Positions 1-64,000 of a stretch of 64,000 bases of DNA are shown here, piece by piece. The notes under the pieces are model-generated. The model saw nothing but the letters and a program-made list of their open reading frames with translations. It searched no databases and was not told the origin of the DNA. The stretch comes from Rhodothermus bifroesti. GTDB lineage: Bacteria > Bacteroidota > Rhodothermia > Rhodothermales > Rhodothermaceae. The stretch covers positions 310,001-374,000 of the forward strand of contig NZ_JAGKTL010000002.1 in assembly GCF_017908595.1 (NCBI RefSeq), written 5' to 3'. The position numbers and the translations under genes were made by a program. Numbering within the stretch: the stretch's first letter is position 1; every line of letters begins with the position of its first letter.

Positions 1-431
1 TTGCTGGGCGTGGACCCTTGGCTGAAGGGTTACAAGCCCAAATTGAAGCACAGCAGCTACGTCAGCATGTACGCCTACTAGGATTCCTTTCTGAAGAGCT
101 GCTGCCTTGGGCCTATCGTGCAGCTGATTTGACGATAGTGCCTACCGTAGCGTTGGAAGGTTTTGGGCTCATCACTTTGGAATCACTTGCAGCAGGTACC
201 CCAGTACTTGTGACACCGGTAGGCGGTTTGCCCGAAGCGGTTCGGGGGCTATCGGCATCGTTGGTGTTGGAGGCAGCCACAAAAGAAGCCTTGGCAGCTG
301 GGCTGATCGAGGCGCTAACTGGTCAACGGTCGCTTCCCGCCCCCGAGGCCTGCCAAGCCTACGTCCGCGCGCACTTCGACTGGCCGGTCATCGCTCGTAA
401 AGTAAAAGCTGTCTATGCCGAAGTGCTCTAG
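1..431 (+). CDS. Glycosyltransferase family 4, C-terminal part (5' end outside window)
   Basis: The reading frame is open from base 3 and runs off the left edge, so only about the last 142 residues are present. The visible part is the nucleotide-sugar-binding half of a GT-B glycosyltransferase: a GxGP turn at the very start, then the GFLSEELLPWAYRAAD stretch, and the EGFGLITLESLAAGTPV motif, whose two Glu residues (E-x7-E) are the GT4 signature. Such enzymes move a sugar from a nucleotide-sugar or phospho-sugar donor at the cytoplasmic membrane, often for exopolysaccharide or O-antigen. Acceptor and donor cannot be told from this fragment. A TTG at 18 is an internal codon, not a credible start. 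A second GT4 gene lies at 2769, so this may be the end of a surface-glycan cluster. Confidence 0.85.
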   Translation, partial: AGRGPLAEGLQAQIEAQQLRQHVRLLGFLSEELLPWAYRAADLTIVPTVALEGFGLITLESLAAGTPVLVTPVGGLPEAVRGLSASLVLEAATKEALAAGLIEALTGQRSLPAPEACQAYVRAHFDWPVIARKVKAVYAEVL

Positions 432-620
432 CCATGCCTAAGTGCATTCTACGGCCGTGCATTGTTAGCGCGTCTTCCCAAAGAATGCAACGTGAAAAAG
501 CTTCAGCCTAAGGCGCTAGCTAAAGGCCATCCCAGGTGCTTATGGGTGCACAAAAAAATAGTGTGGTTGGTATTAATTTTGATTAGTTTTTGGACGAAAC
601 TAGAGGCATCCTCCTGGTCA

Positions 621-1853
621 ATGGCTCAAGCAAAGCTTATGCGTATACTGTTACTGGTTGCGGCATGCTTAGTGGGTGGGGTGCGAGCAATTTATGCGCA
701 ATTCACTGAAACGATTTCACGCCTTTATCGACCTGAAATCGCTGCGTTGGCAATGGGCGAGGCGGTAGCCGCTGTGCCGCTGCCGCAAACTGCTTTTTTT
801 TATAATCCTGCGCATTTGATTCATGTCACTGGATTGAAGCCTTCCATTGTGCTGATCGGTGTGCAAGGAGCGTTGAGCACCAACGTGTTTGATCAGGTAG
901 CGTTTGTGCAGGACGAATTGCGTCCGGCCATTGATGAAGGTTTAGAAAACCTCACGCCTGAAGAGCGTCGTCGACTTTACGAAGAAACTTTGGAGAAAGG
1001 GCGGACGCGCACGACAGCAGCACTTTCCTTGCAGCTGCCTACGGTGAGCGGGCGTATTGGTCCAGTTGCAGCAGGAGGGGGTGTTTTCCTCTCTTCGGCC
1101 GGTCGCTATCGTACGGTGGAGAGCAGCTCGGGTGTGGGCATTCCACGAGTTGAGGCAGATGGTCGCCTAGATGTACTGGCCGTCGGCACGGCTTCGGTGC
1201 AAGTCCAGCCTGGGTGGAGCCTAGGGCTTAGCCTGAAATACCTGCGTCGTTACCTCACCCATAAACACAAGTCGGTTGAGGCTTTTGCCCCTAGCGAAGC
1301 GCTGCTCTTGTTACGTGGGCAGGCGATAGGCGCTGATGTGGGTGTGCTTTACGAGCCGCCTTTGCCTGGGCCAGGACAGTTGCGTTTAGGATTGGTCTTG
1401 TACAATCTCGTCTACACGCCGCTGCGGTATCGCTATAGTCGCACCTTGTCAGGGAACGATGGCGCATCACAGTCGGCCTTGCTGGCTGAAGAAATCGTGC
1501 AGGCCAATCAGTACTTTGGCATGCGACCGGGCTATCGTATTGGGGTGGCGTATACCTGGCGTTGGCAAACGCCAGGCGGATGGTTGCAAGCCCCAACCGT
1601 CTCGTTGGACTACATCCACCAGCGAGATATGCGTGGGGGCGTGCTAACGCGGCTTTCGTTGGGGACACGGATTGCCGTAGGACCGGTGCTCAGCGTAGCT
1701 GCTGGCTTACACCAAGGGTACACCACTGCAGGCTTGGGCTTGCGTTTAGGCGGTTTCCGCTTAGCGTATGCTTTGTTTGGTTTTGAAGAAGGACGGTTGC
1801 CTGGCCAGCTTCCTAGCTGGCAACACACGGCTTCGTTGACGATTAGCCTTTGA
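621..1853 (+). CDS. Outer-membrane beta-barrel protein, PorV/FadL-like
   Basis: About 410 residues. The ATG at 621 (or 639) gives a good signal peptide: basic start, a hydrophobic run (RILLLVAACLVGG) and an AYAQ-like cleavage site (IYAQ). The open frame reaches back to 462, but that would put a long hydrophilic stretch before the signal peptide. The mature start (PEIAALAMGEAVAAVPL, then FFYNPAHL) resembles PorV/PorQ and FadL-like barrels of Bacteroidota, where a Gly-rich line precedes a YNPA motif. The rest alternates in short amphipathic strands with many Gly and Tyr and ends in an aliphatic C-terminus, as expected of an outer-membrane barrel. The lipoprotein gene follows after 6 bases, so the two are probably cotranscribed. 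Cargo or partner is unknown; a role as a type IX secretion accessory is only a guess. Confidence 0.65.
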   Translation: MAQAKLMRILLLVAACLVGGVRAIYAQFTETISRLYRPEIAALAMGEAVAAVPLPQTAFFYNPAHLIHVTGLKPSIVLIGVQGALSTNVFDQVAFVQDELRPAIDEGLENLTPEERRRLYEETLEKGRTRTTAALSLQLPTVSGRIGPVAAGGGVFLSSAGRYRTVESSSGVGIPRVEADGRLDVLAVGTASVQVQPGWSLGLSLKYLRRYLTHKHKSVEAFAPSEALLLLRGQAIGADVGVLYEPPLPGPGQLRLGLVLYNLVYTPLRYRYSRTLSGNDGASQSALLAEEIVQANQYFGMRPGYRIGVAYTWRWQTPGGWLQAPTVSLDYIHQRDMRGGVLTRLSLGTRIAVGPVLSVAAGLHQGYTTAGLGLRLGGFRLAYALFGFEEGRLPGQLPSWQHTASLTISL

Positions 1854-1859
1854 GGAATT

Positions 1860-2762
1860 ATGCGTACGCGAACAGCTTATCTATGGGCAGTGGTTGTGAT
1901 CACTAGCGCACTGCTCACCCGATGCAATGTATTTGAGGGCATGAGTGAGGCTGGCCAAAGCAATGATCCGGAAACGCTGCTTGAGGATGCGTTGCTTGCT
2001 TTGCAGAAAGGGCGAACCGAGGATGCGATTCAGTACTTAGAAAAGGCGCTTCAGCATGCCCCTGCGGGACAGCCTGTACGCCTTCGGGTACAGGTGGCAC
2101 TCAGTAATGCGCTGCTTCAAAAGGCACAGATCAATATTTTGACCTTAGAGCGCCTGGCTACCGACTTTAATGGCCGGGTTGAAGGTGTAGGTAAACGCGG
2201 CGCTCGCGTGCAAGAGGTTTGCAGTTTCCCACCAGAGCATATCGTGCAGCAGGAACTGACGCTTAACGATTTAGACGGTTATGTGGAATTAGAAACGTGG
2301 CAAGCGGTGCTTTCCCGGGTGAGGGAAATCACCAATGAGGTGCTGGCTACGACAACCCTGCCGTTCGACGTGCAAGCACGCATTGCTGCGTTGCAAGCGC
2401 AAGGACTGTCGAACGAAGAAATTGCAGCGGCGCTTTTGAATGCTTCTGTTGCTAGCGTGGGTCTGAGCTTTATTGAGCTGGTGACGATAGGCACAAGCCA
2501 ACAAGTGCGTTGGTACAGCGTGCGCCGTCCAAGTGGTAGAGCCTATCTGGGGTACTGTGCGTCCAATGAAGCAGTGGTTGAAGCCGTACGGCAACTGCTG
2601 GCATGCTCCGTGGATGCCGTAGGCTTTTCGGCTACATTGCTGCAAGCCCGTGTGGCCTTATTAAATAACAGTACTCTTGCGCGTCAGCTGGCCGAACGGG
2701 TACAAGAGGCCCACGAAGCGCTTGAGGAAAACTTGGGGGGTAGCTGCGCGTCGGTCGACTGA
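1860..2762 (+). CDS. Lipoprotein with TPR-like helices, function unknown
   Basis: 300 residues. The N-terminus is a lipoprotein signal: a hydrophobic run followed by LLTRC, with Cys22 as the likely lipidated residue. Residues about 35-90 (ETLLEDALLALQKGRTEDAIQYLEKALQ) read as a tetratricopeptide hairpin, the rest is mostly helical, and two further Cys pairs are possible. No enzyme motif is seen. It starts 6 bases after the barrel gene and ends 6 bases before the GT4 gene, so it looks like the middle gene of an operon. A partner role for the barrel protein at the outer membrane is plausible but not shown. Confidence 0.7.
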   Translation: MRTRTAYLWAVVVITSALLTRCNVFEGMSEAGQSNDPETLLEDALLALQKGRTEDAIQYLEKALQHAPAGQPVRLRVQVALSNALLQKAQINILTLERLATDFNGRVEGVGKRGARVQEVCSFPPEHIVQQELTLNDLDGYVELETWQAVLSRVREITNEVLATTTLPFDVQARIAALQAQGLSNEEIAAALLNASVASVGLSFIELVTIGTSQQVRWYSVRRPSGRAYLGYCASNEAVVEAVRQLLACSVDAVGFSATLLQARVALLNNSTLARQLAERVQEAHEALEENLGGSCASVD

Positions 2763-2768
2763 GCCCCA

Positions 2769-3914
2769 ATGCGCATTCTTTTTTTAGACCATACGGCAGC
2801 GCTTGGAGGGGCTGAGCTATACCTGCTTGATTTGGCGCCTGCTTTTGCACCACCGGGCGAGGTGGTCTTGTTCGAAGAAGGTCTCTTTACCGCAAAGCTG
2901 CGCGCAGCGAGCATTCCCGTAGCGGTTATTGCCGCCCCCAGGGCTTTGCATCGCGTAGCGCGAGAATCGGGGCTTGCGGCCTCGTTGGGTGCTGCTCCAA
3001 GCTTAGTGGGTTTGGCCTGGCGCGTAGCGCAAAAGGCTAGGGCATTTGATGTGATCTATGCTAACTCCCAGAAAGCCTTAGTGGTAGGCAGTTTGGCTGC
3101 TTTGCTGGCCCGTCGACCGCTGGTGTGGAACTTGCACGACCTGCTGACGACCGAGCATTTTAGCCAGCTGAATATTCGCATAGCAGTAACGTTGGCAAAC
3201 CGGTTTGTGCGGCTAGTGATTGCCAATTCGGAGGCTACCAAAGAGGCTTTTCTTCGGGCTGGGGGACGTAGGCCGGTTGTGGTGGTGCATAATGGGATCG
3301 ATGTAAGTCGCTTTACAACTGTAGATCCGGAACGTCTGCGGGCACTGCGCCGGGAGCTGCGTTTAGGAGAAGGGCCCGTGGTAGGGCTTTTTAGTCGGCT
3401 AGCCCCTTGGAAAGGGCAGCATGTGTTGCTGGAAGCGATGGCCCTGTTGCCAGGTGTAGAGGCGGTGCTGGTAGGGGAAGCCTTGTTTCAAGAGGAGCAG
3501 CGCTATGCACAGCAACTTCGCGAGCGTGCAGCGCAGCCGGATTTAAGGGGACGGGTGCACTTTTTAGGTTTTCGGGAGGATGTGCCCGTGTTGATGCAGG
3601 TGGTAGATGTGGTGGTGCACACCTCAGTTGCCCCAGAGCCGTTTGGTCGGGTGATTGTGGAAGGGATGTTGGCTCGTAGACCCGTTATTGCAACGAAAGC
3701 AGGAGGTGCTCTAGAGATTGTGCGTCCAGGAAAAACGGGATTGCTGGTTCCACCTGGCGATGCGCAAGCGTTGGCTCGAGCTATTCAGTATCTGCTGATG
3801 CATCCCAATGAAGCCTATCAGCTAGCCCAGGCCGCCTATGAAGATGCGTGCATGCGATTTTCACTTGAGGCTATGCAAGCGGCTGTTGGGCAAGCGGTGT
3901 CATCTTGTCTTTAA
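2769..3914 (+). CDS. Glycosyltransferase family 4
   Basis: 381 residues, the usual length for a GT4 enzyme. The N-terminal Rossmann half starts MRILFLDHTAALGGAE, with the Gly-Gly donor/acceptor loop. The linker contains NSEATKEAF and VVHNGIDVSRF, the typical GT4 nucleotide-binding entry. The C-terminal half carries the EPFGRVIVEGM signature with the E-x7-E pair, then a Gly-rich GGALEIV and GKTGLLVPPGD, all standard for the family. The ATG at 2769 follows the preceding stop by 6 bases. Probably cytoplasmic or membrane-associated, acting in surface-polysaccharide or glycoconjugate synthesis; the sugar is not predictable. Confidence 0.88.
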   Translation: MRILFLDHTAALGGAELYLLDLAPAFAPPGEVVLFEEGLFTAKLRAASIPVAVIAAPRALHRVARESGLAASLGAAPSLVGLAWRVAQKARAFDVIYANSQKALVVGSLAALLARRPLVWNLHDLLTTEHFSQLNIRIAVTLANRFVRLVIANSEATKEAFLRAGGRRPVVVVHNGIDVSRFTTVDPERLRALRRELRLGEGPVVGLFSRLAPWKGQHVLLEAMALLPGVEAVLVGEALFQEEQRYAQQLRERAAQPDLRGRVHFLGFREDVPVLMQVVDVVVHTSVAPEPFGRVIVEGMLARRPVIATKAGGALEIVRPGKTGLLVPPGDAQALARAIQYLLMHPNEAYQLAQAAYEDACMRFSLEAMQAAVGQAVSSCL

Positions 3915-4123
3915 ACAAGAAGGGTCAAGTAGAACTTTTCCCTCTGAAAGGTTTGGGTTAGGATTGAGCTACTTTCCCCGAGCGGGCTGTATGCTGAAGA
4001 CACATCGATTTTATTTTTTAAGGAACTACCCGGGCTGCATTTCCCTTGATTGGGCTAAGGAGGGTTAGCGCGGAGCGTAGCTCATCCGGTTTCTCTGCCT
4101 AAAAAGCGATTGTCCAAAGAGGT

Positions 4124-4137
4124 GACCTGCGCAGGTC
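4124..4137. promoter_or_regulatory. 14-bp perfect palindrome, possible operator
   Basis: GACCTGCGCAGGTC is exactly self-complementary and lies in the non-coding stretch about 180 bases before the heme-protein start at 4316. A dimeric repressor or activator could bind here. No matching second copy was noticed in the window, so the assignment is weak. Confidence 0.3.
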
Positions 4138-4202
4138 TACGTATAGCCCGTTTCAGAACGAAACCCTTAGGTAATTTGGTGCCCAGGTTCCCCTCGTAAA
4201 TC

Positions 4203-4215
4203 GCGCCAAAATCGC
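4203..4215 (+). promoter_or_regulatory. GCGCCAAAATCGC element, third copy of a shared upstream box
   Basis: The 13 bases fit GCGCCAAARNCGC, an interrupted inverted repeat (GCG-N7-CGC), also found before both RiPP precursor genes (19973, 20333). The distance to the start codon is 113 bases here and 107-108 bases there. The downstream ACGTACGC half seen at the precursors is absent here. Confidence 0.4.
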
Positions 4216-4315
4216 CTTTCTCCTAGGCGGCATTGGATTGGTCCCCGCTCTTTTCGGTCGGTGCCAAGCCTGCAGGACCGGCTATTCCATCCAATTAGCC
4301 TTCCAGGAAGATATG

Positions 4316-7300
4316 ATGCCGAGGAAGTTGCGTTACGTCTGGGGACTATTGCTGGGAGGAATGGGGGTGGTGTTCGCCTTGGGCATAAGCCATTTTTCCC
4401 AGGCAGACGAAGAGGCTGTAGTGACGCTCCCAATTGAGGTCGTTGGTCCCGATGGGTTTACTGTCGACGTTGAGCTTTACGTTTCCGATACCACTGGCGT
4501 TGATTCCATGTATCTCAAGGCCCATATGTTGGGCTATCTGTACACGCCGGCTTTAGAAGACACGGGAGGCTACGACAAGAAGGCCAGCTTTCGGATTAAT
4601 GGCGGACCTTGGATTCCCATTGACAATGCGCATTTCAAAGCATTCTGGCCTGAGTCGCAGATGTTTACCCCGCCGCTGACGGGTCCGATTGGCGGTCCTT
4701 ACCGAACCCTTCGGGGCATGATTTCCATCCGGGGCACAGGTCGGCTGCGGCTTGGACGCAATACGATCACCTTTCGGTTTAACCGTACGGAAGGGCGCTC
4801 CTCTGGATATCGCATTTTAGCGTTAGACCTGCGTCGGGGTGGGCGCCGGGGGGTGAGTGTGTTGCAGGGGACGCGCTTTGTATGGGATGACCCGGCTTCA
4901 TGGCGGCCTCCTGCAGGCTACGACAACCCCTCAGCTATTGAAGAGGGACGCCGGCTTTGGCAGGCGCGGGGCATTCTCAAGGGACTGGCTGGGGAGCGCA
5001 TCGTTGCTGCTTGTGCCGACTGCCACACCTTTGATGGACGTGACTTAAAATACTTCAACTTCTCCAATCCGGTCATTATTCAAAAGGCAAAGCTGCGGGG
5101 GCTTTCCGAAGACGAGGGTAAAAAGATTGCGGCTTACATTCGCTCGGTGGACTTGGAGCTGCCCCCAGGCGAAACGGTAGCTAGCTGCGGTGGTCGTCCC
5201 TGGGACCCGCCTTACCAGCCTGGACCCGGGCTTTCGAAGCGTCCTGTTGAATGCTGGGCTGCGGGTGCTGGCATCGCGTGGGTACTCGAGAAGGAGCGCG
5301 ACCAGCTTGCCTTTCTTGCACCGGATGCTGCTAGCCGAGCGAAGCTCGAGGCGTTGAGGGGTGTTCCGCCTTCGCCAGAAGCGCTTGGGCCAGTTCATGC
5401 CGACTTGTCGGTCGAAAACCTGGTGCGGCGGTTTGACCTGAAAACATCGCTGCCGCTTACGGACATTCCTGTCTCCTACCCAATGCCTGACATCTTTGAG
5501 TGGTGGCCCTCAGTATATCCTGGCGACTACTTTGGCGATGCGGTATTTCACAGCTCTGGCGTCTACAAAGCCTATGAAGCAGCACGCGCCGAGCTTCCGG
5601 CAAGACGGGATGCGCTCATCGAAGAAGCCCGGCGTTATGACACCGCTGGCCCATTTTTGCGAGGCTTGCCTGTATTCTTCCAGTTTTTTGCACCTACGAA
5701 GGCCATGCCTGCCGATTTACCTACGCCGCCGTCTTGGTCAGACGATTCTGGTGAAGGCGAGCTAGCACGGCTGGCTTTCCGGCAGTGGACCCTAATAAAG
5801 CTCTGGGAGCTGGTGCACCGCTATAAGCTTGAGGACGTCACGCTGGCCATATATGGCGAAGCAGCGGCCTCTCGGGGCATTGACCTTTCCGGATGGAAAT
5901 GGAACTGGCCGGTGCGGGGCATGTGGGTTTATGATTTAGCCACGCACAAGCAAGGCAGCCCGTATCCAGACATCGGGCCCTATCCCACCAAAGCTGACGA
6001 CCAGTACTTCTCGATGGCCTGGTATCAGCTTGCCCAGATCCTGAACAATGGCACGCGGGCGGTTGGCGGTACAACGAACGTTGACTGGAATTACGTCTTT
6101 GCGCATATCGACAACGTTACCGGCTACTACGGCCGGGGGCATGCGGCCGAGTACCTAAAGAGCCTGGTGGCGATGATGCAAACGCGTACGTCGTGGTACC
6201 TCGAGCGGGGTGCGCCAGCGTGGATGACCGCGGGCTTTGGCGCCCAGAACCGCCCAGGGTTCCAGAACCTCAAAGAGCACATGCCCCTCAACTGGTTTTA
6301 TCTGGGGCATGGCTGGCGGGCTAAGGAGCTTACCGCCGAAGAAATGCGCAACATTACCGAGGCCCTGTTGCTGGTATGGATTGAAGAGGCTGAACGGTAT
6401 GATCCGGTGTTGCATGGGGCCTGGATTCGGCAAGCGAAAGAGAACACGCAGCATAAGCTGCTTTTGCCGGTAGATACGACCTATGACGTGCGCCATGTGC
6501 GCTGCGATCGGCAGGTGCCCCTGGATCCGAACTGGTGGAAGGATGAGGCAATGCTGCAGTTTTTGTATCAAGCACAGTGCTACGGCGTGCGTCCGCAAGT
6601 GCTCGATCGCGTGGCGCGCTACATGGAGCAGCTAAGTCCAGGTGGTAATTGGGAACGGTTTTTTGTCGAGCAATCTGGTAGCAATACCACGCAGCAGACC
6701 CTTGTCCTGCGTGCCGGATGGAACCTGGTGTCGCTTCGGGTACGTGCAGCCGAGGCCGAGCTAGAGGTGCTTTTAGCACCGATCCGGGATCGGCTAATTC
6801 TGGTTAAGGATAAATACGGTCGCGTCTACAGCCCAGAGCTTGGAATCAATCAAATCGGCCATTGGGATTGGCAGCAAGCGTACATGGTGCTGATGTCGGG
6901 GGCTGCTTCACTGACCGTTTCCGGGGCCGCAGTGGACGCCAGCACGCCCATTGCGCTTGAAGCAGGCTGGAATCTGATTCCCTACTGGCCAGAACAGGCG
7001 CTACCGGTGCAAGAAGCTCTGGGCTCGCTAGGGAGCGCTCTAGTTCTGGTGAAAGATGTCGAAGGGCGCTTGTATTTCCCAGCATATGGTGTGCAGGACC
7101 TATCGGTGCTAGAGCCAGGCCAAGGGTACAAGGTATATGTGCAGCAAGCCGCTACGCTCGAGTATCCGCACACCAGCAGTGCCAAGCGTGAGCAGCCGGC
7201 GCGGTACGCAGCCAGCGGGAAGGGTGGGCTACTCAGCAGCGTGCTTGTGGTTGAGCACCTTCCGGAGGGAAGCCGCATTGCAGTTCGCACGGCCGATGGC

Positions 7301-7828
7301 AAGACAGTAGGGGAAACGACTGCCCAAAAAGGGCGGGCTGTAGTGGTGATTTGGGGTGATGAGCCGCTAACCGCTGTGAAAGAAGGGGCGCAAAGCGGCG
7401 AAGCCCTTGAACTTTGGTGGCATGATGCCGAAGGTATGCATCGATTGGAAGTGCAGTCCGTAGTTGATCTCCTTCAGGGAAAAACAGCGCCTGCAGCGCT
7501 TACGTTTGTGCCCGATCAGGTGTGGCGGGTGTCGGTTGCTGGTTTGCCTGGTTCCTTTAAGCTTGAAGGCCCTTACCCCAATCCCGCCGTGAACGCAGCA
7601 CATTTTGCCTATCAGCTCCCAGAGGCAGCTGAGGTGCGCCTAGAGGTGTACGACATGCTTGGGCGTCGGGTCGCAACGTTGATCGAAACGTTCCAGCAAG
7701 CTGGCAGCCACCGGGTGAGCTTCAATGTGCAGACGCTAGCTTCTGGGACTTATTTCTATCACTTTGAGGCCTCTGCGAGCACGGAGTCTTCTTTTAGGGC
7801 AATGGGTCAACTCCTCGTTGTGCACTAA
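4316..7828 (+). CDS. Large secreted c-type heme protein with type IX sorting domain, unknown function
   Basis: About 1170 residues from the ATG at 4316, chosen because AGGAAG (4305-4310) sits 5 bases upstream and a clean signal peptide follows (YVWGLLLGGMGVVFALG). Residues about 25-170 form a beta-rich domain. A cytochrome-c-like segment has C233-A-D-C-H237 and a following helix (EDEGKKIAAYIRSVDL). Residues about 290-790 are a large helical part rich in Trp and His that I do not recognise. Two tandem GWNL modules follow (about 798-1050; RAGWNLVSL and EAGWNLIPY). The C-terminal 85 residues are a type A Por/type IX sorting domain (YPNPAV, then LGRRVATL and SGTYFY). It should be exported and fixed at or released from the cell surface. 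A tandem paralogue starts 2 bases after the stop. Electron transfer is suggested by the heme site; the substrate is unknown. Confidence 0.8.
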   Translation: MPRKLRYVWGLLLGGMGVVFALGISHFSQADEEAVVTLPIEVVGPDGFTVDVELYVSDTTGVDSMYLKAHMLGYLYTPALEDTGGYDKKASFRINGGPWIPIDNAHFKAFWPESQMFTPPLTGPIGGPYRTLRGMISIRGTGRLRLGRNTITFRFNRTEGRSSGYRILALDLRRGGRRGVSVLQGTRFVWDDPASWRPPAGYDNPSAIEEGRRLWQARGILKGLAGERIVAACADCHTFDGRDLKYFNFSNPVIIQKAKLRGLSEDEGKKIAAYIRSVDLELPPGETVASCGGRPWDPPYQPGPGLSKRPVECWAAGAGIAWVLEKERDQLAFLAPDAASRAKLEALRGVPPSPEALGPVHADLSVENLVRRFDLKTSLPLTDIPVSYPMPDIFEWWPSVYPGDYFGDAVFHSSGVYKAYEAARAELPARRDALIEEARRYDTAGPFLRGLPVFFQFFAPTKAMPADLPTPPSWSDDSGEGELARLAFRQWTLIKLWELVHRYKLEDVTLAIYGEAAASRGIDLSGWKWNWPVRGMWVYDLATHKQGSPYPDIGPYPTKADDQYFSMAWYQLAQILNNGTRAVGGTTNVDWNYVFAHIDNVTGYYGRGHAAEYLKSLVAMMQTRTSWYLERGAPAWMTAGFGAQNRPGFQNLKEHMPLNWFYLGHGWRAKELTAEEMRNITEALLLVWIEEAERYDPVLHGAWIRQAKENTQHKLLLPVDTTYDVRHVRCDRQVPLDPNWWKDEAMLQFLYQAQCYGVRPQVLDRVARYMEQLSPGGNWERFFVEQSGSNTTQQTLVLRAGWNLVSLRVRAAEAELEVLLAPIRDRLILVKDKYGRVYSPELGINQIGHWDWQQAYMVLMSGAASLTVSGAAVDASTPIALEAGWNLIPYWPEQALPVQEALGSLGSALVLVKDVEGRLYFPAYGVQDLSVLEPGQGYKVYVQQAATLEYPHTSSAKREQPARYAASGKGGLLSSVLVVEHLPEGSRIAVRTADGKTVGETTAQKGRAVVVIWGDEPLTAVKEGAQSGEALELWWHDAEGMHRLEVQSVVDLLQGKTAPAALTFVPDQVWRVSVAGLPGSFKLEGPYPNPAVNAAHFAYQLPEAAEVRLEVYDMLGRRVATLIETFQQAGSHRVSFNVQTLASGTYFYHFEASASTESSFRAMGQLLVVH

Positions 7829-7830
7829 CG

Positions 7831-10519
7831 ATGATAAAAAGACTTGGGGGGACGAAAAAAGCGCTAGCGCTGGCGGGCTTACTCGGTCTGGGGATTGCGC
7901 TAACGGGCGCGCCCAAGTATTTGAAGGCCGATGAAGAGGCTGTGGTAATGCTGCCAATCGAGGTGATTGGTCCAGACGGCTTTACCGTCAGCGTCACTGT
8001 CTACGTGGCCGATACCACAGGGGTGGATTCGCTCTACCTAAAGGCCCACAACCTTGCTTACAAATACACGCCCGAGCTTGACGGCAGCGCAGACTACGAC
8101 AAGAAAGCGAGCTTTCGCATTAATGGAGGCGCATGGGTTCCTATCGATAATCAGCATTTCAAAGCATTCTGGCCAGAGGCGCAAATGTATGCGCCGCCGC
8201 TTACCGGCCCCATAGGTGGACCGTATCAGACGCTACGGGGCATGCTTTCTATTCGAGAGACTGGCCGGCTGCGTCCGGGTTTCAATACCATAGAATTCCG
8301 CTTTAATGGCACTGAGGGCATCAGTTCAGGCTATCGGGTGCTTGGGCTAGACCTAAAACGCGGGGGGCGAAACGGCCCCAGCGCGCTTGAGGGTACACGG
8401 TTTGTCTGGGATGACCCAGCCACATGGGAAGCGCCCGAAGGCTACGATACCGAAACGGCGCGACTCGAAGGCCAGCAGCTTTGGACCTCGCGCCGCATCT
8501 TGCTAGCCAATCCCCGCAATCCCGTACCTATTGTGGCTGCTTGCGCCGACTGCCATGCGACCAGTGGCTTTGACCTCAAATACTTTAATTTTTCCAATCG
8601 GGCCATTGTTGTGCGGGCGCAGTTCCATGGACTTTCAGAGGAAGAGGGCAAAAAGATTGCTGCTTATATCCGGTCGGTTGATCTAAAGCTGCCTCCCGGG
8701 GAAACGGTGTCCAGCTGTGGCGGTAGGCCGTGGGATCCGCCCTATCAGCCTGGGCCTGGGCTTTCGAAGCGTCCTGTCGAATGTTGGGCTGCAGGTGCAG
8801 GGCAAAAGTGGGTGCTCGAGACCGATCGCCAGATGCTGCCTTTTCTAGCGCCAAGTCCGGCCTTTCAGGCCGTGCTCGAGGCGCTTAGAGGCGTCCCAGA
8901 ACCCCATATGCTTCATCCTGAAGCTGATCTTGCTTGGGAGCATGTTTCCAAGTACTGGCGTCTTACCGAGACCCTGCCTGTAAGTGACATTCCGATCAGT
9001 TTTGAACTCCCAGACATTTTTGCCTGGTGGCCCCAGATCTATCCCGGCGACTTTTTCCCGGAAGCGGTCTGGCACAGCTCGCGCTATTACCAAAACTACC
9101 TTACTGTTAGACGCATGCTCGAAACGCGGGGTGCGGATGCCCTGATCGAAGAGCAACGCCGTGCAGCCGCCTCAACAGAGCTCGACCGGGGCGTAGCTAA
9201 ACTTTTCCGTGAGTACAACTTCCGTCTCAATCCCAAACATAACGCACATGAAGACTTGAACCCCCCGCTGGAGTGGGGCGGGCAATATCCTACGCACCCC
9301 AAAGGGCGGATGATGCATATCGCTGTAGCCCGCTGGTTTCTTATGAAAATGTGGGAGCTCCAAATGGAGCATAAGTTGGAGGATCGTTATGCCGACGTCT
9401 ATGGCGAAAACACGCGCGGAATTGATATGGCAAAAGCTGACCGGGCGTTGCTCTTGGATGGGCCTTGGCTGATGGACCAGACCATGCACCGCCTGTCGAA
9501 AAACGACGACGCTTTTGCTTCACCATTTCCAACACTGGCCCGGCATGGCTACGAAGACCTTGCCTGGTGGCACTTGGCTACCGTGCTCACGCCACGTTGG
9601 CGGGCCGATAATCCAAGTGGGGGGGGCGATCGATTGGTCTTACATCTACGAGCAAAGCCGGGATGCCCTTGTGCCTTACGGCCGGGATCACACCATTGGC
9701 CATCTTTACTATGTGATCATAGCCATGCAGGCCCATGCCTCTTTCTATGCTGGTGAAGGACAGCTACCAGGTTGGGGAACGCTTCGGCGCATCGGTATGC
9801 GTAACCTTAAGACCGCTACACCGCTGGCATGGTTTGGTGTACACTACATGCCCGTGAGCTTCCGGCGACTGGATCGGGATACCCTGCGCCTTATTACAGA
9901 AAACCTGCTTCGGGCTTGGCTCGAGGAAGCGGAGCGCTATGACCTCGCACACTGGCAAACGCTCTATGGACAGTCGACAGGCGGCTCAAAAGCCATCGAA
10001 CCTCCTGAGGTCACCTTTGATGTTCCTCAGCCAAGGTGTACAGCAGATGGCCACCCCGCAGCAAACGTCGAAATCAACGATTGGAAGAATCGGGCTTTTA
10101 TACAGTACCTCTATAATGCCCAGTGCCTTGAGGTTGACCCCAAGCTGCTTGACCGGGCAGCCCGTTTTTGGGAACAAATTTCGCCAGGGGGTAACTGGGA
10201 GCAGTTCTTTCTAGCGCTTTCGGATTCTACGCTAACGACCACAACGAACAACACGCCCTTAGATTTTCAAGCATACGATCCCTATCCCAACCCGAGCGCA
10301 GTGACGGTAACGTTTGTCTATACGCTACCGGAGCCTGCTGTGGTGCAGTTGGAGCTTTTTGACCTGACGGGGCGTCGGTTAAGCAGCGTAACGCTAGAGC
10401 AGTCTGCCGGAAAGCACCAGCACGTGATAGCTGTCGATCAGTGGGCTTCAGGGATGTATCTGTACCGGTTGCGGGCTGGACGCTTTGAACAGGTGGGACG
10501 GCTCCTGGTTGTACGCTGA
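7831..10519 (+). pseudogene. Paralogue of the 4316 heme protein, split by a +1 frameshift in a G8 run
   Basis: Frame 1 runs from the ATG at 7831 and stays parallel to the upstream paralogue (DEEAVV start after a signal peptide, CADCH heme site at C238) up to about 9618. It then continues in a meaningless frame to a stop at 9756. The homologous sequence resumes at once in another frame (AIDWSYIYEQ, matching NVDWNYVFAH in the paralogue) and runs to 10519, ending in a type A type IX sorting domain (YPNPSA). Removing one G from the G8 run at 9619-9626 restores one frame of about 895 residues. It lacks the two GWNL modules of its neighbour. It may be a true pseudogene, a slipped-strand switch or a sequencing error. 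The intact downstream frame argues that the break is recent or not real. Confidence 0.8.
9619..9626 (+). repeat. G8 homopolymer at the frameshift point
   Basis: Eight consecutive G after AAGT. Seven G would encode S-G-G-A-I-D-W and keep the two halves of the heme-protein gene in one frame; eight G shift it. A run of this length is prone both to slippage in the cell and to read errors. Confidence 0.85.
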
Positions 10520-10531
10520 CGTCCTGGTATA

Positions 10532-10568
10532 GCGCCAAAGCCAGATACGCTGTCTGCGCTATTGGCGC
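10532..10568 (+). terminator. Possible hairpin after the second heme-protein gene
   Basis: GCGCCAA (10532-10538) pairs with TTGGCGC (10562-10568), with a small inner CAGA/TCTG stem between. There is no T-run after it, so it is a weak terminator. It could also be a binding site, since it begins with the GCGCCAAA string seen in the upstream boxes and lies 119 bases before the GT2 start. Confidence 0.3.
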
Positions 10569-10650
10569 ATAAAGTGGGGGCCAGAACCAGTGTGCATTTG
10601 GGGAAGGCAAGGTGCTAATCTTGAGTTCATTCGGGGGGTGTGCTGATCTA

Positions 10651-11754
10651 ATGCCTATGGCTACATTGGGTATCAATCCAGGACTACCGCTGATAAGCAT
10701 TCTGATTCCTACCTACAATCGGGCAGTATACCTTCGGGCAGCGTTGGAAAGCGCGCTGTCCCAGACGTATCCTAACCTAGAAGTGGTCGTGCTCGATGAT
10801 GCGAGCACCGATGCTACACCAGAGGTGGTTCAGGAATTTCAGCAGCGGGACAAGCGGCTGCTCTACGTGCGCAACCATGCCAATCGTGGTTTGGTGGCAA
10901 ACTGGCGGCAGGGGATAGAAATTGCACGGGGCGATTTTTTCTGCTTTTTAGGAGATGATGATACCCTGGAGCCGGAGTTTGTTGAAGTATTGATGCGCCC
11001 CCTTCAGGAAGATGCTTCCTTGGTACTTGCTTTTTGTGACCATTGGGTCATGGATGCTCAAGGACAGCGCTTGCCTGATACGACCGACGTAAACACGCGT
11101 CGATGGCGACGGGCTGGGCTTGTAGAAGGACGGGTATCGGATTTCCTGCGTGTAGCGCTTATCGACCGCGCAATTTTTATCGGAGCGGTGCTGTTTCGGC
11201 GGTCAACCGTTGAACCCTCCTTTTTGGCTGATGAAGCCCGAGCCCTGGTCGATTTGTGGTTGCTTTATCGGTGCGCGCAGCGAGGGGGAGCTTACTACGT
11301 TCCACAGCGCTTGGCAAGCTGTCGCTGGCAACTTGGGGGAGTTAGCCGTAGCTGGAACTGGCGCGTTTACGGCTTTGAAGGGGAGATGTTTTGCTACGAG
11401 CACTTCTTACGGGATCCACAGCTGGCACCCTATCACCCTATCTTTGAATCCCGCATGGCGTACGCGCTGGTTACCTATGGTAACACGCTGCTTACGCTGG
11501 GAAAACACCAGGAAGCGCGGGCTCAGCTCCGGCGAGCGCTACGCTTACGGCCATTGCTGCGAGGTTGGATTGGCTTAGGACTGACGTTTCTGGGGCCAGT
11601 GGGTATAGCGCTTTCGCGTTGGGGGCGCACCGTGCGGGGATGCCTGCTGCGTAACCGATATATTCCCAACTATCCCGAAGAGCTCTGGAGGCATCCTAAA
11701 CCCGCTACATCGATACCCTCCTCGGAAGCGCTGACGACACCAACCCTGTCCTGA
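10651..11754 (+). CDS. Glycosyltransferase family 2
   Basis: About 367 residues from the ATG at 10651; the frame opens at 10612 but the extra 13 residues do not look like the family. The N-terminus is a classic GT-A fold (SILIPTYNRAVYLRAAL, then VVLDDASTD), followed by the metal-binding DDD of LGDDDTLEPEF at about residues 101-105. The C-terminal third is helical with TPR-like character (LLTLGKHQEARAQLRRALRL). It transfers a sugar from a nucleotide donor in the cytoplasm. It ends 2 bases before the nucleotidyltransferase gene and so seems to lead the operon that runs to the cyclase at 19966. It could decorate the peptide product or belong to a surface-glycan set. Confidence 0.85.
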   Translation: MPMATLGINPGLPLISILIPTYNRAVYLRAALESALSQTYPNLEVVVLDDASTDATPEVVQEFQQRDKRLLYVRNHANRGLVANWRQGIEIARGDFFCFLGDDDTLEPEFVEVLMRPLQEDASLVLAFCDHWVMDAQGQRLPDTTDVNTRRWRRAGLVEGRVSDFLRVALIDRAIFIGAVLFRRSTVEPSFLADEARALVDLWLLYRCAQRGGAYYVPQRLASCRWQLGGVSRSWNWRVYGFEGEMFCYEHFLRDPQLAPYHPIFESRMAYALVTYGNTLLTLGKHQEARAQLRRALRLRPLLRGWIGLGLTFLGPVGIALSRWGRTVRGCLLRNRYIPNYPEELWRHPKPATSIPSSEALTTPTLS

Positions 11755-11756
11755 CC

Positions 11757-12944
11757 ATGTCTTTTGTTCCGGAAAATCCTGAGGCCCAGATTTTGGCTCT
11801 TGCAGCCCGTACTACGCTCAGCAAGGCAGCTGCAGCTAAATTAGGTGCGCTGCTGGATGGCCCGGTAGACTGGGAGCGCCTTTACCGAATGGCTGTGCGT
11901 CATGGTTTGGTGGCGTTGCTTTACCGGCACATCCTGCAGGTTCGCCCACAGGTCTGCCCACCCGTTTGGCGTGAGCGTTTGGCTGCAGAAGCACGGGCTT
12001 TGGCAGTAAACAATCTGCAACAAACACAGGAGCTGCTGCGGGTTGTAGAGCGTCTAGAGGCCGAAGGAGTACCAGTCATTCCGTTTAAGGGACCTTCGCT
12101 AGCTGGATTGATTTATGGTGATCCCTCGGCGCGCGTCTACATCGATATTGATCTGTTGGTATGCCGGGAAGACTTCGCAAAAGCTCGTACTGTAATCGAA
12201 TCGCTGGGCTACGCAGCTTACCGACCGATCCGTCCAGGCGAAGAAGATGCGTTTTTAAAGACGCAGCTTGGTTTTGAATTTGTGCACCAAAGCGGTGCTT
12301 TTGTAATTGAATTACACTGGGCATTTTTTTACACGATCTATGATCTTCCCTTCGATCCACAGGCTGTTTGGGATCGGCACCAGCAAACCCTCTTTGCTGG
12401 TCGGCCGATGCGCACTATGGCGCCTGAAGACCTTTTGCTCTACCTGGTCATTCACGGCAACAAGCACCGCTGGCTGAAGCTCAATTGGGTGGCCGATGTG
12501 GCCGAGCTGATACGCAGCTACCCTGAGTTGGATTGGAAGTTTGTCTTAGCGCAGGCACGCCAGCTGGGCGTAATGCGTGTTTTGGAGATCGGCTTGGTTT
12601 TGGCGGGGGAGGTTTTGGATGCTCCTCTACCAGAGACCTTGCGGCAGCAACTTGCCCAAGCCCGCGCTGCCCGACGCATGGCGCGTCGCGCAGCACACCA
12701 ATGGATTTTCCGAGATGATGCCGATCCCAAGGCCTTCTGGCCGATGTTTTGGTATCACTTCTGGGAACGTGAGCGTTGGCAGCATCGCTGGGGTTACCTC
12801 AAACATAACCTCAAGCTGGCCCTAACACCCACTGAAAAGGACCGGGCATTTTGTCGCTTGCCCTCGTCGCTTTCGCTGCTTTATGTCTTTGTGCGACCGG
12901 TGCGTATCTTGCTTGAACGCCTTCAGCTCGACGTGAAACCATGA
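11757..12944 (+). CDS. Nucleotidyltransferase family protein (NTP_transf_5 type), RiPP tailoring candidate
   Basis: 395 residues. Residues about 108-140 show FKGPSLAGLIYGDPSAR followed by the DIDLLV acidic pair. These form the metal site of the uncharacterised nucleotidyltransferase family PF14907. Proteins of this family recur in lasso-peptide and other RiPP loci, frequently with an HPr-kinase-like protein, as here at 17016. It would transfer a nucleotidyl or related group from NTP in the cytoplasm. The stop overlaps the next ATG (ATGA at 12941), so it is translationally coupled to the GMC oxidoreductase. The exact substrate is unknown; a phosphorylated precursor peptide is one idea, by analogy with known kinase/nucleotidyltransferase pairs. 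Confidence 0.75.
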   Translation: MSFVPENPEAQILALAARTTLSKAAAAKLGALLDGPVDWERLYRMAVRHGLVALLYRHILQVRPQVCPPVWRERLAAEARALAVNNLQQTQELLRVVERLEAEGVPVIPFKGPSLAGLIYGDPSARVYIDIDLLVCREDFAKARTVIESLGYAAYRPIRPGEEDAFLKTQLGFEFVHQSGAFVIELHWAFFYTIYDLPFDPQAVWDRHQQTLFAGRPMRTMAPEDLLLYLVIHGNKHRWLKLNWVADVAELIRSYPELDWKFVLAQARQLGVMRVLEIGLVLAGEVLDAPLPETLRQQLAQARAARRMARRAAHQWIFRDDADPKAFWPMFWYHFWERERWQHRWGYLKHNLKLALTPTEKDRAFCRLPSSLSLLYVFVRPVRILLERLQLDVKP

Positions 12945-14584
12945 AAATCGATCTCCGGGATTTCGGGGGCAACACGCTAGGGCCATATGACCTGTGCATT
13001 ATTGGCGGAGGGATAGCAGGACTTACGCTGGCCTGGGCATTGCGCCGTAGTGGTTTAGGCCTATGTGTGTTGGAGACAGGGGGAGAACGACCGGAACCGG
13101 AGACCCATCGCCTCAGCCGTGGCGACATTACGGGCTATCCGTACTTCCCACTGGATATGGCTCGTGCCCGTGCCTTAGGCGGCTCGAGTCACCTTTGGGA
13201 TTATGAAGTTGCACCAGGTACACCGCGTGTTCGCTTGCGTCCACTAGACCCTATCGACTTTGAGCGGCGGGAAGCCGTGCCTTGGAGCGGGTGGCCCTTT
13301 GGTTATGAAACCTTAGCACCCTACTACCAGCAGGCACAGACCTTTTTTGGACTGCCTGAACGGCCTTATACCCCCGAGGCCTGGAGCAGCACCACCACGC
13401 AGCCCTTGCTTTCTGCGGATAGCGCAGTGTTGCGCACCGCGCTGTTTCAGTTTGGGGAGACAGCGCGCTTTTACACCTTCTATGGGCCAGAGCTGCTCGC
13501 CGACCCACACGTTACCGTCTGTCTGCATGCACATGTGCTAGAGTTGCTCACCGATGCCACCGGGCAGGTAGTAGAAAGCGTACGGGTAGGATGCCCAGGC
13601 GGCCGGGAAATCACCGTGCAGGCCCGCTGCTTTGTACTGGCCGCTGGCGGATTGGAGAATGCACGCTTGCTTTTGCTTTCTAACCGCACCTGGCCTAACG
13701 GATTGGGTAATGCCCATGACCGGGTGGGGCGGTTTTTTATGGAACACCTGCATTTTTTATCCGGAGTTTTTGTACCTCGGGAGCGCAAGTTGATCCCTCA
13801 ACTTGGCTTTTATCGGCTACATGCTTGCAATGGTGTTTGGATTATGGGCAAGCTGGCACTTCAGGAAACCGTTGTGCGACAAGAAGGCTTGCTGAACTAT
13901 TGCGTAGCCCTTTGGCCAACGGATCGTTCAGCCCTGCCGCGCCGCAATAACCCCCTCCTCTGGGGTGGATATGAAGCGCTGCGCGTGCTGCGTGAGGCCA
14001 TACGTCATCGCACCTGGCCTGAGCACCTGCCACACCAGCTCATGCGCCTGGTGCGGGATGCCCCGCGCCTTGTTCCATGGGCAACCTCGCGACTGCTGGC
14101 GCTGAAAGCCAAATCCCAAACGGAAACGAAATCTCCTGTGGCTTTTGTCCTGCACCACATGACCGAACAGGCCCCTAACCCGGAAAGCCGCGTGCGGCTT
14201 TCTCGAAGAAAGGATGCTTTTGGCCAACCACGACTGGAGCTGCACTGGCAGATTAGCCGCCAAGACGTAGAAAGTCTGCTGCAAGCACAACAACTTTTAG
14301 CCCAAGAACTGGCTCGGCAAGGTTGGGGAACCGTGCAGGTAGAAACCCTAGATCGCATCCCGCCCTCCGGCATTACCGGAGGGTTTCACCACATGGGAAC
14401 AACGCGCATGCACGCCAGTCCCCGTGAAGGTGTGGTAGATCCCGACGGCCGGGTGCATGGCGTAAAAAATCTGTACATTACTGGGTCCTCTGTTTTCCCT
14501 ACCGTAGGGTTTGCCAACCCTACCCTAACCATTGTAGCCCTCGCCTTGCGGCTAGCCAATCACTTGAAAACGCGTCTAACCTAG
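12941..14584 (+). CDS. GMC-family FAD-dependent oxidoreductase
   Basis: 547 residues. The FAD-binding GGGIAG turn is at residues 22-27, with the ribose-binding Glu of VLETGG about 20 residues later. The C-terminal GMC domain has the FHHMGTTRMHASP segment, with the His expected at the flavin, and ends ITGSSVFPTVGFANPTL. This is typical of the sugar/alcohol dehydrogenase branch. It oxidises an alcohol, possibly a sugar hydroxyl, with FAD as acceptor. It is coupled by overlap to the nucleotidyltransferase and lies 7 bases before the next gene, so it belongs to the same operon. A tailoring role on the RiPP or its sugar is inference from position. Confidence 0.85.
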   Translation: MKIDLRDFGGNTLGPYDLCIIGGGIAGLTLAWALRRSGLGLCVLETGGERPEPETHRLSRGDITGYPYFPLDMARARALGGSSHLWDYEVAPGTPRVRLRPLDPIDFERREAVPWSGWPFGYETLAPYYQQAQTFFGLPERPYTPEAWSSTTTQPLLSADSAVLRTALFQFGETARFYTFYGPELLADPHVTVCLHAHVLELLTDATGQVVESVRVGCPGGREITVQARCFVLAAGGLENARLLLLSNRTWPNGLGNAHDRVGRFFMEHLHFLSGVFVPRERKLIPQLGFYRLHACNGVWIMGKLALQETVVRQEGLLNYCVALWPTDRSALPRRNNPLLWGGYEALRVLREAIRHRTWPEHLPHQLMRLVRDAPRLVPWATSRLLALKAKSQTETKSPVAFVLHHMTEQAPNPESRVRLSRRKDAFGQPRLELHWQISRQDVESLLQAQQLLAQELARQGWGTVQVETLDRIPPSGITGGFHHMGTTRMHASPREGVVDPDGRVHGVKNLYITGSSVFPTVGFANPTLTIVALALRLANHLKTRLT

Positions 14585-14591
14585 AAAAACC

Positions 14592-15788
14592 ATGTCGGCT
14601 TCCTATCGCATTGGCGTTGTGGGTAGCGGCTTTATCGCCCGCGGTTTTGTCATGGCTATGCAGCATGTGAAAGACTTGCGCGTTACGCGCGTGCTTACGC
14701 GTACCGATCCACGGACGCGCAAGGATTTCCCGCGTCCAGAACTGCTCACGAACAGCATCGACGACCTGATTGAGCACTCGGATATTGTCGTGGAGTGTAG
14801 CGGGGACGTTGTGCATGCAAGTGAAGTGGTCGATCGCGTGCTGCAAGCGGGTTTGCCTGTGGTAACGATGGATGCCGAGTTCCACGTGACCACAGGGTCT
14901 TATTTTGTGGACCGCGGCCTGCTGACCGAAGCTGAAGGCGACCAGCCGGGCTGTTTGGCAGCGCTTCGAGAAAACATCCTGCAAATGGGCTTTCGGCCAC
15001 TAGTTTACGGCAACATCAAGCGCTTTCTAAATCATAATCCTACGCCCGAAGAAATGCATTTCTGGGCGCGCAAGCAAGGCATCACGCTACCACAGGTAAC
15101 GGCTTTTACCGACGGCACCAAAGTGCAAATCGAGCAGGCCCTGGTGGCCAACGGCTTAGGTGCCGATATTGCGGTGCGCGGCATGCTGGGCATCCCTTCG
15201 CCCGATGTAGAAGCAGGCGCGCGCATGCTGGCCGACGGCGCTCGTCGTTTAGGGCATCCAATCAGCGACTATGTGCTTTCGCCGGGGGCCCCAGCTGGCG
15301 TGTTTATTGCCGCCGAGCACGACGAGTATCAGCGGGATTATCTGCAGTACCTCAAATTGGGGGATGGACCCTACTACGTGCTCCTACAGCCCTTCCACCT
15401 GTGCCACCTAGAAATCCAAAAAACCATCCGACGTGTGCTTTTCGAACAGCGCATCTTGCTGAACAACACAGCTTATCCGCGGATTAGCGTAGCCGCCGTT
15501 GCCAAACGGCGGCTAGCCAAAGGGACCCGCATTGAGCGTGGCATAGGGAGCTTCGAGGTACGCGGAGAAGCTATTCGCATTTTAGATGAGCCAGATCATG
15601 TACCCATAGGCCTTTTGGCCAACGCGGTGCTCACGCGGGACGTCGATGCTGGCGAATTGATCCATTTCGACGATGTGGAGTTGCCCGATACGTTGGCCCT
15701 TCATGCCTGGCAGACTGTTCTAGAGCGCGTTCGGTTGAAAAAGCCAGCGCCTGAGGCGCAAGCTTTAGCCTCGGCAACAGGCGAATGA
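14592..15788 (+). CDS. NAD(P)-dependent dehydrogenase with C-terminal SAF domain
   Basis: 398 residues. The N-terminus is a Rossmann fold (IGVVGSGFIARGFVMAM, GxGxxA/G type) like homoserine dehydrogenase and Gfo/Idh enzymes. The middle (FTDGTKVQIEQALVANGLG) is the catalytic or dimerisation part. The last 90 residues are an SAF-like domain (AKRRLAKGTRIERG, then VLTRDVDAGELIHFDDVE), as seen at the end of sialic-acid synthases and altronate dehydratases. Proteins of this shape are found near sugar and lipid tailoring genes, but their substrate is generally unknown. It sits inside the operon of the RiPP locus. Confidence 0.75.
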   Translation: MSASYRIGVVGSGFIARGFVMAMQHVKDLRVTRVLTRTDPRTRKDFPRPELLTNSIDDLIEHSDIVVECSGDVVHASEVVDRVLQAGLPVVTMDAEFHVTTGSYFVDRGLLTEAEGDQPGCLAALRENILQMGFRPLVYGNIKRFLNHNPTPEEMHFWARKQGITLPQVTAFTDGTKVQIEQALVANGLGADIAVRGMLGIPSPDVEAGARMLADGARRLGHPISDYVLSPGAPAGVFIAAEHDEYQRDYLQYLKLGDGPYYVLLQPFHLCHLEIQKTIRRVLFEQRILLNNTAYPRISVAAVAKRRLAKGTRIERGIGSFEVRGEAIRILDEPDHVPIGLLANAVLTRDVDAGELIHFDDVELPDTLALHAWQTVLERVRLKKPAPEAQALASATGE

Positions 15789-15825
15789 CGCCAGTATGCC
15801 ATAAATAAACCAAAGCACCATAGCA

Positions 15826-16965
15826 ATGAACAGGCGAACGCAGCGTCTCAATAGGCTATGGCGTTGGGGGAGTGTAGGCGTGCTCGCATGGTTTGGCTTG
15901 AGCTATGCTGCCTACTGGATTCCGCCAGAATTCGCCTGGTGGCTGCAATTGTTAGCTGTAGGCTTGCCCATATGGGTTGCCCTACTCGTCGTTTGGGCGA
16001 TAGGTTTAGCCTGGGTACGTGCTTGGACGCACCTGGCAAGTGTGCTCATCGCTATTGGACTGTACCTACTGCGCCACGAGCATCTTTCAGGATGGTCTAG
16101 GGCAGATGCTGCACGCGACACGCTCGTGGTCATGACCTACAACATTCCCGATAGCCGAAGACCTGCGCTTGCCGACTCTCTAGCCGTGCTTGTGGCACGC
16201 TACCGGCCGCAGCTTATGGGCTTTCAGGAAGTGGGTATCTGGTGGTATTTACGCCCAGGACAGCGTACCTCGCTGCGGCTTGTGGCCCACCTGAACCCTC
16301 TGGTCGAGCGTCAGGGCTATTTGCCTTCGAAGCCCGATCTTGAGATAGGGCCCCTTTTTGCTGAAGTGGTTACCTTGACACGCTTGCCTGTATTGGCACA
16401 GCAAATCCACCCTCTGGCTGAAGATACCGATGCCCTGATCTATCAGGCGGTACGCAGCACGCTCTGCTGGGAAGGTCGGCCTTTTGTGCACTACAACGTG
16501 CGACTGCAGTCATACGGGCCTGTTAAACCCTGGGAAGTGATGCGCCATGGCGGCTGGAAGCATCCTGCCACCTGGCGTCGGTGGCTTAGGGCCTATCGCC
16601 AGGCCATGCTGGAACGCGCGCGGCAGGTACGGCAGCTTCGCGCGTGGATCGACCAAGAGCAGCTGCCGGTCATTGTAAGCGGAGACTTCAACAGTACACC
16701 TGACCAGTGGTTCTATGGGCATCTTGCCCGAGGGCTACGAGCAGCTGGACGCCTAGGTGGTGTTGCAGCGCCTTCGTGGCCTTCGACGCGTCCCCTAGTG
16801 CGCATCGATCATGTACTGGTAAGTCCAGAATGGGAAGTGTTAGAAGGAGACGTGCCTGCAACAAGACTTTCAGATCACCGCCCAGTCATTGCCCGCTTGC
16901 GCTGGCGCCCAGCATTGGCATATGCCAAAACTTGTTCTACAGATGCGCCGATAGCGTATCCGTAA
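15826..16965 (+). CDS. Membrane-anchored endonuclease/exonuclease/phosphatase (EEP) family protein
   Basis: 379 residues. Three hydrophobic segments fill about residues 14-88 (VGVLAWFGLSYAAYWI, LLAVGLPIWVALLVVWAIGL, LASVLIAIGLYLL). After them comes an EEP catalytic domain: TYNI at its start, the metal Glu in MGFQEV, VIVSGDFNST, IDHVLVS and the terminal SDHRPV. All key catalytic motifs are present, so it should be an active Mg-dependent phosphodiesterase or phosphatase. The domain probably faces the periplasm. Some EEP members cleave DNA, others lipids or phospho-sugars; here the context cannot decide. Gaps of 37 and 50 bases to the neighbours fit operon membership. Confidence 0.8.
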   Translation: MNRRTQRLNRLWRWGSVGVLAWFGLSYAAYWIPPEFAWWLQLLAVGLPIWVALLVVWAIGLAWVRAWTHLASVLIAIGLYLLRHEHLSGWSRADAARDTLVVMTYNIPDSRRPALADSLAVLVARYRPQLMGFQEVGIWWYLRPGQRTSLRLVAHLNPLVERQGYLPSKPDLEIGPLFAEVVTLTRLPVLAQQIHPLAEDTDALIYQAVRSTLCWEGRPFVHYNVRLQSYGPVKPWEVMRHGGWKHPATWRRWLRAYRQAMLERARQVRQLRAWIDQEQLPVIVSGDFNSTPDQWFYGHLARGLRAAGRLGGVAAPSWPSTRPLVRIDHVLVSPEWEVLEGDVPATRLSDHRPVIARLRWRPALAYAKTCSTDAPIAYP

Positions 16966-17015
16966 GGCGCAGCGGTCCTATTAGCTTGAAATCTCCAGAA
17001 GATAGGCAGCCTGAT

Positions 17016-17954
17016 ATGTCGGTATCGACCGTTCACAGTAGACCTTGGCCATTTCACTACACGGTCTACGGTCTGCACCTATGCTCCGAAGTGCCACTGC
17101 CTGAGCTCAAGCCGGTTGCCCCGGCCGAAGGGGACGTCTACATCTACCGCGACGAGCTTGCGCCGCTGGCCGATGGGCTCCAGCGCCGCGGTAATCGCCT
17201 GCGTGTGACGCCTACCGAAGCGTTGCTCATCTATGACCAGGTTGGACTGTTGCGCATTGAGGCAGGCCAAAAAATTACGTTCGACGTGCCCCAAGACCTC
17301 CCAGATGAAACGCTGCGCGTGTTGATTTTAGGCATTGGGCTGGGCATCCTCATGCATCAGCGGGGGCATTTAGTCCTACACGCCAGCGCTGTGGCCATCG
17401 GTGAGCGCGTAGTAGCCTTTATTGCCGAAAAAGGGCATGGTAAGTCGACTATGGCCGCTGCACTACATGCCCAAGGCTATCCCCTGGTGACCGACGACGT
17501 GCTTGTGCTGCAGGAGCAGCCCGATGGTCCTCCCCTCGTGTTGCCTGCCTATCCGCAGCTTAAGCTATGGCCTGATGCGCTCGAACAAGCCCTCAAAATG
17601 CAAACCGACGGCTTGCCCCGGGTGCACCCCATCATTGAAAAACGGGTAGCCCGTTTGTCAGAAGGCGTGGCCCATCCCTTACCTCTAAGTGCACTTTTTA
17701 CCCTGCGCATTGGTGAGCACGTGAGGATTCGACCTTTAAGCGGACAAGAAGCTTTTGTGGAACTTTTGCTCCATACCTACACCCGCTCCCTTCTAGAAGA
17801 AACCCAAGCCTCGGCCCGCCACTTGCAACAAGTGGGCTCCCTGGCACGCTACGTCCCTTTATTCGTCTTAGAACGCCCTCCCAGACTAGAATTGCTGCCC
17901 GAAGTAGTTGCAGCAGTAGAAGCCTTTATGCAACGTCAGCAAGAGACCGCATGA
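17016..17954 (+). CDS. HPr-kinase-like protein of the RiPP locus
   Basis: 312 residues from the ATG at 17016; the frame is open from 16707, but that overlaps the EEP gene. A P-loop GHGKST lies at about residues 139-144 (AEKGHGKSTMAAAL), followed by VTDDVLVL, the acidic pair of HPr kinase/phosphorylase-type folds. The N-terminal 100 residues are a beta-rich domain seen in the HPr-kinase-like proteins of lasso-peptide clusters. Some of those enzymes phosphorylate the precursor peptide. The stop overlaps the start of the cyclase gene (ATGA), so the two are coupled. It is likely cytoplasmic and ATP-dependent, with a precursor peptide as the probable substrate. Confidence 0.75.
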   Translation: MSVSTVHSRPWPFHYTVYGLHLCSEVPLPELKPVAPAEGDVYIYRDELAPLADGLQRRGNRLRVTPTEALLIYDQVGLLRIEAGQKITFDVPQDLPDETLRVLILGIGLGILMHQRGHLVLHASAVAIGERVVAFIAEKGHGKSTMAAALHAQGYPLVTDDVLVLQEQPDGPPLVLPAYPQLKLWPDALEQALKMQTDGLPRVHPIIEKRVARLSEGVAHPLPLSALFTLRIGEHVRIRPLSGQEAFVELLLHTYTRSLLEETQASARHLQQVGSLARYVPLFVLERPPRLELLPEVVAAVEAFMQRQQETA

Positions 17955-19966
17955 GCGCTATCTTTGGGTTGATTCATTTCGATGAGCAGCCGGTCGACAC
18001 CGAAACGCTTCAGCCCGCCTGGGACCTGCTGCGTCACCGAGGACCAGACGGCCACAACCGCTGGCAGGATGGCTCGGTACTACTAGCACATTGGCGGTTC
18101 TGCACAACCCCAGAGTCGCTGCACGAGCAGCAGCCTCTTGTAGCTCCAGAGGGGAACTTGGTCCTGGTAGCAGATGCGCGCATCGATAATCGCGAGGAAC
18201 TTTTAAAAACGCTGGGACTGCATGCCCGCGCGGAAAGGGTTCCTATCACCGACGCCGAGTTGATCTTGGCCGCTTACCAGCGCTGGGGTACCGAGTGCCC
18301 TGATCGACTTATTGGCGACTTTGCGTTTGCGATTTGGGATCGGCTGGCGCGCCGACTGTTTGCTGCCCGGGATGGCATGGGCGTCCGGCCTTTCTACTAT
18401 CTTTATGATGGCCGTCGCTTTGCCTTTTGCACCTTGCTTCCTGCACTGCGCCAGCTGCCTGGCGTGCCCCAAGAGATCGACGAAGAAATGATTTTGCGCT
18501 TTTTGGCGCAGCAAATCGATAGTGAAAAAGAACGAACCTTTTATGCCGCACTGCGGCGGCTTCCAGGAGGACATGCCCTGCAAGTAGACAAACAAGGATT
18601 GCAGATCTGGCAGCACTGGCAACCCAACTTTGAAGAACTACGCTTAGGCACCGAAGAAGCATATGCCGAGGCCTTTCGCGCTACTTTTGAAGAGGCAGTC
18701 CGCTGTCGGCTGCGAAGCCGCTCTCCCGTGGGATCGCAGCTCAGTGGTGGACTGGATTCATCGTCGGTATCTTGCATGGCTGCTTTCTTACTCAGGGACC
18801 AACCACTTCACACCTACTCGGCCATTTTCCCAGACCTTCCCGAAGCGCAACGGCCCGCCATGGATGAACGGGCCTACGTGGAGGCCGTGCATCGGCGCTA
18901 CCCAAACATCGCCCCGCATTTCTTTCGACCTGAATTTGAAAGCCCATTGGTGGCCCTGGAAACGATCCTGGACTACTATGGCCAGCCTTTTTTTGCATCG
19001 AATTATCATTTCCTGTGGGGGTTTACTCAGCTTGCCCAGCGAGATGGCGTGCGGGTGATGCTTGACGGCGTCGACGGCGACAGTGTAGTGCTGCATGCCT
19101 GGGAACGACTAACGTGGCTGTTCCAAGACGGGCAATGGGCGACCTTCAAGCAAGAAGCCGATGCCTTTGCCGCACATCTGGGTAAGCCATCGGCAGCCAT
19201 TGCACGGCAGTTTGCAGGTCCAGCCCTGACCACTTGGGGCCGACAGCACCAGTGGCTTCGTTTGTATAAAGCCGTGCGCTGGCTCAAGCAGGCCTATGGC
19301 TTGCCTGCTTCAGAACTGCTACGTATTCACGGTCTGTGGCCACATGTACCCAAGCCTGTGTTTCGCCGCTGGCAACAGTGGCGCGGCCGTCAACAACCCG
19401 TCGATGCACCCGTACTCTCGCCGCGGCTGGCTGCCTGGATGCGACGTAATGGCGCAGCTGCTGCTTCTGGCCAAAGTTCACCTGCTGCGGCTCACTGGCA
19501 AGGACTAACGAGGGGCCTATGGCAGTGGGTCTTGGAATTTTCGGATGCACTTAATGGTCTTCAAGGTATTGAGGAACGCATGCCCTTTTTTGATCGACGC
19601 CTGATCGAACTGAGCCTGCGCATTCCGATTGAAATGAAGTTTCGCCAGGGTTGGCCGCGCTATGTGTTGCGGCGGGCTCTGGAAGGCATCCTGCCACCTG
19701 AAGTGCAATGGCGCGCCAGTAAGTCTAACATAGGATTTGGTTTTCATCAAGGATTGCTGCGCTATGAGCACGCGCGCATTAAGGCACTGCTCGAGGAACC
19801 TGTGCAGCTAGCGCCTTTTGTGACAGCGGAAGCGTTACAGGCGTTGTGGACACAGGCACAGCGGCCCCCAGAGCAGAACGGGAACGCTGATTTTATGCTA
19901 TATCTTCTTTTGATCCTCGATGCGTGGCTCAAAGGGCACGCGGCGAATGTGATTGCATCTGCCTAG
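17951..19966 (+). CDS. Asparagine synthetase homologue resembling lasso cyclase (C protein)
   Basis: 671 residues. The N-terminal class II glutaminase-like half starts M-S-A-I-F-G where true glutamine-dependent enzymes have M-C-G; the catalytic Cys2 is thus Ser, so ammonia release is not expected. The C-terminal half is an intact ATP pyrophosphatase: SGGLDSSSVSC at about residue 264 and DGVDGD at about 373. In lasso pathways this enzyme activates an Asp/Glu side chain as an acyl-AMP and closes a macrolactam. Here both candidate precursors lack an acid at ring positions 7-9, so the bond formed must differ, for example at the C-terminal carboxylate. Its place between the kinase gene and the first precursor supports a role in their maturation. 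Confidence 0.85.
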   Translation: MSAIFGLIHFDEQPVDTETLQPAWDLLRHRGPDGHNRWQDGSVLLAHWRFCTTPESLHEQQPLVAPEGNLVLVADARIDNREELLKTLGLHARAERVPITDAELILAAYQRWGTECPDRLIGDFAFAIWDRLARRLFAARDGMGVRPFYYLYDGRRFAFCTLLPALRQLPGVPQEIDEEMILRFLAQQIDSEKERTFYAALRRLPGGHALQVDKQGLQIWQHWQPNFEELRLGTEEAYAEAFRATFEEAVRCRLRSRSPVGSQLSGGLDSSSVSCMAAFLLRDQPLHTYSAIFPDLPEAQRPAMDERAYVEAVHRRYPNIAPHFFRPEFESPLVALETILDYYGQPFFASNYHFLWGFTQLAQRDGVRVMLDGVDGDSVVLHAWERLTWLFQDGQWATFKQEADAFAAHLGKPSAAIARQFAGPALTTWGRQHQWLRLYKAVRWLKQAYGLPASELLRIHGLWPHVPKPVFRRWQQWRGRQQPVDAPVLSPRLAAWMRRNGAAAASGQSSPAAAHWQGLTRGLWQWVLEFSDALNGLQGIEERMPFFDRRLIELSLRIPIEMKFRQGWPRYVLRRALEGILPPEVQWRASKSNIGFGFHQGLLRYEHARIKALLEEPVQLAPFVTAEALQALWTQAQRPPEQNGNADFMLYLLLILDAWLKGHAANVIASA

Positions 19967-19970
19967 CTAC

Positions 19971-20012
19971 ATGCGCCAAAGACGCATCGCAAGCATGGCA
20001 GAATACGTACGC
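19971..20012 (+). promoter_or_regulatory. Two-part regulatory element upstream of precursor 1
   Basis: The inverted repeat ATGCG-N7-CGCAT (19971-19987) contains GCGCCAAAGACGC, and ACGTACGC follows at 20005-20012. The same two boxes with the same 33-base offset lie before precursor 2. In both cases ACGTACGC starts 75-76 bases before the start codon. An AGTTGTTTT stretch at 20044-20052 could be a Bacteroidota-type -7 region, which would put the boxes just upstream of -33, as for an activator. Confidence 0.6.
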
Positions 20013-20079
20013 ACAATGCCAAAAATTTTAAGATCCTATAAACAGTTGTTTTCTCAAACCCAATCTTAAAGGTGCCGCT

Positions 20080-20229
20080 ATGAAGGCCAAACGCACGTGG
20101 AGTGCCCCCACCTTAGTCATTCACGGCAAGGTGGAAGAAGTGACGCACCAGCGAGGCCCATGTTACCTGGGTAAGCAGGGTGGCAAAGGAGATGTGCATG
20201 CCTTGACTTTGAGTGATTGCCATCACTAA
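20080..20229 (+). CDS. RiPP precursor peptide 1, lasso-type leader
   Basis: 49 residues, start ATG at 20080 with AAAGG 7 bases upstream. The leader reads W7-S-A-P10-T-L12-V-I-H-G16-K-V-E-E-V-T22, an exact match in spacing to the lasso leader pattern Y-xx-P-x-L-xxx-G-x5-T, with Trp for Tyr. In that rule the core begins two residues after Thr22, at Q24. The predicted core has 26 residues, Cys at 28 and 47, acids only at D38 and D46, and ends C-H-H. A lasso ring would need Asp/Glu at core position 7-9, and none is there. The two Cys could form a disulfide or thioether. It follows the cyclase gene and is followed by a strong terminator. A small gene like this is easily missed by annotation. Confidence 0.8.
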   Translation: MKAKRTWSAPTLVIHGKVEEVTHQRGPCYLGKQGGKGDVHALTLSDCHH

Positions 20230-20278
20230 GAAAAAAAGTTAAGGTGCGGCACTCCTTAAGCTGTTCCTGTTTTCCTCC

Positions 20279-20312
20279 GCATCCCCATCCCCAAAGATGG
20301 GGATGCTTTTTT
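20279..20312 (+). terminator. Strong intrinsic terminator after precursor 1
   Basis: An 11-bp perfect stem, GCATCCCCATC (20279-20289) with GATGGGGATGC (20296-20306), a 6-base loop and then TTTTTT. It separates precursor 1 from precursor 2 and the exporter, so the peptide message can end here while precursor 2 has its own upstream boxes. Confidence 0.95.
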
Positions 20313-20330
20313 AAAGAATGCGCCATTGGC

Positions 20331-20372
20331 TTGCGCCAAAAGCGCATGAGTGAGGAGGTAGAGAACGTACGC
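20331..20372 (+). promoter_or_regulatory. Two-part regulatory element upstream of precursor 2
   Basis: TGCGCCAAAAGCGCA (20332-20346, inverted repeat TGCG-N7-CGCA) and ACGTACGC (20365-20372) repeat the arrangement before precursor 1, with identical offset and nearly identical distance (76 bases) to the start codon. AGTAGTTTAT at 20403-20412 aligns with AGTTGTTTT at precursor 1 and resembles the Bacteroidota -7 box TAnnTTTG. The surrounding bases are not conserved, which argues for selection on the boxes. Confidence 0.65.
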
Positions 20373-20440
20373 TCTGCAGAAAGGGGAGGGGTATGTTGTA
20401 AAAGTAGTTTATTCCTGTTGTACCTTTCGCGGAGGTTGTT

Positions 20441-20659
20441 ATGCAGTACGCGAAAAAGCCATGGTCACGTCCCGCCCTGGTGTCGTTTGGTTCTGTGGAG
20501 GTGATTACGGGCTCAGGCTTTGGCAATCCCCCATGGCTTCCTTTTAATTGGAAGCCGCCTCACTGGCGTCCCCCGAACTGGCCGCCGGGACCTAATTCAG
20601 GCAATGGGGGGACGAATCAGCCGATACCGCTTGGAGGGCCGAATTTGAGTGGGCTCTAA
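20441..20659 (+). CDS. RiPP precursor peptide 2, lasso-type leader with Trp/Pro-repeat core
   Basis: 72 residues, ATG at 20441 with GGAGG 5 bases upstream. The leader is W8-S-R-P11-A-L13-V-S-F-G17-S-V-E-V-I-T23, again exactly the lasso leader spacing. After Thr23 the core contains tandem pentads NWKPP, HWRPP, NWPPG (residues 36-50), preceded by PPWLPF, then a Gly/Asn/Pro tail ending LSGL. After Glu20 there is no Asp or Glu, so an Asp/Glu side-chain macrolactam is impossible. It also lacks Cys. It lies directly before the ABC exporter. Modification may use the Trp rings, the Asn residues or the C-terminal carboxylate. Confidence 0.82.
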   Translation: MQYAKKPWSRPALVSFGSVEVITGSGFGNPPWLPFNWKPPHWRPPNWPPGPNSGNGGTNQPIPLGGPNLSGL

Positions 20660-20732
20660 GCAGGGCACTAGGAAAAAAGGAGGCCGCAAGTTATTTTCCA
20701 TCAAGCTTGCAGGGGAGCGTTGATCCATCCAT

Positions 20733-22625
20733 ATGCTGCGGCGACTTTTTAGGTTGGGCTTGGTGGTGCAGACGGCCCGCAAGAAGGCCTCCTATGTGGC
20801 GCAAGCCCTTCAGCTGATCCTTCAAGCCACAGGTCGCTGGACCTTAGGGTGGGTTCTTTTGCTGTTACTAAGTGGGGTGCTGCCGGCCGCCACAGTATAC
20901 CTAACCAAGCACGTGGTCGATGCTGTGGCGGCGGCAGTAGGCATGGGGTTATCGTGGGCTACGATCCAGCCGGTGCTTTGGCCTGCGGGGCTAATGGGCG
21001 TAGTGCTGCTGCTTTCGCAAGGGCTCCATGGGCTAATTGCATGGATTCGCACGGCTCAGGCAGAGCAGGTGCTGGATTACGTCAAGAACCTTATCCATGC
21101 CAAAGCCGCTGCGGTTGATGTAGCCTTCTATGACAATCCTGACTACTACGATCACCTAGAGCGGGCCAATAGCGAAGCCTCTAGCCGCTCGCTTTCGCTT
21201 TTAGACAACCTGGGCAGCTTGCTGCAAAACAGCGTTACGCTCCTTAGCATTGCTGCTATTTTGGTCCATTACAGCGCTTGGTTACCTTTGGCGCTTTTGG
21301 TGAGCACGCTGCCGGCATTGGTGGTTGTGGTGCGGCATCACCAACGCGAGCATGCTTGGTGGAAGGCGCATACGTCGGAGCAGCGCAAGGCGGGCTACTT
21401 CGACCGGATGCTTACCATGGCTTTTTTTGCGCCAGAGGTGCGGGTGTTTGACCTGGCTGATTATTTTCGGCAAAACTACCAGCAGGTGCGGCAGCGATTG
21501 CGTGAGGGTCGACTACGCTTGATGCGTCAGCAAGCACTGGCCAATTTCGGCGCAGGCCTGATCGGTTTAGTGGCTACAGCGCTGGTGATGGTATGGATGA
21601 TTGGGCGGGCTTTCCGCGGGCTAGCTTCACTCGGCGACTTGGCGCTTTTTTACCAAGCGTTTAATCAGGGCCAGGGACTCATGCGCGCGCTTTTGGGTAG
21701 CGCGGGACAGATGTATGCCAACACGCTTTTCCTGGAGCACTTGTTTACGTTTCTTGAAATTCCCACGCGGCTTCCTGAGCCCGATCGCCCCGTGCCCGTA
21801 CCTAGAAGGCTTCGGGAAGGTATCCGCTTTGAGCAGGTTACGTTTCGTTATCCAGGTAGCCAGCAGCCTGCGCTGAAGGCACTTGAGTTGTTCATCCCAG
21901 CAGGCAAGACCGTTGCGGTTGTGGGCGCCAATGGAGCGGGCAAAAGCACACTGATCAAGCTGCTGTGCCGGTTTTACGATCCTGATGAAGGACGGATTAC
22001 CATCGATGGGATAGACCTGCGGCAGTTTCGAAAGCGTGAGCTGCTCGATGCGATCACCGTGCTGTTTCAGTTTCCGGTGCCGTATCAGGACACCGTAGCG
22101 CGCAACATCTTCCTGGGAGATATTAAAACGCCGCCTACCCCTGAAGCCATTGAAGAGGCTGCCCGGAGCGCTATGGTCGATGAAATCGTGCGTAAACTGC
22201 CGCAGGGCTACGATACGCTCCTGGGGAAATGGTTTTCTGAAGAGGGCGTGGAACTTAGCGGTGGAGAGTGGCAACGGGTTTCACTGGCAAGGGCATTTTA
22301 CCGGCAGGCACCGATTGTGGTCCTCGACGAGCCGACGAGTGCTATGGATTCCTGGACCGAAGCGGAATGGATGGATCGGTTTGGCCGGCTGGTGCATGGT
22401 CGCACTGCCCTGATTATCACGCATCGCTTTACGACCGCTATGCGAGCGGATCTAATTTATGTCATGGATGAAGGGCGTGTGATTGAACGAGGTACGCACC
22501 ACGAGCTTTTGGCCCTAAACGGACATTACGCAGCTTCCTGGCAGCGTCAGATGCGCCAGCATTTTGAAGGTGCACTTCAGACGGCTACGCAAGATTCCTT
22601 GCCGGAGGCTTTTTGCAAGTTGTAG
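20733..22625 (+). CDS. ABC transporter, fused permease and ATPase (RiPP exporter)
   Basis: 630 residues. The first 330 hold the six-helix exporter membrane domain (for example VLLLLLSGVLPAATVYL and LIGLVATALVMVWMIG). The ATPase follows: Walker A GANGAGKST at about residue 395, the signature LSGGEWQRVSLARAF at about 507, Walker B VVLDEPTSAMD at about 529 and the switch His in ITHRF. There is no N-terminal C39 peptidase domain, so it does not remove a leader itself. Lasso D transporters have this layout. It follows precursor 2 by about 70 bases and precedes the PqqD-like gene. It probably exports the mature peptide across the inner membrane and gives self-protection. Confidence 0.88.
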   Translation: MLRRLFRLGLVVQTARKKASYVAQALQLILQATGRWTLGWVLLLLLSGVLPAATVYLTKHVVDAVAAAVGMGLSWATIQPVLWPAGLMGVVLLLSQGLHGLIAWIRTAQAEQVLDYVKNLIHAKAAAVDVAFYDNPDYYDHLERANSEASSRSLSLLDNLGSLLQNSVTLLSIAAILVHYSAWLPLALLVSTLPALVVVVRHHQREHAWWKAHTSEQRKAGYFDRMLTMAFFAPEVRVFDLADYFRQNYQQVRQRLREGRLRLMRQQALANFGAGLIGLVATALVMVWMIGRAFRGLASLGDLALFYQAFNQGQGLMRALLGSAGQMYANTLFLEHLFTFLEIPTRLPEPDRPVPVPRRLREGIRFEQVTFRYPGSQQPALKALELFIPAGKTVAVVGANGAGKSTLIKLLCRFYDPDEGRITIDGIDLRQFRKRELLDAITVLFQFPVPYQDTVARNIFLGDIKTPPTPEAIEEAARSAMVDEIVRKLPQGYDTLLGKWFSEEGVELSGGEWQRVSLARAFYRQAPIVVLDEPTSAMDSWTEAEWMDRFGRLVHGRTALIITHRFTTAMRADLIYVMDEGRVIERGTHHELLALNGHYAASWQRQMRQHFEGALQTATQDSLPEAFCKL

Positions 22626-22672
22626 TTTCTGTTGCAGTGATCTTTAAGCCTTTTTCTACCGACAGTCAGTCT

Positions 22673-22966
22673 ATGGAGCGCACCCTACTCAGCATGAACG
22701 CTATTGTGGTGGCATCTTCGGATCAGGTTTCGTCGAAGTTGGGCGATGAGGTAGTGATTTTGAATTTGCGCAATGGGGTTTACTATGGTTTGGACCCGGT
22801 GGGTGCGCGCATTTGGGAGCTTATACAGGAGCCTCGTAGTGTGCAGGAGGTTTGTGCTGTTTTGCTTGAGGAGTACGAGGTTACGCTGGAGCAATGCGCC
22901 AGCGACGTGCTGGCTTTGCTGCGCAACCTAGAGGCTCAAGGGCTAATTGAGGTTCGTGCGGTTTAG
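22673..22966 (+). CDS. PqqD-like leader-peptide binding protein (RRE, lasso B1 type)
   Basis: 97 residues from the ATG at 22673; the frame opens at 22613 inside the end of the exporter gene, so the internal ATG is preferred. The fold is a winged helix of the PqqD family: SSKLGDEVVILNLRNGVYYGLD (the beta-strand leader-docking part), then GARIWELI and a C-terminal helix pair. Free-standing proteins of this type bind the leader motif of lasso precursors and present them to the partner enzymes. No transglutaminase-like B2 peptidase gene follows: the next gene is convergent and its stop overlaps this one by 3 bases. This marks the right end of the RiPP locus. Confidence 0.85.
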   Translation: MERTLLSMNAIVVASSDQVSSKLGDEVVILNLRNGVYYGLDPVGARIWELIQEPRSVQEVCAVLLEEYEVTLEQCASDVLALLRNLEAQGLIEVRAV

Positions 22967-23736
22967 GGTAAGTAGCTTAGCAGGTGTGTCTGCGCGGTTT
23001 GGTTGGTTGTGAGGCGTAGCAGATACAGGCCTGCAGCAAGTTGTTTGGGGTGCCAGGAGATGTAGTGTATGCCGGCAGGTAGGGGGCCTTCTGCCAAGCG
23101 AGCGATTTCTTGGCCGGCTAAGGTATATACGGCCAGGTGCACATGCATAGGTTGAGGTAAAACCATCGCCAAAGTGGTTTGTCGCCTAAAGGGATTGGGA
23201 TAAGGAGGATGTAGGTAAGCGCCCGTGGGTAGCTGGTCAGCCTGCAGCGCTGTAGGTGCGATTGGATGGACTGTGAGCACGTCAATGCGGTAGAGGGCAT
23301 CAGGTTGGTAGTGCCCATTGTCTGACAGAATATCTCCAGAAGCATAGCGCACGTCAAAGCGTCCGTTAGCCCTATGGAAATGGCGTCCAGAGGCCTTATC
23401 CCACACGGCCAGCTGAATCGTGTCGCCCGGTGCAAAGCCTTCTTTCGTGTCGGGGGTAATGAATGGATCGTCTCCCCAGAGCGTGAGCACAAGGGGTTGC
23501 ACACCGTCCCAGATGGCCACACCAGCACAGAGGCTGTCGGGCGTAAACGCGGCTACCTCGCTGCCCGGCGAAAGGGGCATGCCGTTGACCTCCAACGTTG
23601 CCGTTAAAGGAATAATGAGCGTGGCATTATTTCCGGTGTCGTAGGCACAGTTGCTAAAAAAAGCGGGTTGGCCATTGCCTAAAGACGCAAACCCTATGCT
23701 CCAAGCGAGCAGCACGCTGCATTTTATGCGTTTCAT
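22963..23736 (-). CDS. Secreted protein with type IX sorting domain, unknown function
   Basis: 257 residues from the ATG at 23736; the open frame continues to 23919, but a signal peptide begins at MKRIKCSVLLAWSIGFASLG. The middle is a beta-sandwich-like part (LEVNGMPLSPGSEVAAF, GDTIQLAVWD) that I cannot assign. The C-terminal 80 residues are a type A sorting domain (PYPNPFRRQTT, then AGLYLLRLTT). It is exported and then moved across the outer membrane by the type IX system. It converges on the RiPP locus and has no clear link to it. Confidence 0.75.
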   Translation of the reverse strand: MKRIKCSVLLAWSIGFASLGNGQPAFFSNCAYDTGNNATLIIPLTATLEVNGMPLSPGSEVAAFTPDSLCAGVAIWDGVQPLVLTLWGDDPFITPDTKEGFAPGDTIQLAVWDKASGRHFHRANGRFDVRYASGDILSDNGHYQPDALYRIDVLTVHPIAPTALQADQLPTGAYLHPPYPNPFRRQTTLAMVLPQPMHVHLAVYTLAGQEIARLAEGPLPAGIHYISWHPKQLAAGLYLLRLTTNQTAQTHLLSYLP

Positions 23737-23892
23737 GGCGTTTAGGGTAAGGTGTCGGCGGGATAGCCTACCGCATCCCAAGCTACATGCCGCGGTGCAA
23801 CAGGCGTTTTTTATAGCAGAAAGACCGATGGCATGGTCTACGCGTGCGTGAATTAGAAACGCTTGGGTAGAAAAGAAGCCAAAATGTAACCT

Positions 23893-23914
23893 AGGCTGCG
23901 ATTTTTCGTAGCCT
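23893..23914. repeat. Hairpin in the divergent promoter region
   Basis: AGGCTGCGA and TCGTAGCCT form a 9-bp stem with one G-T pair around a TTTT loop. It lies 42 bases before the start of the DUF4097-like gene. There is no T-run after it. It may be an operator or a leader structure; its role is unknown. Confidence 0.35.
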
Positions 23915-23955
23915 TGCAAACCAACCCAGCTGGGCTACTTTATTGTCCACCTACC

Positions 23956-24846
23956 ATGCTGCATGCGCACCTACTCATCTGGGGCTTTCTGGTTTGGCTT
24001 GTCAGCCTAGGGCAAGTACAAGCCCAAGAGATTACCGACGTGGTCAAACGGGCCTTTAAGGTGTGGTCTGGAGGGCGGCTGAGCGTGGAAATTGACCGCG
24101 GCAGCTTGGAGGTTGTGACAACGTCCGAGTCGATGGTGTATGTCGAAGTCATCCGTATCGTGGACGTTGCTCGCACCGAAGAAGCGCAGCGCTTGTTGCA
24201 ACACCATCGGCTAGACTTGCGCCAGGAAGATAATCAGGTTGTCATTACTTCGGCGCTTACAGACGATCGCGATGGGCCGTTTTGGAGACGCCGGCGCAGT
24301 CCCGTTCAGGTGCGCATCCGCGTGCGCGTGCCCCAGCGCTTTGCAGTGTCTTTTTCAAGCGATGCCGGCAACATAGAAATTCGCGACGTCGAAGGCACGG
24401 TTATGGGGCAAACCGGTGCGGGCAATATATCGCTACACAACCTGCGCGGCACTGTGGAGATAAAGACCGGTGCGGGTAACCTGGAGGCCCATAATCTTGA
24501 AGGATACTTGCGGGCTGAGACCGGCGCGGGCAACATTACGGCTAAAGGTCTGATGGGGGGTGCTGAGCTCAATACAGGTGCTGGAAACATTACCGTTGAA
24601 TGGGCTGCTGCTCCAACCAAAGACAGCCGGTGTCGCTCGGGTGCAGGCAATGTGACGATCTACGTAGGCTCAAATGCCGCCTTTACACTTAGGGCTTCCA
24701 CAGGGATTGGGTCCATTTCGACCGACTTTGCAGTGCACGTTGACCGCAGTTGGATTAGCGCCTCAGCCCATGGTGAGGTAAATGGCGGCGGACCTACACT
24801 GCAGGTGGAAACTGGCCTGGGTAACATCGCTGTCCGACGGGTCTAG
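23956..24846 (+). CDS. Secreted DUF4097-like repeat protein
   Basis: 296 residues. The signal peptide is MLHAHLLIWGFLVWLVSLG with VQAQ before the mature start. The mature part is a right-handed beta-helix-like repeat: four to five copies of a block around TGAGNI (residues about 145-235; AGNIEI, AGNISL, AGNLEA, AGNITA, AGNITV), each about 18-22 residues. This is the pattern of DUF4097/DUF2807 putative auto-transporter adhesin-like proteins, common in Bacteroidota and often near regulators. Function is not known. It lies about 100 bases before the TetR gene on the same strand. Confidence 0.75.
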   Translation: MLHAHLLIWGFLVWLVSLGQVQAQEITDVVKRAFKVWSGGRLSVEIDRGSLEVVTTSESMVYVEVIRIVDVARTEEAQRLLQHHRLDLRQEDNQVVITSALTDDRDGPFWRRRRSPVQVRIRVRVPQRFAVSFSSDAGNIEIRDVEGTVMGQTGAGNISLHNLRGTVEIKTGAGNLEAHNLEGYLRAETGAGNITAKGLMGGAELNTGAGNITVEWAAAPTKDSRCRSGAGNVTIYVGSNAAFTLRASTGIGSISTDFAVHVDRSWISASAHGEVNGGGPTLQVETGLGNIAVRRV

Positions 24847-24890
24847 CACAGGCCTGCATATGTCTTAAGCAGCCACGCACAAGAACAAAC

Positions 24891-24931
24891 TTGACAAAAA
24901 ATTTTTTTTGTGTTTACTTAACACCGTTAAC
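24891..24931 (+). promoter_or_regulatory. Promoter with overlapping inverted repeats, candidate TetR operator
   Basis: TTGACA at 24891-24896 is a perfect -35 match. About 17 bases later come two overlapping inverted repeats: GTGTT-N5-AACAC (24910-24924) and TTAAC-ACC-GTTAA (24918-24930). They lie just before the TetR start at 24944, so autoregulation by that protein is likely. The -10 region is poor. Confidence 0.45.
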
Positions 24932-24943
24932 CTTGTAGACGTG

Positions 24944-25564
24944 ATGACGGGCTCAGCTTCAGACGGATCGTTGCAGCGGCGCATTTTGGATGCGGCACGC
25001 GCCCTTTTGATTACGGAGGGCTACGGGCATCTTTCTATGCGCAAAATTGCTCGGGCCATTGGATGCAGTTCCACCGCCATTTACCTGTACTTTCAAAACA
25101 AAGACGCGCTGGTACATGCGCTGATTGATGAAGGTTTTGGGATGCTTTATGAGGCTTTGCGTGCAGAGGCCGTTCGGCATGTAGATCCGGTTGCGCGCCT
25201 GGAAGCGCTTTGGAGGCGCTATGTGGCTTTTGGCTTGGAGCATCCGGAGTATTACGAAATCATGTTTTTGCTCCATCCGGAGCATATGGAGCGTTATCCG
25301 CCGGAAAAATATCGTCGAGCGCGGCGTTGCCTGGATTTTTCGGTGCAGGCCCTGGAAGAGGGCAAGGCGCTGGGGGTGTTTCAAATCTCCGACGCGCGCG
25401 TAGTGGCTAGTGCTGCTTGGGCGGCGCTGCATGGCGTGGTTTCGCTGTTGCTGGCGCGACGGGTAGATGTACGGATTGCCCCAGAGGCGCTGATTGCAGC
25501 CACCTTGCGTGTCTTGTTCCATGGCATGCAGGCTTCGGCATTGTCGTTGCAGGATCATCCGTGA
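24944..25564 (+). CDS. TetR-family transcriptional regulator, probably of fatty-acid degradation
   Basis: 206 residues from the ATG at 24944. The N-terminal helix-turn-helix is clear: ILDAARALLITEGYGHLSMRKIARAIG, then CSSTAIYLYFQNKDALVHAL. The C-terminal domain begins with a WRRY/EHPEYYEIMF segment of the TetR C-terminal type often found in regulators of lipid genes. It lies 30 bases before the acyl-CoA synthetase and upstream of the whole beta-oxidation set, so it most likely represses it and is released by an acyl-CoA. That is inference from position. Palindromes upstream of its own start are candidate binding sites. Confidence 0.85.
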   Translation: MTGSASDGSLQRRILDAARALLITEGYGHLSMRKIARAIGCSSTAIYLYFQNKDALVHALIDEGFGMLYEALRAEAVRHVDPVARLEALWRRYVAFGLEHPEYYEIMFLLHPEHMERYPPEKYRRARRCLDFSVQALEEGKALGVFQISDARVVASAAWAALHGVVSLLLARRVDVRIAPEALIAATLRVLFHGMQASALSLQDHP

Positions 25565-25594
25565 GTGATTGCATAAACGGAAGCGCTTTCTGTC

Positions 25595-27490
25595 ATGAAT
25601 GAGCGGATCTACACGGCACCCCCGGATACGGGCGTATCTATACGTGGCAAAACGCTTGTGGATGTGCTCTACGAAGCACAGGCGCGCTACCACAATCCCC
25701 ACTTCCTAAATCAGCCTGTGGGTTTGGGCCAGTGGCAGCCGCTTTCGTTGCACGACTTTGTCGATCAGGTCGAAGCGTTAGCGCTGGGACTGCAAACCCT
25801 TGGGCTGGCGCGTGGCGATCGCGTGGCGTTTTTTATGGAAAGCGACGCGCATTTCTGCCTAGCCGATATGGCTTGCCTATTGGCTGGGCTGGTGGACGTG
25901 CCTATTTACCTAACGCATGCGCCCGAGTCGATCCACTACGTGATAGCGCATGCCGAGGCGCGCGTGCTGGTCGTTTCTAACCAAGAGCGGCTCGAGCATA
26001 TCGCCTCGCTGCTGCGTACGCTCCCTTTGGTGACGCACGTGGTAGTGGCTGATGCCACTGGGGTAAACGTTTCAACAGTCGAAGGACGGCCCTTGCATAC
26101 GTTTGCCGAACTCATGGCCGAAGGTCAGCGTCGGCGGGCTGCAGATCCAGAAGCAGTGGTACGCCTGCGGACGCAGATCCAACCCTCCGACCTTGCTACC
26201 ATCATCTATACAAGTGGCACTACAGGCCAGCCCAAAGGGGTGATGCTCTCGCACGAAAATCTATCTTTCAACGCGCTCACGTCCTTTAGCGGTATCAAAG
26301 CCTATCGTCCTGGAGCTGAAGGTGAAGTGGCGCTTTCCTTTTTGCCCATGACGCATGTTTTCGCGCGCACGCTCTTTTACGGCTATCTCTACTATGCCAC
26401 CAGCATCTACTTTACCACGCCAGAGGCGCTGCGCGAGGCGTTGCGCCTGGTGCGCCCAACCACATTTGCTACGGTGCCGCGCGTGCTGGAAAAGATCTAT
26501 GGTGCTTTGGTGGAGCGGGCTGCTACGATGCCTGGCCTAAGGGGCCGCATTTTTCGCTGGGCACTTCGCTTGGCCCAGCGGTATGAGCTGGGCCAAACGC
26601 CGCGCGGCCTCTATCGCTGGCAGCTTCGCTTGGCCGATCGGTTGGTCTATCGCAAATGGCGCGAAGCATTGGGTGGACGCATTGGCTTTATCATTGCTGG
26701 GGGAGCAGCGCTTTCGGCTGAGCTGGCCAACATTTTTGCTGCAGCTGGCATTCCGATCCTACAAGGCTACGGCCTTACAGAGACCAGTCCAGTGATCACC
26801 TATAACCGCCCTGAGCTTAACCGGGCTGGAACGGTTGGGGTGCCTATTCCAGGCGTTGAAGTCAAAATTGCGGAAGACGGCGAGATTCTCACGCGTGGAC
26901 CGCACGTGATGCTGGGGTATTACAAAGACCCAGAGCGCACACGTGAGGTAATCGACGAAGCCGGCTGGCTGCATACTGGAGACATTGGCTACTTCACCGA
27001 AGAAGGCTTTCTGGTCATTACTGACCGTAAAAAAGACCTCTTTAAGCTCTCGACCGGCAAATACGTGATGCCGCAACCGCTAGAGCAACGCTTGACGGCC
27101 GATCCCCTTGTCGAGCAGGCACTGGTTGTAGGTCCAGGTTATAAGTTTACGGCCGCGCTTCTTTTTCCTGAAGAGGAAGCGCTTCGCCGCTTGGCTAAGC
27201 GGCTAGGGCTTGACACCAACCGTCCGCTAGAGGCCTTGGTCCAAGAACCCAAGATCTTGGCCGTCTACCAGGAAATCGTTGATCGCGCCAACGAGGGTAT
27301 GGACCCTTGGGAGCAGATCAAGCGCTTTGTATTGGTGCCAGAGCGCCTTTCGATTGAAACGGGCACGCTGACGCCCACGCTCAAAGTGCGGCGCTCCGTG
27401 CTTTACCAACGGTACGCAGACCAAATCCGGGCGCTCTATGAAGGAAGTGCGTCGGAAGCTGAACAGGAATCTACCCCGTCAACCTTCTAA
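25595..27490 (+). CDS. fadD: Long-chain fatty-acid--CoA ligase (AMP-forming)
   Basis: 631 residues. The AMP-binding signature is YTSGTTGQPKGV at about residue 205. Later come the YGLTETSPVI motif, GWLHTGDIGYF and the hinge DRKKDLFKLSTGKYV. The usual Lys follows near the C-terminus (GTLTPTLKVRR). The length matches the long-chain branch. It activates fatty acids with ATP and CoA, at the membrane face, feeding the beta-oxidation enzymes that follow. It sits between the TetR gene and the multifunctional enzyme; 276 bases separate it from the latter. Symbol by family, not by proven substrate. Confidence 0.88.
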   Translation: MNERIYTAPPDTGVSIRGKTLVDVLYEAQARYHNPHFLNQPVGLGQWQPLSLHDFVDQVEALALGLQTLGLARGDRVAFFMESDAHFCLADMACLLAGLVDVPIYLTHAPESIHYVIAHAEARVLVVSNQERLEHIASLLRTLPLVTHVVVADATGVNVSTVEGRPLHTFAELMAEGQRRRAADPEAVVRLRTQIQPSDLATIIYTSGTTGQPKGVMLSHENLSFNALTSFSGIKAYRPGAEGEVALSFLPMTHVFARTLFYGYLYYATSIYFTTPEALREALRLVRPTTFATVPRVLEKIYGALVERAATMPGLRGRIFRWALRLAQRYELGQTPRGLYRWQLRLADRLVYRKWREALGGRIGFIIAGGAALSAELANIFAAAGIPILQGYGLTETSPVITYNRPELNRAGTVGVPIPGVEVKIAEDGEILTRGPHVMLGYYKDPERTREVIDEAGWLHTGDIGYFTEEGFLVITDRKKDLFKLSTGKYVMPQPLEQRLTADPLVEQALVVGPGYKFTAALLFPEEEALRRLAKRLGLDTNRPLEALVQEPKILAVYQEIVDRANEGMDPWEQIKRFVLVPERLSIETGTLTPTLKVRRSVLYQRYADQIRALYEGSASEAEQESTPSTF

Positions 27491-27766
27491 GGGGCCATGA
27501 ACGCATCAACGCTGCCTTGGAGGCAAGCATCAGGTGTTGCTGCAGCTAGGCATTGGATGTGTTTTAAGAGGCCACAAGATGCGCTTGTATGCACATGGGG
27601 CCATCTTAATTGCCCAAGGAAGGTAACGGTCGGGGGTGAACATGGGCTGGGCAACATCAGCGGCCGTGAACAGCTTAGACCACTACACTGGGCAGGGAGT
27701 AGAAAAAGTCAAAAAGCTTTTAGGAAAATAGCTCTTGGGTTGGCTTGAACCTAACAGGAAGATCCT

Positions 27767-30178
27767 ATGGAAACCTCTACGGTTGCTTTAAAAACACTGG
27801 CGCGCCTTGAGCCGTGGCGCTTCCGACCTTTTCGCAAGGCGGCGGTGCTGGGTGCAGGGACTATGGGTGCCCAAATTGCAGCCCACTTGGTCAATGCGGG
27901 CTTAGAAGTCTGGTTGTTGGACATTGCGCCACCTGAAGGGCCCAAAAATGCCATTGTCGAGCAGCAATTTCGCAAAGCACTTGCGCTAAAGCCCGATCCT
28001 TTCTTTGATGAGGCAGCCAAACAGCGCATTCGGTTAGGCAACTTCGAGGAACACTTTGACCACGTCGGTGAAGCCGATTGGGTTATCGAGGCTGTGGTCG
28101 AGCGCTTGGATATCAAGCGGCAGGTGATGGCTCGCGTAGAAGGTGTTGCTCGAGAGGATGCGGTGATCTCCACAAATACCAGTGGTTTGCCTATTCGTGA
28201 GATTGCCGAAGGCCGCTCGGAAACGTTTCGACGTCGCTTTCTGGGCACGCACTTTTTCAACCCGCCACGCTATCTCAAGCTGCTCGAGCTGATTCCCACG
28301 GCCGATACCGATCCCGAGGTTCTGGGTCGCGTGGCGCACTTTGCCCGTTTTTATCTGGGCAAGAGCATTGTAGTGGCGCATGACGTGCCTTACTTCATTG
28401 CCAACCGTATTGGGGTCTATGGCATGATGCGGGTGATGAGGCAATTTCTGGAAGGACAGTACACGATTGAAGAAATTGATGCCCTTACAGGGCCTCTGGT
28501 GGGCCGGCCCAAGTCGGCCACATTTCGCACAGCCGACCTGGTTGGGCTCGATGTCATGCTGGATGTTGCCCGAAATCTGTACGAAAAGGTTCCTGGGGAT
28601 GAAAACCGTGAAGCCTTTAAACCACCTGCGTTGCTAGAGACCCTGGTAGCTCAAGGAGCGCTAGGACAAAAAACCGGTGCAGGGTTCTACAAAAAAGAAA
28701 ATGGCCAGATTAAGTCGATTAATCCGGCCACAGGCCAGTATGAACCGCCGCGGCCGCTCAACCTGGGTGACCTGGAGCGCTTTAAGGCAATTGCGGACTT
28801 GCGGGCGCGTCTTCGGGCACTCTACGAGGACTCGGGCCGTGTGGGAACGTTTTTCCGCGTCACCACGCTCGACCTGTTGGCCTATGCCGCCCACCGCATT
28901 CCGGAAATCACCGAAAACCCGGCTGACGTCGACCGGGCTATGCGTTGGGGCTTTGGCTGGGAGCTAGGGCCGTTTGAAATTTGGGATGCCTTGGGCGTTA
29001 GCCGTGTAGTGGAGGATTGCCGTAGCCTGGGATTGACCTTGCCTGATTGGGTGACGGTCATGGCCCAGCAAGAAGGGGCATCGTTTTACAAACAGGAAAA
29101 CGGCCGCTTGCTGGTGTACCGTCCAAGTGAGGGACGGTACGAAGAAGATCCGCTTCCCGGAGATGAGATTCGGCTTGCTGTCCTCAAGGCCGATCCAAAG
29201 CGTACACTTTGGAAAAACGAAGAAGCCGCGTTGCTGGACTTAGGCGATGGCGTGGTGCTCTACGAATTCCGCTCTAAAGCAAATGCCCTAGGCCAGTGGG
29301 TGATGCAAGGCCTGGCCGAAGTGATCGATCGCGTTGAAAACGATCCTAATCTCCGCGGGCTGGTAATCGGTAACGAAGGTCGCCATTTTTCTGTAGGGGC
29401 CAATTTGGGCGAAGTGGTGATGGCTGTAGCTCAGCAGGACTTCAAGCTGCTCGAGATGTTTCTCGAGCAGTTTCAAGCCGTGATTCAGCGGGTGCGCTAT
29501 GCTACTAAGCCGGTGGTGGTGTGCGTCCATCAACGCGCGTTGGGTGGAGGCTGTGAGATGGTTATGGCTTGTCCTCATCCCGTAGCTGCTGCGGAAAGCT
29601 ACCTAGGGCTGGTCGAATTGGGTGTGGGTTTAATTCCGGCCGGTACAGGTACGACGCGCTTAACGATCAAAGCAGCCGAGCAGGCGCCCAGTGGTCATCC
29701 CAGCGAGATCCTGCCCTGGATCCGCAAATACTTTGAGACCATCGCAATGGCTCAGGTAGCCACCAGCGCTCGGCAGGCGCAAGCGATGGGCTTTTTGCCT
29801 GCGCACGCTTGCATCGTGATGCACGAAGACCGGCGCTTCCACGCAGCAAAGCAAGAGGTCATTCGTCTTTCTGAGCAAGGTTATGCGCCGCCCGTTAGGC
29901 CCACAAGGGTTAAAGTGCTAGGCCAGCCGGGATATGCAGCGCTTATGGTGGGCGTTGATCAGTATCGCAAAGGGGGCTTTATCACCGAGTACGATCAGTA
30001 TCTGGCCTCAAAGCTCGCCTATGTAATGACCGGAGGTGCGCTGACGCACCCACAGGAGGTCTCCGAAGACTATTTACTTGCTTTAGAGCGTGAAGTCTTC
30101 CTGCATCTTTTGGGGCAGCCTAAAACGCAAGAGCGCATCCTGCACCTGCTCCAAACCAACAAACCACTCCGCAACTGA
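27767..30178 (+). CDS. fadN: 3-hydroxyacyl-CoA dehydrogenase / enoyl-CoA hydratase fusion
   Basis: 803 residues. The order is dehydrogenase first, hydratase last, the reverse of E. coli FadB, and like Bacillus FadN. The NAD-binding motif [14 protein letters not shown] is at about residues 28-42, followed by NTSGLPI and the GTHFFNPP segment with the catalytic His. The hydratase part (about 490-720) keeps both acidic residues: Glu in GGGCEM and Glu in [14 protein letters not shown] lies 6 bases before the ATG. It catalyses the hydration and oxidation steps of beta-oxidation. The stop overlaps the thiolase ATG by one base, so the two are coupled and presumably form one complex. Confidence 0.9.
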
Positions 30179-31386
30179 TGCCAAAAAGCACGCAAGCCAT
30201 GCAAGCCAACGGAGCCTATATCGTTAGTATTGTGCGCACGCCGGTGGGTAAAGCCGAAAAGGGGGCGTTGCGCAACGTTCGTCCAGAAGAGCTAGGCGCC
30301 ATTGCCGTGCGCGAAGCCATTCGCCGCGTCAAAGGCCTGGAGCCGGAATTGATTGACGATGTGATCATGGGGTGCGCTTTCCCGGAAGGCCCACAGGGCA
30401 TGAACCTTGGTCGCATCGTTGCCCAAAAAGCCGGCTTACCGGATAGCGTTCCAGGCGCCACCGTTAACCGCTTTTGCTCGTCGGGTCTGCAAACGATTGC
30501 CATGGCCACGCAGGCTATTGTTGCAGGCTATGCCGATGTTGTGGTCGCTGGGGGTACGGAGTCGATGAGCCAAGTGCCCATGAGTGGTTTTTTCTTTCAG
30601 CCCGATCCTGAATTGGTGGCGCGCGACATCGATGTGTACCTGTCGATGGGTCTTACGGCCGAAAATCTGGCTGAGCGCTACGGCATTTCGCGCGAGGAGG
30701 CCGACCGCTTTGCGTTGCGTTCGCATATGCGGGCTGTTGAAGCCATTGATGGGGGACGGTTTGACGAGGAGATCGTGCCGGTTCGGGTGCGTGAGGTGGT
30801 CTACGACAATGGGCAAACGCGCCTGGAGGAAAAAGAAGTTCGTATCGATGAAGGACCGCGTCGCGACACCAGCTTAGAGGCTTTGGCCGCGCTGCGGCCG
30901 GTTTTTAAGCAAAACGGTACGGTTACAGCCGGAAACGCTTCGCAGAAGTCCGACGGAGCGGCAGCTGCTGTGGTAATGAGCGAGCGTATGGTGCGTGAGC
31001 TTGGGGTTGAGCCCTTGGGGCGGCTGATTGGCTTTGCGTTGGCAGGCGTGCCACCCGAGATCATGGGTATTGGTCCGGTGGAAGCCATTCGCAAAGTACT
31101 TAAGCAAACGGGGCTGTCGCTTAAAGACATCGACCTCATTGAGCTTAACGAGGCGTTTGCTGTACAGGCCCTGGCGGTCATACGTGAAGTTGGCCTCGAC
31201 GAGGAGAAGGTGAACGTCAACGGCGGTGCGATTGCACTGGGGCATCCGCTGGGCTGCACCGGTACGAAGCTGACGGCTACGCTACTCTACGAGTTGCGGC
31301 GGCGGGGTGGTCGCTACGGTCTGTGTACCATGTGTGTAGGAGGGGGCATGGGCGCGGCCGGCCTTATCGAAAACCTGCAACGCTGA
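30178..31386 (+). CDS. fadA: Acetyl-CoA C-acyltransferase (thiolase)
   Basis: 402 residues, usual thiolase length. The nucleophilic Cys is in [14 protein letters not shown] (about residue 101). The C-terminal active-site loops are [23 protein letters not shown] (His) and [13 protein letters not shown] (Cys). It carries out the last, chain-shortening step of beta-oxidation. The start ATG at 30178 overlaps the preceding stop (TGATG), the layout of the fadN-fadA operon. Confidence 0.93.
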
Positions 31387-31427
31387 GTTTCTAAGGCACC
31401 AACTGCCAAGCATACACGGAGGGTACT

Positions 31428-33932
31428 ATGAACCTACCGTTTTATCATTTTTTGGAGCCTATAGGTGCTGGCTGGGTTGTGCTGCTGGTACTGGCGGGCG
31501 CATTGACGCTGGCGTTTACGGGTGCACCGCTGGGGCTATGGACGCTGGCCGTGGCTGTTGTGCTCTATGGCACGGCGGCACCTGTTTGGCTTTGGGTGGT
31601 CTTCGGCGTACTGGCCATTGCGTTCAACCTAAAGCCATTGCGGCGGGCATTCCTCTCTAAGCCCCTGATGAACCTGCTGAGGACCTCGGGCTTTTTGCCT
31701 AAAATTTCGGACACCGAGCGCACAGCCATTGAAGCCGGTACCGTGTGGGTTGAGGGTGAGCTGTTTGCCGGCAAGCCCAATTTTCACCGCTTACTGCGTG
31801 AAACAAGCTATCCATCGCTTTCCGAAGAAGAGCGCGCCTTTCTGGAAGGTCCGGTTGAAGAACTCTGCCGCATGGTCAACGACTGGGACGTCTGGCGACG
31901 GCGCGACTTGCCGCCTGAGGTGTGGCAGTTTATCCGAGAGCACAAGTTTTTTGGCATTATCATTCCCAAAGCCTACGGTGGTTTAGGCTTCTCGGCCCTG
32001 GCCAATAGCGCCGTGGTGCAAAAGCTGGCCTCGCGCTGCGGTCCCTTGGCTACAACCGTGATGGTGCCAAATTCGCTTGGACCGGCCGAACTGCTGATTC
32101 ACTACGGAACGCCAGCGCAACGCGATTATTATCTGCCGCGGCTAGCGCGTGGCGAGGAAATCCCTGCTTTTGCCCTGACGGAACCTGGAGCTGGATCGGA
32201 CGCAGGCGCTATCCAGGCTACCGGGATAGTGTTTCGTGGTGAAGATGGCCAGCTTTACTTGCGCTTGAACTGGCAAAAGCGCTACATCACGCTGGCTGCC
32301 ATTTCAACCGTGCTGGGGTTAGCCTTTAAACTCCGTGATCCGCAAAACTTGCTGGGCCAAGGTGAGGACGTGGGCATCACGTGTGCGCTCATTCCCACCA
32401 GTACGCCGGGCGTGAAACTAGGCATGCGGCATGACCCCCTCGGCGTGCCCTTTTACAACTCACCCGTTGAAGGGCACGACGTCGTCGTTCCCATCGATGC
32501 GATTATTGGCGGGCCACAGTGGGCTGGCAAAGGCTGGCGCATGTTGATGGAATCATTGGCAGCTGGACGAGGCATCTCGCTGCCTGCATCATCGGCCGGT
32601 GGGGTTAAGCTGGTCTACCGCGTTGCCTCGGCGCATGCCAAGGTGCGGCGGCAGTTTGGATTGCCTATTGGGATGTTTGAAGGCATTGAAGAGCCGCTGG
32701 CCCGCATCGGGGGGTTCAACTACCTGATTGAAGCTGCACGGGTCTACACGTGTGGTGGGCTGGATCGTGGCGCCAAGCCAGCTGTGGTTTCAGCCATCAT
32801 GAAGTACAACACGACTGAGCTCGGCCGCCAGGTGATCAACGATGGGATGGATATCTTGGCCGGGAACGGCATTTCCCGAGGACCACGTAACCTGCTGGCC
32901 CATGGGTACATTGCGACGCCGATTGGAATCACGGTCGAAGGCGCGAATATCCTAACGCGCACATTGATGATTTTCGGCCAGGGGGCCATCCGCTGCCACC
33001 CATATGCCTACAAAGAAATCAATGCCCTAGCTCAAGGAGATGTGCAGGCGTTTGACGAGGCGTTCTGGGGCCATGTTGGCCTGGTGGTGCGCAACAGCGC
33101 CCGCGCACTGCTGCTCAGCTTGACGCGTGGTCGGCTAGCGCGCACGGGCGTTTCTGGACCAGCTGCCCGCTATGCGCAGAAACTGGCTTGGGCTTCGGCC
33201 TCGTTTGCCTTCTTGGCCGATCTGGCTATGGCCGTGCTGGGCGGTAACCTTAAGCGAAAGGAAAAGCTTACAGGCCGTTTTGCTGATATCTTTTCGTGGA
33301 TGTATCTGGCTACCGCTACCCTACGGCGCTTTGAAGCTGAGGGTCGCCTCGAAGAAGACCGGCCGTTTTTCGACTGGGCCATGCAGTATGCCTTTTTCCG
33401 CATGCAACAGGCCTTCGAGGGACTTTTGGATAACCTGCGCATTCCAGGACTGACCTGGTTTTTGCGTGGACCGGCAGCCTGGTGGTCGCGCCTCAACCCA
33501 CTGGGGAGGATGCCCTCCGACAGCTTGGGGCATCGCGTGGCACAGTGCATGCAACTGCCGGGTGCGCAACGCGAGCGCATGACTGCTGGCATGTATTTGC
33601 CGTCGGATCCAAACGACGCCTTGGCTCGCCTTGAGCGGGCATTTCAGTTGGCTTACGAAGAAGATGAGCTGCTCAAGAAAGTCCACGCCGCTGTCAAACA
33701 AGGCGTACTGCAAAAAGATCGGCCAGATCGTTTAGTGCACCAGGCCGTGGAAAAAGGCATCCTGACGGCCCAAGAGGCCCAGCGCATTCAAGAAGCCGAA
33801 GCAGCGCGTTGGGATGCCATCCAGGTCGATGCCTTTACGCTCGAGGAATACCGCCGTTTCTACAATGCACCACCGGCCGGTATTGCAGCCGCTGGCGACG
33901 GTAGCCGCTCAGCCGTGGCTACGCAGCCGTAG
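31428..33932 (+). CDS. fadE: Acyl-CoA dehydrogenase, large FadE type
   Basis: 834 residues, close to E. coli FadE and much longer than soluble enzymes. Two hydrophobic segments in residues 15-75 (VVLLVLAGALTLAFTG, LWVVFGVLAIAFNL) anchor it in the membrane. The dehydrogenase core has LTEPGAGSDAGAI for flavin binding, then GMFEGIEEPLARIGG, and a long C-terminal helical extension ends the protein. It catalyses the first oxidation of acyl-CoA, passing electrons to ETF. It is 41 bases behind the thiolase. A strong terminator follows, ending the fad set. Confidence 0.9.
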   Translation: MNLPFYHFLEPIGAGWVVLLVLAGALTLAFTGAPLGLWTLAVAVVLYGTAAPVWLWVVFGVLAIAFNLKPLRRAFLSKPLMNLLRTSGFLPKISDTERTAIEAGTVWVEGELFAGKPNFHRLLRETSYPSLSEEERAFLEGPVEELCRMVNDWDVWRRRDLPPEVWQFIREHKFFGIIIPKAYGGLGFSALANSAVVQKLASRCGPLATTVMVPNSLGPAELLIHYGTPAQRDYYLPRLARGEEIPAFALTEPGAGSDAGAIQATGIVFRGEDGQLYLRLNWQKRYITLAAISTVLGLAFKLRDPQNLLGQGEDVGITCALIPTSTPGVKLGMRHDPLGVPFYNSPVEGHDVVVPIDAIIGGPQWAGKGWRMLMESLAAGRGISLPASSAGGVKLVYRVASAHAKVRRQFGLPIGMFEGIEEPLARIGGFNYLIEAARVYTCGGLDRGAKPAVVSAIMKYNTTELGRQVINDGMDILAGNGISRGPRNLLAHGYIATPIGITVEGANILTRTLMIFGQGAIRCHPYAYKEINALAQGDVQAFDEAFWGHVGLVVRNSARALLLSLTRGRLARTGVSGPAARYAQKLAWASASFAFLADLAMAVLGGNLKRKEKLTGRFADIFSWMYLATATLRRFEAEGRLEEDRPFFDWAMQYAFFRMQQAFEGLLDNLRIPGLTWFLRGPAAWWSRLNPLGRMPSDSLGHRVAQCMQLPGAQRERMTAGMYLPSDPNDALARLERAFQLAYEEDELLKKVHAAVKQGVLQKDRPDRLVHQAVEKGILTAQEAQRIQEAEAARWDAIQVDAFTLEEYRRFYNAPPAGIAAAGDGSRSAVATQP

Positions 33933-33960
33933 CCGTTGTTGGGAGTGGTTAAGGGTTCAA

Positions 33961-33987
33961 GAGCCGGCCTTGGGTCGGCTCTTTTTT
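33961..33987 (+). terminator. Intrinsic terminator of the fad genes
   Basis: GAGCCGGCC pairs with GGGTCGGCTC in a 9-bp stem with one G-T pair and a 3-base loop, followed by TTTTTT (33982-33987). It sits 29 bases after the fadE stop. Confidence 0.92.
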
Positions 33988-34079
33988 GTGGGCATTCCCG
34001 CTGGAACGTTGGCCATCGGTAGGCGTGAGACTGCCCGCCTGCACAGCAGGCTATTTTAAAAAGGCTGAATAAATCCGCT

Positions 34080-36647
34080 ATGAAGCGCCTGGTCGTCGTT
34101 GAGTCGCCTACAAAAGCACGTACGATCCGCAACTTCCTGCCGAAAGATGGCTTTCGCGTTGAAGCAAGCATGGGGCATATTCGCGATTTGCCCGCTTCGG
34201 CAGCTGAAGTTCCTGAAAACCTAAAGCATGAGGCCTGGGCACGGCTGGGCGTGCGCATTGACCGCGATTTTGAACCGCTTTATGTCATTCCACGCGATAA
34301 ACGTAAGGTCGTTCAGCAACTCAAAGAAGCGCTAAAAGAAGCCGACGAGTTGTACATTGCTACCGACGAAGACCGTGAGGGCGAATCTATCGGCTGGCAT
34401 CTGGTCGAAGTGCTCAAACCTACGGTGCCAGTTCGACGCATGGTGTTTCACGAGATCACGCGCGAGGCGATCGAAGCGGCTTTGCGCAGTCCCAGACAGA
34501 TCGATCTGAACCTTGTGGAAGCGCAGGAGGCGCGGCGCATTTTAGATCGATTGGTGGGCTACCTTGTCTCACCAGTGCTTTGGCGTAAAATCGCTCCACG
34601 GCTTTCGGCTGGGCGCGTGCAAAGCGCGGCCGTTCGGCTCCTGGTTTTGCGCGAAAAAGAGCGCATCGCCTTTGTCGCTGCAACCTACTGGGACCTTAAA
34701 GCCCTACTGGAACACGAAGGCCAGCGCTTTGAAGCGGTACTGACGCACCTAGATGGCATCCGCATCGTTGGGGGTAAGGACTTTGATGAGCATACAGGGC
34801 GCCTCAAAGCTGGGCTAGTGCCCGGGCGTGAGGTGATCCTGCTGGATGAAGCACAAGCGCAAACGCTAGCGCAGCGGCTCAGCACCGAGCGTTGGAGGGT
34901 GGTCGATCTTGAATCGCGTACGGTAAGCCGCTCGCCGGCTCCACCCTTCATCACCTCGACGTTGCAGCAAGAAGCCAGCCGCAAGCTAGGCCTTTCGGCA
35001 CGGCAAACCATGCAAATCGCTCAGCGCTTATACGAACAGGGCTACATTACTTACATGCGGACCGACTCGACGCATCTCTCTCAAGAAGCCATAGAAGCCA
35101 GCCGCAGAGCGATTGTTGAACGTTATGGAAAAGCATACCTGAGTCCGCAGCCGCGTCAGTATCAAAGCCGGGTGCGTAATGCCCAAGAAGCACATGAGGC
35201 CATTCGCCCGGCCGGACGTGAAATGAAAACTGCCGAGGAATTGGGCTTAAAGGGGATAGATGCCGCCTTGTACGACCTAATCTGGAAGCGCACCATTGCT
35301 TCGCAGATGGCAGATGCACGGCTTCAGCTCCTAACGGTACATCTGGACGCGGGTGATCGGCCCCCCATTGCCCGCTTTAGGGCCTCAGGACGCACAATTG
35401 AGTTTCCAGGCTTTTTCCGGGCTTACGTAGAGGGCAGCGATGACCCTGAAGCTACGCTTGAAGACCGCGAGCAGCCGCTCCCACCACTCCAACGAGGAGA
35501 CCAGCCTCGCTGCCAGAAAGTGGAGGCGCAACGGCACGAAACGCGCCCACCAGCGCGCTACACTGAAGCTACGCTCGTCAAGACCCTAGAACAAGAAGGC
35601 ATTGGCCGACCTAGCACCTACGCCACCATTATCGACACCGTCCTCCAGCGCGGCTATGCCATTCGCCGTAACAACCAGCTGGTGCCAACTTTTATGGCCT
35701 TTGCCACCAATAATTTGCTAGAGACCTGCTTCCAAAAACTGGTCGATCTCGGATTTACCGCGCAAATGGAAGAGGCGCTCGACGAGATCGCTGCAGGCCG
35801 ACAAAAAACTGTGCCTTATCTGCGACAGTTTTATGAGGGGGAGGAAGGTCTGGAACGCATGATTGATGCGGCACTGGAGCATATAGACCCCCGTGAGGTG
35901 TCGACCATCCGCTTTCCGCAGTGGGAGCCGTATGTGGTGCGGGTGGGACGCTACGGACCTTACGTAGAAGGACCGCTCGATGGCCAACTGGTGACGGCAT
36001 CGCTACCACCTGAGCTGACTCCTGGTGAGGTCACGCGCGAAAAGCTTGAAGAAATCCTGCGTGGTGAGCAAGTCGATGATCGCGTGCTCGGATTGGATCC
36101 CAAAACGGGCCTTCCTGTGCTCCTGCGCCGTGGACCCTATGGATACTACGTGCAATTAGGGGACGACGAAGCACACGGTAAACCCAAGCGGGTTGCTTTA
36201 CCGCCAGGCATGGAGCCTGCCGTGGTCACCCTGGAGCATGCCCAGGAGCTTCTGAAGTTACCCCGGCAGTTGGGTAAGCACCCCGAAACGGGTGCGCCGG
36301 TGCTTGTCGGCATTGGCCGCTACGGCCCTTATGTCCAGCACGGGCGCACGTTTGCTTCGCTTAAAGAAGAAGATGATGTGTTTACCCTAGATCTAGAGCG
36401 CGCCTTGGAACTGCTGGCCGAAAAAGAAGCCCGCAGCCGACCGCTCCGTAGCCTGGGGCGCCATCCCGAAACTGGCGATCCTGTGGAGCTCTGGGAGGGC
36501 CGCTACGGCCCCTACGTGAAATGCGGCCGCACGAACGCCTCGCTGCCCGAAGGCCGTGCTCCTGAAGCCCTTACCCTCGAAGAAGCGCTCGAACTGCTGC
36601 GCACCAAAGCCCAAAAGCCACGCTATGCGCGTCGCAAATCGCGCTGA
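34080..36647 (+). CDS. topA: DNA topoisomerase I
   Basis: 855 residues. The toprim domain starts [12 protein letters not shown] and has the acidic TDEDREGE at about residue 98. The active-site Tyr is in [14 protein letters not shown] at about residue 325. The C-terminus has no zinc-finger cysteines. It carries instead repeats of the GxYGPYV type ([38 protein letters not shown]), the Toprim-associated C-terminal repeat common in Bacteroidota and Cyanobacteria. It relaxes negative supercoils. It ends 3 bases from the convergent stop of the hybrid kinase gene. Confidence 0.95.
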
Positions 36648-36650
36648 AGT

Positions 36651-39600
36651 TTAGCTTGTAGCAGTTGGAATCCACCGGGTTAACACCGCTTTCAGCTCGT
36701 CTTTCTTAAAGGGCTTGGCAATGTAGTCGTCCATGCCTGCCGCTAAGCAGCGCTCACGCTCGCCACGCAACGCGTTGGCTGTCATGGCAATGATGGGCGT
36801 GCGACGGCCCTGCTGCGCTTCATAAGTGCGAATTTGCACGGTGGCTTCAAAGCCGTCCATGCCCGGCATGTGCACGTCCATCAAGATAGCATCGTAGTGG
36901 CTTCGCTGAACAGCATCGACGGCCTGTTTGCCATCGCTGACCACATCGCAGGTGTAGCCCAAGCGCTCCAGATGGTAAAGGGCTACTTTTTGATTTACCG
37001 GGTTGTCCTCGGCCAGGAGCACATGTCCGAGCCGGGGTGTTGCAGCAGATGCAGGCAACGCCTCGATTGCCGCCGTTTCAGAGCTGGTCGAGGGAGCTGT
37101 TGCACTGACCGGCTGCCTGGCCTGGCGGATCTTGACGAGCGTGTTGAATAGGTAAGACTGGCGGGTCGGTTTTGATAGAATGGCGGCAAAAAGCGATTCA
37201 TCCATGAGGTGATAATCCTGGCGCGTAAACAAATACGAGCTAAGCAAGACAAGTGGGGTGTCGGCCAGCGCTGCATCTTGCTTAATGGCCCGGGCCAGCA
37301 TAACACCATCCATTTCCGGCATCATCATGTCGAGGATAGCGATTTCTAACGGGTGCTTTTGGCGTGCGGCCGCCCGCATCAGCTCAAGCGCTTCAGCAGC
37401 GCTTCGGGCCAGGGTAGGATGCATGCCCCAGTTGAGCGTCTGGCGACGCAGGATTTCACGATTGGTTTCGTTGTCGTCGACGATGAGGACGCGCACGCCC
37501 CGGAGCAGCGCGCGGCGCTCATCGCCGTTAAGCTTCGCTTGCCGTGGCCGCCGAAAAGGAATGCGTACGGTAAACGTTGAACCTTTTCCTGTCTCACTCG
37601 CTACGCTAATGGTACCGCCCATCATTTCCACAAGCTGCTTCGAGATGGCCAGGCCTAAGCCTGTCCCTCCATAGCGTCGCGTTGTAGAACTGTCGAGCTG
37701 CGAGAACGGCTGAAACAGCCGGTCTAGCCGCTCTGGAGGAATGCCAATGCCCGTGTCTTGCACCACAATACACCAATGGGCTCGGCGCTCGGTAAGGTTT
37801 TCCAGCTTGGCTTCAACGATAACCTCGCCATGCTCGGTAAACTTGATTGCGTTTCCTACCAAGTTTGAAAGCACCTGGCGCAGCCGGTGCGGGTCGCCTT
37901 GCACGTCCAGCCCGCGTTCTTCAATAAAACAAACCAACTCCAACTGTTTGGTAGCTGCACGTGAAGCAAAAAGCGTAATGACATCTTCGATCACTTCCTG
38001 CAGGTCGAAGTCGAGCGTTTCCAGTTCTAGCCGGCCAGCTTCGATCTTGGAAAAGTCTAGGATGTCGTTCAAGATGGTCAGGAGTGTTTCGCCGCTGCGG
38101 TGGATGATTTCCACGCATTCGCGCTGTTCTTTGGTAAGATCCATCTCGAGCAGTAGCTCGGTCATGCCCAGCACGCCGTTCATTGGCGTGCGGATTTCGT
38201 GGCTCATGTTGGCCAGAAATTCGTTTTTAAGCTGACTGGCACGAACAAGCTCTGCATTGGCCTGCTCTAGGGCTTCTTTGGTACGCTGCAGGTCGGCCAA
38301 CGCGGCTTCCAGCTGGCGTTTTTGCTGCTCAAGTTCGGTCGTACGCTGGGCGACCAAAGCTTCGAGCCGTTCTTTTTGGGCTTGAATGCGGTAGATGCGG
38401 TAGCGATGCAAGGCGCCAATGAGCAGGCCTAGCAGCGTCACCAGGAGGGCGGCAAACCAGGAAGTTTGCCAGAAAGGTGGGGTGATTTCAAAGCGAGCAG
38501 CTACCGGCTCCGACCAATCCGAAGTGGGCTTGCGCGCCTGCACTTCAAGCACGTAAAAGCCTGCTGGCAGATTGGTGAAAAAGATCGAAGGGCCTTCCAG
38601 CCGGCGCCATTCTACTTCGCTATCGAGTGGTTTGCGCAGCCAAGACCGGTTGCGTTGAAGCGGCTGAAACGTCAAGCTCCACTGCGTCTCCAAATTTCGC
38701 AAGCGGTAACGCAGCTCCACCTGTTCCGCCCCAAAAAACGAAAGCAGGGCAACACGGCCGCTTAGGGTGTTGTGCTGATTGGAGACTTTGATTACAGCGT
38801 CTGGGGCGAAGGACTGCGTTCCCAGCATGAGGCTATGAATACGCAGGCGCGGGGGACGATCGCTCCACAGGTCTTCTTGTGGATTGTAGTGGCTTAGGCC
38901 ATCCATGGTGCCAAACCAAAGCGTACCGTCGGCATCGGCCCAAAAACCACCGGCATTCGACTCATAGCTTGCGTACCCCTCCAAGGGACCATAGTTGACA
39001 AACCGCTCCCCATCGAAGCGGTCTACGCCACGGGCTGTGCCAATCCAGAGGTTGCCTTGCAGATCGACCCCAATAGAGTAGACGGCATCGTTGTGCAGCC
39101 CATCGGCCGTAGTGTAAGTCCGAAAGCGATTTTGCTGCGGATCATAGACTGTAATGCCCAGCGCAGCGCGATAACCAAACCAAATGCGCCCTTGGCGATC
39201 CTCGGCCAAGAAATACGGGTTGTTTCCGGCCATGCCGTCTTTGGAAGTAAACGTACGCCAGTGGCGTCCGTCCCAGCGTGAAAGCCCTAAGTCGCCAGAA
39301 ATCCAGACGTTTCCACGGCGATCTACAAGTAACCGCGCATCGGTGAACGTTTGCCCAGGCACTTCTATCTTGACAAAACGCTCGCCGTTTTGCCGAAACA
39401 CACCGGCTTGTTGCGCAGCTACCCAAAGGCGGCCTTCCTGGTCTTCGGCAATCGACATGACGCTGACGCTCTGCGGAAATCCGGCCACGCGGTGAAAGCC
39501 ACCGCCGTCGTAGAAGGCTAGACCTCCAAGCGTTCCAATCCAGAGTCGGTTTTGCCGGTCTAAGTGCAGTGCGTGCACAAACGCGCTGGGTAGGCCATTG

Positions 39601-40664
39601 CGCTCGGTGTAGACATGCCAGCGCTTGCCATCAAAGCGGTTAAGCCCTCGGCGTGTACCCACCCATAGGTGTCCTCTTTGGTCCCGAAGAATCGGGCGCA
39701 CCATGTTGTCGGCCAAACCGTCTCGTACGGTATAGTTTGTAAAGGCGCGACCGCGAAACTGAAACAGGCCCTTTAGGCTACCAATCCAGAGCATGCCCTC
39801 GTGGTCGACCATGAGGGCTGTCAGCGTAGAAGAAGGTAGGCCATGTGCTTCGGTCAACAGGCGTAGGCCGGAGGCATCAATGCGGATCAGGCCCTCAAGC
39901 GTAGCTGCCCACACAACGCCAAAGGAATCGATGGCCAGGCCCCGGCAGTTGCCTGGCCATCCGTCTTGGCTAGTGTAGCGGCGCACGACACGGCCATCTT
40001 GCAAGGCTAGGAGTTCCCGCTGTCCACATGCCCAAAGTCGCCCTTCAGGGTCTTCAGCTAACCGGTGAATGGGTTGTCCCGCGACAGCGGCCACCGATTG
40101 CCATTGAGGGGAAGGGCCTTGATAGAGGCCATCTTGCGCAGCAACCCACAGCCGACCAGCGCGATCGAAGCGTAAATCATGAATAGGCCGCTCGCCAAGC
40201 GGGGTAATCCGTTGAATATGCTGCGCTTTTAGCAGCACTAAACCAGCCTGGGTGCCAATCCACAGCTGGCCTTGCCGGTCAACAGCTAAAGCCTGAATTT
40301 GCGCGGAAGGTAATCCTTCGCCAAGGCCAAAGTTTTCCAGTTTGCCGTTGGGGTAGCGTCGGCTAAGCCCGCTGCGTGTACCGATCCATAGCGTGCCGTC
40401 GGGCCCTTCGGCCAGGTCCATGATAAAGTCGCTGACCAATCCCTCGCGGATGCCCAGCACCTCAAAACTAAATCCATTAAATCGGTTGAGTCCGGCCTGG
40501 GTACCAATCCAAACATAGCCTTGACGATCTTGCAGTAAAGCCTGCACGACAAGCTGGGAGAGGCCATCGGCACTGGTGTAGGTATGGAAATAGTGCTGCT
40601 GTGCCGATGCAGGCAAAATAAATAGAGGCAAAAACCAAAGAACGCGAAGAAGGTGAGGCTGCAT
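36651..40664 (-). CDS. Hybrid two-component sensor with 14-blade periplasmic propeller
   Basis: About 1337 residues from the ATG at 40664, which begins a signal peptide ([18 protein letters not shown]). Fourteen copies of a GxxWIGTxxGLxR-type blade make two propellers (about 30-640), followed by a Y_Y_Y domain, one membrane helix ([18 protein letters not shown], about 735-755) and a coiled coil. Next are the phospho-acceptor domain (His in [12 protein letters not shown], about 817), the ATPase domain, and two receiver domains, the first at about 1061-1175 ([10 protein letters not shown]) and the second at about 1211-1330 ([20 protein letters not shown]). There is no AraC output domain, unlike classical HTCS regulators. 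The ligand is probably extracellular. A GTAACCGTTTAC site lies just upstream. Confidence 0.9.
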
Positions 40665-40733
40665 GGCGTGCAGGGTTAACCGGGGCAACCATGACCTGGT
40701 TGGCAAACCCTATGCCAGTCCCAATAAGCAAAC

Positions 40734-40745
40734 GTAACCGTTTAC
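40734..40745. promoter_or_regulatory. LacI-type operator-like palindrome before the hybrid kinase
   Basis: GTAACCGTTTAC is nearly self-complementary (GTAA-N4-TTAC with a central CG), like LacI/GalR-family operators. It lies 70 bases upstream of the hybrid kinase start at 40664. A matching site stands between the glycogen synthase and the GH31 gene. Confidence 0.45.
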
Positions 40746-40772
40746 TTTTTAGGAACTTGTTTCATTTAGCGG

Positions 40773-40795
40773 AAAAATTGGCCGCTTTAGCGGCC
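40773..40795 (-). terminator. Intrinsic terminator of rsgA, overlapping its stop codon
   Basis: On the minus strand GGCCGC-TAAA-GCGGCC forms a 6-bp stem and is followed by AATTTTT. The loop contains the TAA stop of rsgA. Confidence 0.8.
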
Positions 40796-41731
40796 CACGT
40801 CTTTTTCCCCGAGCTGAAGGCTGGAGAGGATGTTGAGGTAGCTTAGGTAGCGTGCTTTGTCGATGTGTCCGGCTTCGACAGCGGCGCGCACAGCGCAGTC
40901 GGGTTCATGGGTGTGGGTGCAATCCGGAAAGTGACAGTTCGAGATATAGGGGCGAAACTCAACAAAATAGTGTGATAGTTCGACGGCCTCTAGGTCTGTC
41001 ACGCCAAATTCGCGTAGTCCGGGGGTGTCGACCACAAAGCCCCCAAACGACAGGGGATAGAGGGCAACGTAGGTGGTGGTATGGCGTCCTTTGCCGGTTT
41101 TTTCGCTGACTGGGGCAGTGCGCAGGTTGAGGTTGGGTTCCAACGCATTCAGCAAGGTGGATTTTCCCACGCCCGATGGTCCTGTAACGACGCTAACGCG
41201 ATCGTGCAATGCCTGGCGCAGGGCATCGAGTCCTTCACCGGTGACGGCGCTGGTATGCAGTACCGGATAGCCTAAGACAGCGTATCGCTGGGTGAGCTCC
41301 TTGAGGGCTGGCTGATCTGCGTCGGTAAGCAGATCTAACTTGTTGACAATCAACCCGGCTGGAATTTGGTAGCGTTCGGCGGCTACCAGTACCCGATCGA
41401 TAAAGCCCGGGTTGGGTTCAGGTAGATGCACAGCCTGCACGATCCATACAAAGTCGATGTTGGCTGCGATCACATGGCGCAGGCCGGGATGACGGCCTGC
41501 AGCGCGACGAGAGAGTTCATTGCGCCGCGGATATACGTCTACAATGAGGCCGGTACCATCTGGATTAAGCCGCAGGCGCACGCGGTCGCCTACCACGACC
41601 GGGCTAGTAGTTTTGTCGCCTGTGAGTCGGAACTTGCCGCGGAGGCGGGAGGGAATGATCCGGCCGTCAGCTTGCACATCGAACCAGCTTCCGGTTGCTC
41701 GGATGACTGTGCCTTCAAGCTGTTGCACCAT
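40787..41731 (-). CDS. rsgA: Ribosome small-subunit-dependent GTPase A
   Basis: 314 residues. An N-terminal OB-fold (EGTVIRATGSWFDVQADG) is followed by a circularly permuted GTPase: G4 NKLDL comes before the P-loop GPSGVGKSTLLNAL and the G3 DTPGLREFG. The C-terminal zinc site is C-HFPD-C-THTHEPD-C. It helps late 30S subunit assembly. It is divergent from the small ORFs at 41814 and is preceded by no operon partner. Confidence 0.95.
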   Translation of the reverse strand: MVQQLEGTVIRATGSWFDVQADGRIIPSRLRGKFRLTGDKTTSPVVVGDRVRLRLNPDGTGLIVDVYPRRNELSRRAAGRHPGLRHVIAANIDFVWIVQAVHLPEPNPGFIDRVLVAAERYQIPAGLIVNKLDLLTDADQPALKELTQRYAVLGYPVLHTSAVTGEGLDALRQALHDRVSVVTGPSGVGKSTLLNALEPNLNLRTAPVSEKTGKGRHTTTYVALYPLSFGGFVVDTPGLREFGVTDLEAVELSHYFVEFRPYISNCHFPDCTHTHEPDCAVRAAVEAGHIDKARYLSYLNILSSLQLGEKDVGR

Positions 41732-41813
41732 ATTTTCTCGTAATGATGAAACCTGATTTTCGGTTGCTCGTCTACCTAGTATGTTTGCCTTTCACTTTTA
41801 TGCTAGGCGCGCC

Positions 41814-42020
41814 ATGGAGTCCTTTCGATACGAAGACGTACGCCGCGTGTTTGAGCGGCTCAAGCTTGAAGATAAGGTGCGATTTTTGATTGAAGCTACA
41901 GCGGTGACCCTAGCCGATGGTATTGAGGCAGCAGGGGCAGCGCTGTCGCGGGGGCTGGAGCGCTGCATGGCTGCCCGATCGCCAAAGGTCTCGTCCGATC
42001 GTCCTGCTTCAGAAGGGTAA
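41814..42020 (+). CDS. Small helical protein, unknown
   Basis: 68 residues from the ATG at 41814 (an earlier ATG at 41781 is possible). Amphipathic helix-rich, with VRRVFERLKLEDKVRF and a less polar stretch with Gly/Ala. No family recognised. It is 5 bases from the next small gene, and both precede a membrane PH-domain gene, so three coding units in series look like an operon. The absence of a recognised homologue leaves some doubt that it is translated. Confidence 0.5.
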   Translation: MESFRYEDVRRVFERLKLEDKVRFLIEATAVTLADGIEAAGAALSRGLERCMAARSPKVSSDRPASEG

Positions 42021-42025
42021 AGGTC

Positions 42026-42286
42026 ATGGATAATACACGGCGGATGGTGGAGTTTGAGCGCCTCAACGCGTTGGGGAAGACGGTCTTTGTAGCCGGAATG
42101 GTTGTGCATGCGAGTAAGGGGCTACTTCGGCGTTTGGTGCGCCACGTAGCTCGCATAGCTGTAGAAAGTGAACGCGCTTTTAAAGAGGGGCTCAACCCAA
42201 AGATTGAAGACGCTCGCATCCTCGAAGAGCATTCCCGGGCGTCTACTCCAGCCCCGAAAGAGCCTCCGGGTAGCTCTCCTTGCTAA
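42026..42286 (+). CDS. Small helical protein, unknown
   Basis: 86 residues, ATG at 42026 with AAAGG 4 bases upstream. One amphipathic helix region (RRMVEFERLNALGKTVFVAGMVVH) is followed by a basic part, LLRRLVRHVARIAVESERAF, and a Pro-rich tail. It has loose resemblance to the small protein just upstream (RR-x-FERL near the N-terminus of both). It ends 4 bases before the PH-domain gene. Function unknown. Confidence 0.5.
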   Translation: MDNTRRMVEFERLNALGKTVFVAGMVVHASKGLLRRLVRHVARIAVESERAFKEGLNPKIEDARILEEHSRASTPAPKEPPGSSPC

Positions 42287-42290
42287 CGTT

Positions 42291-42764
42291 ATGGTATTTG
42301 CCTCGCGCGTAGATCGCTGGCTATTTTTACTCCTTGCTGGTGCTTTAGCATCTCCTTTTGTTTTGGCTGTATGGTTGGGCTCCCAGGGGCAGCGTGCGCT
42401 TGCGCTACTTGTGGTAGGTCTGGGCATTTTTGACGTGTTTTTGGTGCGGGTGTTGGTTTGGCCCGTGCGGTACGTGTTGACTTCCAAGGCGCTCGTGGTG
42501 CATTCTGGGCGGATTCGGATTCAGATCCCTTACGAACGGATTGAACGCGTGGTCGCCTACAACATATGGCGCAATGTGCTTATCCCTACGCCATGGGTAG
42601 GGTTTTCGCTGCGTGATGCGTTGTGTGTGGAATACGCCAAGCGTCGCCGCGCGCAGCTAGTGCTTACCCCGGAGGATACTGACGGTTTTTTAGATGCTTT
42701 AGCGGCGCAGCATGCCGCGCTGCGCCGCATGGGTCCAAGGGAAGTAGTGCGGGTTATCCCGTAA
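42291..42764 (+). CDS. Membrane protein with bacterial PH-like domain
   Basis: 157 residues from the ATG at 42291; the frame opens at 42168 but overlaps the preceding gene. Two membrane helices are at residues about 8-28 and 33-55 (LFLLLAGALASPFVLAVWLG, ALALLVVGLGIFDVFLVRVL). A small beta domain follows (SKALVVHSGRIRIQIPYERIERVVAY), as in bacterial PH-domain proteins. It overlaps the convergent lon end by 11 bases. Confidence 0.65.
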   Translation: MVFASRVDRWLFLLLAGALASPFVLAVWLGSQGQRALALLVVGLGIFDVFLVRVLVWPVRYVLTSKALVVHSGRIRIQIPYERIERVVAYNIWRNVLIPTPWVGFSLRDALCVEYAKRRRAQLVLTPEDTDGFLDALAAQHAALRRMGPREVVRVIP

Positions 42765-45249
42765 TCACATCGGCAACAGTACCGTTAGTTGGAACGCGTT
42801 CGGCTTCAGGGATGCCATACACTTGGGCTGGATCGCGCATCGGTTCTGGTTCCAAGGCTTGTGTTAGGACCTCATCTACACGCCGCACGTAGAGGATGTC
42901 CAGTCCTGCCAGCGTTTCGGGCTTGATTTCTTCAATGTCTTTTTGGTTTTTCTCCGGTAGCAACACGGTTTGGATGCCTGCGCGCTTTGCTGCAAGCACC
43001 TTTTCCTTAATGCCGCCCACGGGTAGCACGAGGCCGCGTAGTGTAATTTCGCCTGTCATAGCTACGGTGTGCCGAACGCGGCGCTGCGTGTAGAGCGAAG
43101 CTAGGGCCGTAAGTAGTGCCACGCCGGCCGAAGGTCCGTCTTTAGGTACGGCACCGGCTGGGACGTGCACGTGCACGTCCCAGTAGCGGAACGCGTCCAG
43201 GGGAATGCCGAGCTCATCGGCGTGCGCCTTAATATAAGAGAAAGCCAGCTGGGCAGATTCTTTCATGACTTCGCCGAGCTGCCCGGTAAGAATCAGCCGG
43301 CCGTTGCCGCGGGCTGCCGAGGCCTCAATGAACAGGATATCGCCCCCTGCAGGTGTCCAGGCTAGTCCGGTGGCGACCCCTGGGACCTCAGTGCGCTCGG
43401 CCACTTCAGAGAAGAACTTCCGTGCGCCCAGATATTCCTTAAGGTCAGCTGCGTCCACTTGGGCTGAAGCAATTTCGCCCATGGCGATCTTCTTGGCTAC
43501 GCCGCGCACTACCGAGGCGATGGTGCGCTCGAGCTGGCGCACACCGGACTCACGGGTATAGCCGTCGATGATCTCTCGAAGGGCAGCTTCGGTGATTGCA
43601 AACTGTTCTAGCTTAAGGCCATGTTGTTCCACCTGCCGCGGTACCAGGTAGCGTTTGGCGATTTCCAGCTTTTCATCCTGCGTATAGCCGTTGATTTCGA
43701 TGATCTCCATGCGGTCGCGCAGCGGCGCTGGAATCAAGTCCAAGTAGTTTGCCGTAGCGATAAACAGCACGTGCGATAGGTCGTAGTCCAGCTCCAGGTA
43801 ATGGTCGCTGAAAGCATTATTTTGCTCAGGGTCTAGCACCTCGAGTAGGGCACTAGAGGGGTCGCCCCGAAAGTCAGCCCCCAGCTTATCAATTTCATCG
43901 AGCATGAAGACAGGGTTGGCCGTGCCGGCTTTCTTCATGCCCTGAATAATGCGGCCGGGTAGTGCGCCAACATATGTCCGGCGATGGCCACGGATTTCAG
44001 CTTCATCGCGCACGCCGCCTAGGCTGACGCGGACAAACTTCCGGCCTAGTGCACGTGCGATGCTTTTGCCCAGGCTGGTTTTTCCTACGCCAGGTGGTCC
44101 TACAAAGCACAGGATGGGCGCCTTCATGTCGCCCTTGAGCTTGAGTACGGCCAGGTACTCAAGAATCCGCTTTTTGACCTGCTCTAGGCCGTAGTGATCT
44201 TCGTCCAAGATCTGCTGCGCCTCCTGCAGGTCTAAGTGGTCTTCCGAGTATTCTAGCCAAGGCAGCTCTAGGATCCAGTCGATGTAGTTACGGGTGACGG
44301 CATAGTCTGGCGAGGCCGGGTTCATCCGTGAAAGCCGCTCGATTTCTTTCAGGACTGCCTTGCGGGCATGTTCAGGTAGCGGCTTTTCTTCCGCGCGCTT
44401 GCGCAGGGCTTCGAGTTCCGCTTCTTCGTCGGCTTCGCCCAGCTCTTCTTGGATGGCTTTAAGTTGCTGGCGGAGCAGATATTCGCGTTGCTGCCGGTCT
44501 ACATCGCTTTTGACGCGGGAGCGAATTTCTTGCGAGAGCTGGAGCACTTGCAGCTCACGCGACAGATGCTGCATGAGCAAATCAGCCTGCGCTAAGATAG
44601 ATTGGGCCTCCAGGAGCTCCTGTTTAGCCGCCACGTCGATGCCCAGGTTAGAGGCAATGAAGTAGATCAGAAAAGCGGGCGATTCGATGTTTTGAATTGC
44701 AAAGGCCGCTTCGCTGGGCAAGTTGGGCGACAGGTTGACAATCTGGACGGCCAACTCTTTAATGGAGCGAACGCGTGCTTGCAGTTCGACATCGTCAACT
44801 TCGTCGATGCTATCGCTCAGTGGCTGCACCCGCGCGATAAAATAGGGTTCGGTTTGAATGTATTCAGTAATTGCAAACCGCCGTCGACCTTGAATGACAA
44901 TCGACTTCGATCCATCAGGCATTTTGATCAGCTTGAGGATCGAAGCCACCGTCCCCACACGGTAAAGGTCGTCTGGTGTAGGATTTTCTACCTCACTGCT
45001 ACGCTGGGCTACCACGCCAATCAGTCGATCGCCTGCAAAAGCGTCCCGCACCAGTTTTAAGGAGGCATCGCGCCCAACGGTGATGGGGAGCACCACGCCC
45101 GGATAGAGCACCGTGTTGCGGAGTGCCAGAATAGGAAGCGTTTCGGGCACCTCCTCGGCGCTCATGGCTTTTTGTTCATCCGGCGTGGGCAGAGGAATGC
45201 TCTGCTCGGGGTCGTCTTCTAGCAAATAGAACAGATCTCCGTATGCCAT
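42754..45249 (-). CDS. lon: ATP-dependent protease Lon
   Basis: About 831 residues from the ATG at 45249, which has GGAG 8 bases upstream; the frame extends 26 codons further but with no site. The N-terminal substrate-binding part begins [19 protein letters not shown]. The AAA module has [18 protein letters not shown] (Walker A) and [11 protein letters not shown] (Walker B). The protease part has the nucleophile Ser in [14 protein letters not shown] and the Lys in [16 protein letters not shown]. It degrades misfolded and regulatory proteins. It is a single gene with convergent and divergent neighbours. Confidence 0.96.
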
Positions 45250-45375
45250 AAGTCCATCTCCAAAACGTCGCCAATATGTTGTGCCGCTTCGACACGCTGC
45301 CATTTTGGAAGACTCCTGGCAGCTCAAGGCGGCATTCTAAGCGGGGTCAAAAACCGGGCCTGGAACAGAAGTGTG

Positions 45376-46863
45376 TCATTTTGACGGATCAGAACCGCAA
45401 AGCTTGCGAATCAGGTTTTCGGCATCTTGCAGCCGGAATGGCTTAGCGAGTACCGCATCGACCGATCCGGCTGAGAGATCCAACTCGGTGTCGCCACTAA
45501 TGAGCACAATGGGCAGCTGAGGAAACTGAGCGCGGATATGTCGAGAAAGTTCTAAGCCGCTTATTTCTGGCATGCCCTGGTCAGTGAAAACAATGTCGAA
45601 GGATTGCGTTTGCAGCAGCGATAGGGCTTCGGTTGCTGAAGCAGCTTGGGTAACGGTGTGGCCTTTAAGCGAAAGCAGGCGTGCCAGTATCGTGCGCACA
45701 CCGGGTTCATCGTCGACAATAAGCACATGTACGGGGCGAGCTGCACGGGTAATGGTTGTTGCCGATTCGGTGGTCGAGGACGTTGCTATCGGCGGAAAAT
45801 AGAGCGTAAAGGTGGTGCCGATACCCGGTGTACTGTCCACCTCAATGCTTCCACCATGTTCACGCACGATCCCGGCTGCAATGGCCAGGCCCATACCTGA
45901 TCCTTCGGGTTTGGTAGTAAAGAGCGGCTCAAAGATGCGCTTGCGTACGGCTTCGGTCATGCCGATGCCTGTATCCGACAGGCGTACCCGAACGCCACGC
46001 TCTGGATCGAGCCCGGTTTCCACCCGAAGCACCCCACCCTGAGGCATAGCCTGCACCGCATTGAGGATCAGGTTGGTGAACACCTGGCGCAGCTCGCTGG
46101 CCAGGCCGCGAATAGGCGGTACCGGTTGCAAATCGGTTTCCAGGCAAATGGTTAGTCCCTGCCGGCGCGGCTCGTTATACCAATAGGGCCGCGTCAGCAT
46201 AAGGCATTCGTCCAGTAAGGTAGGTAGATCAACAGGGGCAAAAGGTGCGGGCTTTTCTTGGCGTACGTATTCTTGGAGTTTACGCATGAGCGCGGCCCCA
46301 TCTAAGGCGGCTCGCTCCAAGGCTTGCAAATACCCGGCTACTTCTGCGGTGCCCTCTCCCAAGGAAATGCGTAAGAGCTCAAGGTTTCCCAGGATGCTCA
46401 TTAAGAGGTTATTGAAGTCGTGCGCGATGCCCAGGGCCATGCGCCCCAGCGTTTCAAGCCGATGACGTTGGCTTTGGGTATAGGTCAGGCTGCGGGGTTC
46501 TACAAGCAGTTCGACCGTAACCACCAGAGCAACTGGCGCTTTTGCCTGGGGGGGTGGCCAGTGTACTGGAATGATGTTAAAGAGCGCAGGAACAGGTTCG
46601 TCGCGCTCCGGGAAATGAAGCATCATCAGCTCATGGAGCACCTGCTGCCCTTGGGCTGCTTGCTTCAGCAGCTCCTGAAAATGCGTCCGATCTTCGTCAA
46701 TAAGCTGATGCCAAGGGCCACCCATCCGCCCAAATAACGCCTCCCAGGCCGGATTGGCCTCGTAGCAGACCCCTTCTAGAGAAAAGGTGGCTATGAGCAG
46801 CGTCGGTTCCAACGGAAATTCGGGCGTCTGGTGCTCAAAAGCGGAAGCATAATTTGCGCTCAT
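45376..46863 (-). CDS. Hybrid histidine kinase: PAS-like, kinase and C-terminal receiver
   Basis: 495 residues from the ATG at 46863; a TTG lies two codons upstream. Residues about 20-140 look like a PAS fold (TFSLEGVCYEANPAWEALFG). The phospho-acceptor His is in LGIAHDFNNLLMSILGNL, an NtrB-like HDFNN form. The ATPase motifs are NAVQAM and GSGMGLAIAAGI. A receiver ends the protein (VLIVDDEPGVRTILARLL, with the Asp in IVFTDQGMPE). No membrane segment is seen, so it is cytoplasmic. The signal is unknown. Confidence 0.88.
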   Translation of the reverse strand: MSANYASAFEHQTPEFPLEPTLLIATFSLEGVCYEANPAWEALFGRMGGPWHQLIDEDRTHFQELLKQAAQGQQVLHELMMLHFPERDEPVPALFNIIPVHWPPPQAKAPVALVVTVELLVEPRSLTYTQSQRHRLETLGRMALGIAHDFNNLLMSILGNLELLRISLGEGTAEVAGYLQALERAALDGAALMRKLQEYVRQEKPAPFAPVDLPTLLDECLMLTRPYWYNEPRRQGLTICLETDLQPVPPIRGLASELRQVFTNLILNAVQAMPQGGVLRVETGLDPERGVRVRLSDTGIGMTEAVRKRIFEPLFTTKPEGSGMGLAIAAGIVREHGGSIEVDSTPGIGTTFTLYFPPIATSSTTESATTITRAARPVHVLIVDDEPGVRTILARLLSLKGHTVTQAASATEALSLLQTQSFDIVFTDQGMPEISGLELSRHIRAQFPQLPIVLISGDTELDLSAGSVDAVLAKPFRLQDAENLIRKLCGSDPSK

Positions 46864-47027
46864 AGCCAATCGCTTTGCGGTTGCAGCCGCTATTTCATTG
46901 CTTTTTAGTTAAGACAAATTAGGGCAAAGCATTACCCGAATACAAGGATTTGTCGCTTGTTGCAACCAACAGGAGGTAGCAGCGTAAATCTTGCTCCTAC
47001 GGGATCGTTTAAGGCGCAGACAATCCT

Positions 47028-47345
47028 ATGGCACATCCTCCCTACGGTGCAGAACCACAGCACATTGATATTGAACTTAGCGAAGAAGTGGCCGAAGGGC
47101 GCTATGCAAACCTTGTGATGATTGCGCACTCGGCCGAAGAATTTGTGCTGGATTTCATCCGCATTATGCCGGGCTTGCCCAAGGCACGTGTGCAAAGCCG
47201 CATTATCATTACGCCAACCCATGCAAAACGTCTGCTGCGGGCGCTGGCCGATAACATTGGTCGGTATGAAGCTACCTATGGGGAGATTGAAGTCCCTGAG
47301 CCTGGACCGCCTGTGCATTTTGGCGGTGTTGGGGGTGAAGCCTAA
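47028..47345 (+). CDS. DUF3467 family protein
   Basis: 105 residues. The sequence DIELSEEVAEGRYANLVMIAHSAEEFVLDFI with PTHAKRLLRALADNIGRYE fits DUF3467 over its whole length. The family is small, cytoplasmic and of unknown function, common in Bacteroidota. It converges with the LptF/G gene and is divergent from the kinase at 45376. Confidence 0.85.
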   Translation: MAHPPYGAEPQHIDIELSEEVAEGRYANLVMIAHSAEEFVLDFIRIMPGLPKARVQSRIIITPTHAKRLLRALADNIGRYEATYGEIEVPEPGPPVHFGGVGGEA

Positions 47346-48428
47346 TTAGGTGCGCGTGCGCCACAGCAGAAGGACTGCCCCGAGAGCAAAGACCAGGTGA
47401 GGTAGCCAAGCGGTCAGCCAAGGGGGGAGGATTCCGCTGTAGCCTAAGGGTTCAATGAGTTTTTGCAGCCCAAGGTAGGCAAAGGCCACGCCGAGCCCAA
47501 GGCCAAAGTGCACCAGTTGGCCACCGCGGCGGCGTACCGAAGCCAGCACAGCGCCGAGAAGTGTCAAAATCAGGTTGGCAAACGGATAGGCAAACTTGCT
47601 GTAGTAGGCGACCAGGGGGCGTCCCAGCGCGCCAACGCCAGTTCGACGCAGTGTGGCCAAGTGGGCTGCTGCTTCAGGAAGCGTCATAGCTTCTACGTCG
47701 CGTTCGGTGCGGGCCAGGTCAGCGGGGTAGAGGGGCAGTGCTACGGTGTAGTGCTGCACGGGGGTGCGCTGCTCCCAGCCTGTCGCCTCAAAGCGCCGCA
47801 TTATGCCTTCGGGAATGCGCCAAGCCCTAAGTGAGTCGATCCATTCCATTCGCGGAGCATCTAACCGATAGACCATCCGCTCTCCCGCAAATTGTTGCAG
47901 GGACACCCGGTAGGCTACCTGCACCTCTCGATCGTAATAGCCGACAGTCAAAAACTGGTCTGGCTGCGCTTGCCGATGTATGTGGCTGAGGTTGAACTGG
48001 CGCGGCGTGCGGCTAAGGTATTTTTCATCAAAGGCCACAACCGTGCGGTTGGTCGTCGGAACCACCCAACCGTTGAACCAGAACATAAAACCCGTAATTG
48101 CAACGCCAAGCCCTGCATAAGGCCTCAGGAGCCGACGCAGCGGCACGCCGCTCATTTGCAGGGCGATGATCTCCAGGTTTTGGGCCATGCGCCCGGTAAC
48201 GTAAAGACAAGCTAGAAGTAACGCTAGTGGCGAGGTGAGCCGAACGATCTCAGGAATATAACTGGGATAGTAGACGCCAAAGACTTCACGCATCGAAGCG
48301 CCCCGATCCATGAAGTCGTCGATGTACTCCACAAAATGCAACACAATGAAAAATACCACCAGGGCGCCTATAAAGAAAACGTAGCCCCCAAGTACGCGGC
48401 GAAGGATATGCCAGTCGATGGTGTGCAT
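47346..48428 (-). CDS. LptF/LptG family permease
   Basis: 360 residues from the ATG at 48428. The start MHTIDWHILRRVLGGYVFFI and FMDRGASMREVFGVYY, then ALLLACLYVTGRMAQNLEIIAL, are typical of the YjgP/YjgQ family. About three helices flank a periplasmic domain on each side. It is one half of the inner-membrane LPS export transporter that drives LPS to LptD, itself encoded at 50598. Which half, F or G, cannot be told. The partner is not in the window. Confidence 0.88.
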   Translation of the reverse strand: MHTIDWHILRRVLGGYVFFIGALVVFFIVLHFVEYIDDFMDRGASMREVFGVYYPSYIPEIVRLTSPLALLLACLYVTGRMAQNLEIIALQMSGVPLRRLLRPYAGLGVAITGFMFWFNGWVVPTTNRTVVAFDEKYLSRTPRQFNLSHIHRQAQPDQFLTVGYYDREVQVAYRVSLQQFAGERMVYRLDAPRMEWIDSLRAWRIPEGIMRRFEATGWEQRTPVQHYTVALPLYPADLARTERDVEAMTLPEAAAHLATLRRTGVGALGRPLVAYYSKFAYPFANLILTLLGAVLASVRRRGGQLVHFGLGLGVAFAYLGLQKLIEPLGYSGILPPWLTAWLPHLVFALGAVLLLWRTRT

Positions 48429-48535
48429 ACGCGAACAACCCGCAAAAACACGCGCCAGTGCCTTAAAGCGGTGGATTCTTCGTGCGCAAACGTGTACTTT
48501 TAGAAAAGTCATCGGTTCATCGAACAGGGTTGTCT

Positions 48536-49720
48536 ATGAAACTTCACGAATATCAGGCCAAAGACATTTTGCAACGTTACGGTGTAGCTACGCAGCCCGG
48601 TTATGTAGCCCGAAGCGTTGACGAAGCCGTAGAGGCTGCGCAGCGGCTACAGCAAGCGTACGGCTTTTCGCTTTTTGTCGTTAAGGCGCAGATTCATGCC
48701 GGGGGGCGGGGCAAAGGGGGTGGAGTAAAACTGGCACGCGGCCTTGAGGAAGTCCGGGAAAAAGCAGCTGCCATTTTGGGCATGCATCTGGTTACCCCAC
48801 AAACAGGACCCGAAGGCCAAAAAGTCCGTGCGGTGTTGGTTGCTGGAGCGGTTGATATTGCCAAAGAGTATTACCTGGGCATTACACTCGACCGACAGCG
48901 CAGCCAGAACGTAATCATGGCTTCGGTAGAAGGTGGCGTAGAAATCGAAGAAGTTGCTGCGCGCGCTCCCGAAAAAATTCTTAAGATCTGGGTAGATCCC
49001 ATGATAGGCCTGCGCCCTTTCCAAGCGCGTCAGTTGGCCTTTGGATTGGGCTTTGAAGACGAAGCTTTTAAAAAAGCGGTCCGTCTTATTGAGGCCTTAT
49101 ACCGGGCTTATGAAGAAACCGACAGTTCGCTGGCCGAAATTAATCCACTGGTGCTCACCCAGCAGGGTGATGTGGTCGCTGTTGACGCCAAAATCAACCT
49201 GGACGATAACGCGCTTTTTCGCCATCCTGACTTGGCCGAGTTGCGGGATGTGTACGAAGAGGATCCCCTGGAGGTAGAAGCCAGCCAGTACCGCCTTAAT
49301 TATGTGCGGCTCAACGGCAATGTCGGGTGCATGGTCAACGGTGCGGGTTTGGCCATGGCTACAATGGACCTGATTAAGCTGGCAGGGGGAGAGCCGGCCA
49401 ACTTTTTGGATGTTGGAGGTACAGCTAGTGCCGAGACGGTTGAGGCAGGTTTTCGCATTATCTTGAAAGATCCTAACGTCAAGGCGATTTTGGTGAACAT
49501 TTTTGGGGGTATTGTGCGGTGCGATCGGGTTGCTCGGGGCATTGTAGAGGCGGCCCGTAACGTACAGCTTCAGGTGCCGCTGATTGTGCGCTTGCAGGGC
49601 ACCAATGCTGAGGAAGCGCGTGCGATCTTAGAGGCTAGCGGTCTGGAGATCGAGACGGCCACGCTTTTCAAAGAAGTGGCGGAAAAAGTTAACCAGGCGC
49701 TGCGCCGCGTTGCTGCTTGA
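48536..49720 (+). CDS. sucC: Succinate--CoA ligase, beta subunit
   Basis: 394 residues from the ATG at 48536. The ATP-grasp N-terminus MKLHEYQAKDILQRYGV, the GGRGKGGGVKLA loop, NGAGLAMATMDLIKLAGG and GTNAEEARAIL are all family-typical. It makes ATP or GTP from succinyl-CoA in the TCA cycle. The alpha subunit gene sucD is not next to it and is not in the window. The frame reaches back to 48482, but the family starts at this Met. Confidence 0.95.
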   Translation: MKLHEYQAKDILQRYGVATQPGYVARSVDEAVEAAQRLQQAYGFSLFVVKAQIHAGGRGKGGGVKLARGLEEVREKAAAILGMHLVTPQTGPEGQKVRAVLVAGAVDIAKEYYLGITLDRQRSQNVIMASVEGGVEIEEVAARAPEKILKIWVDPMIGLRPFQARQLAFGLGFEDEAFKKAVRLIEALYRAYEETDSSLAEINPLVLTQQGDVVAVDAKINLDDNALFRHPDLAELRDVYEEDPLEVEASQYRLNYVRLNGNVGCMVNGAGLAMATMDLIKLAGGEPANFLDVGGTASAETVEAGFRIILKDPNVKAILVNIFGGIVRCDRVARGIVEAARNVQLQVPLIVRLQGTNAEEARAILEASGLEIETATLFKEVAEKVNQALRRVAA

Positions 49721-49738
49721 GCTGAACCTTAGAAAGCT

Positions 49739-50155
49739 ATGCCTGCACGAGCAGCACTAACCGAACAGCTTGAAATCCGGGAAGGTCTCGAGGGCCTAAC
49801 GCCTGGACGTATCATCACCCTCTACCGCAGGGCACCCCTGCTGCGCCCAGTGGATGATCCTGAACGCGTTTGGCGTATGTTTGAAAACGCCTCCCTGGTG
49901 CTTACGGCCTGGCATGAGCGGCGCTTGGTAGGCATTGCCCGGGTATTAACCGATGGCGTGCTCTACAGCTACCTGTGCGATTTGGCCGTTGAGCCCGATG
50001 TGCAAGGACTCGGCATCGGCCGGCGCCTCATCGAAGCCGTCTTAGAACGCTGTAAAGGCACTGAGCTGGTGCTGCGCGACTCGGACATCTCGTCTGGCTT
50101 TTATGCCCGCTTGGGCTTTACACGGGTGCCTAATGCCTGGATGCGTCGTGCCTAA
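49739..50155 (+). CDS. GNAT-family N-acetyltransferase
   Basis: 138 residues. Acetyl-CoA-binding motif A is LAVEPDVQGLGIGRRLIEAVLE (Q/R-x-x-G-x-G/A), followed by FYARLGFTRV, a typical GNAT end. Substrate unknown. It follows sucC by 18 bases on the same strand; its stop overlaps that of the BON-like gene on the other strand. Confidence 0.85.
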   Translation: MPARAALTEQLEIREGLEGLTPGRIITLYRRAPLLRPVDDPERVWRMFENASLVLTAWHERRLVGIARVLTDGVLYSYLCDLAVEPDVQGLGIGRRLIEAVLERCKGTELVLRDSDISSGFYARLGFTRVPNAWMRRA

Positions 50156-50451
50156 ATGCCCAAAGGGGAAATAGGCGGTGTAGTCGATAAAACGTGCACA
50201 CTGGACTTGACCGAGCGCACGCCAGGCGTAGTCCGGACGCGTTCGAGTAGCTGGGTAAGTACGTCCTCCGAGGCCACACGGCCACACAGCGTAACATGCC
50301 CTTCCACTACATACACGTGTATAGCACAGGCAGGTATTTGCTCAAGCACCCGGGCCAGACGCAATGCTAAGGCATGGTCACTAGCAGTATGGCTAGGGCT
50401 TGGGGAATGCCCTAAAGTCAATCTGTGCCAAATCTGCTTCCAGGATTTCAC
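50152..50451 (-). CDS. BON-domain-like small protein
   Basis: 99 residues with a GTG start at 50451. Residues about 30-90 (LRLARVLEQIP, VYVVEGHVTLCGRVASEDVLTQLLERVRTTPGVRSVKSSVHVL in pieces) match the BON fold, alpha-beta-alpha-beta with a Gly at the turn. BON domains bind membranes or other proteins. There is no signal peptide, so it is likely cytoplasmic. Function unknown. Confidence 0.65.
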   Translation of the reverse strand: MKSWKQIWHRLTLGHSPSPSHTASDHALALRLARVLEQIPACAIHVYVVEGHVTLCGRVASEDVLTQLLERVRTTPGVRSVKSSVHVLSTTPPISPLGI

Positions 50452-50558
50452 GTTGTCTTAGATGCTTTGCGAAAGGCACTGCACAGGAACGGCCAGGAAT
50501 CCTGCACCCTCTTTCAAAGGCTTCAGTAGGTTGCACAAACATAGACTTGCGAAGCAAT

Positions 50559-50599
50559 AAAAAAAAGGTCTGTGCATAAAAGGTGCATAAGTCCCCTTT
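50559..50599 (-). terminator. Possible terminator of lptD
   Basis: On the minus strand the end of lptD is followed by AAAGG, a stretch with two ATGCAC copies, and CCTTT with eight T. The stem is short, so this is weak. The repeated GTGCATAA is the most visible feature. Confidence 0.3.
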
Positions 50600-53204
50600 A
50601 AAGAAGCTGTTGAAAACGCCCGCGAATGTCGGCACGTGGCTGGCGTAGCCGCAGTAAGTCGCGTAAGCGGCCGCTTTTTACGTACAGTTCAAACCCGTAG
50701 GACTGGTAGCGGCCAAAAGGAATCCACGAAAGGCTCATTTGCCAGCAACCCAAGTCGCGTAGAATGAAGAAGCTGGTGGAGGCCAGCTCACCTCGGACAA
50801 AGTCGTAGCCGCTTCGGCCTTGAATTTTCCAGTTTGGGGTAAGGTTAAAGTCGAACGAAGCGTTAAGGATAGCACTTCGCGTAGCACGAAAAGCAAAGCG
50901 GTTATAGCTATAACTGAAGCTAAGGTTGAGCGACCAGGGGATAGCAAAGTCGGCATAGGCTAAAGCAGGGTCTAAAAAGGAAGGGATCGGGTTGTCGTCC
51001 TGTGCTGAGCTCAAGGGATCGCCAAAGCGGGCGCGGGGTGGTGCTGCGGCTTCGCGGGCGGTGGGACGTACTGCACTCCGCAGGCTCACCGAGGCGCTCA
51101 GGCGAAAACTGGTTAGGCGTGCCAGGCGGCCTGCCCGCAGGTCAAAAGCATACCGGTTCATGGGTCGGCCATCGGGCGCCAGGCGATATGGGTCGAGCAC
51201 CATCGCTGCGGTTAGGCTGAGCGGTCCTAGCGCTGCAGTACGTGCACTAAGGTTGATGCTGGAAAGTCGCAGCGAGTCGGCGGCAAAGTTGTAGCTGGTA
51301 GACAGGTCGAGGCTGAGCAGCTGAAGTGTCTGACGCCGGCTGGTGCCAGTAGTGTCGGTCTGAATGCGTTTGGTTTCAAAGACATTGCCCAGGGTAAAGG
51401 AAAGGTTCTGGGTGCGTCCAAAGGGTACACCCGGCACGATGCCGTAGCGGACGATGTGGCCAGAAGTATCTGTGTAGGTGCGCGTGTATCCCCAGAAGTC
51501 GGCAGAAAAATCTGGGCGGTATGAAAAACTTAGGCCTGGGCGTACCGTGTGGCGTAGTCCTTCAAAGTTACCTATGCGCACAGGAAAAAGACCATAAAGC
51601 GTGGTTGTTGCTGAAAGGCCTAGCGAAAACTGGCGCAAGGCAAAAAAACCGGGTAGCGAGCGCGTAACAATGCGGCCTGTAGTGTCTACAGTGCGGCGTT
51701 CGGTATAGAGAAACCAGTCTTCCTGATAGTTCAGACCACTGGAAAAAGTGACTGGAAAGGGACGGTTCAGTAGAGGTAGGCGTTGCAAGGCAAAGCTCGC
51801 CGAGACTGGAATGCGGTGCGTTGCGCGAAACTGAAAAGGGATCTCCTGTCCTGTTGCGCGTCGGTAGGCGCTAGGGGAGAAAAGGGCGTCATACCAGCTG
51901 ATGCTTAAAGCGCTGGTGTCGCCTCGCTCCAGCAGCGTGGCCTCAGGGAGGCGAGTGAACGTGTACTGGTTGCTTAACGTCCCGTTGTAGCTCAGCGTGA
52001 GGCGCTCATACCAACGCTCGTTACGGCCAGAGATTGATCCTGCGCTTCGAAAGGGCTTAAAGGCACTTTGGGAAAAAGAAAGCTGCGGAAGCGTCAAGCT
52101 CACGGCACCTGTGGTGAGCACTTCTTGGTGTGAGAGGGAAAGGTTGAGCGAGCGCGACGACCAGTTTTTGCTGTAGCGGATGTTGGAGGAGATGGTCTGG
52201 CGGACACGGTCGTCGTAGCGTTCCGAAATGGCCCGCAGGTAACTGGAGCTTGTGAGGTTGACGTTGGCTGAAAAATTGGCCGAAGGTCCTAAGGTCTGGT
52301 TGTGCGTCCAGCGAAACGAGGCCGTGTTCGTAACGCTAAAATCTGGGTCACCTTTTTCCCCATTACGGTTGTGTAAATAATCAAGCATGAGTTGGCCGCT
52401 GAAGGCATAGCGCTTGGCATAGCGGAAGAGCGGACTGATTTGCCAACTACCTTTGGTCCAAAGGCCGCCGCGCACCTGCAAGTCCATGTAGTCGCTAATG
52501 GCCCAGTACCAACCCCAGCCGCGTAGATAAAAACCGCGCTCGTCCTCGCCGTATTGGACCGGGAGGGGGCCGCTGCGTCGACCTTCAATTGCAGGTAAAA
52601 AGCCAAACGGTAGCCACAGCGGCGTAGGAATGGTGAACAGGTAAAGCTGGATTGGGCCAGTGTAGATCCATTTGCCGGCCACTTTCATCTTGCTGGTGCG
52701 CAACGAGTAGGAAGGAGCGCGGCCGTCGCTACAGGGGCAGGTCGAGTAACTGCCCCCTTGGACATACAGCGTGCTGTCTTCGAGCACCTTGACTACCTGA
52801 GCCTGTAAAAAGCCGTCTTCAATGCGCGTTTGGGCGCCGACCACGCGGCCGCGTTGCGTTTGCAGGTTGTATTGCAGCATGCGGCCTGTAAACGTGTCGT
52901 TGCCTTGGCGAAAGGTGGGCGGATCCACCATGCCTGTATCTACAGGTAGGCCTGAGGCGCGCAGCTCATCCTGATCGAAGAGCAGGTCAATGCGGTGGGC
53001 TGTGAGTTCCAGGTTGCGGTATTGCACGCGGGCTTGGCCAACGAGCTGCCCTAGGTCTCCTTCTGGGGTATCGAACAAAATGACCAGTGAATCCTGAGCG
53101 CTAAACTGGACAGAACTTTGCGTGTTGGACGAAGTGGGCTGAGCTTGCGCAGCCGTCATCAAAATGAGCCATAGCGTCCAGCACCCTCGAAGGCGGTCCA
53201 TCAT
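50598..53204 (-). CDS. lptD: LPS assembly outer-membrane protein LptD
   Basis: 868 residues. The signal peptide is GCWTLWLILMTAAQAQ. The N-terminal periplasmic OstA part (VQFSAQDSLVILFD, then LELTAHRIDLLF and LQYNLQTQRGRVVG) leads into a large barrel with Tyr- and Arg-rich strands (about 230-868). A CPCSD pair sits near 170, where LptD proteins have disulfide cysteines. It inserts LPS into the outer leaflet. It is preceded by the ROK gene in the same direction, with 98 bases between. Confidence 0.85.
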   Translation of the reverse strand: MMDRLRGCWTLWLILMTAAQAQPTSSNTQSSVQFSAQDSLVILFDTPEGDLGQLVGQARVQYRNLELTAHRIDLLFDQDELRASGLPVDTGMVDPPTFRQGNDTFTGRMLQYNLQTQRGRVVGAQTRIEDGFLQAQVVKVLEDSTLYVQGGSYSTCPCSDGRAPSYSLRTSKMKVAGKWIYTGPIQLYLFTIPTPLWLPFGFLPAIEGRRSGPLPVQYGEDERGFYLRGWGWYWAISDYMDLQVRGGLWTKGSWQISPLFRYAKRYAFSGQLMLDYLHNRNGEKGDPDFSVTNTASFRWTHNQTLGPSANFSANVNLTSSSYLRAISERYDDRVRQTISSNIRYSKNWSSRSLNLSLSHQEVLTTGAVSLTLPQLSFSQSAFKPFRSAGSISGRNERWYERLTLSYNGTLSNQYTFTRLPEATLLERGDTSALSISWYDALFSPSAYRRATGQEIPFQFRATHRIPVSASFALQRLPLLNRPFPVTFSSGLNYQEDWFLYTERRTVDTTGRIVTRSLPGFFALRQFSLGLSATTTLYGLFPVRIGNFEGLRHTVRPGLSFSYRPDFSADFWGYTRTYTDTSGHIVRYGIVPGVPFGRTQNLSFTLGNVFETKRIQTDTTGTSRRQTLQLLSLDLSTSYNFAADSLRLSSINLSARTAALGPLSLTAAMVLDPYRLAPDGRPMNRYAFDLRAGRLARLTSFRLSASVSLRSAVRPTAREAAAPPRARFGDPLSSAQDDNPIPSFLDPALAYADFAIPWSLNLSFSYSYNRFAFRATRSAILNASFDFNLTPNWKIQGRSGYDFVRGELASTSFFILRDLGCWQMSLSWIPFGRYQSYGFELYVKSGRLRDLLRLRQPRADIRGRFQQLL

Positions 53205-53302
53205 GGTGGGCTGTGTTCGATCGGCCGTTGGACCTGGCGTTTCTTACACGCACTAGGAGCCCTGAGGGTGGGTTCCCACAAGGTCAGGTCATTGGCGCTG
53301 CA

Positions 53303-54292
53303 TCAGTCCAGGTCCGGCGCTTCTAGGAGCTGGAAGACCAAGTGGGCGGCGCCCAGGACGCCTACCTCGTTGCCGAGCGTTTCGCGTACGATCTCGACGC
53401 GGTCCCGCCAGGCTGGCATGACATACTGGCGCAGCGTGCGGCGGGCAGGCTCTAGGATGAAAGCATCTGCAGCCGATACGCCTCCGCCCACGACAATTTT
53501 GTGAATGTCAAGTAAGTTAACTGCCGAGGCCAAAACACACCCGAGTTTATGTCCTGCCCAGGCCAGCACTTCGCGGGCAGCTTCGTCGCCAGCTTTAGCA
53601 GCTTCGTAGAGCATGCGCGGGTTCAGGTCGCGCAGGTCTTCGCCGGCCATCTGGTGCACTAGGCTGTCGCGGCGCGTAAGCAAGCGGTAGCGGGCGTAAT
53701 GCGACAGAAAACGTTGTCCTACGTAAGCTTCTACTGCCCCAGCAATGCCGTAACGGTCCAGCGGGCCCTCGTAGTCGATGCTCATATGACCAATTTCTCC
53801 AGCACCACCCGTAGTGCCGCGGAAAATACGATTGCGGTAAATGATGGCGCCGCCTACACCTGTACCTAGTGTGACCATGATAAACGAGTCGAACGGTCTG
53901 CCAGCGCCGTAGTGGGCTGAGCCCAGGCCGGCTAGGTTGGCATCGTTTTCGACAAAGACCGGAAGGCTGCATTGCAGCGTTTCCTGCAGTGCTTGTCGCA
54001 AATCGACAATGCCCCAACCGGGTAGATTCGGTGGGTAGACGACACACGTGCGTTCCCAATTGACCGCACCTGGGGCCCCAATCCCAATACCCGCAATTTG
54101 ACGGTTAGGGGCGCGGTCGATAAGGGCCTGAATCATTTCGGCCATGCGCCGGATGACATGTGCGGGTCCTTCTTCGGCCTCAGTAGGGCGGCTAAGCTCA
54201 TGCTGGATGCCCACTCCTCGTTCGACCAGGGCGGCTTTAATGAGCGTACCTCCTAAGTCAATGCCAACGGCGTAAGCAGACGGTGCAGGCAT
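53303..54292 (-). CDS. ROK-family sugar kinase, zinc cysteines missing
   Basis: 329 residues. The ATP site is GIDLGGTLIKAAL, and later VTLGTGVGGAIIY and GGAGEIGHMSID fit ROK. In normal ROK proteins the next stretch is CxCGxxGCxE. Here it is D-R-Y-G-I-A-G-A-V-E, with all three Cys replaced by Asp, Tyr and Ala, so the structural zinc site is lost. The His of GHM remains. It probably phosphorylates glucose or a related sugar. Its start overlaps nothing; ftsB-like is 15 bases away, in the same direction. Confidence 0.85.
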   Translation of the reverse strand: MPAPSAYAVGIDLGGTLIKAALVERGVGIQHELSRPTEAEEGPAHVIRRMAEMIQALIDRAPNRQIAGIGIGAPGAVNWERTCVVYPPNLPGWGIVDLRQALQETLQCSLPVFVENDANLAGLGSAHYGAGRPFDSFIMVTLGTGVGGAIIYRNRIFRGTTGGAGEIGHMSIDYEGPLDRYGIAGAVEAYVGQRFLSHYARYRLLTRRDSLVHQMAGEDLRDLNPRMLYEAAKAGDEAAREVLAWAGHKLGCVLASAVNLLDIHKIVVGGGVSAADAFILEPARRTLRQYVMPAWRDRVEIVRETLGNEVGVLGAAHLVFQLLEAPDLD

Positions 54293-54307
54293 GGGGTGCG
54301 CGGCTAT

Positions 54308-54625
54308 TTAGTCCTCAACGCGATAGACCGTTTCGCCTGGGCGTCGCATGCCGTATTGCTCGCGGGCAATGCGCTCGATCATTTCGTCGGAAATGCCTTG
54401 GCGAAGCTGTTCTTCCAGGGTTGCGATTTCCTGACGTAGCGCTTCATTTTGTGCGCGCAGGCGGGCAGCTTCGTAAGTCCAACGTAACCGACGGTAAAGG
54501 CTGTGGCTATCCAAAAAAATCAGCCACAGCGCAAGCAATAGCACGCCCGCTGCTGCCAGGCGGCGCCGCAATTGACGTCGCCTGGCAGCTATGCGGTCAG
54601 CATCGGTGTAGCGACGAACAGGCAT
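54308..54625 (-). CDS. Septum formation initiator, FtsB/DivIC-like
   Basis: 105 residues. One membrane helix (AAAGVLLLALWLIFL, about 25-40) is followed by a coiled coil (EAARLRAQNEALRQEIATLEEQLRQ) and the GMRRPGETVYRV end, usual for FtsB/DivIC. It belongs to the division complex with FtsL and FtsQ. It is 3 bases after enolase on the same strand, a pairing common in many bacteria (eno-ftsB). Confidence 0.88.
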   Translation of the reverse strand: MPVRRYTDADRIAARRRQLRRRLAAAGVLLLALWLIFLDSHSLYRRLRWTYEAARLRAQNEALRQEIATLEEQLRQGISDEMIERIAREQYGMRRPGETVYRVED

Positions 54626-54628
54626 GGG

Positions 54629-55924
<1,296 letters not shown>

Positions 55925-56021
55925 TTAGGTGGCTTGTCAGTAAATTTCAGGCAGAAGTTCGTGATCTTAATCCTAAAGCTCAAGCGAAATGCGCGGGAAT
56001 GGAAGCGCTTTAGAGCCAGGG

Positions 56022-57470
56022 CTAAAAAAAAACCGGTAGCCCTAGGGCTACCGGTTTGGATCGCAGCTTTAGGAAGAAGGTGGTGGTTTCCTCATTGATC
56101 CAGGCGTAGCAGCCGTAGTCAATGCGATAGGGTTGCCCTACTTTCCATCCTTTGAAAAACAAGTCTTCTTGGTTAGGGAAGTAGCGGCGGTAGGTGTTGA
56201 GTTTCTGGCTGGCCTCGTTGGTCACGGAGGGGTCAACCTGGCGGGCGCGTTCGTAGTAGTCGGTAGCCAGCCAGTAGACGGCACGGTCTTCCCGTTCTAG
56301 CTGGCTCCCACATTCGCTGACGGCCTGGGCATAGAGGTCTCCGATGGAGATGTAGGCTTTACCAAAGTTCGGGTCAGCCTGCAGAGCCCGGCGGAAGTAG
56401 GTTCGGGCATTCGATAGGCGGCCCAGTTGTTGCTCGGCGATGCCGGCGTTGTAGTACAGCTCGCGTGCGATTTCCTGCACGTCGGGCTGTTGCATTGCTT
56501 GGCGAAAATACTCGAGCGCTTTGGCCGGCTCGCCATCGTCAAGGTACAGCTTACCGACGGTATGGAACGTCCGCGCATCTTGCTTGAGTGCCAGCAGCCG
56601 GTCGGCCAGCCCATACATTTTGGCACGCTCGCCCAGCTGACGGTAGATGTTAAAGAGCTCCGAAATCAAGTCGAGGTTCTGTGGGTCTTTGGCCAGGCGG
56701 TCTTCTAGGAAGGCCATGCGTTCTTGGGGGGTCCGGAAAAGATTGTCGCGCACCGTGGTGATGTATTCCATAAGCGCAGTGCGCTGCGGGTCGCCTTCCA
56801 GGGCGGCTTCCACTTCGTCCATGAACGCTACGGCACCTGCCTTATCGCCTTCCTGCACCAACTGAGCAATTACAAATTGAATCGAGTAGTCATCAACCCG
56901 TTGGGGATTATGTTCAAACGCTTGGCGATAAAGCTCGGCTGCTTCATGCTGACGGTCGGCCAAGAGTTCTGAAAATTGCTGGATAAGACGCCCTTTACGG
57001 ATGTACCAGGTGACTGTGTCGAGCGCAACCCCTCGAGGTGGCAGCACCACAAAAGCCTGGTCGAAGTAGGCCAGCGCCGAATCTAAGTGAGCGCGGGCTA
57101 CTTCAGGAGCCGATTCGGCTCTGGCCTTGGCGAGCTCTTCATGCACTTTGATGATACGCTCAAAGTTGCGGTCGTCTTTACGGTTGGGACCAGCATATTC
57201 CGGTGCGTTTTGGATCATCCAACGCAGGTAAGGAAGGGCCGCCTCGTAGTCGCCGTTCTTAAAGTATTCGTAGTAGAGGCTATAGTTGATGGCCTTGGTT
57301 TGCTCATCGACATTTGATGGGGCGCTCTGCTGCGCAGCCACAGGCTGCGCCTGAGCACTAACTACCAGTAAAAGCAACCATAGGCCCCCAAGACCTATGA
57401 TCCAAGGCCGCCGCGCATGGTTTGCATGCGGTTTGTGCCTTAGGGCGGTTAAGCAGCTTGCGCGTTTCAT
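56022..57470 (-). CDS. Secreted TPR-repeat protein whose end runs through a terminator
   Basis: 482 residues. The signal peptide (IIGLGGLWLLLLVVSAQAQ) starts at about residue 23. TPR-like hairpins follow over about 70-420 (YEYFKNGDYEAALPYLRWMI, GEPAKALEYFRQAMQ, GRLSNARTYFRRALQADPNFGKAYI). The last 11 codons (KPVALGLPVFF) are encoded by the terminator hairpin and its T-run. A natural end just before, at ETTTFF, would be reached with one base less or more. It is 1 base after the barrel gene stop, so probably one operon. Function unknown. Confidence 0.8.
   Translation of the reverse strand: MKRASCLTALRHKPHANHARRPWIIGLGGLWLLLLVVSAQAQPVAAQQSAPSNVDEQTKAINYSLYYEYFKNGDYEAALPYLRWMIQNAPEYAGPNRKDDRNFERIIKVHEELAKARAESAPEVARAHLDSALAYFDQAFVVLPPRGVALDTVTWYIRKGRLIQQFSELLADRQHEAAELYRQAFEHNPQRVDDYSIQFVIAQLVQEGDKAGAVAFMDEVEAALEGDPQRTALMEYITTVRDNLFRTPQERMAFLEDRLAKDPQNLDLISELFNIYRQLGERAKMYGLADRLLALKQDARTFHTVGKLYLDDGEPAKALEYFRQAMQQPDVQEIARELYYNAGIAEQQLGRLSNARTYFRRALQADPNFGKAYISIGDLYAQAVSECGSQLEREDRAVYWLATDYYERARQVDPSVTNEASQKLNTYRRYFPNQEDLFFKGWKVGQPYRIDYGCYAWINEETTTFFLKLRSKPVALGLPVFF
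56024..56057 (-). terminator. Intrinsic terminator inside the TPR gene's last codons
   Basis: A 28-bp perfect palindrome (56030-56057; outer AAACCGGTAG, centre CCCTAGGG) followed on the minus strand by a T-run (A at 56024-56032). The stop codon of the TPR gene lies after the T-run. Confidence 0.92.
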
Positions 57471-57471
57471 T

Positions 57472-58806
57472 TTAATTCAGCCGTCTCTTAATAAACCATC
57501 GTTCGCCTACGTTTACGCTAAGGCCTACGCGGTAGTACACGTCGCGTACCAGATGGTATGCAGTAGTGCCGCGCATGCCTACTTCAAAATTAAGATCAAG
57601 ACGCGTGCCAGGATACATGGTCGGTAAACTCAAACCCGCCGTCACGGCCCACGTGCGAAGCGCCACGTTGGGCTGGGGGTCCACATACATTCGGTCAACA
57701 TAGCCGCCAATGCGATAAGCTATTTGATGAAAATACGTAGCAGAAAAATCGGTTCCAGCAGGTAAGTATTCAATCCCAAACGACAACCGCCAACGATCTT
57801 TAAAACGATTTTCGCCGTTGGGTTCGTATCCAGAGAACGTGAGATCGCTTCCAAAGTGAGACCAGGGTTCATAGCGCCCATCTAGCACAAAAGTCCAACG
57901 ATTGTCTAATTGATAGGACAGGCCAAGGGCGCCAGCCCAAGGCATGTCTACCTTGCCACGTACGGGCACAGTTAAAGTGTCGCGGTCGAGGCTTTCGCCC
58001 AGCGTGCGAACGCGCGTAGCGCGTAGTGAAGCAGGCGTGGTGAAGACGATACCTAAAGCAAGCATGTCGGTAGATTTCCAAAGTGCATGGTGTTGTGCCA
58101 GTAAGCCCAGTGTGCCGCGTAGCCCAACCAAGCGTGTAGAGGTGGCAAAGAGCGTGGGGGCATGGTCAGGAAGTTGGACTGCTGGTAGTTTGGGATCGGA
58201 AAAGGTAGTGCGCTGCGTGTGCTCGATAATACCAAACAGCAGATCGGCTTGTGCACCGATGCTTAGCCAGTGGGTCAGGCGCAGACCCAGTCCTCCGTTA
58301 AGTTGCTGGAGCCCTCCTTCGCCGGCATAGTCGATCTGGTAACGTACCGTATCGTTTAGTTCGGGCCTAACGAGCAGGTTTGCGCTGCGTATCCGGTAAT
58401 TGGCACGCGTATATGGCCGAAAGGCCAGCGCCAGTCCTAAGCGACGGCTTTGGAGGGGAAAGCTCAGGTGCAAGGCGTGGAGTGTTCCCGAACCCAGGCG
58501 AGCGCGTTGGCCCTGGGCATCGGTGGACCAGAGGCGTTGAAACAGTACGCTGCCCGTAGCCCGCGTAAGCACCTGCTCTGCCCAGGTAGCTGGATTATCC
58601 AAATTGAGATAGTTTAGGTTGAATAGGCCCACGCCGCTGCCTCCCATTGCCTGAAGCTGAGAAGAAGCGTAGCTCATCTGCTCGCCTAAGCCTAAGCGGG
58701 AGTACACCGAACCGTCACCCGTATGCTGCGCTTGGCTTAGGCCAGAGATCAGCATGCTCAGGAGCAGCCCGCGCAAAAGGCTGTATCGCAAAGCCGTTGC
58801 ATTCAT
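57472..58806 (-). CDS. Outer-membrane barrel protein, unknown
   Basis: 444 residues. Signal peptide LLRGLLLSMLISGLSQAQ. The mature start (SVYSRLGLGEQMSYASSQLQAMGGSGVGL, then NYLNLDNPATWAE) resembles a FadL/PorV-like opening, and the rest alternates as a barrel. It overlaps the DUF4270-like gene end by 4 bases. It forms one run with the TPR gene on the minus strand. Substrate unknown. Confidence 0.72.
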   Translation of the reverse strand: MNATALRYSLLRGLLLSMLISGLSQAQHTGDGSVYSRLGLGEQMSYASSQLQAMGGSGVGLFNLNYLNLDNPATWAEQVLTRATGSVLFQRLWSTDAQGQRARLGSGTLHALHLSFPLQSRRLGLALAFRPYTRANYRIRSANLLVRPELNDTVRYQIDYAGEGGLQQLNGGLGLRLTHWLSIGAQADLLFGIIEHTQRTTFSDPKLPAVQLPDHAPTLFATSTRLVGLRGTLGLLAQHHALWKSTDMLALGIVFTTPASLRATRVRTLGESLDRDTLTVPVRGKVDMPWAGALGLSYQLDNRWTFVLDGRYEPWSHFGSDLTFSGYEPNGENRFKDRWRLSFGIEYLPAGTDFSATYFHQIAYRIGGYVDRMYVDPQPNVALRTWAVTAGLSLPTMYPGTRLDLNFEVGMRGTTAYHLVRDVYYRVGLSVNVGERWFIKRRLN

Positions 58807-59957
58807 GGGGTTGGTGGGGTAAGCGTAAGGATCAGGGTAGGACGCGCAGTAGCTGGATTCCGGTAAAGCAGCACAGCGCCCAGCGTGTTGTCGGTTGTAG
58901 GAAAGTCAAGCTGAAGATACGCTATCGGTGTTTCACCCATGAGCATACGCTGCAGCGTTTGCAATGCAGTGCCGGTAAGCTGGAAGCGCAGCCGACCCTG
59001 CGCAGGGATTGCAGTGGCTTGAAGGCGTGGATTCCCTAAAGAGCTAAACGGGATGTTCCCCTCGGCATCTACGCCTACCAGGCGCACCACAGGTGGGATA
59101 GGACGGAAAAAGTGCAAAGGTGTTTGGCGTAACGTGAGCGTGTCTAAGGGCACTTCCAGTACAGCTGCATGCAATCCAGCGTGGCGCACACTATCGGCTG
59201 TAAACGGAAAACGTAGGCGTACAACAGTGCCTGAGCCGTCCTGAAGGAGCAAACGATCCGCAGGAAGCTGGGGGGGCGTTTCTTGTCTCAGCGTAGTAAG
59301 CCACTTGGAGGCGCTAAGCTGCAGCGTGTCGGTTGCCGTAATGACCACCAGCCGGGCGCCAGCTGCACGAAACCCCCAGACGGCATTGCCTTCAACCGGC
59401 GTTAAGGCAAAACCGTGAAAGCTTGTGGCAAAGGTAGGGCTGCGTAGGGTGGTGTCGTTCGCTGCAATCCAGTTTGCCGGCAGCTCTACGCGGACCAGCG
59501 TATCGGTGGCTGTAAGCGTAAACGTGCGAATCTGGGGACCTAAAGGCAGTGTTGTGTCGGCTGGCACACTGAACTGCGGCCATTCTTCTGGCATGTCGTG
59601 CAAGGCCAATGTCAGCGTAGCGAGCGTGTCGCCATAGCGATAGGCGCGCGGAAGTTCCAAAATCACGGATCGAATCGTGGTGTCTGGGCGCGTGGTCATG
59701 CTGAAGTCCACAAACCCCAAAGCCACGTGCGTTCCCAGTAGCGGGTCTTCGACATGGCCCGCAAGTAGGTGCGTGGTGTTGCCGGTGCGATCGGCTAGAG
59801 GCGCTTCGAGGAGCGAATCGGCTGGCAAGCGCACGACCTTGGGTAAGCCTTGATCATCAATCAAGCCAATGCCTACCGCTGAAGGATCATCACACCCACC
59901 CAGTATTCCAAAGGCTAGAAACAGCAGTCCGTACAGAGACCAACGGAACGTTTGCAT
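58803..59957 (-). CDS. DUF4270-like lipoprotein
   Basis: 384 residues. The lipobox is GILGGC with Cys22. The mature part is beta-rich (TTIRSVILELPRAYRYGDTLATLTLALHDM, and PPVVRLVGVDAEG) and ends AVLLYRNPATARPTLILTLTP, the pattern of the DUF4270 family. In Bacteroidota this family commonly neighbours a short glycogen synthase, as it does here at 60115. Surface-exposed or periplasmic lipoprotein; function unknown. Confidence 0.75.
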   Translation of the reverse strand: MQTFRWSLYGLLFLAFGILGGCDDPSAVGIGLIDDQGLPKVVRLPADSLLEAPLADRTGNTTHLLAGHVEDPLLGTHVALGFVDFSMTTRPDTTIRSVILELPRAYRYGDTLATLTLALHDMPEEWPQFSVPADTTLPLGPQIRTFTLTATDTLVRVELPANWIAANDTTLRSPTFATSFHGFALTPVEGNAVWGFRAAGARLVVITATDTLQLSASKWLTTLRQETPPQLPADRLLLQDGSGTVVRLRFPFTADSVRHAGLHAAVLEVPLDTLTLRQTPLHFFRPIPPVVRLVGVDAEGNIPFSSLGNPRLQATAIPAQGRLRFQLTGTALQTLQRMLMGETPIAYLQLDFPTTDNTLGAVLLYRNPATARPTLILTLTPPTP

Positions 59958-60026
59958 GCTATCCTCAAGCTGGCCTGCACCCGATCAAAAACGATAGGGA
60001 GCCGGTGTTTCGTGTGCCCTAAAGGC

Positions 60027-60056
60027 AAAAGCCCTCTCGTGCAGGCCGAGGGGCTT
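60027..60056 (-). terminator. Possible terminator after the glycogen synthase gene
   Basis: On the minus strand AAGCCCCTCG and CGAGAGGGCTT form a stem with one bulge, followed by TTTT. It lies 59 bases after the stop of the gene at 60115. The T-run is short. Confidence 0.45.
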
Positions 60057-60114
60057 GCCATTTGGGGAAAGCGCTGCATTAACGCCAGAGGGCAAAGCAG
60101 GTTTTCTTTACGGG

Positions 60115-60891
60115 TCAGGCAGGTACACTGCTGAGCAGATTTTCGTACACGGAGACGGCCTGCTCAGCAGCTACAGCAGGATCGGCGCTAAACTGTACGG
60201 CTTCATCTTCGGCTGCAGCAACCGAGGCAGGGTAGATTACCACTTCGGCCAGGGCACGGCCAACTTCGTCTAGGGAGCGATTGAGCAAAGCCTCATCTCC
60301 AACAACCCGCAGGCGCGTAAGCACTTGGGCTGTTAGGCGTGCCCGCAGGTTCAGACCGTCTGGTGTGTACACGCGGCGCGCCCGTGCTAGGAGTGGATCC
60401 GAAGCATACTCCGTAGTCAAGAGCCACGGAATCAGGCCTGCAAGGCTGCCAAAGGCATGCACAATGTCGGGCTCCCAGCCCAGCTTGCGTACTGTCTCCA
60501 GCACGGCACGCCCAAAAAACAGTGCCCGGGCCACGTTATCTGGAAACTCCACGCCTTGTTTGTCGGCGTAGATGCCTTTGTGCTTGAAAAAGCGTGTGTT
60601 GTCCATAAAGTACACTTGTAGCCGAATCCCTGGGATTGAAGCTACCTTAACCTTGAGCGTCTCATGATCCTTCCCAATAGGAACAGCCGTTCCTGAAAGC
60701 CGAATGACCTCATGTAAGCGGTTCCGGCGCTCGCTAACAATACCATAGCGCGGCATCATAATGCGCGACTCCGCTAGACCGGCTTCCTGGAGCCGCTCGG
60801 GCAGCCTGTGCGCTAGGTTGGCAATCTCCGTAAGTTGCGCAAAAGGCGCAATTTCGCTGGAAACAAAAAGAATCCGCATGGGCTGTACCAT
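60115..60891 (-). CDS. Short glycogen/starch synthase-like protein (GT5 N-terminal domain)
   Basis: 258 residues from the ATG at 60891 (60879 also possible). ILFVSSEIAPFAQLTEIANLAHRLPERLQ is the ADP-glucose synthase opening, but the usual KxGGL is replaced by QLTEI. Only the N-terminal half of a GT5 enzyme is present; the C-terminal nucleotide-sugar half is missing. Bacteroidota have such single-domain proteins next to DUF4270. It is probably not a full synthase. It is preceded by a LacI-type operator-like site. Confidence 0.75.
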   Translation of the reverse strand: MVQPMRILFVSSEIAPFAQLTEIANLAHRLPERLQEAGLAESRIMMPRYGIVSERRNRLHEVIRLSGTAVPIGKDHETLKVKVASIPGIRLQVYFMDNTRFFKHKGIYADKQGVEFPDNVARALFFGRAVLETVRKLGWEPDIVHAFGSLAGLIPWLLTTEYASDPLLARARRVYTPDGLNLRARLTAQVLTRLRVVGDEALLNRSLDEVGRALAEVVIYPASVAAAEDEAVQFSADPAVAAEQAVSVYENLLSSVPA

Positions 60892-60962
60892 GTTCGTTTT
60901 GCAGCTTGGTAGGGGCGTGACCAACTTCGTTACAATTTACGAAAATCATAACGGATATTCAA

Positions 60963-60975
60963 GTTAACCGTTTAC
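60963..60975. promoter_or_regulatory. LacI-type operator-like palindrome between GH31 and glycogen synthase
   Basis: GTTAACCGTTTAC is a near palindrome (GTTAAC-C-GTTTAC). It shares TAACCGTTTAC with the site at 40734. It lies between the end of the GH31 gene and the glycogen synthase start, 72 bases upstream of the latter. Confidence 0.45.
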
Positions 60976-60988
60976 ATAACGAGCGATT

Positions 60989-63337
60989 TTACACCTCGCC
61001 GCGTACGTGTTGGAACGCTGCAGGAAGCGTGGCTTGTAGCAGATGCCGTTCGGCGTCGTAGGTAGTCGCCAGCTGTTGTCCGTCGACGTACAGTGAGGCT
61101 GGAGCGATACACCCATGCCAGTAAAGTTGCCAGGAAGTAATGGGGGATCGGTAGGTGCCTTCTTGGTGGACGTCGAGCTGAAGGGTGCGCTCGGTTGCAG
61201 CTATGCTGAATCGGGTGCGTCGGAACATGCCTTGAGTGTAGTTCCAGCTTTCCCCGTCGTCTTCGTACAGATAGTTGATCCCCGCTCCGGGAAACACGTG
61301 AAGCTCTAGGCTATGGCAGGGTTCATCGGTGTGCTGAACGACAGGCCCGAGGGGGAGGACCGTTCCTGCCTGGACGAATAGGGGGAGCAGGTCCAAGGGG
61401 GCTTCGATGAGCACTTCTGTGGGTCCCTCATAGCACTGATCGGTCCAGAAGTCGTACCATTGTCCTTCAGGGAAATACACGCGTCGGTTGCGTGCACCTG
61501 CTTCAAGGACAGGGGCCACCAGCAGATGGCGGCCTAGGAGGAAGGCATCGTCGACGTCATGGGTGCGTGCATCGTTGGGATAATGCAGCAAAAGCGGACG
61601 GAGTATCGGTAGGCCGGTTTGCCGGTGTTCGTCGAAGCACGTGTAGAGGTAGGGAAGCAGGCGGTAGCGAAGCTCGATATAGCGTCGAGCAATGGCTTCC
61701 ACTTCTTCACCGAAGCTCCAGGGTTCCTGAGCTGGGGTATTGTAGGCCGTATGCGTACGGAATAGCGGAGCACAGGCGCCCAGTTGGATCCAGCGTGCGT
61801 ACAACTCAGGACTAGGGGTGCCAATAAAGCCGCCGATGTCGCTGCCCGAAAAAGGCTGGCCGCTAAGTCCTAGCGAAAGCATCATTGAAAGTGCCAGGCG
61901 CAGATGCGACCAGTTGGCCACGTTGTCGCCGGTCCAAACACAGGCGTAACGCTGCACGCCCGCATAGGCAGCTCGGGTAATAACAAACGGCCGTGTTTCT
62001 GGTGCATGCTGCCGACAAGCTTCCCAGGTGGCACGGGCCATAAGCAGACCGTAGACGTTATGCGCTTCTCGGTGGCTGCCTCCCCGACCTTCAAGGTGGT
62101 GCTGGACGAGGTCGGGCATAGTGCCTCCCCCAAAGACGGAGGGCTCGTTCATGTCGCACCAAAAGCCTGCAATGCCCAACTTGAGAAACGCGCCCACATA
62201 GCCTCCAAACCACGCTCGAACTTGAGGATGCGTAAAGTCCGGAAAGTGACAAAAGCCAGGCCATACCCGTCCCGTGTACAAGGTGCCGTCCGGATAGCGC
62301 ACAAAGGCGTCTGCAGCTAACCCCTCATCATAGACGTGGTACCCCGGGTCGACTTTGACCCCGGGGTCTACAATCGTTACCAGGCGCAGGCCCTCGCGCC
62401 GGAGGTCTTCAGCAAGGCGTTGCGGATCGGGAAAGCGTTCGGGGTCCCAAGTAAAGATCCGGTAGCCATCCATGTAATGGATGTCCAAATGCACAACGTC
62501 GAGTGGGATGCGCCGAGCCCGAAATTCGGCAACGACAGCGCGCACAACAGCCTCTGGATAATAGCTCCAACGGCTCTGATGATAGCCCAGTGCCCAGCGG
62601 GGAGGAAGGGCAAATCGCCCGGTGAGCCATGTATAGCGGGCCAGCACCTCAGCCGGCGTTGGTCCAGCCAAGAAGTAATACACCAGTTCGCCTCCTTCAG
62701 CGCCAAAGCTAACATGCCCTGGAGCTTGCCCCCCAAAATCGAACCATGAGCGATAGGTGTTATCGAAAAAGATCCCGTAGCTTAAAAAGTGCCCCTTGCT
62801 TGTCGGACAGAGCGCAAGGTAGAACGGAAACGTTTTATAGAGCGGGTCATCTTGGGCATCGTAGCCCGAATCGTCGGTATTCCAGTGGACAAAAGCACGG
62901 CCAGTGCGCTCAAAAGGGCCCGTTTTCTCGCCCAGGCCAAAAAAACGCTCGCCATCGGCTTGCTTTTTCCAGACGCTGATGCGCTCGCCTTCCCAGGCCA
63001 TGCCAAAACTATCGGCTGCTAACGGCACGCCGTCGGGCCCTTCAAACCAAAGCCGAAGTGGGTTGCGTTGGATAAGGACGTTCCATGACCCTTGCTTGAG
63101 ACGAAGGTGCGCAGCGGTTTGCTCGATTTGGATGGAAGGGGGCGGTTCCTCCAGGCTTTCGGGGCAAAGGGCATATGAGAAGGGCTCAGCGGGAAATGGC
63201 GCCCCATCGGGATGCAACCACACGCGAAAAATGCCGTCGTGCACAGTTTGAATCCGCACGCGCGCCTTCTGCGCCGTGACCAGCTCCAACCCATTAGTAA
63301 GCGGAAGGCTTTCTGTAACGTTACCCAAAAACATCAT
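60989..63337 (-). CDS. Alpha-glucosidase, glycoside hydrolase family 31
   Basis: 782 residues. The N-terminal beta domain ends near 230. The catalytic barrel has the nucleophile Asp in GFWCDMNEPSVFGG at about residue 399 and the acid/base Asp in TGDNVANW at about 469, both intact. It cuts terminal alpha-linked glucose from oligosaccharides. No signal peptide is seen (start MMFLGNVTESLP), so it is likely cytoplasmic. It is close to the glycogen synthase, in line with alpha-glucan turnover, and divergent from the patatin gene. Confidence 0.92.
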   Translation of the reverse strand: MMFLGNVTESLPLTNGLELVTAQKARVRIQTVHDGIFRVWLHPDGAPFPAEPFSYALCPESLEEPPPSIQIEQTAAHLRLKQGSWNVLIQRNPLRLWFEGPDGVPLAADSFGMAWEGERISVWKKQADGERFFGLGEKTGPFERTGRAFVHWNTDDSGYDAQDDPLYKTFPFYLALCPTSKGHFLSYGIFFDNTYRSWFDFGGQAPGHVSFGAEGGELVYYFLAGPTPAEVLARYTWLTGRFALPPRWALGYHQSRWSYYPEAVVRAVVAEFRARRIPLDVVHLDIHYMDGYRIFTWDPERFPDPQRLAEDLRREGLRLVTIVDPGVKVDPGYHVYDEGLAADAFVRYPDGTLYTGRVWPGFCHFPDFTHPQVRAWFGGYVGAFLKLGIAGFWCDMNEPSVFGGGTMPDLVQHHLEGRGGSHREAHNVYGLLMARATWEACRQHAPETRPFVITRAAYAGVQRYACVWTGDNVANWSHLRLALSMMLSLGLSGQPFSGSDIGGFIGTPSPELYARWIQLGACAPLFRTHTAYNTPAQEPWSFGEEVEAIARRYIELRYRLLPYLYTCFDEHRQTGLPILRPLLLHYPNDARTHDVDDAFLLGRHLLVAPVLEAGARNRRVYFPEGQWYDFWTDQCYEGPTEVLIEAPLDLLPLFVQAGTVLPLGPVVQHTDEPCHSLELHVFPGAGINYLYEDDGESWNYTQGMFRRTRFSIAATERTLQLDVHQEGTYRSPITSWQLYWHGCIAPASLYVDGQQLATTYDAERHLLQATLPAAFQHVRGEV

Positions 63338-63449
63338 GGTGACGGTTGGTTTGCGGCGTTTGTGCGCTCAAAATAGGAAACCGCCTGCAAAGAATCTTTG
63401 TGTTTGCTGTGCCGTTCTTCGGGCAGACAGGGTTTAAGCAGCAAGGTCA

Positions 63450-64000
63450 ATGGAACCTGCAGCGCGGCAGCAATCGGCATCGCCGGCATTGGGATTGGCT
63501 TTAGGTGGGGGAGGTATGCGGGGATGGGCACATATCGGCGTGCTTTCGGTACTGGAGCGCTATGGTCTGCGACCCGGTGTTGTAGCTGGATGCAGCGCTG
63601 GCGCGCTGATTGGCGCTTTTTACGCTTTTGGCTATTCCGTCGAGCAGATGAAGCAGCTCATGCGCGAGCAGCGCACACGCACGCTGTTTTCTATCCGTCT
63701 GGATGGTCAGGGGCTGATTTCGAATGAGCCGCTACGCGACTATCTACGCCGCCACTTGCATGATTGCTGCTTTGAAGATCTTCCGATTCCGTTCTATGTG
63801 ATTGCGACAGACTTAGAATCAGGTAAGGAAGTCGTACTTAGCCGCGGACCCGTGGTTGAGGCCATACTGGCCTCATCGGCCATTCCGGGGATCTTTGCAC
63901 CTCTAGAACTAGGAGGGCGATTGCTTGTGGATGGTGGGTTGTGCAATAATGTGCCGGTAAGTCCCTTGGTTCATCATGGTGCCCGCTATACCATTGCCGT
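63450..64000 (+). CDS. Patatin-like phospholipase, 3' end outside window
   Basis: 183 codons visible, start ATG at 63450. The oxyanion loop is LGGGGMRGWAHIGVL. The nucleophile Ser is in GCSAGALIGAFYA (G-x-S-x-G). The Asp of the dyad is in LVDGGLCNNVPV near the right edge. All three motifs of the patatin family are present, so it is a probable Ser/Asp lipid acyl hydrolase, as in bacterial NTE/RssA-like proteins. No signal peptide is visible. Confidence 0.9.
   Translation, partial: MEPAARQQSASPALGLALGGGGMRGWAHIGVLSVLERYGLRPGVVAGCSAGALIGAFYAFGYSVEQMKQLMREQRTRTLFSIRLDGQGLISNEPLRDYLRRHLHDCCFEDLPIPFYVIATDLESGKEVVLSRGPVVEAILASSAIPGIFAPLELGGRLLVDGGLCNNVPVSPLVHHGARYTIA

Follow-up and report, generated by a model that had tools for sequence, protein, structure and literature searches.

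The window analyzed here, a 64,000-nucleotide stretch of Rhodothermus bifroesti DNA, contains a lasso peptide cluster in which a second small precursor gene (P2) lies behind the lasso precursor gene (P1). The question raised by this locus is what kind of peptide P2 encodes, given that an earlier note had described its core as a Trp/Pro pentad repeat free of acidic residues. The literature library searched held no report on Rhodothermus lasso peptides or on a second non-acidic precursor.

The P2 gene and its cluster

The gene order was HprK-like kinase, AsnB cyclase, P1, P2, ABC exporter and PqqD. The features are listed below.

11757-12944, + strand: NTP_transf_5 nucleotidyltransferase (PF14907), possible tailoring enzyme
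17010-17954, + strand: HprK-like peptide kinase; partial match to TIGR04352 under the cut-off; His, GHGKS and DD motifs
17951-19966, + strand: AsnB-type lasso cyclase; NF033535, 714.8 bits against a cut-off of 525; SGGLDSSS intact
19972-19986, + strand: palindromic element TGCGCCAAAGACGCA, upstream of P1
20080-20229, + strand: P1, NCBIfam 'rhodolasso' lasso precursor, 49 aa; NF033534, 102.6 bits against a cut-off of 30
20279-20306, + strand: intrinsic terminator between P1 and P2; 11-bp stem and T run
20332-20346, + strand: the same palindromic element, TGCGCCAAAAGCGCA, upstream of P2
20441-20659, + strand: P2, second precursor, 72 aa; ORF with homologues in seven Rhodothermus genomes
20441-20512, + strand: P2 leader, residues 1-24; W8 (-17), P11 (-14), L13 (-12), T23 (-2)
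20513-20656, + strand: P2 core, 48 aa; SGFGNPP, Trp/Pro pentads, Gly/Asn stretch, NLSGL end
20733-22625, + strand: MsbA-like ABC exporter; PF00005 and MsbA-type NCBIfam matches
22676-22966, + strand: PqqD-type RRE (B1); PF05402 and NF033536 (lasso PqqD) over the cut-off
6848-7792 of separate locus L064 (about 166847-167791 of contig C2, genome G000): remote B2-type leader peptidase, the only Transglut_core3 of the genome

The P2 ORF (20441-20659, + strand) translates as MQYAKKPWSRPALVSFGSVEVITGSGFGNPPWLPFNWKPPHWRPPNWPPGPNSGNGGTNQPIPLGGPNLSGL. It has a good ribosome-binding site, with GGAGG shortly 5' of the ATG. Pairwise dN was well under dS among the close homologues, core included. For the core, dS was 0.78 and dN 0.14 between genomes G003 and G146, and dS was 0.24 and dN 0.04 between G016 and G099. 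These values indicate that the P2 gene, including its core, is under purifying selection. By these sequence measures the ORF is a real gene.

The matches to NF033535 (715 bits) and NF033536 (over the cut-off) bore out the earlier proposal that P2 is a RiPP-type precursor tied to AsnB and PqqD genes. The cyclase begins with MSAIFG, with Ser in place of the glutaminase Cys. The kinase scored under the HprK_rel_A cut-off; its His, GxGKS and DD motifs were intact in the cluster kinases of all seven Rhodothermus genomes inspected. No leader peptidase (Transglut_core3) was found in the cluster. The one Transglut_core3 of the genome, of B2 type, lies approximately 163 kb away with a second PqqD beside it, and a single remote Transglut_core3 followed by a second PqqD was present in 7/7 Rhodothermus genomes. 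The parts of these remote loci that were read (L064-L070) showed no precursor gene. In other Rhodothermus species, translations inspected by eye suggested additional ORFs for an NTP transferase and another HprK-like kinase, placed between and beside the B2 and PqqD genes of the remote locus.

The terminator between P1 and P2 is strong, and five further genomes had an equivalent hairpin at this position, in six gene pairs in all. The 15-bp palindrome was also found in most relatives, upstream of P1, P2 or both. Genome-wide, the palindrome TGCGCCAAARRCGCA matched at 20 sites when one mismatch was allowed, and its reversed control at none. Several of these sites (among L075-L094) were intergenic. 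Rfam gave no matches in the 10-26 kb part of the window.

Leader and core of P2 compared with lasso precursors

The RRE-binding motif [Y/W]xxPx[LVI..] and leader positions -17, -14 and -12 have been published (PMC13381572, PMC10368454). A leader Trp or Tyr lay exactly 15 residues before Thr in 28 of the 29 precursors compared, P2 included, and this spacing places Trp, Pro and Leu at -17, -14 and -12. The P2 leader thus has the [Y/W]xxPx[L/V/I] motif with Thr at -2 expected of a lasso leader. It matched the rhodolasso and lasso_cyano leader models weakly, and P2 scored 17.1 against NF033534 (cut-off 30). A P1 sequence and the P2 family were aligned over the leader by hhalign (E 2e-4), and the P1/P2 alignment continued into GS(C/G)W immediately past it. 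An LS motif near the C-terminus is common to both. B1, B2 and the cyclase are all encoded with P2, although B2 is not adjacent.

The core differed. Its start was placed by the rule of Thr at -2, with TGSG running from Thr23 onward and the core taken to begin two residues after Thr. In this register Asp or Glu was present at core positions 7-9 in 12 of 13 lasso precursors of other Rhodothermales genera and in none of the seven P2 sequences. The sole acidic residue of the window P2 is Glu20, in the leader, and Cys is absent. As the window core has no acid at all, an isopeptide ring is excluded there in any register. The earlier claim that P2 could not form a lasso isopeptide was therefore upheld, both by the acid-free window core and by the family count at core 7-9. 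Judged on its predicted sequence, P2 falls outside the lasso class on a defining feature, though its leader and machinery are of the lasso-pathway type. An alternative internal ring in the R. marinus-type P2 (G-R-N-H-W-W-H-D, 8 residues) was considered and rejected; its Asp is His in G146 and is missing elsewhere, and the pattern was taken as chance.

The position of cleavage carries a caution. P1 and its homologues break the Thr(-2) rule, with the nearest suitable Asp at core 12-15 and not 7-9 (window 20080-20229; L044 11829-12188; L046; L072; L049). They share a conserved G-K-x-G-G-x-x-D 8-mer that starts 7-9 residues past Thr, after a conserved Cys, and have a second conserved Cys near the C-terminus. 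The explanation may be a shifted cleavage site in Rhodothermus or an unusual P1 ring. This misfit makes the cleavage rule uncertain for the genus and hence also the start of the P2 core. A shifted cleavage would give a later core start, and the window core would be acid-free even then.

Lasso cyclases are known for activating Asp and Glu side chains. An unusual macrocyclization of P2 by AsnB, either head to tail through the C-terminal carboxylate or through another nucleophile and acid pair, would depart from this chemistry and is rather improbable. The adenylating cyclase does adjoin P2, the window core offers no other carboxylate, and the non-standard acid position of P1 means that the Rhodothermus cyclase may itself be atypical. 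The C-terminal residue is however unconserved, being Leu, Pro or Ile by species, and the last residues and the core length (35-48) differ among species. This also counts against the closure through the C-terminal Leu implied in the earlier note.

The P2 family in Rhodothermus

P2 homologues were found in 7/7 Rhodothermus genomes searched. P2 adjoins the lasso genes in six of these, while in G016 a contig break splits AsnB from P2. In all Rhodothermus genomes with an intact contig P2 is located between the lasso precursor or precursors and the ABC exporter. The possibility that such proteins are structural, with no link to PqqD or AsnB genes, was thereby set aside, as the linkage is kept across the genus. 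A search of 146 genomes of the class and a pattern scan of genome contigs gave real members in Rhodothermus only. Weak class-level matches (L009-L013; E 0.002-0.009) had no lasso-leader ORF and were rejected. The family profile found no credible member outside Rhodothermus in 394 genomes of the phylum; the single match, in G024 (E 9e-4), covered the core only (profile positions 27-68).

In the alignment the N-terminal half is constant (KK.W.RP.L...G.....TGSG(W/F)G.PP..P), the middle varies, and P...LS close to the C-terminus is again constant. The family-wide constants are TGSG(W/F)GxPP after the leader and the C-terminal LS. Two serines of the core are invariant: S25, which directly follows the leader, and S70, part of the C-terminal LS. 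R. marinus-like genomes have a middle rich in Gly, Trp and Lys; that of G016 and G099 is rich in His, and that of the window P2 in Trp and Pro.

PPWLPF, NWKPP, HWRPP and NWPPG are consecutive in the window core, exactly as the earlier note had described. Trp occurs at position 8 of the leader and then at 32, 37, 42 and 47, an exact period of five. When the 48-residue core was shuffled, all four core Trp fell at a spacing of five in 0.0135% of shuffles and at equal spacing of any size in 0.17%. This statistic was picked post hoc; it shows that the spacing in this peptide is truly regular and says nothing of a function. At least two WxPP motifs occurred in 2.2% of shuffles, a frequency due to the 13 Pro of the core. 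The 15-nt units are too diverged in DNA to show a recent tandem duplication as the origin of the pentads.

The pentad was absent from the six other homologues, which have 3-5 irregularly spaced Trp, and as a conserved signature of P2 it was rejected. On the alignment it is one species' version of the variable segment. The six homologues also carry one to four Asp and one Cys near their C-termini. The earlier observation that no Asp, Glu or Cys follows Thr23 thus holds for the window P2 and fails as a family trait. Across the aligned sequences the absence of any acidic residue is species-specific, while the absence of a ring acid is common to the whole family.

These comparisons bear on the idea that the repeat Trp are modification sites (oxidation, crosslinking or prenylation), for example through the GMC or DRL oxidoreductases encoded upstream. 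The exact period in the window species would fit such a role, and the GMC and DRL genes are also upstream in G014 and G016. The 19-kb loci that keep P2 in G003 and G006 contain homologues of neither. No radical-SAM, halogenase, P450 or other Trp-acting family was present among the eight cluster proteins scanned. Trp-modified RiPPs combine a conserved Trp motif with a dedicated enzyme, and neither was found in the P2 alignment and the cluster proteins scanned. Repeated Trp modification, which the earlier note had suggested, is accordingly very improbable.

If P2 were a decaying duplicate of P1, drifting after loss of the ring acid, this would account for the common leader and for the P1/P2 alignment that extends into GS(C/G)W. 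Against this, P2 is kept in 7/7 genomes with its core under purifying selection, TGSGxGxPP and LS are invariant, and its position is set apart from P1 by a terminator. Decay is disfavoured on these patterns and was considered the most improbable of the explanations.

In G099 two divergent cyclase cassettes were observed (L049 on contig C60 and L050 on contig C74). Their AsnB proteins share 59% identity, and a P2 leader comes after each cassette. One cassette has an additional precursor that bears a leader but differs in its core, MLHYNVSKRPWEKPVLKAYG... The double cassette may represent tandem cassettes or a strain mixture.

P2 could alternatively be an uncleaved accessory of lasso biosynthesis, with a leader that competes for or holds the RRE, or with a Trp-rich body that acts as scaffold or carrier for the cyclase, lasso peptide or exporter. 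In the seven gene pairs inspected P2 immediately precedes the exporter and follows a terminator; this position and the P2 leader after both G099 cassettes are consistent with an accessory role. Two fixed ends and a variable middle would suit a tether. The G099 pair may however come from a strain mixture in the MAG, the composition predicts no structural fold, and the invariant Thr(-2) and TGSG junction would not be needed in a peptide that is never cleaved. An accessory role was considered unlikely, though less so than cyclization or Trp modification.

A predicted linear companion peptide and related systems

The favored reading, held at about even probability, is that P2 gives rise to a linear companion, not itself a lasso, which accompanies the lasso peptide of the same cluster. 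Its retention in 7/7 genomes, the lasso-type leader, the ring acid in 0/7 and the purifying selection on the core count for it. So do the single remote Transglut_core3 with its second PqqD, the intact kinase motifs and the invariant S25 and S70. The sub-cut-off kinase score and the misfit of P1 to the Thr(-2) rule count against it, and by sequence the cyclase may yet act on P2 through some unfamiliar chemistry.

For such a linear companion, the single PqqD-type RRE of the cluster would bind P2 through W8, P11 and L13 as it would P1; since both leaders carry WxxPxL equally far from Thr, the same RRE should recruit both. The remote B2-type peptidase, encoded with the second PqqD, would cut after Thr23-Gly24. 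The cyclase would leave P2 untouched, and the HprK-like kinase would phosphorylate one invariant core serine, S25 or S70. The ABC exporter would then secrete a weakly cationic, Trp-rich linear peptide of approximately 48 residues. The variable middle, Trp-Pro pentads included, would be tuned per species while both ends stay fixed. A stronger form, in which one RRE and one exporter serve a two-peptide system that pairs a lasso (or a peptide with disulfides) with a linear, Trp-rich phosphopeptide as its obligate partner, is tentative and falls well below even probability.

The closest documented parallel, by analogy of leader and gene content, is the linear polyphosphorylated peptides (LPPs), which are known from Bacillota only and often lie beside lasso clusters (Nat Commun 2026, PMC13381572). 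They are linear, have a lasso-like leader, an RRE, an HprK-like kinase, an NTP transferase and an MsbA-like exporter without a cyclase, and are phosphorylated at Ser3 (PMC13381572). That a lasso-like gene set lacking a cyclase can produce linear phosphopeptides counts for the linear-companion reading. P2 resembles LPPs in its [Y/W]xxPx[V/L] RRE-binding leader, conserved N-terminus, variable C-terminus and lack of a ring. The RRE, HprK-like kinase, NTP transferase and MsbA-like exporter are also shared, those of P2 all lying within 11757-22966. In G003 and G006 the 19-kb loci lack an NTP_transf_5 gene. An LPP system has an RRE of its own and an SpI-like leader peptidase, and its leader motif, YxxPxVLxHQxIxFETxxS, is longer. 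P2, in contrast, would share the RRE of the lasso cluster and has a WxxP leader without HQxIxFET; its leader, WSRPALVSFGSVEVITGS, does not match the LPP motif. No SpI-like leader peptidase was present among the cluster proteins scanned. P2 was not classed as an LPP because the leader extension and an SpI peptidase in the cluster are both missing.

The phosphorylated lasso peptides (paeninodin family; Bradymonas Bsf, PMC10368454) share with P2 the set of B1, kinase, nucleotidyltransferase, cyclase and ABC transporter. In Bradymonas the HprK-like BsfK phosphorylates Ser3 of the lasso core, aided by its RRE (PMC10368454). The leaders of these systems have the same -17/-14/-12 motif, with Thr at -2 in most and Ile in Bsf. 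Their cores have Asp or Glu at 7-9 and form a lasso, unlike P2, and B2 lies within the Bsf cluster whereas it is remote in Rhodothermus. The rhodolasso peptides (NF033534, P1) share leader geometry, cluster, RRE and the LS near the C-terminus with P2, but have two conserved Cys and G-K-x-G-G-x-x-D, both absent from P2. Animal Trp/Pro-rich antimicrobial peptides of the indolicidin type are short and weakly cationic, like P2 in composition, and are not known to be homologous to it.

If the linear-companion reading is true, a single lasso RRE would deliver one of two substrates of the same cluster to the cyclase and let the other bypass it, and P2 would test how the cyclase selects when leaders are interchangeable. 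Linear peptides of lasso machinery would then extend beyond Bacillota. Genome mining that scores lasso precursors by their ring acid misses P2, which was present in every Rhodothermus genome examined (seven).

Elsewhere in the window, the frame at 7831-10519 appears split into two overlapping ORFs (7831-9756 and 9515-10519), and the protein resembles that of the upstream neighbor at 4238-7828. The split may be a frameshift or a sequencing error. A similar split of matches was observed in G014 and G016.
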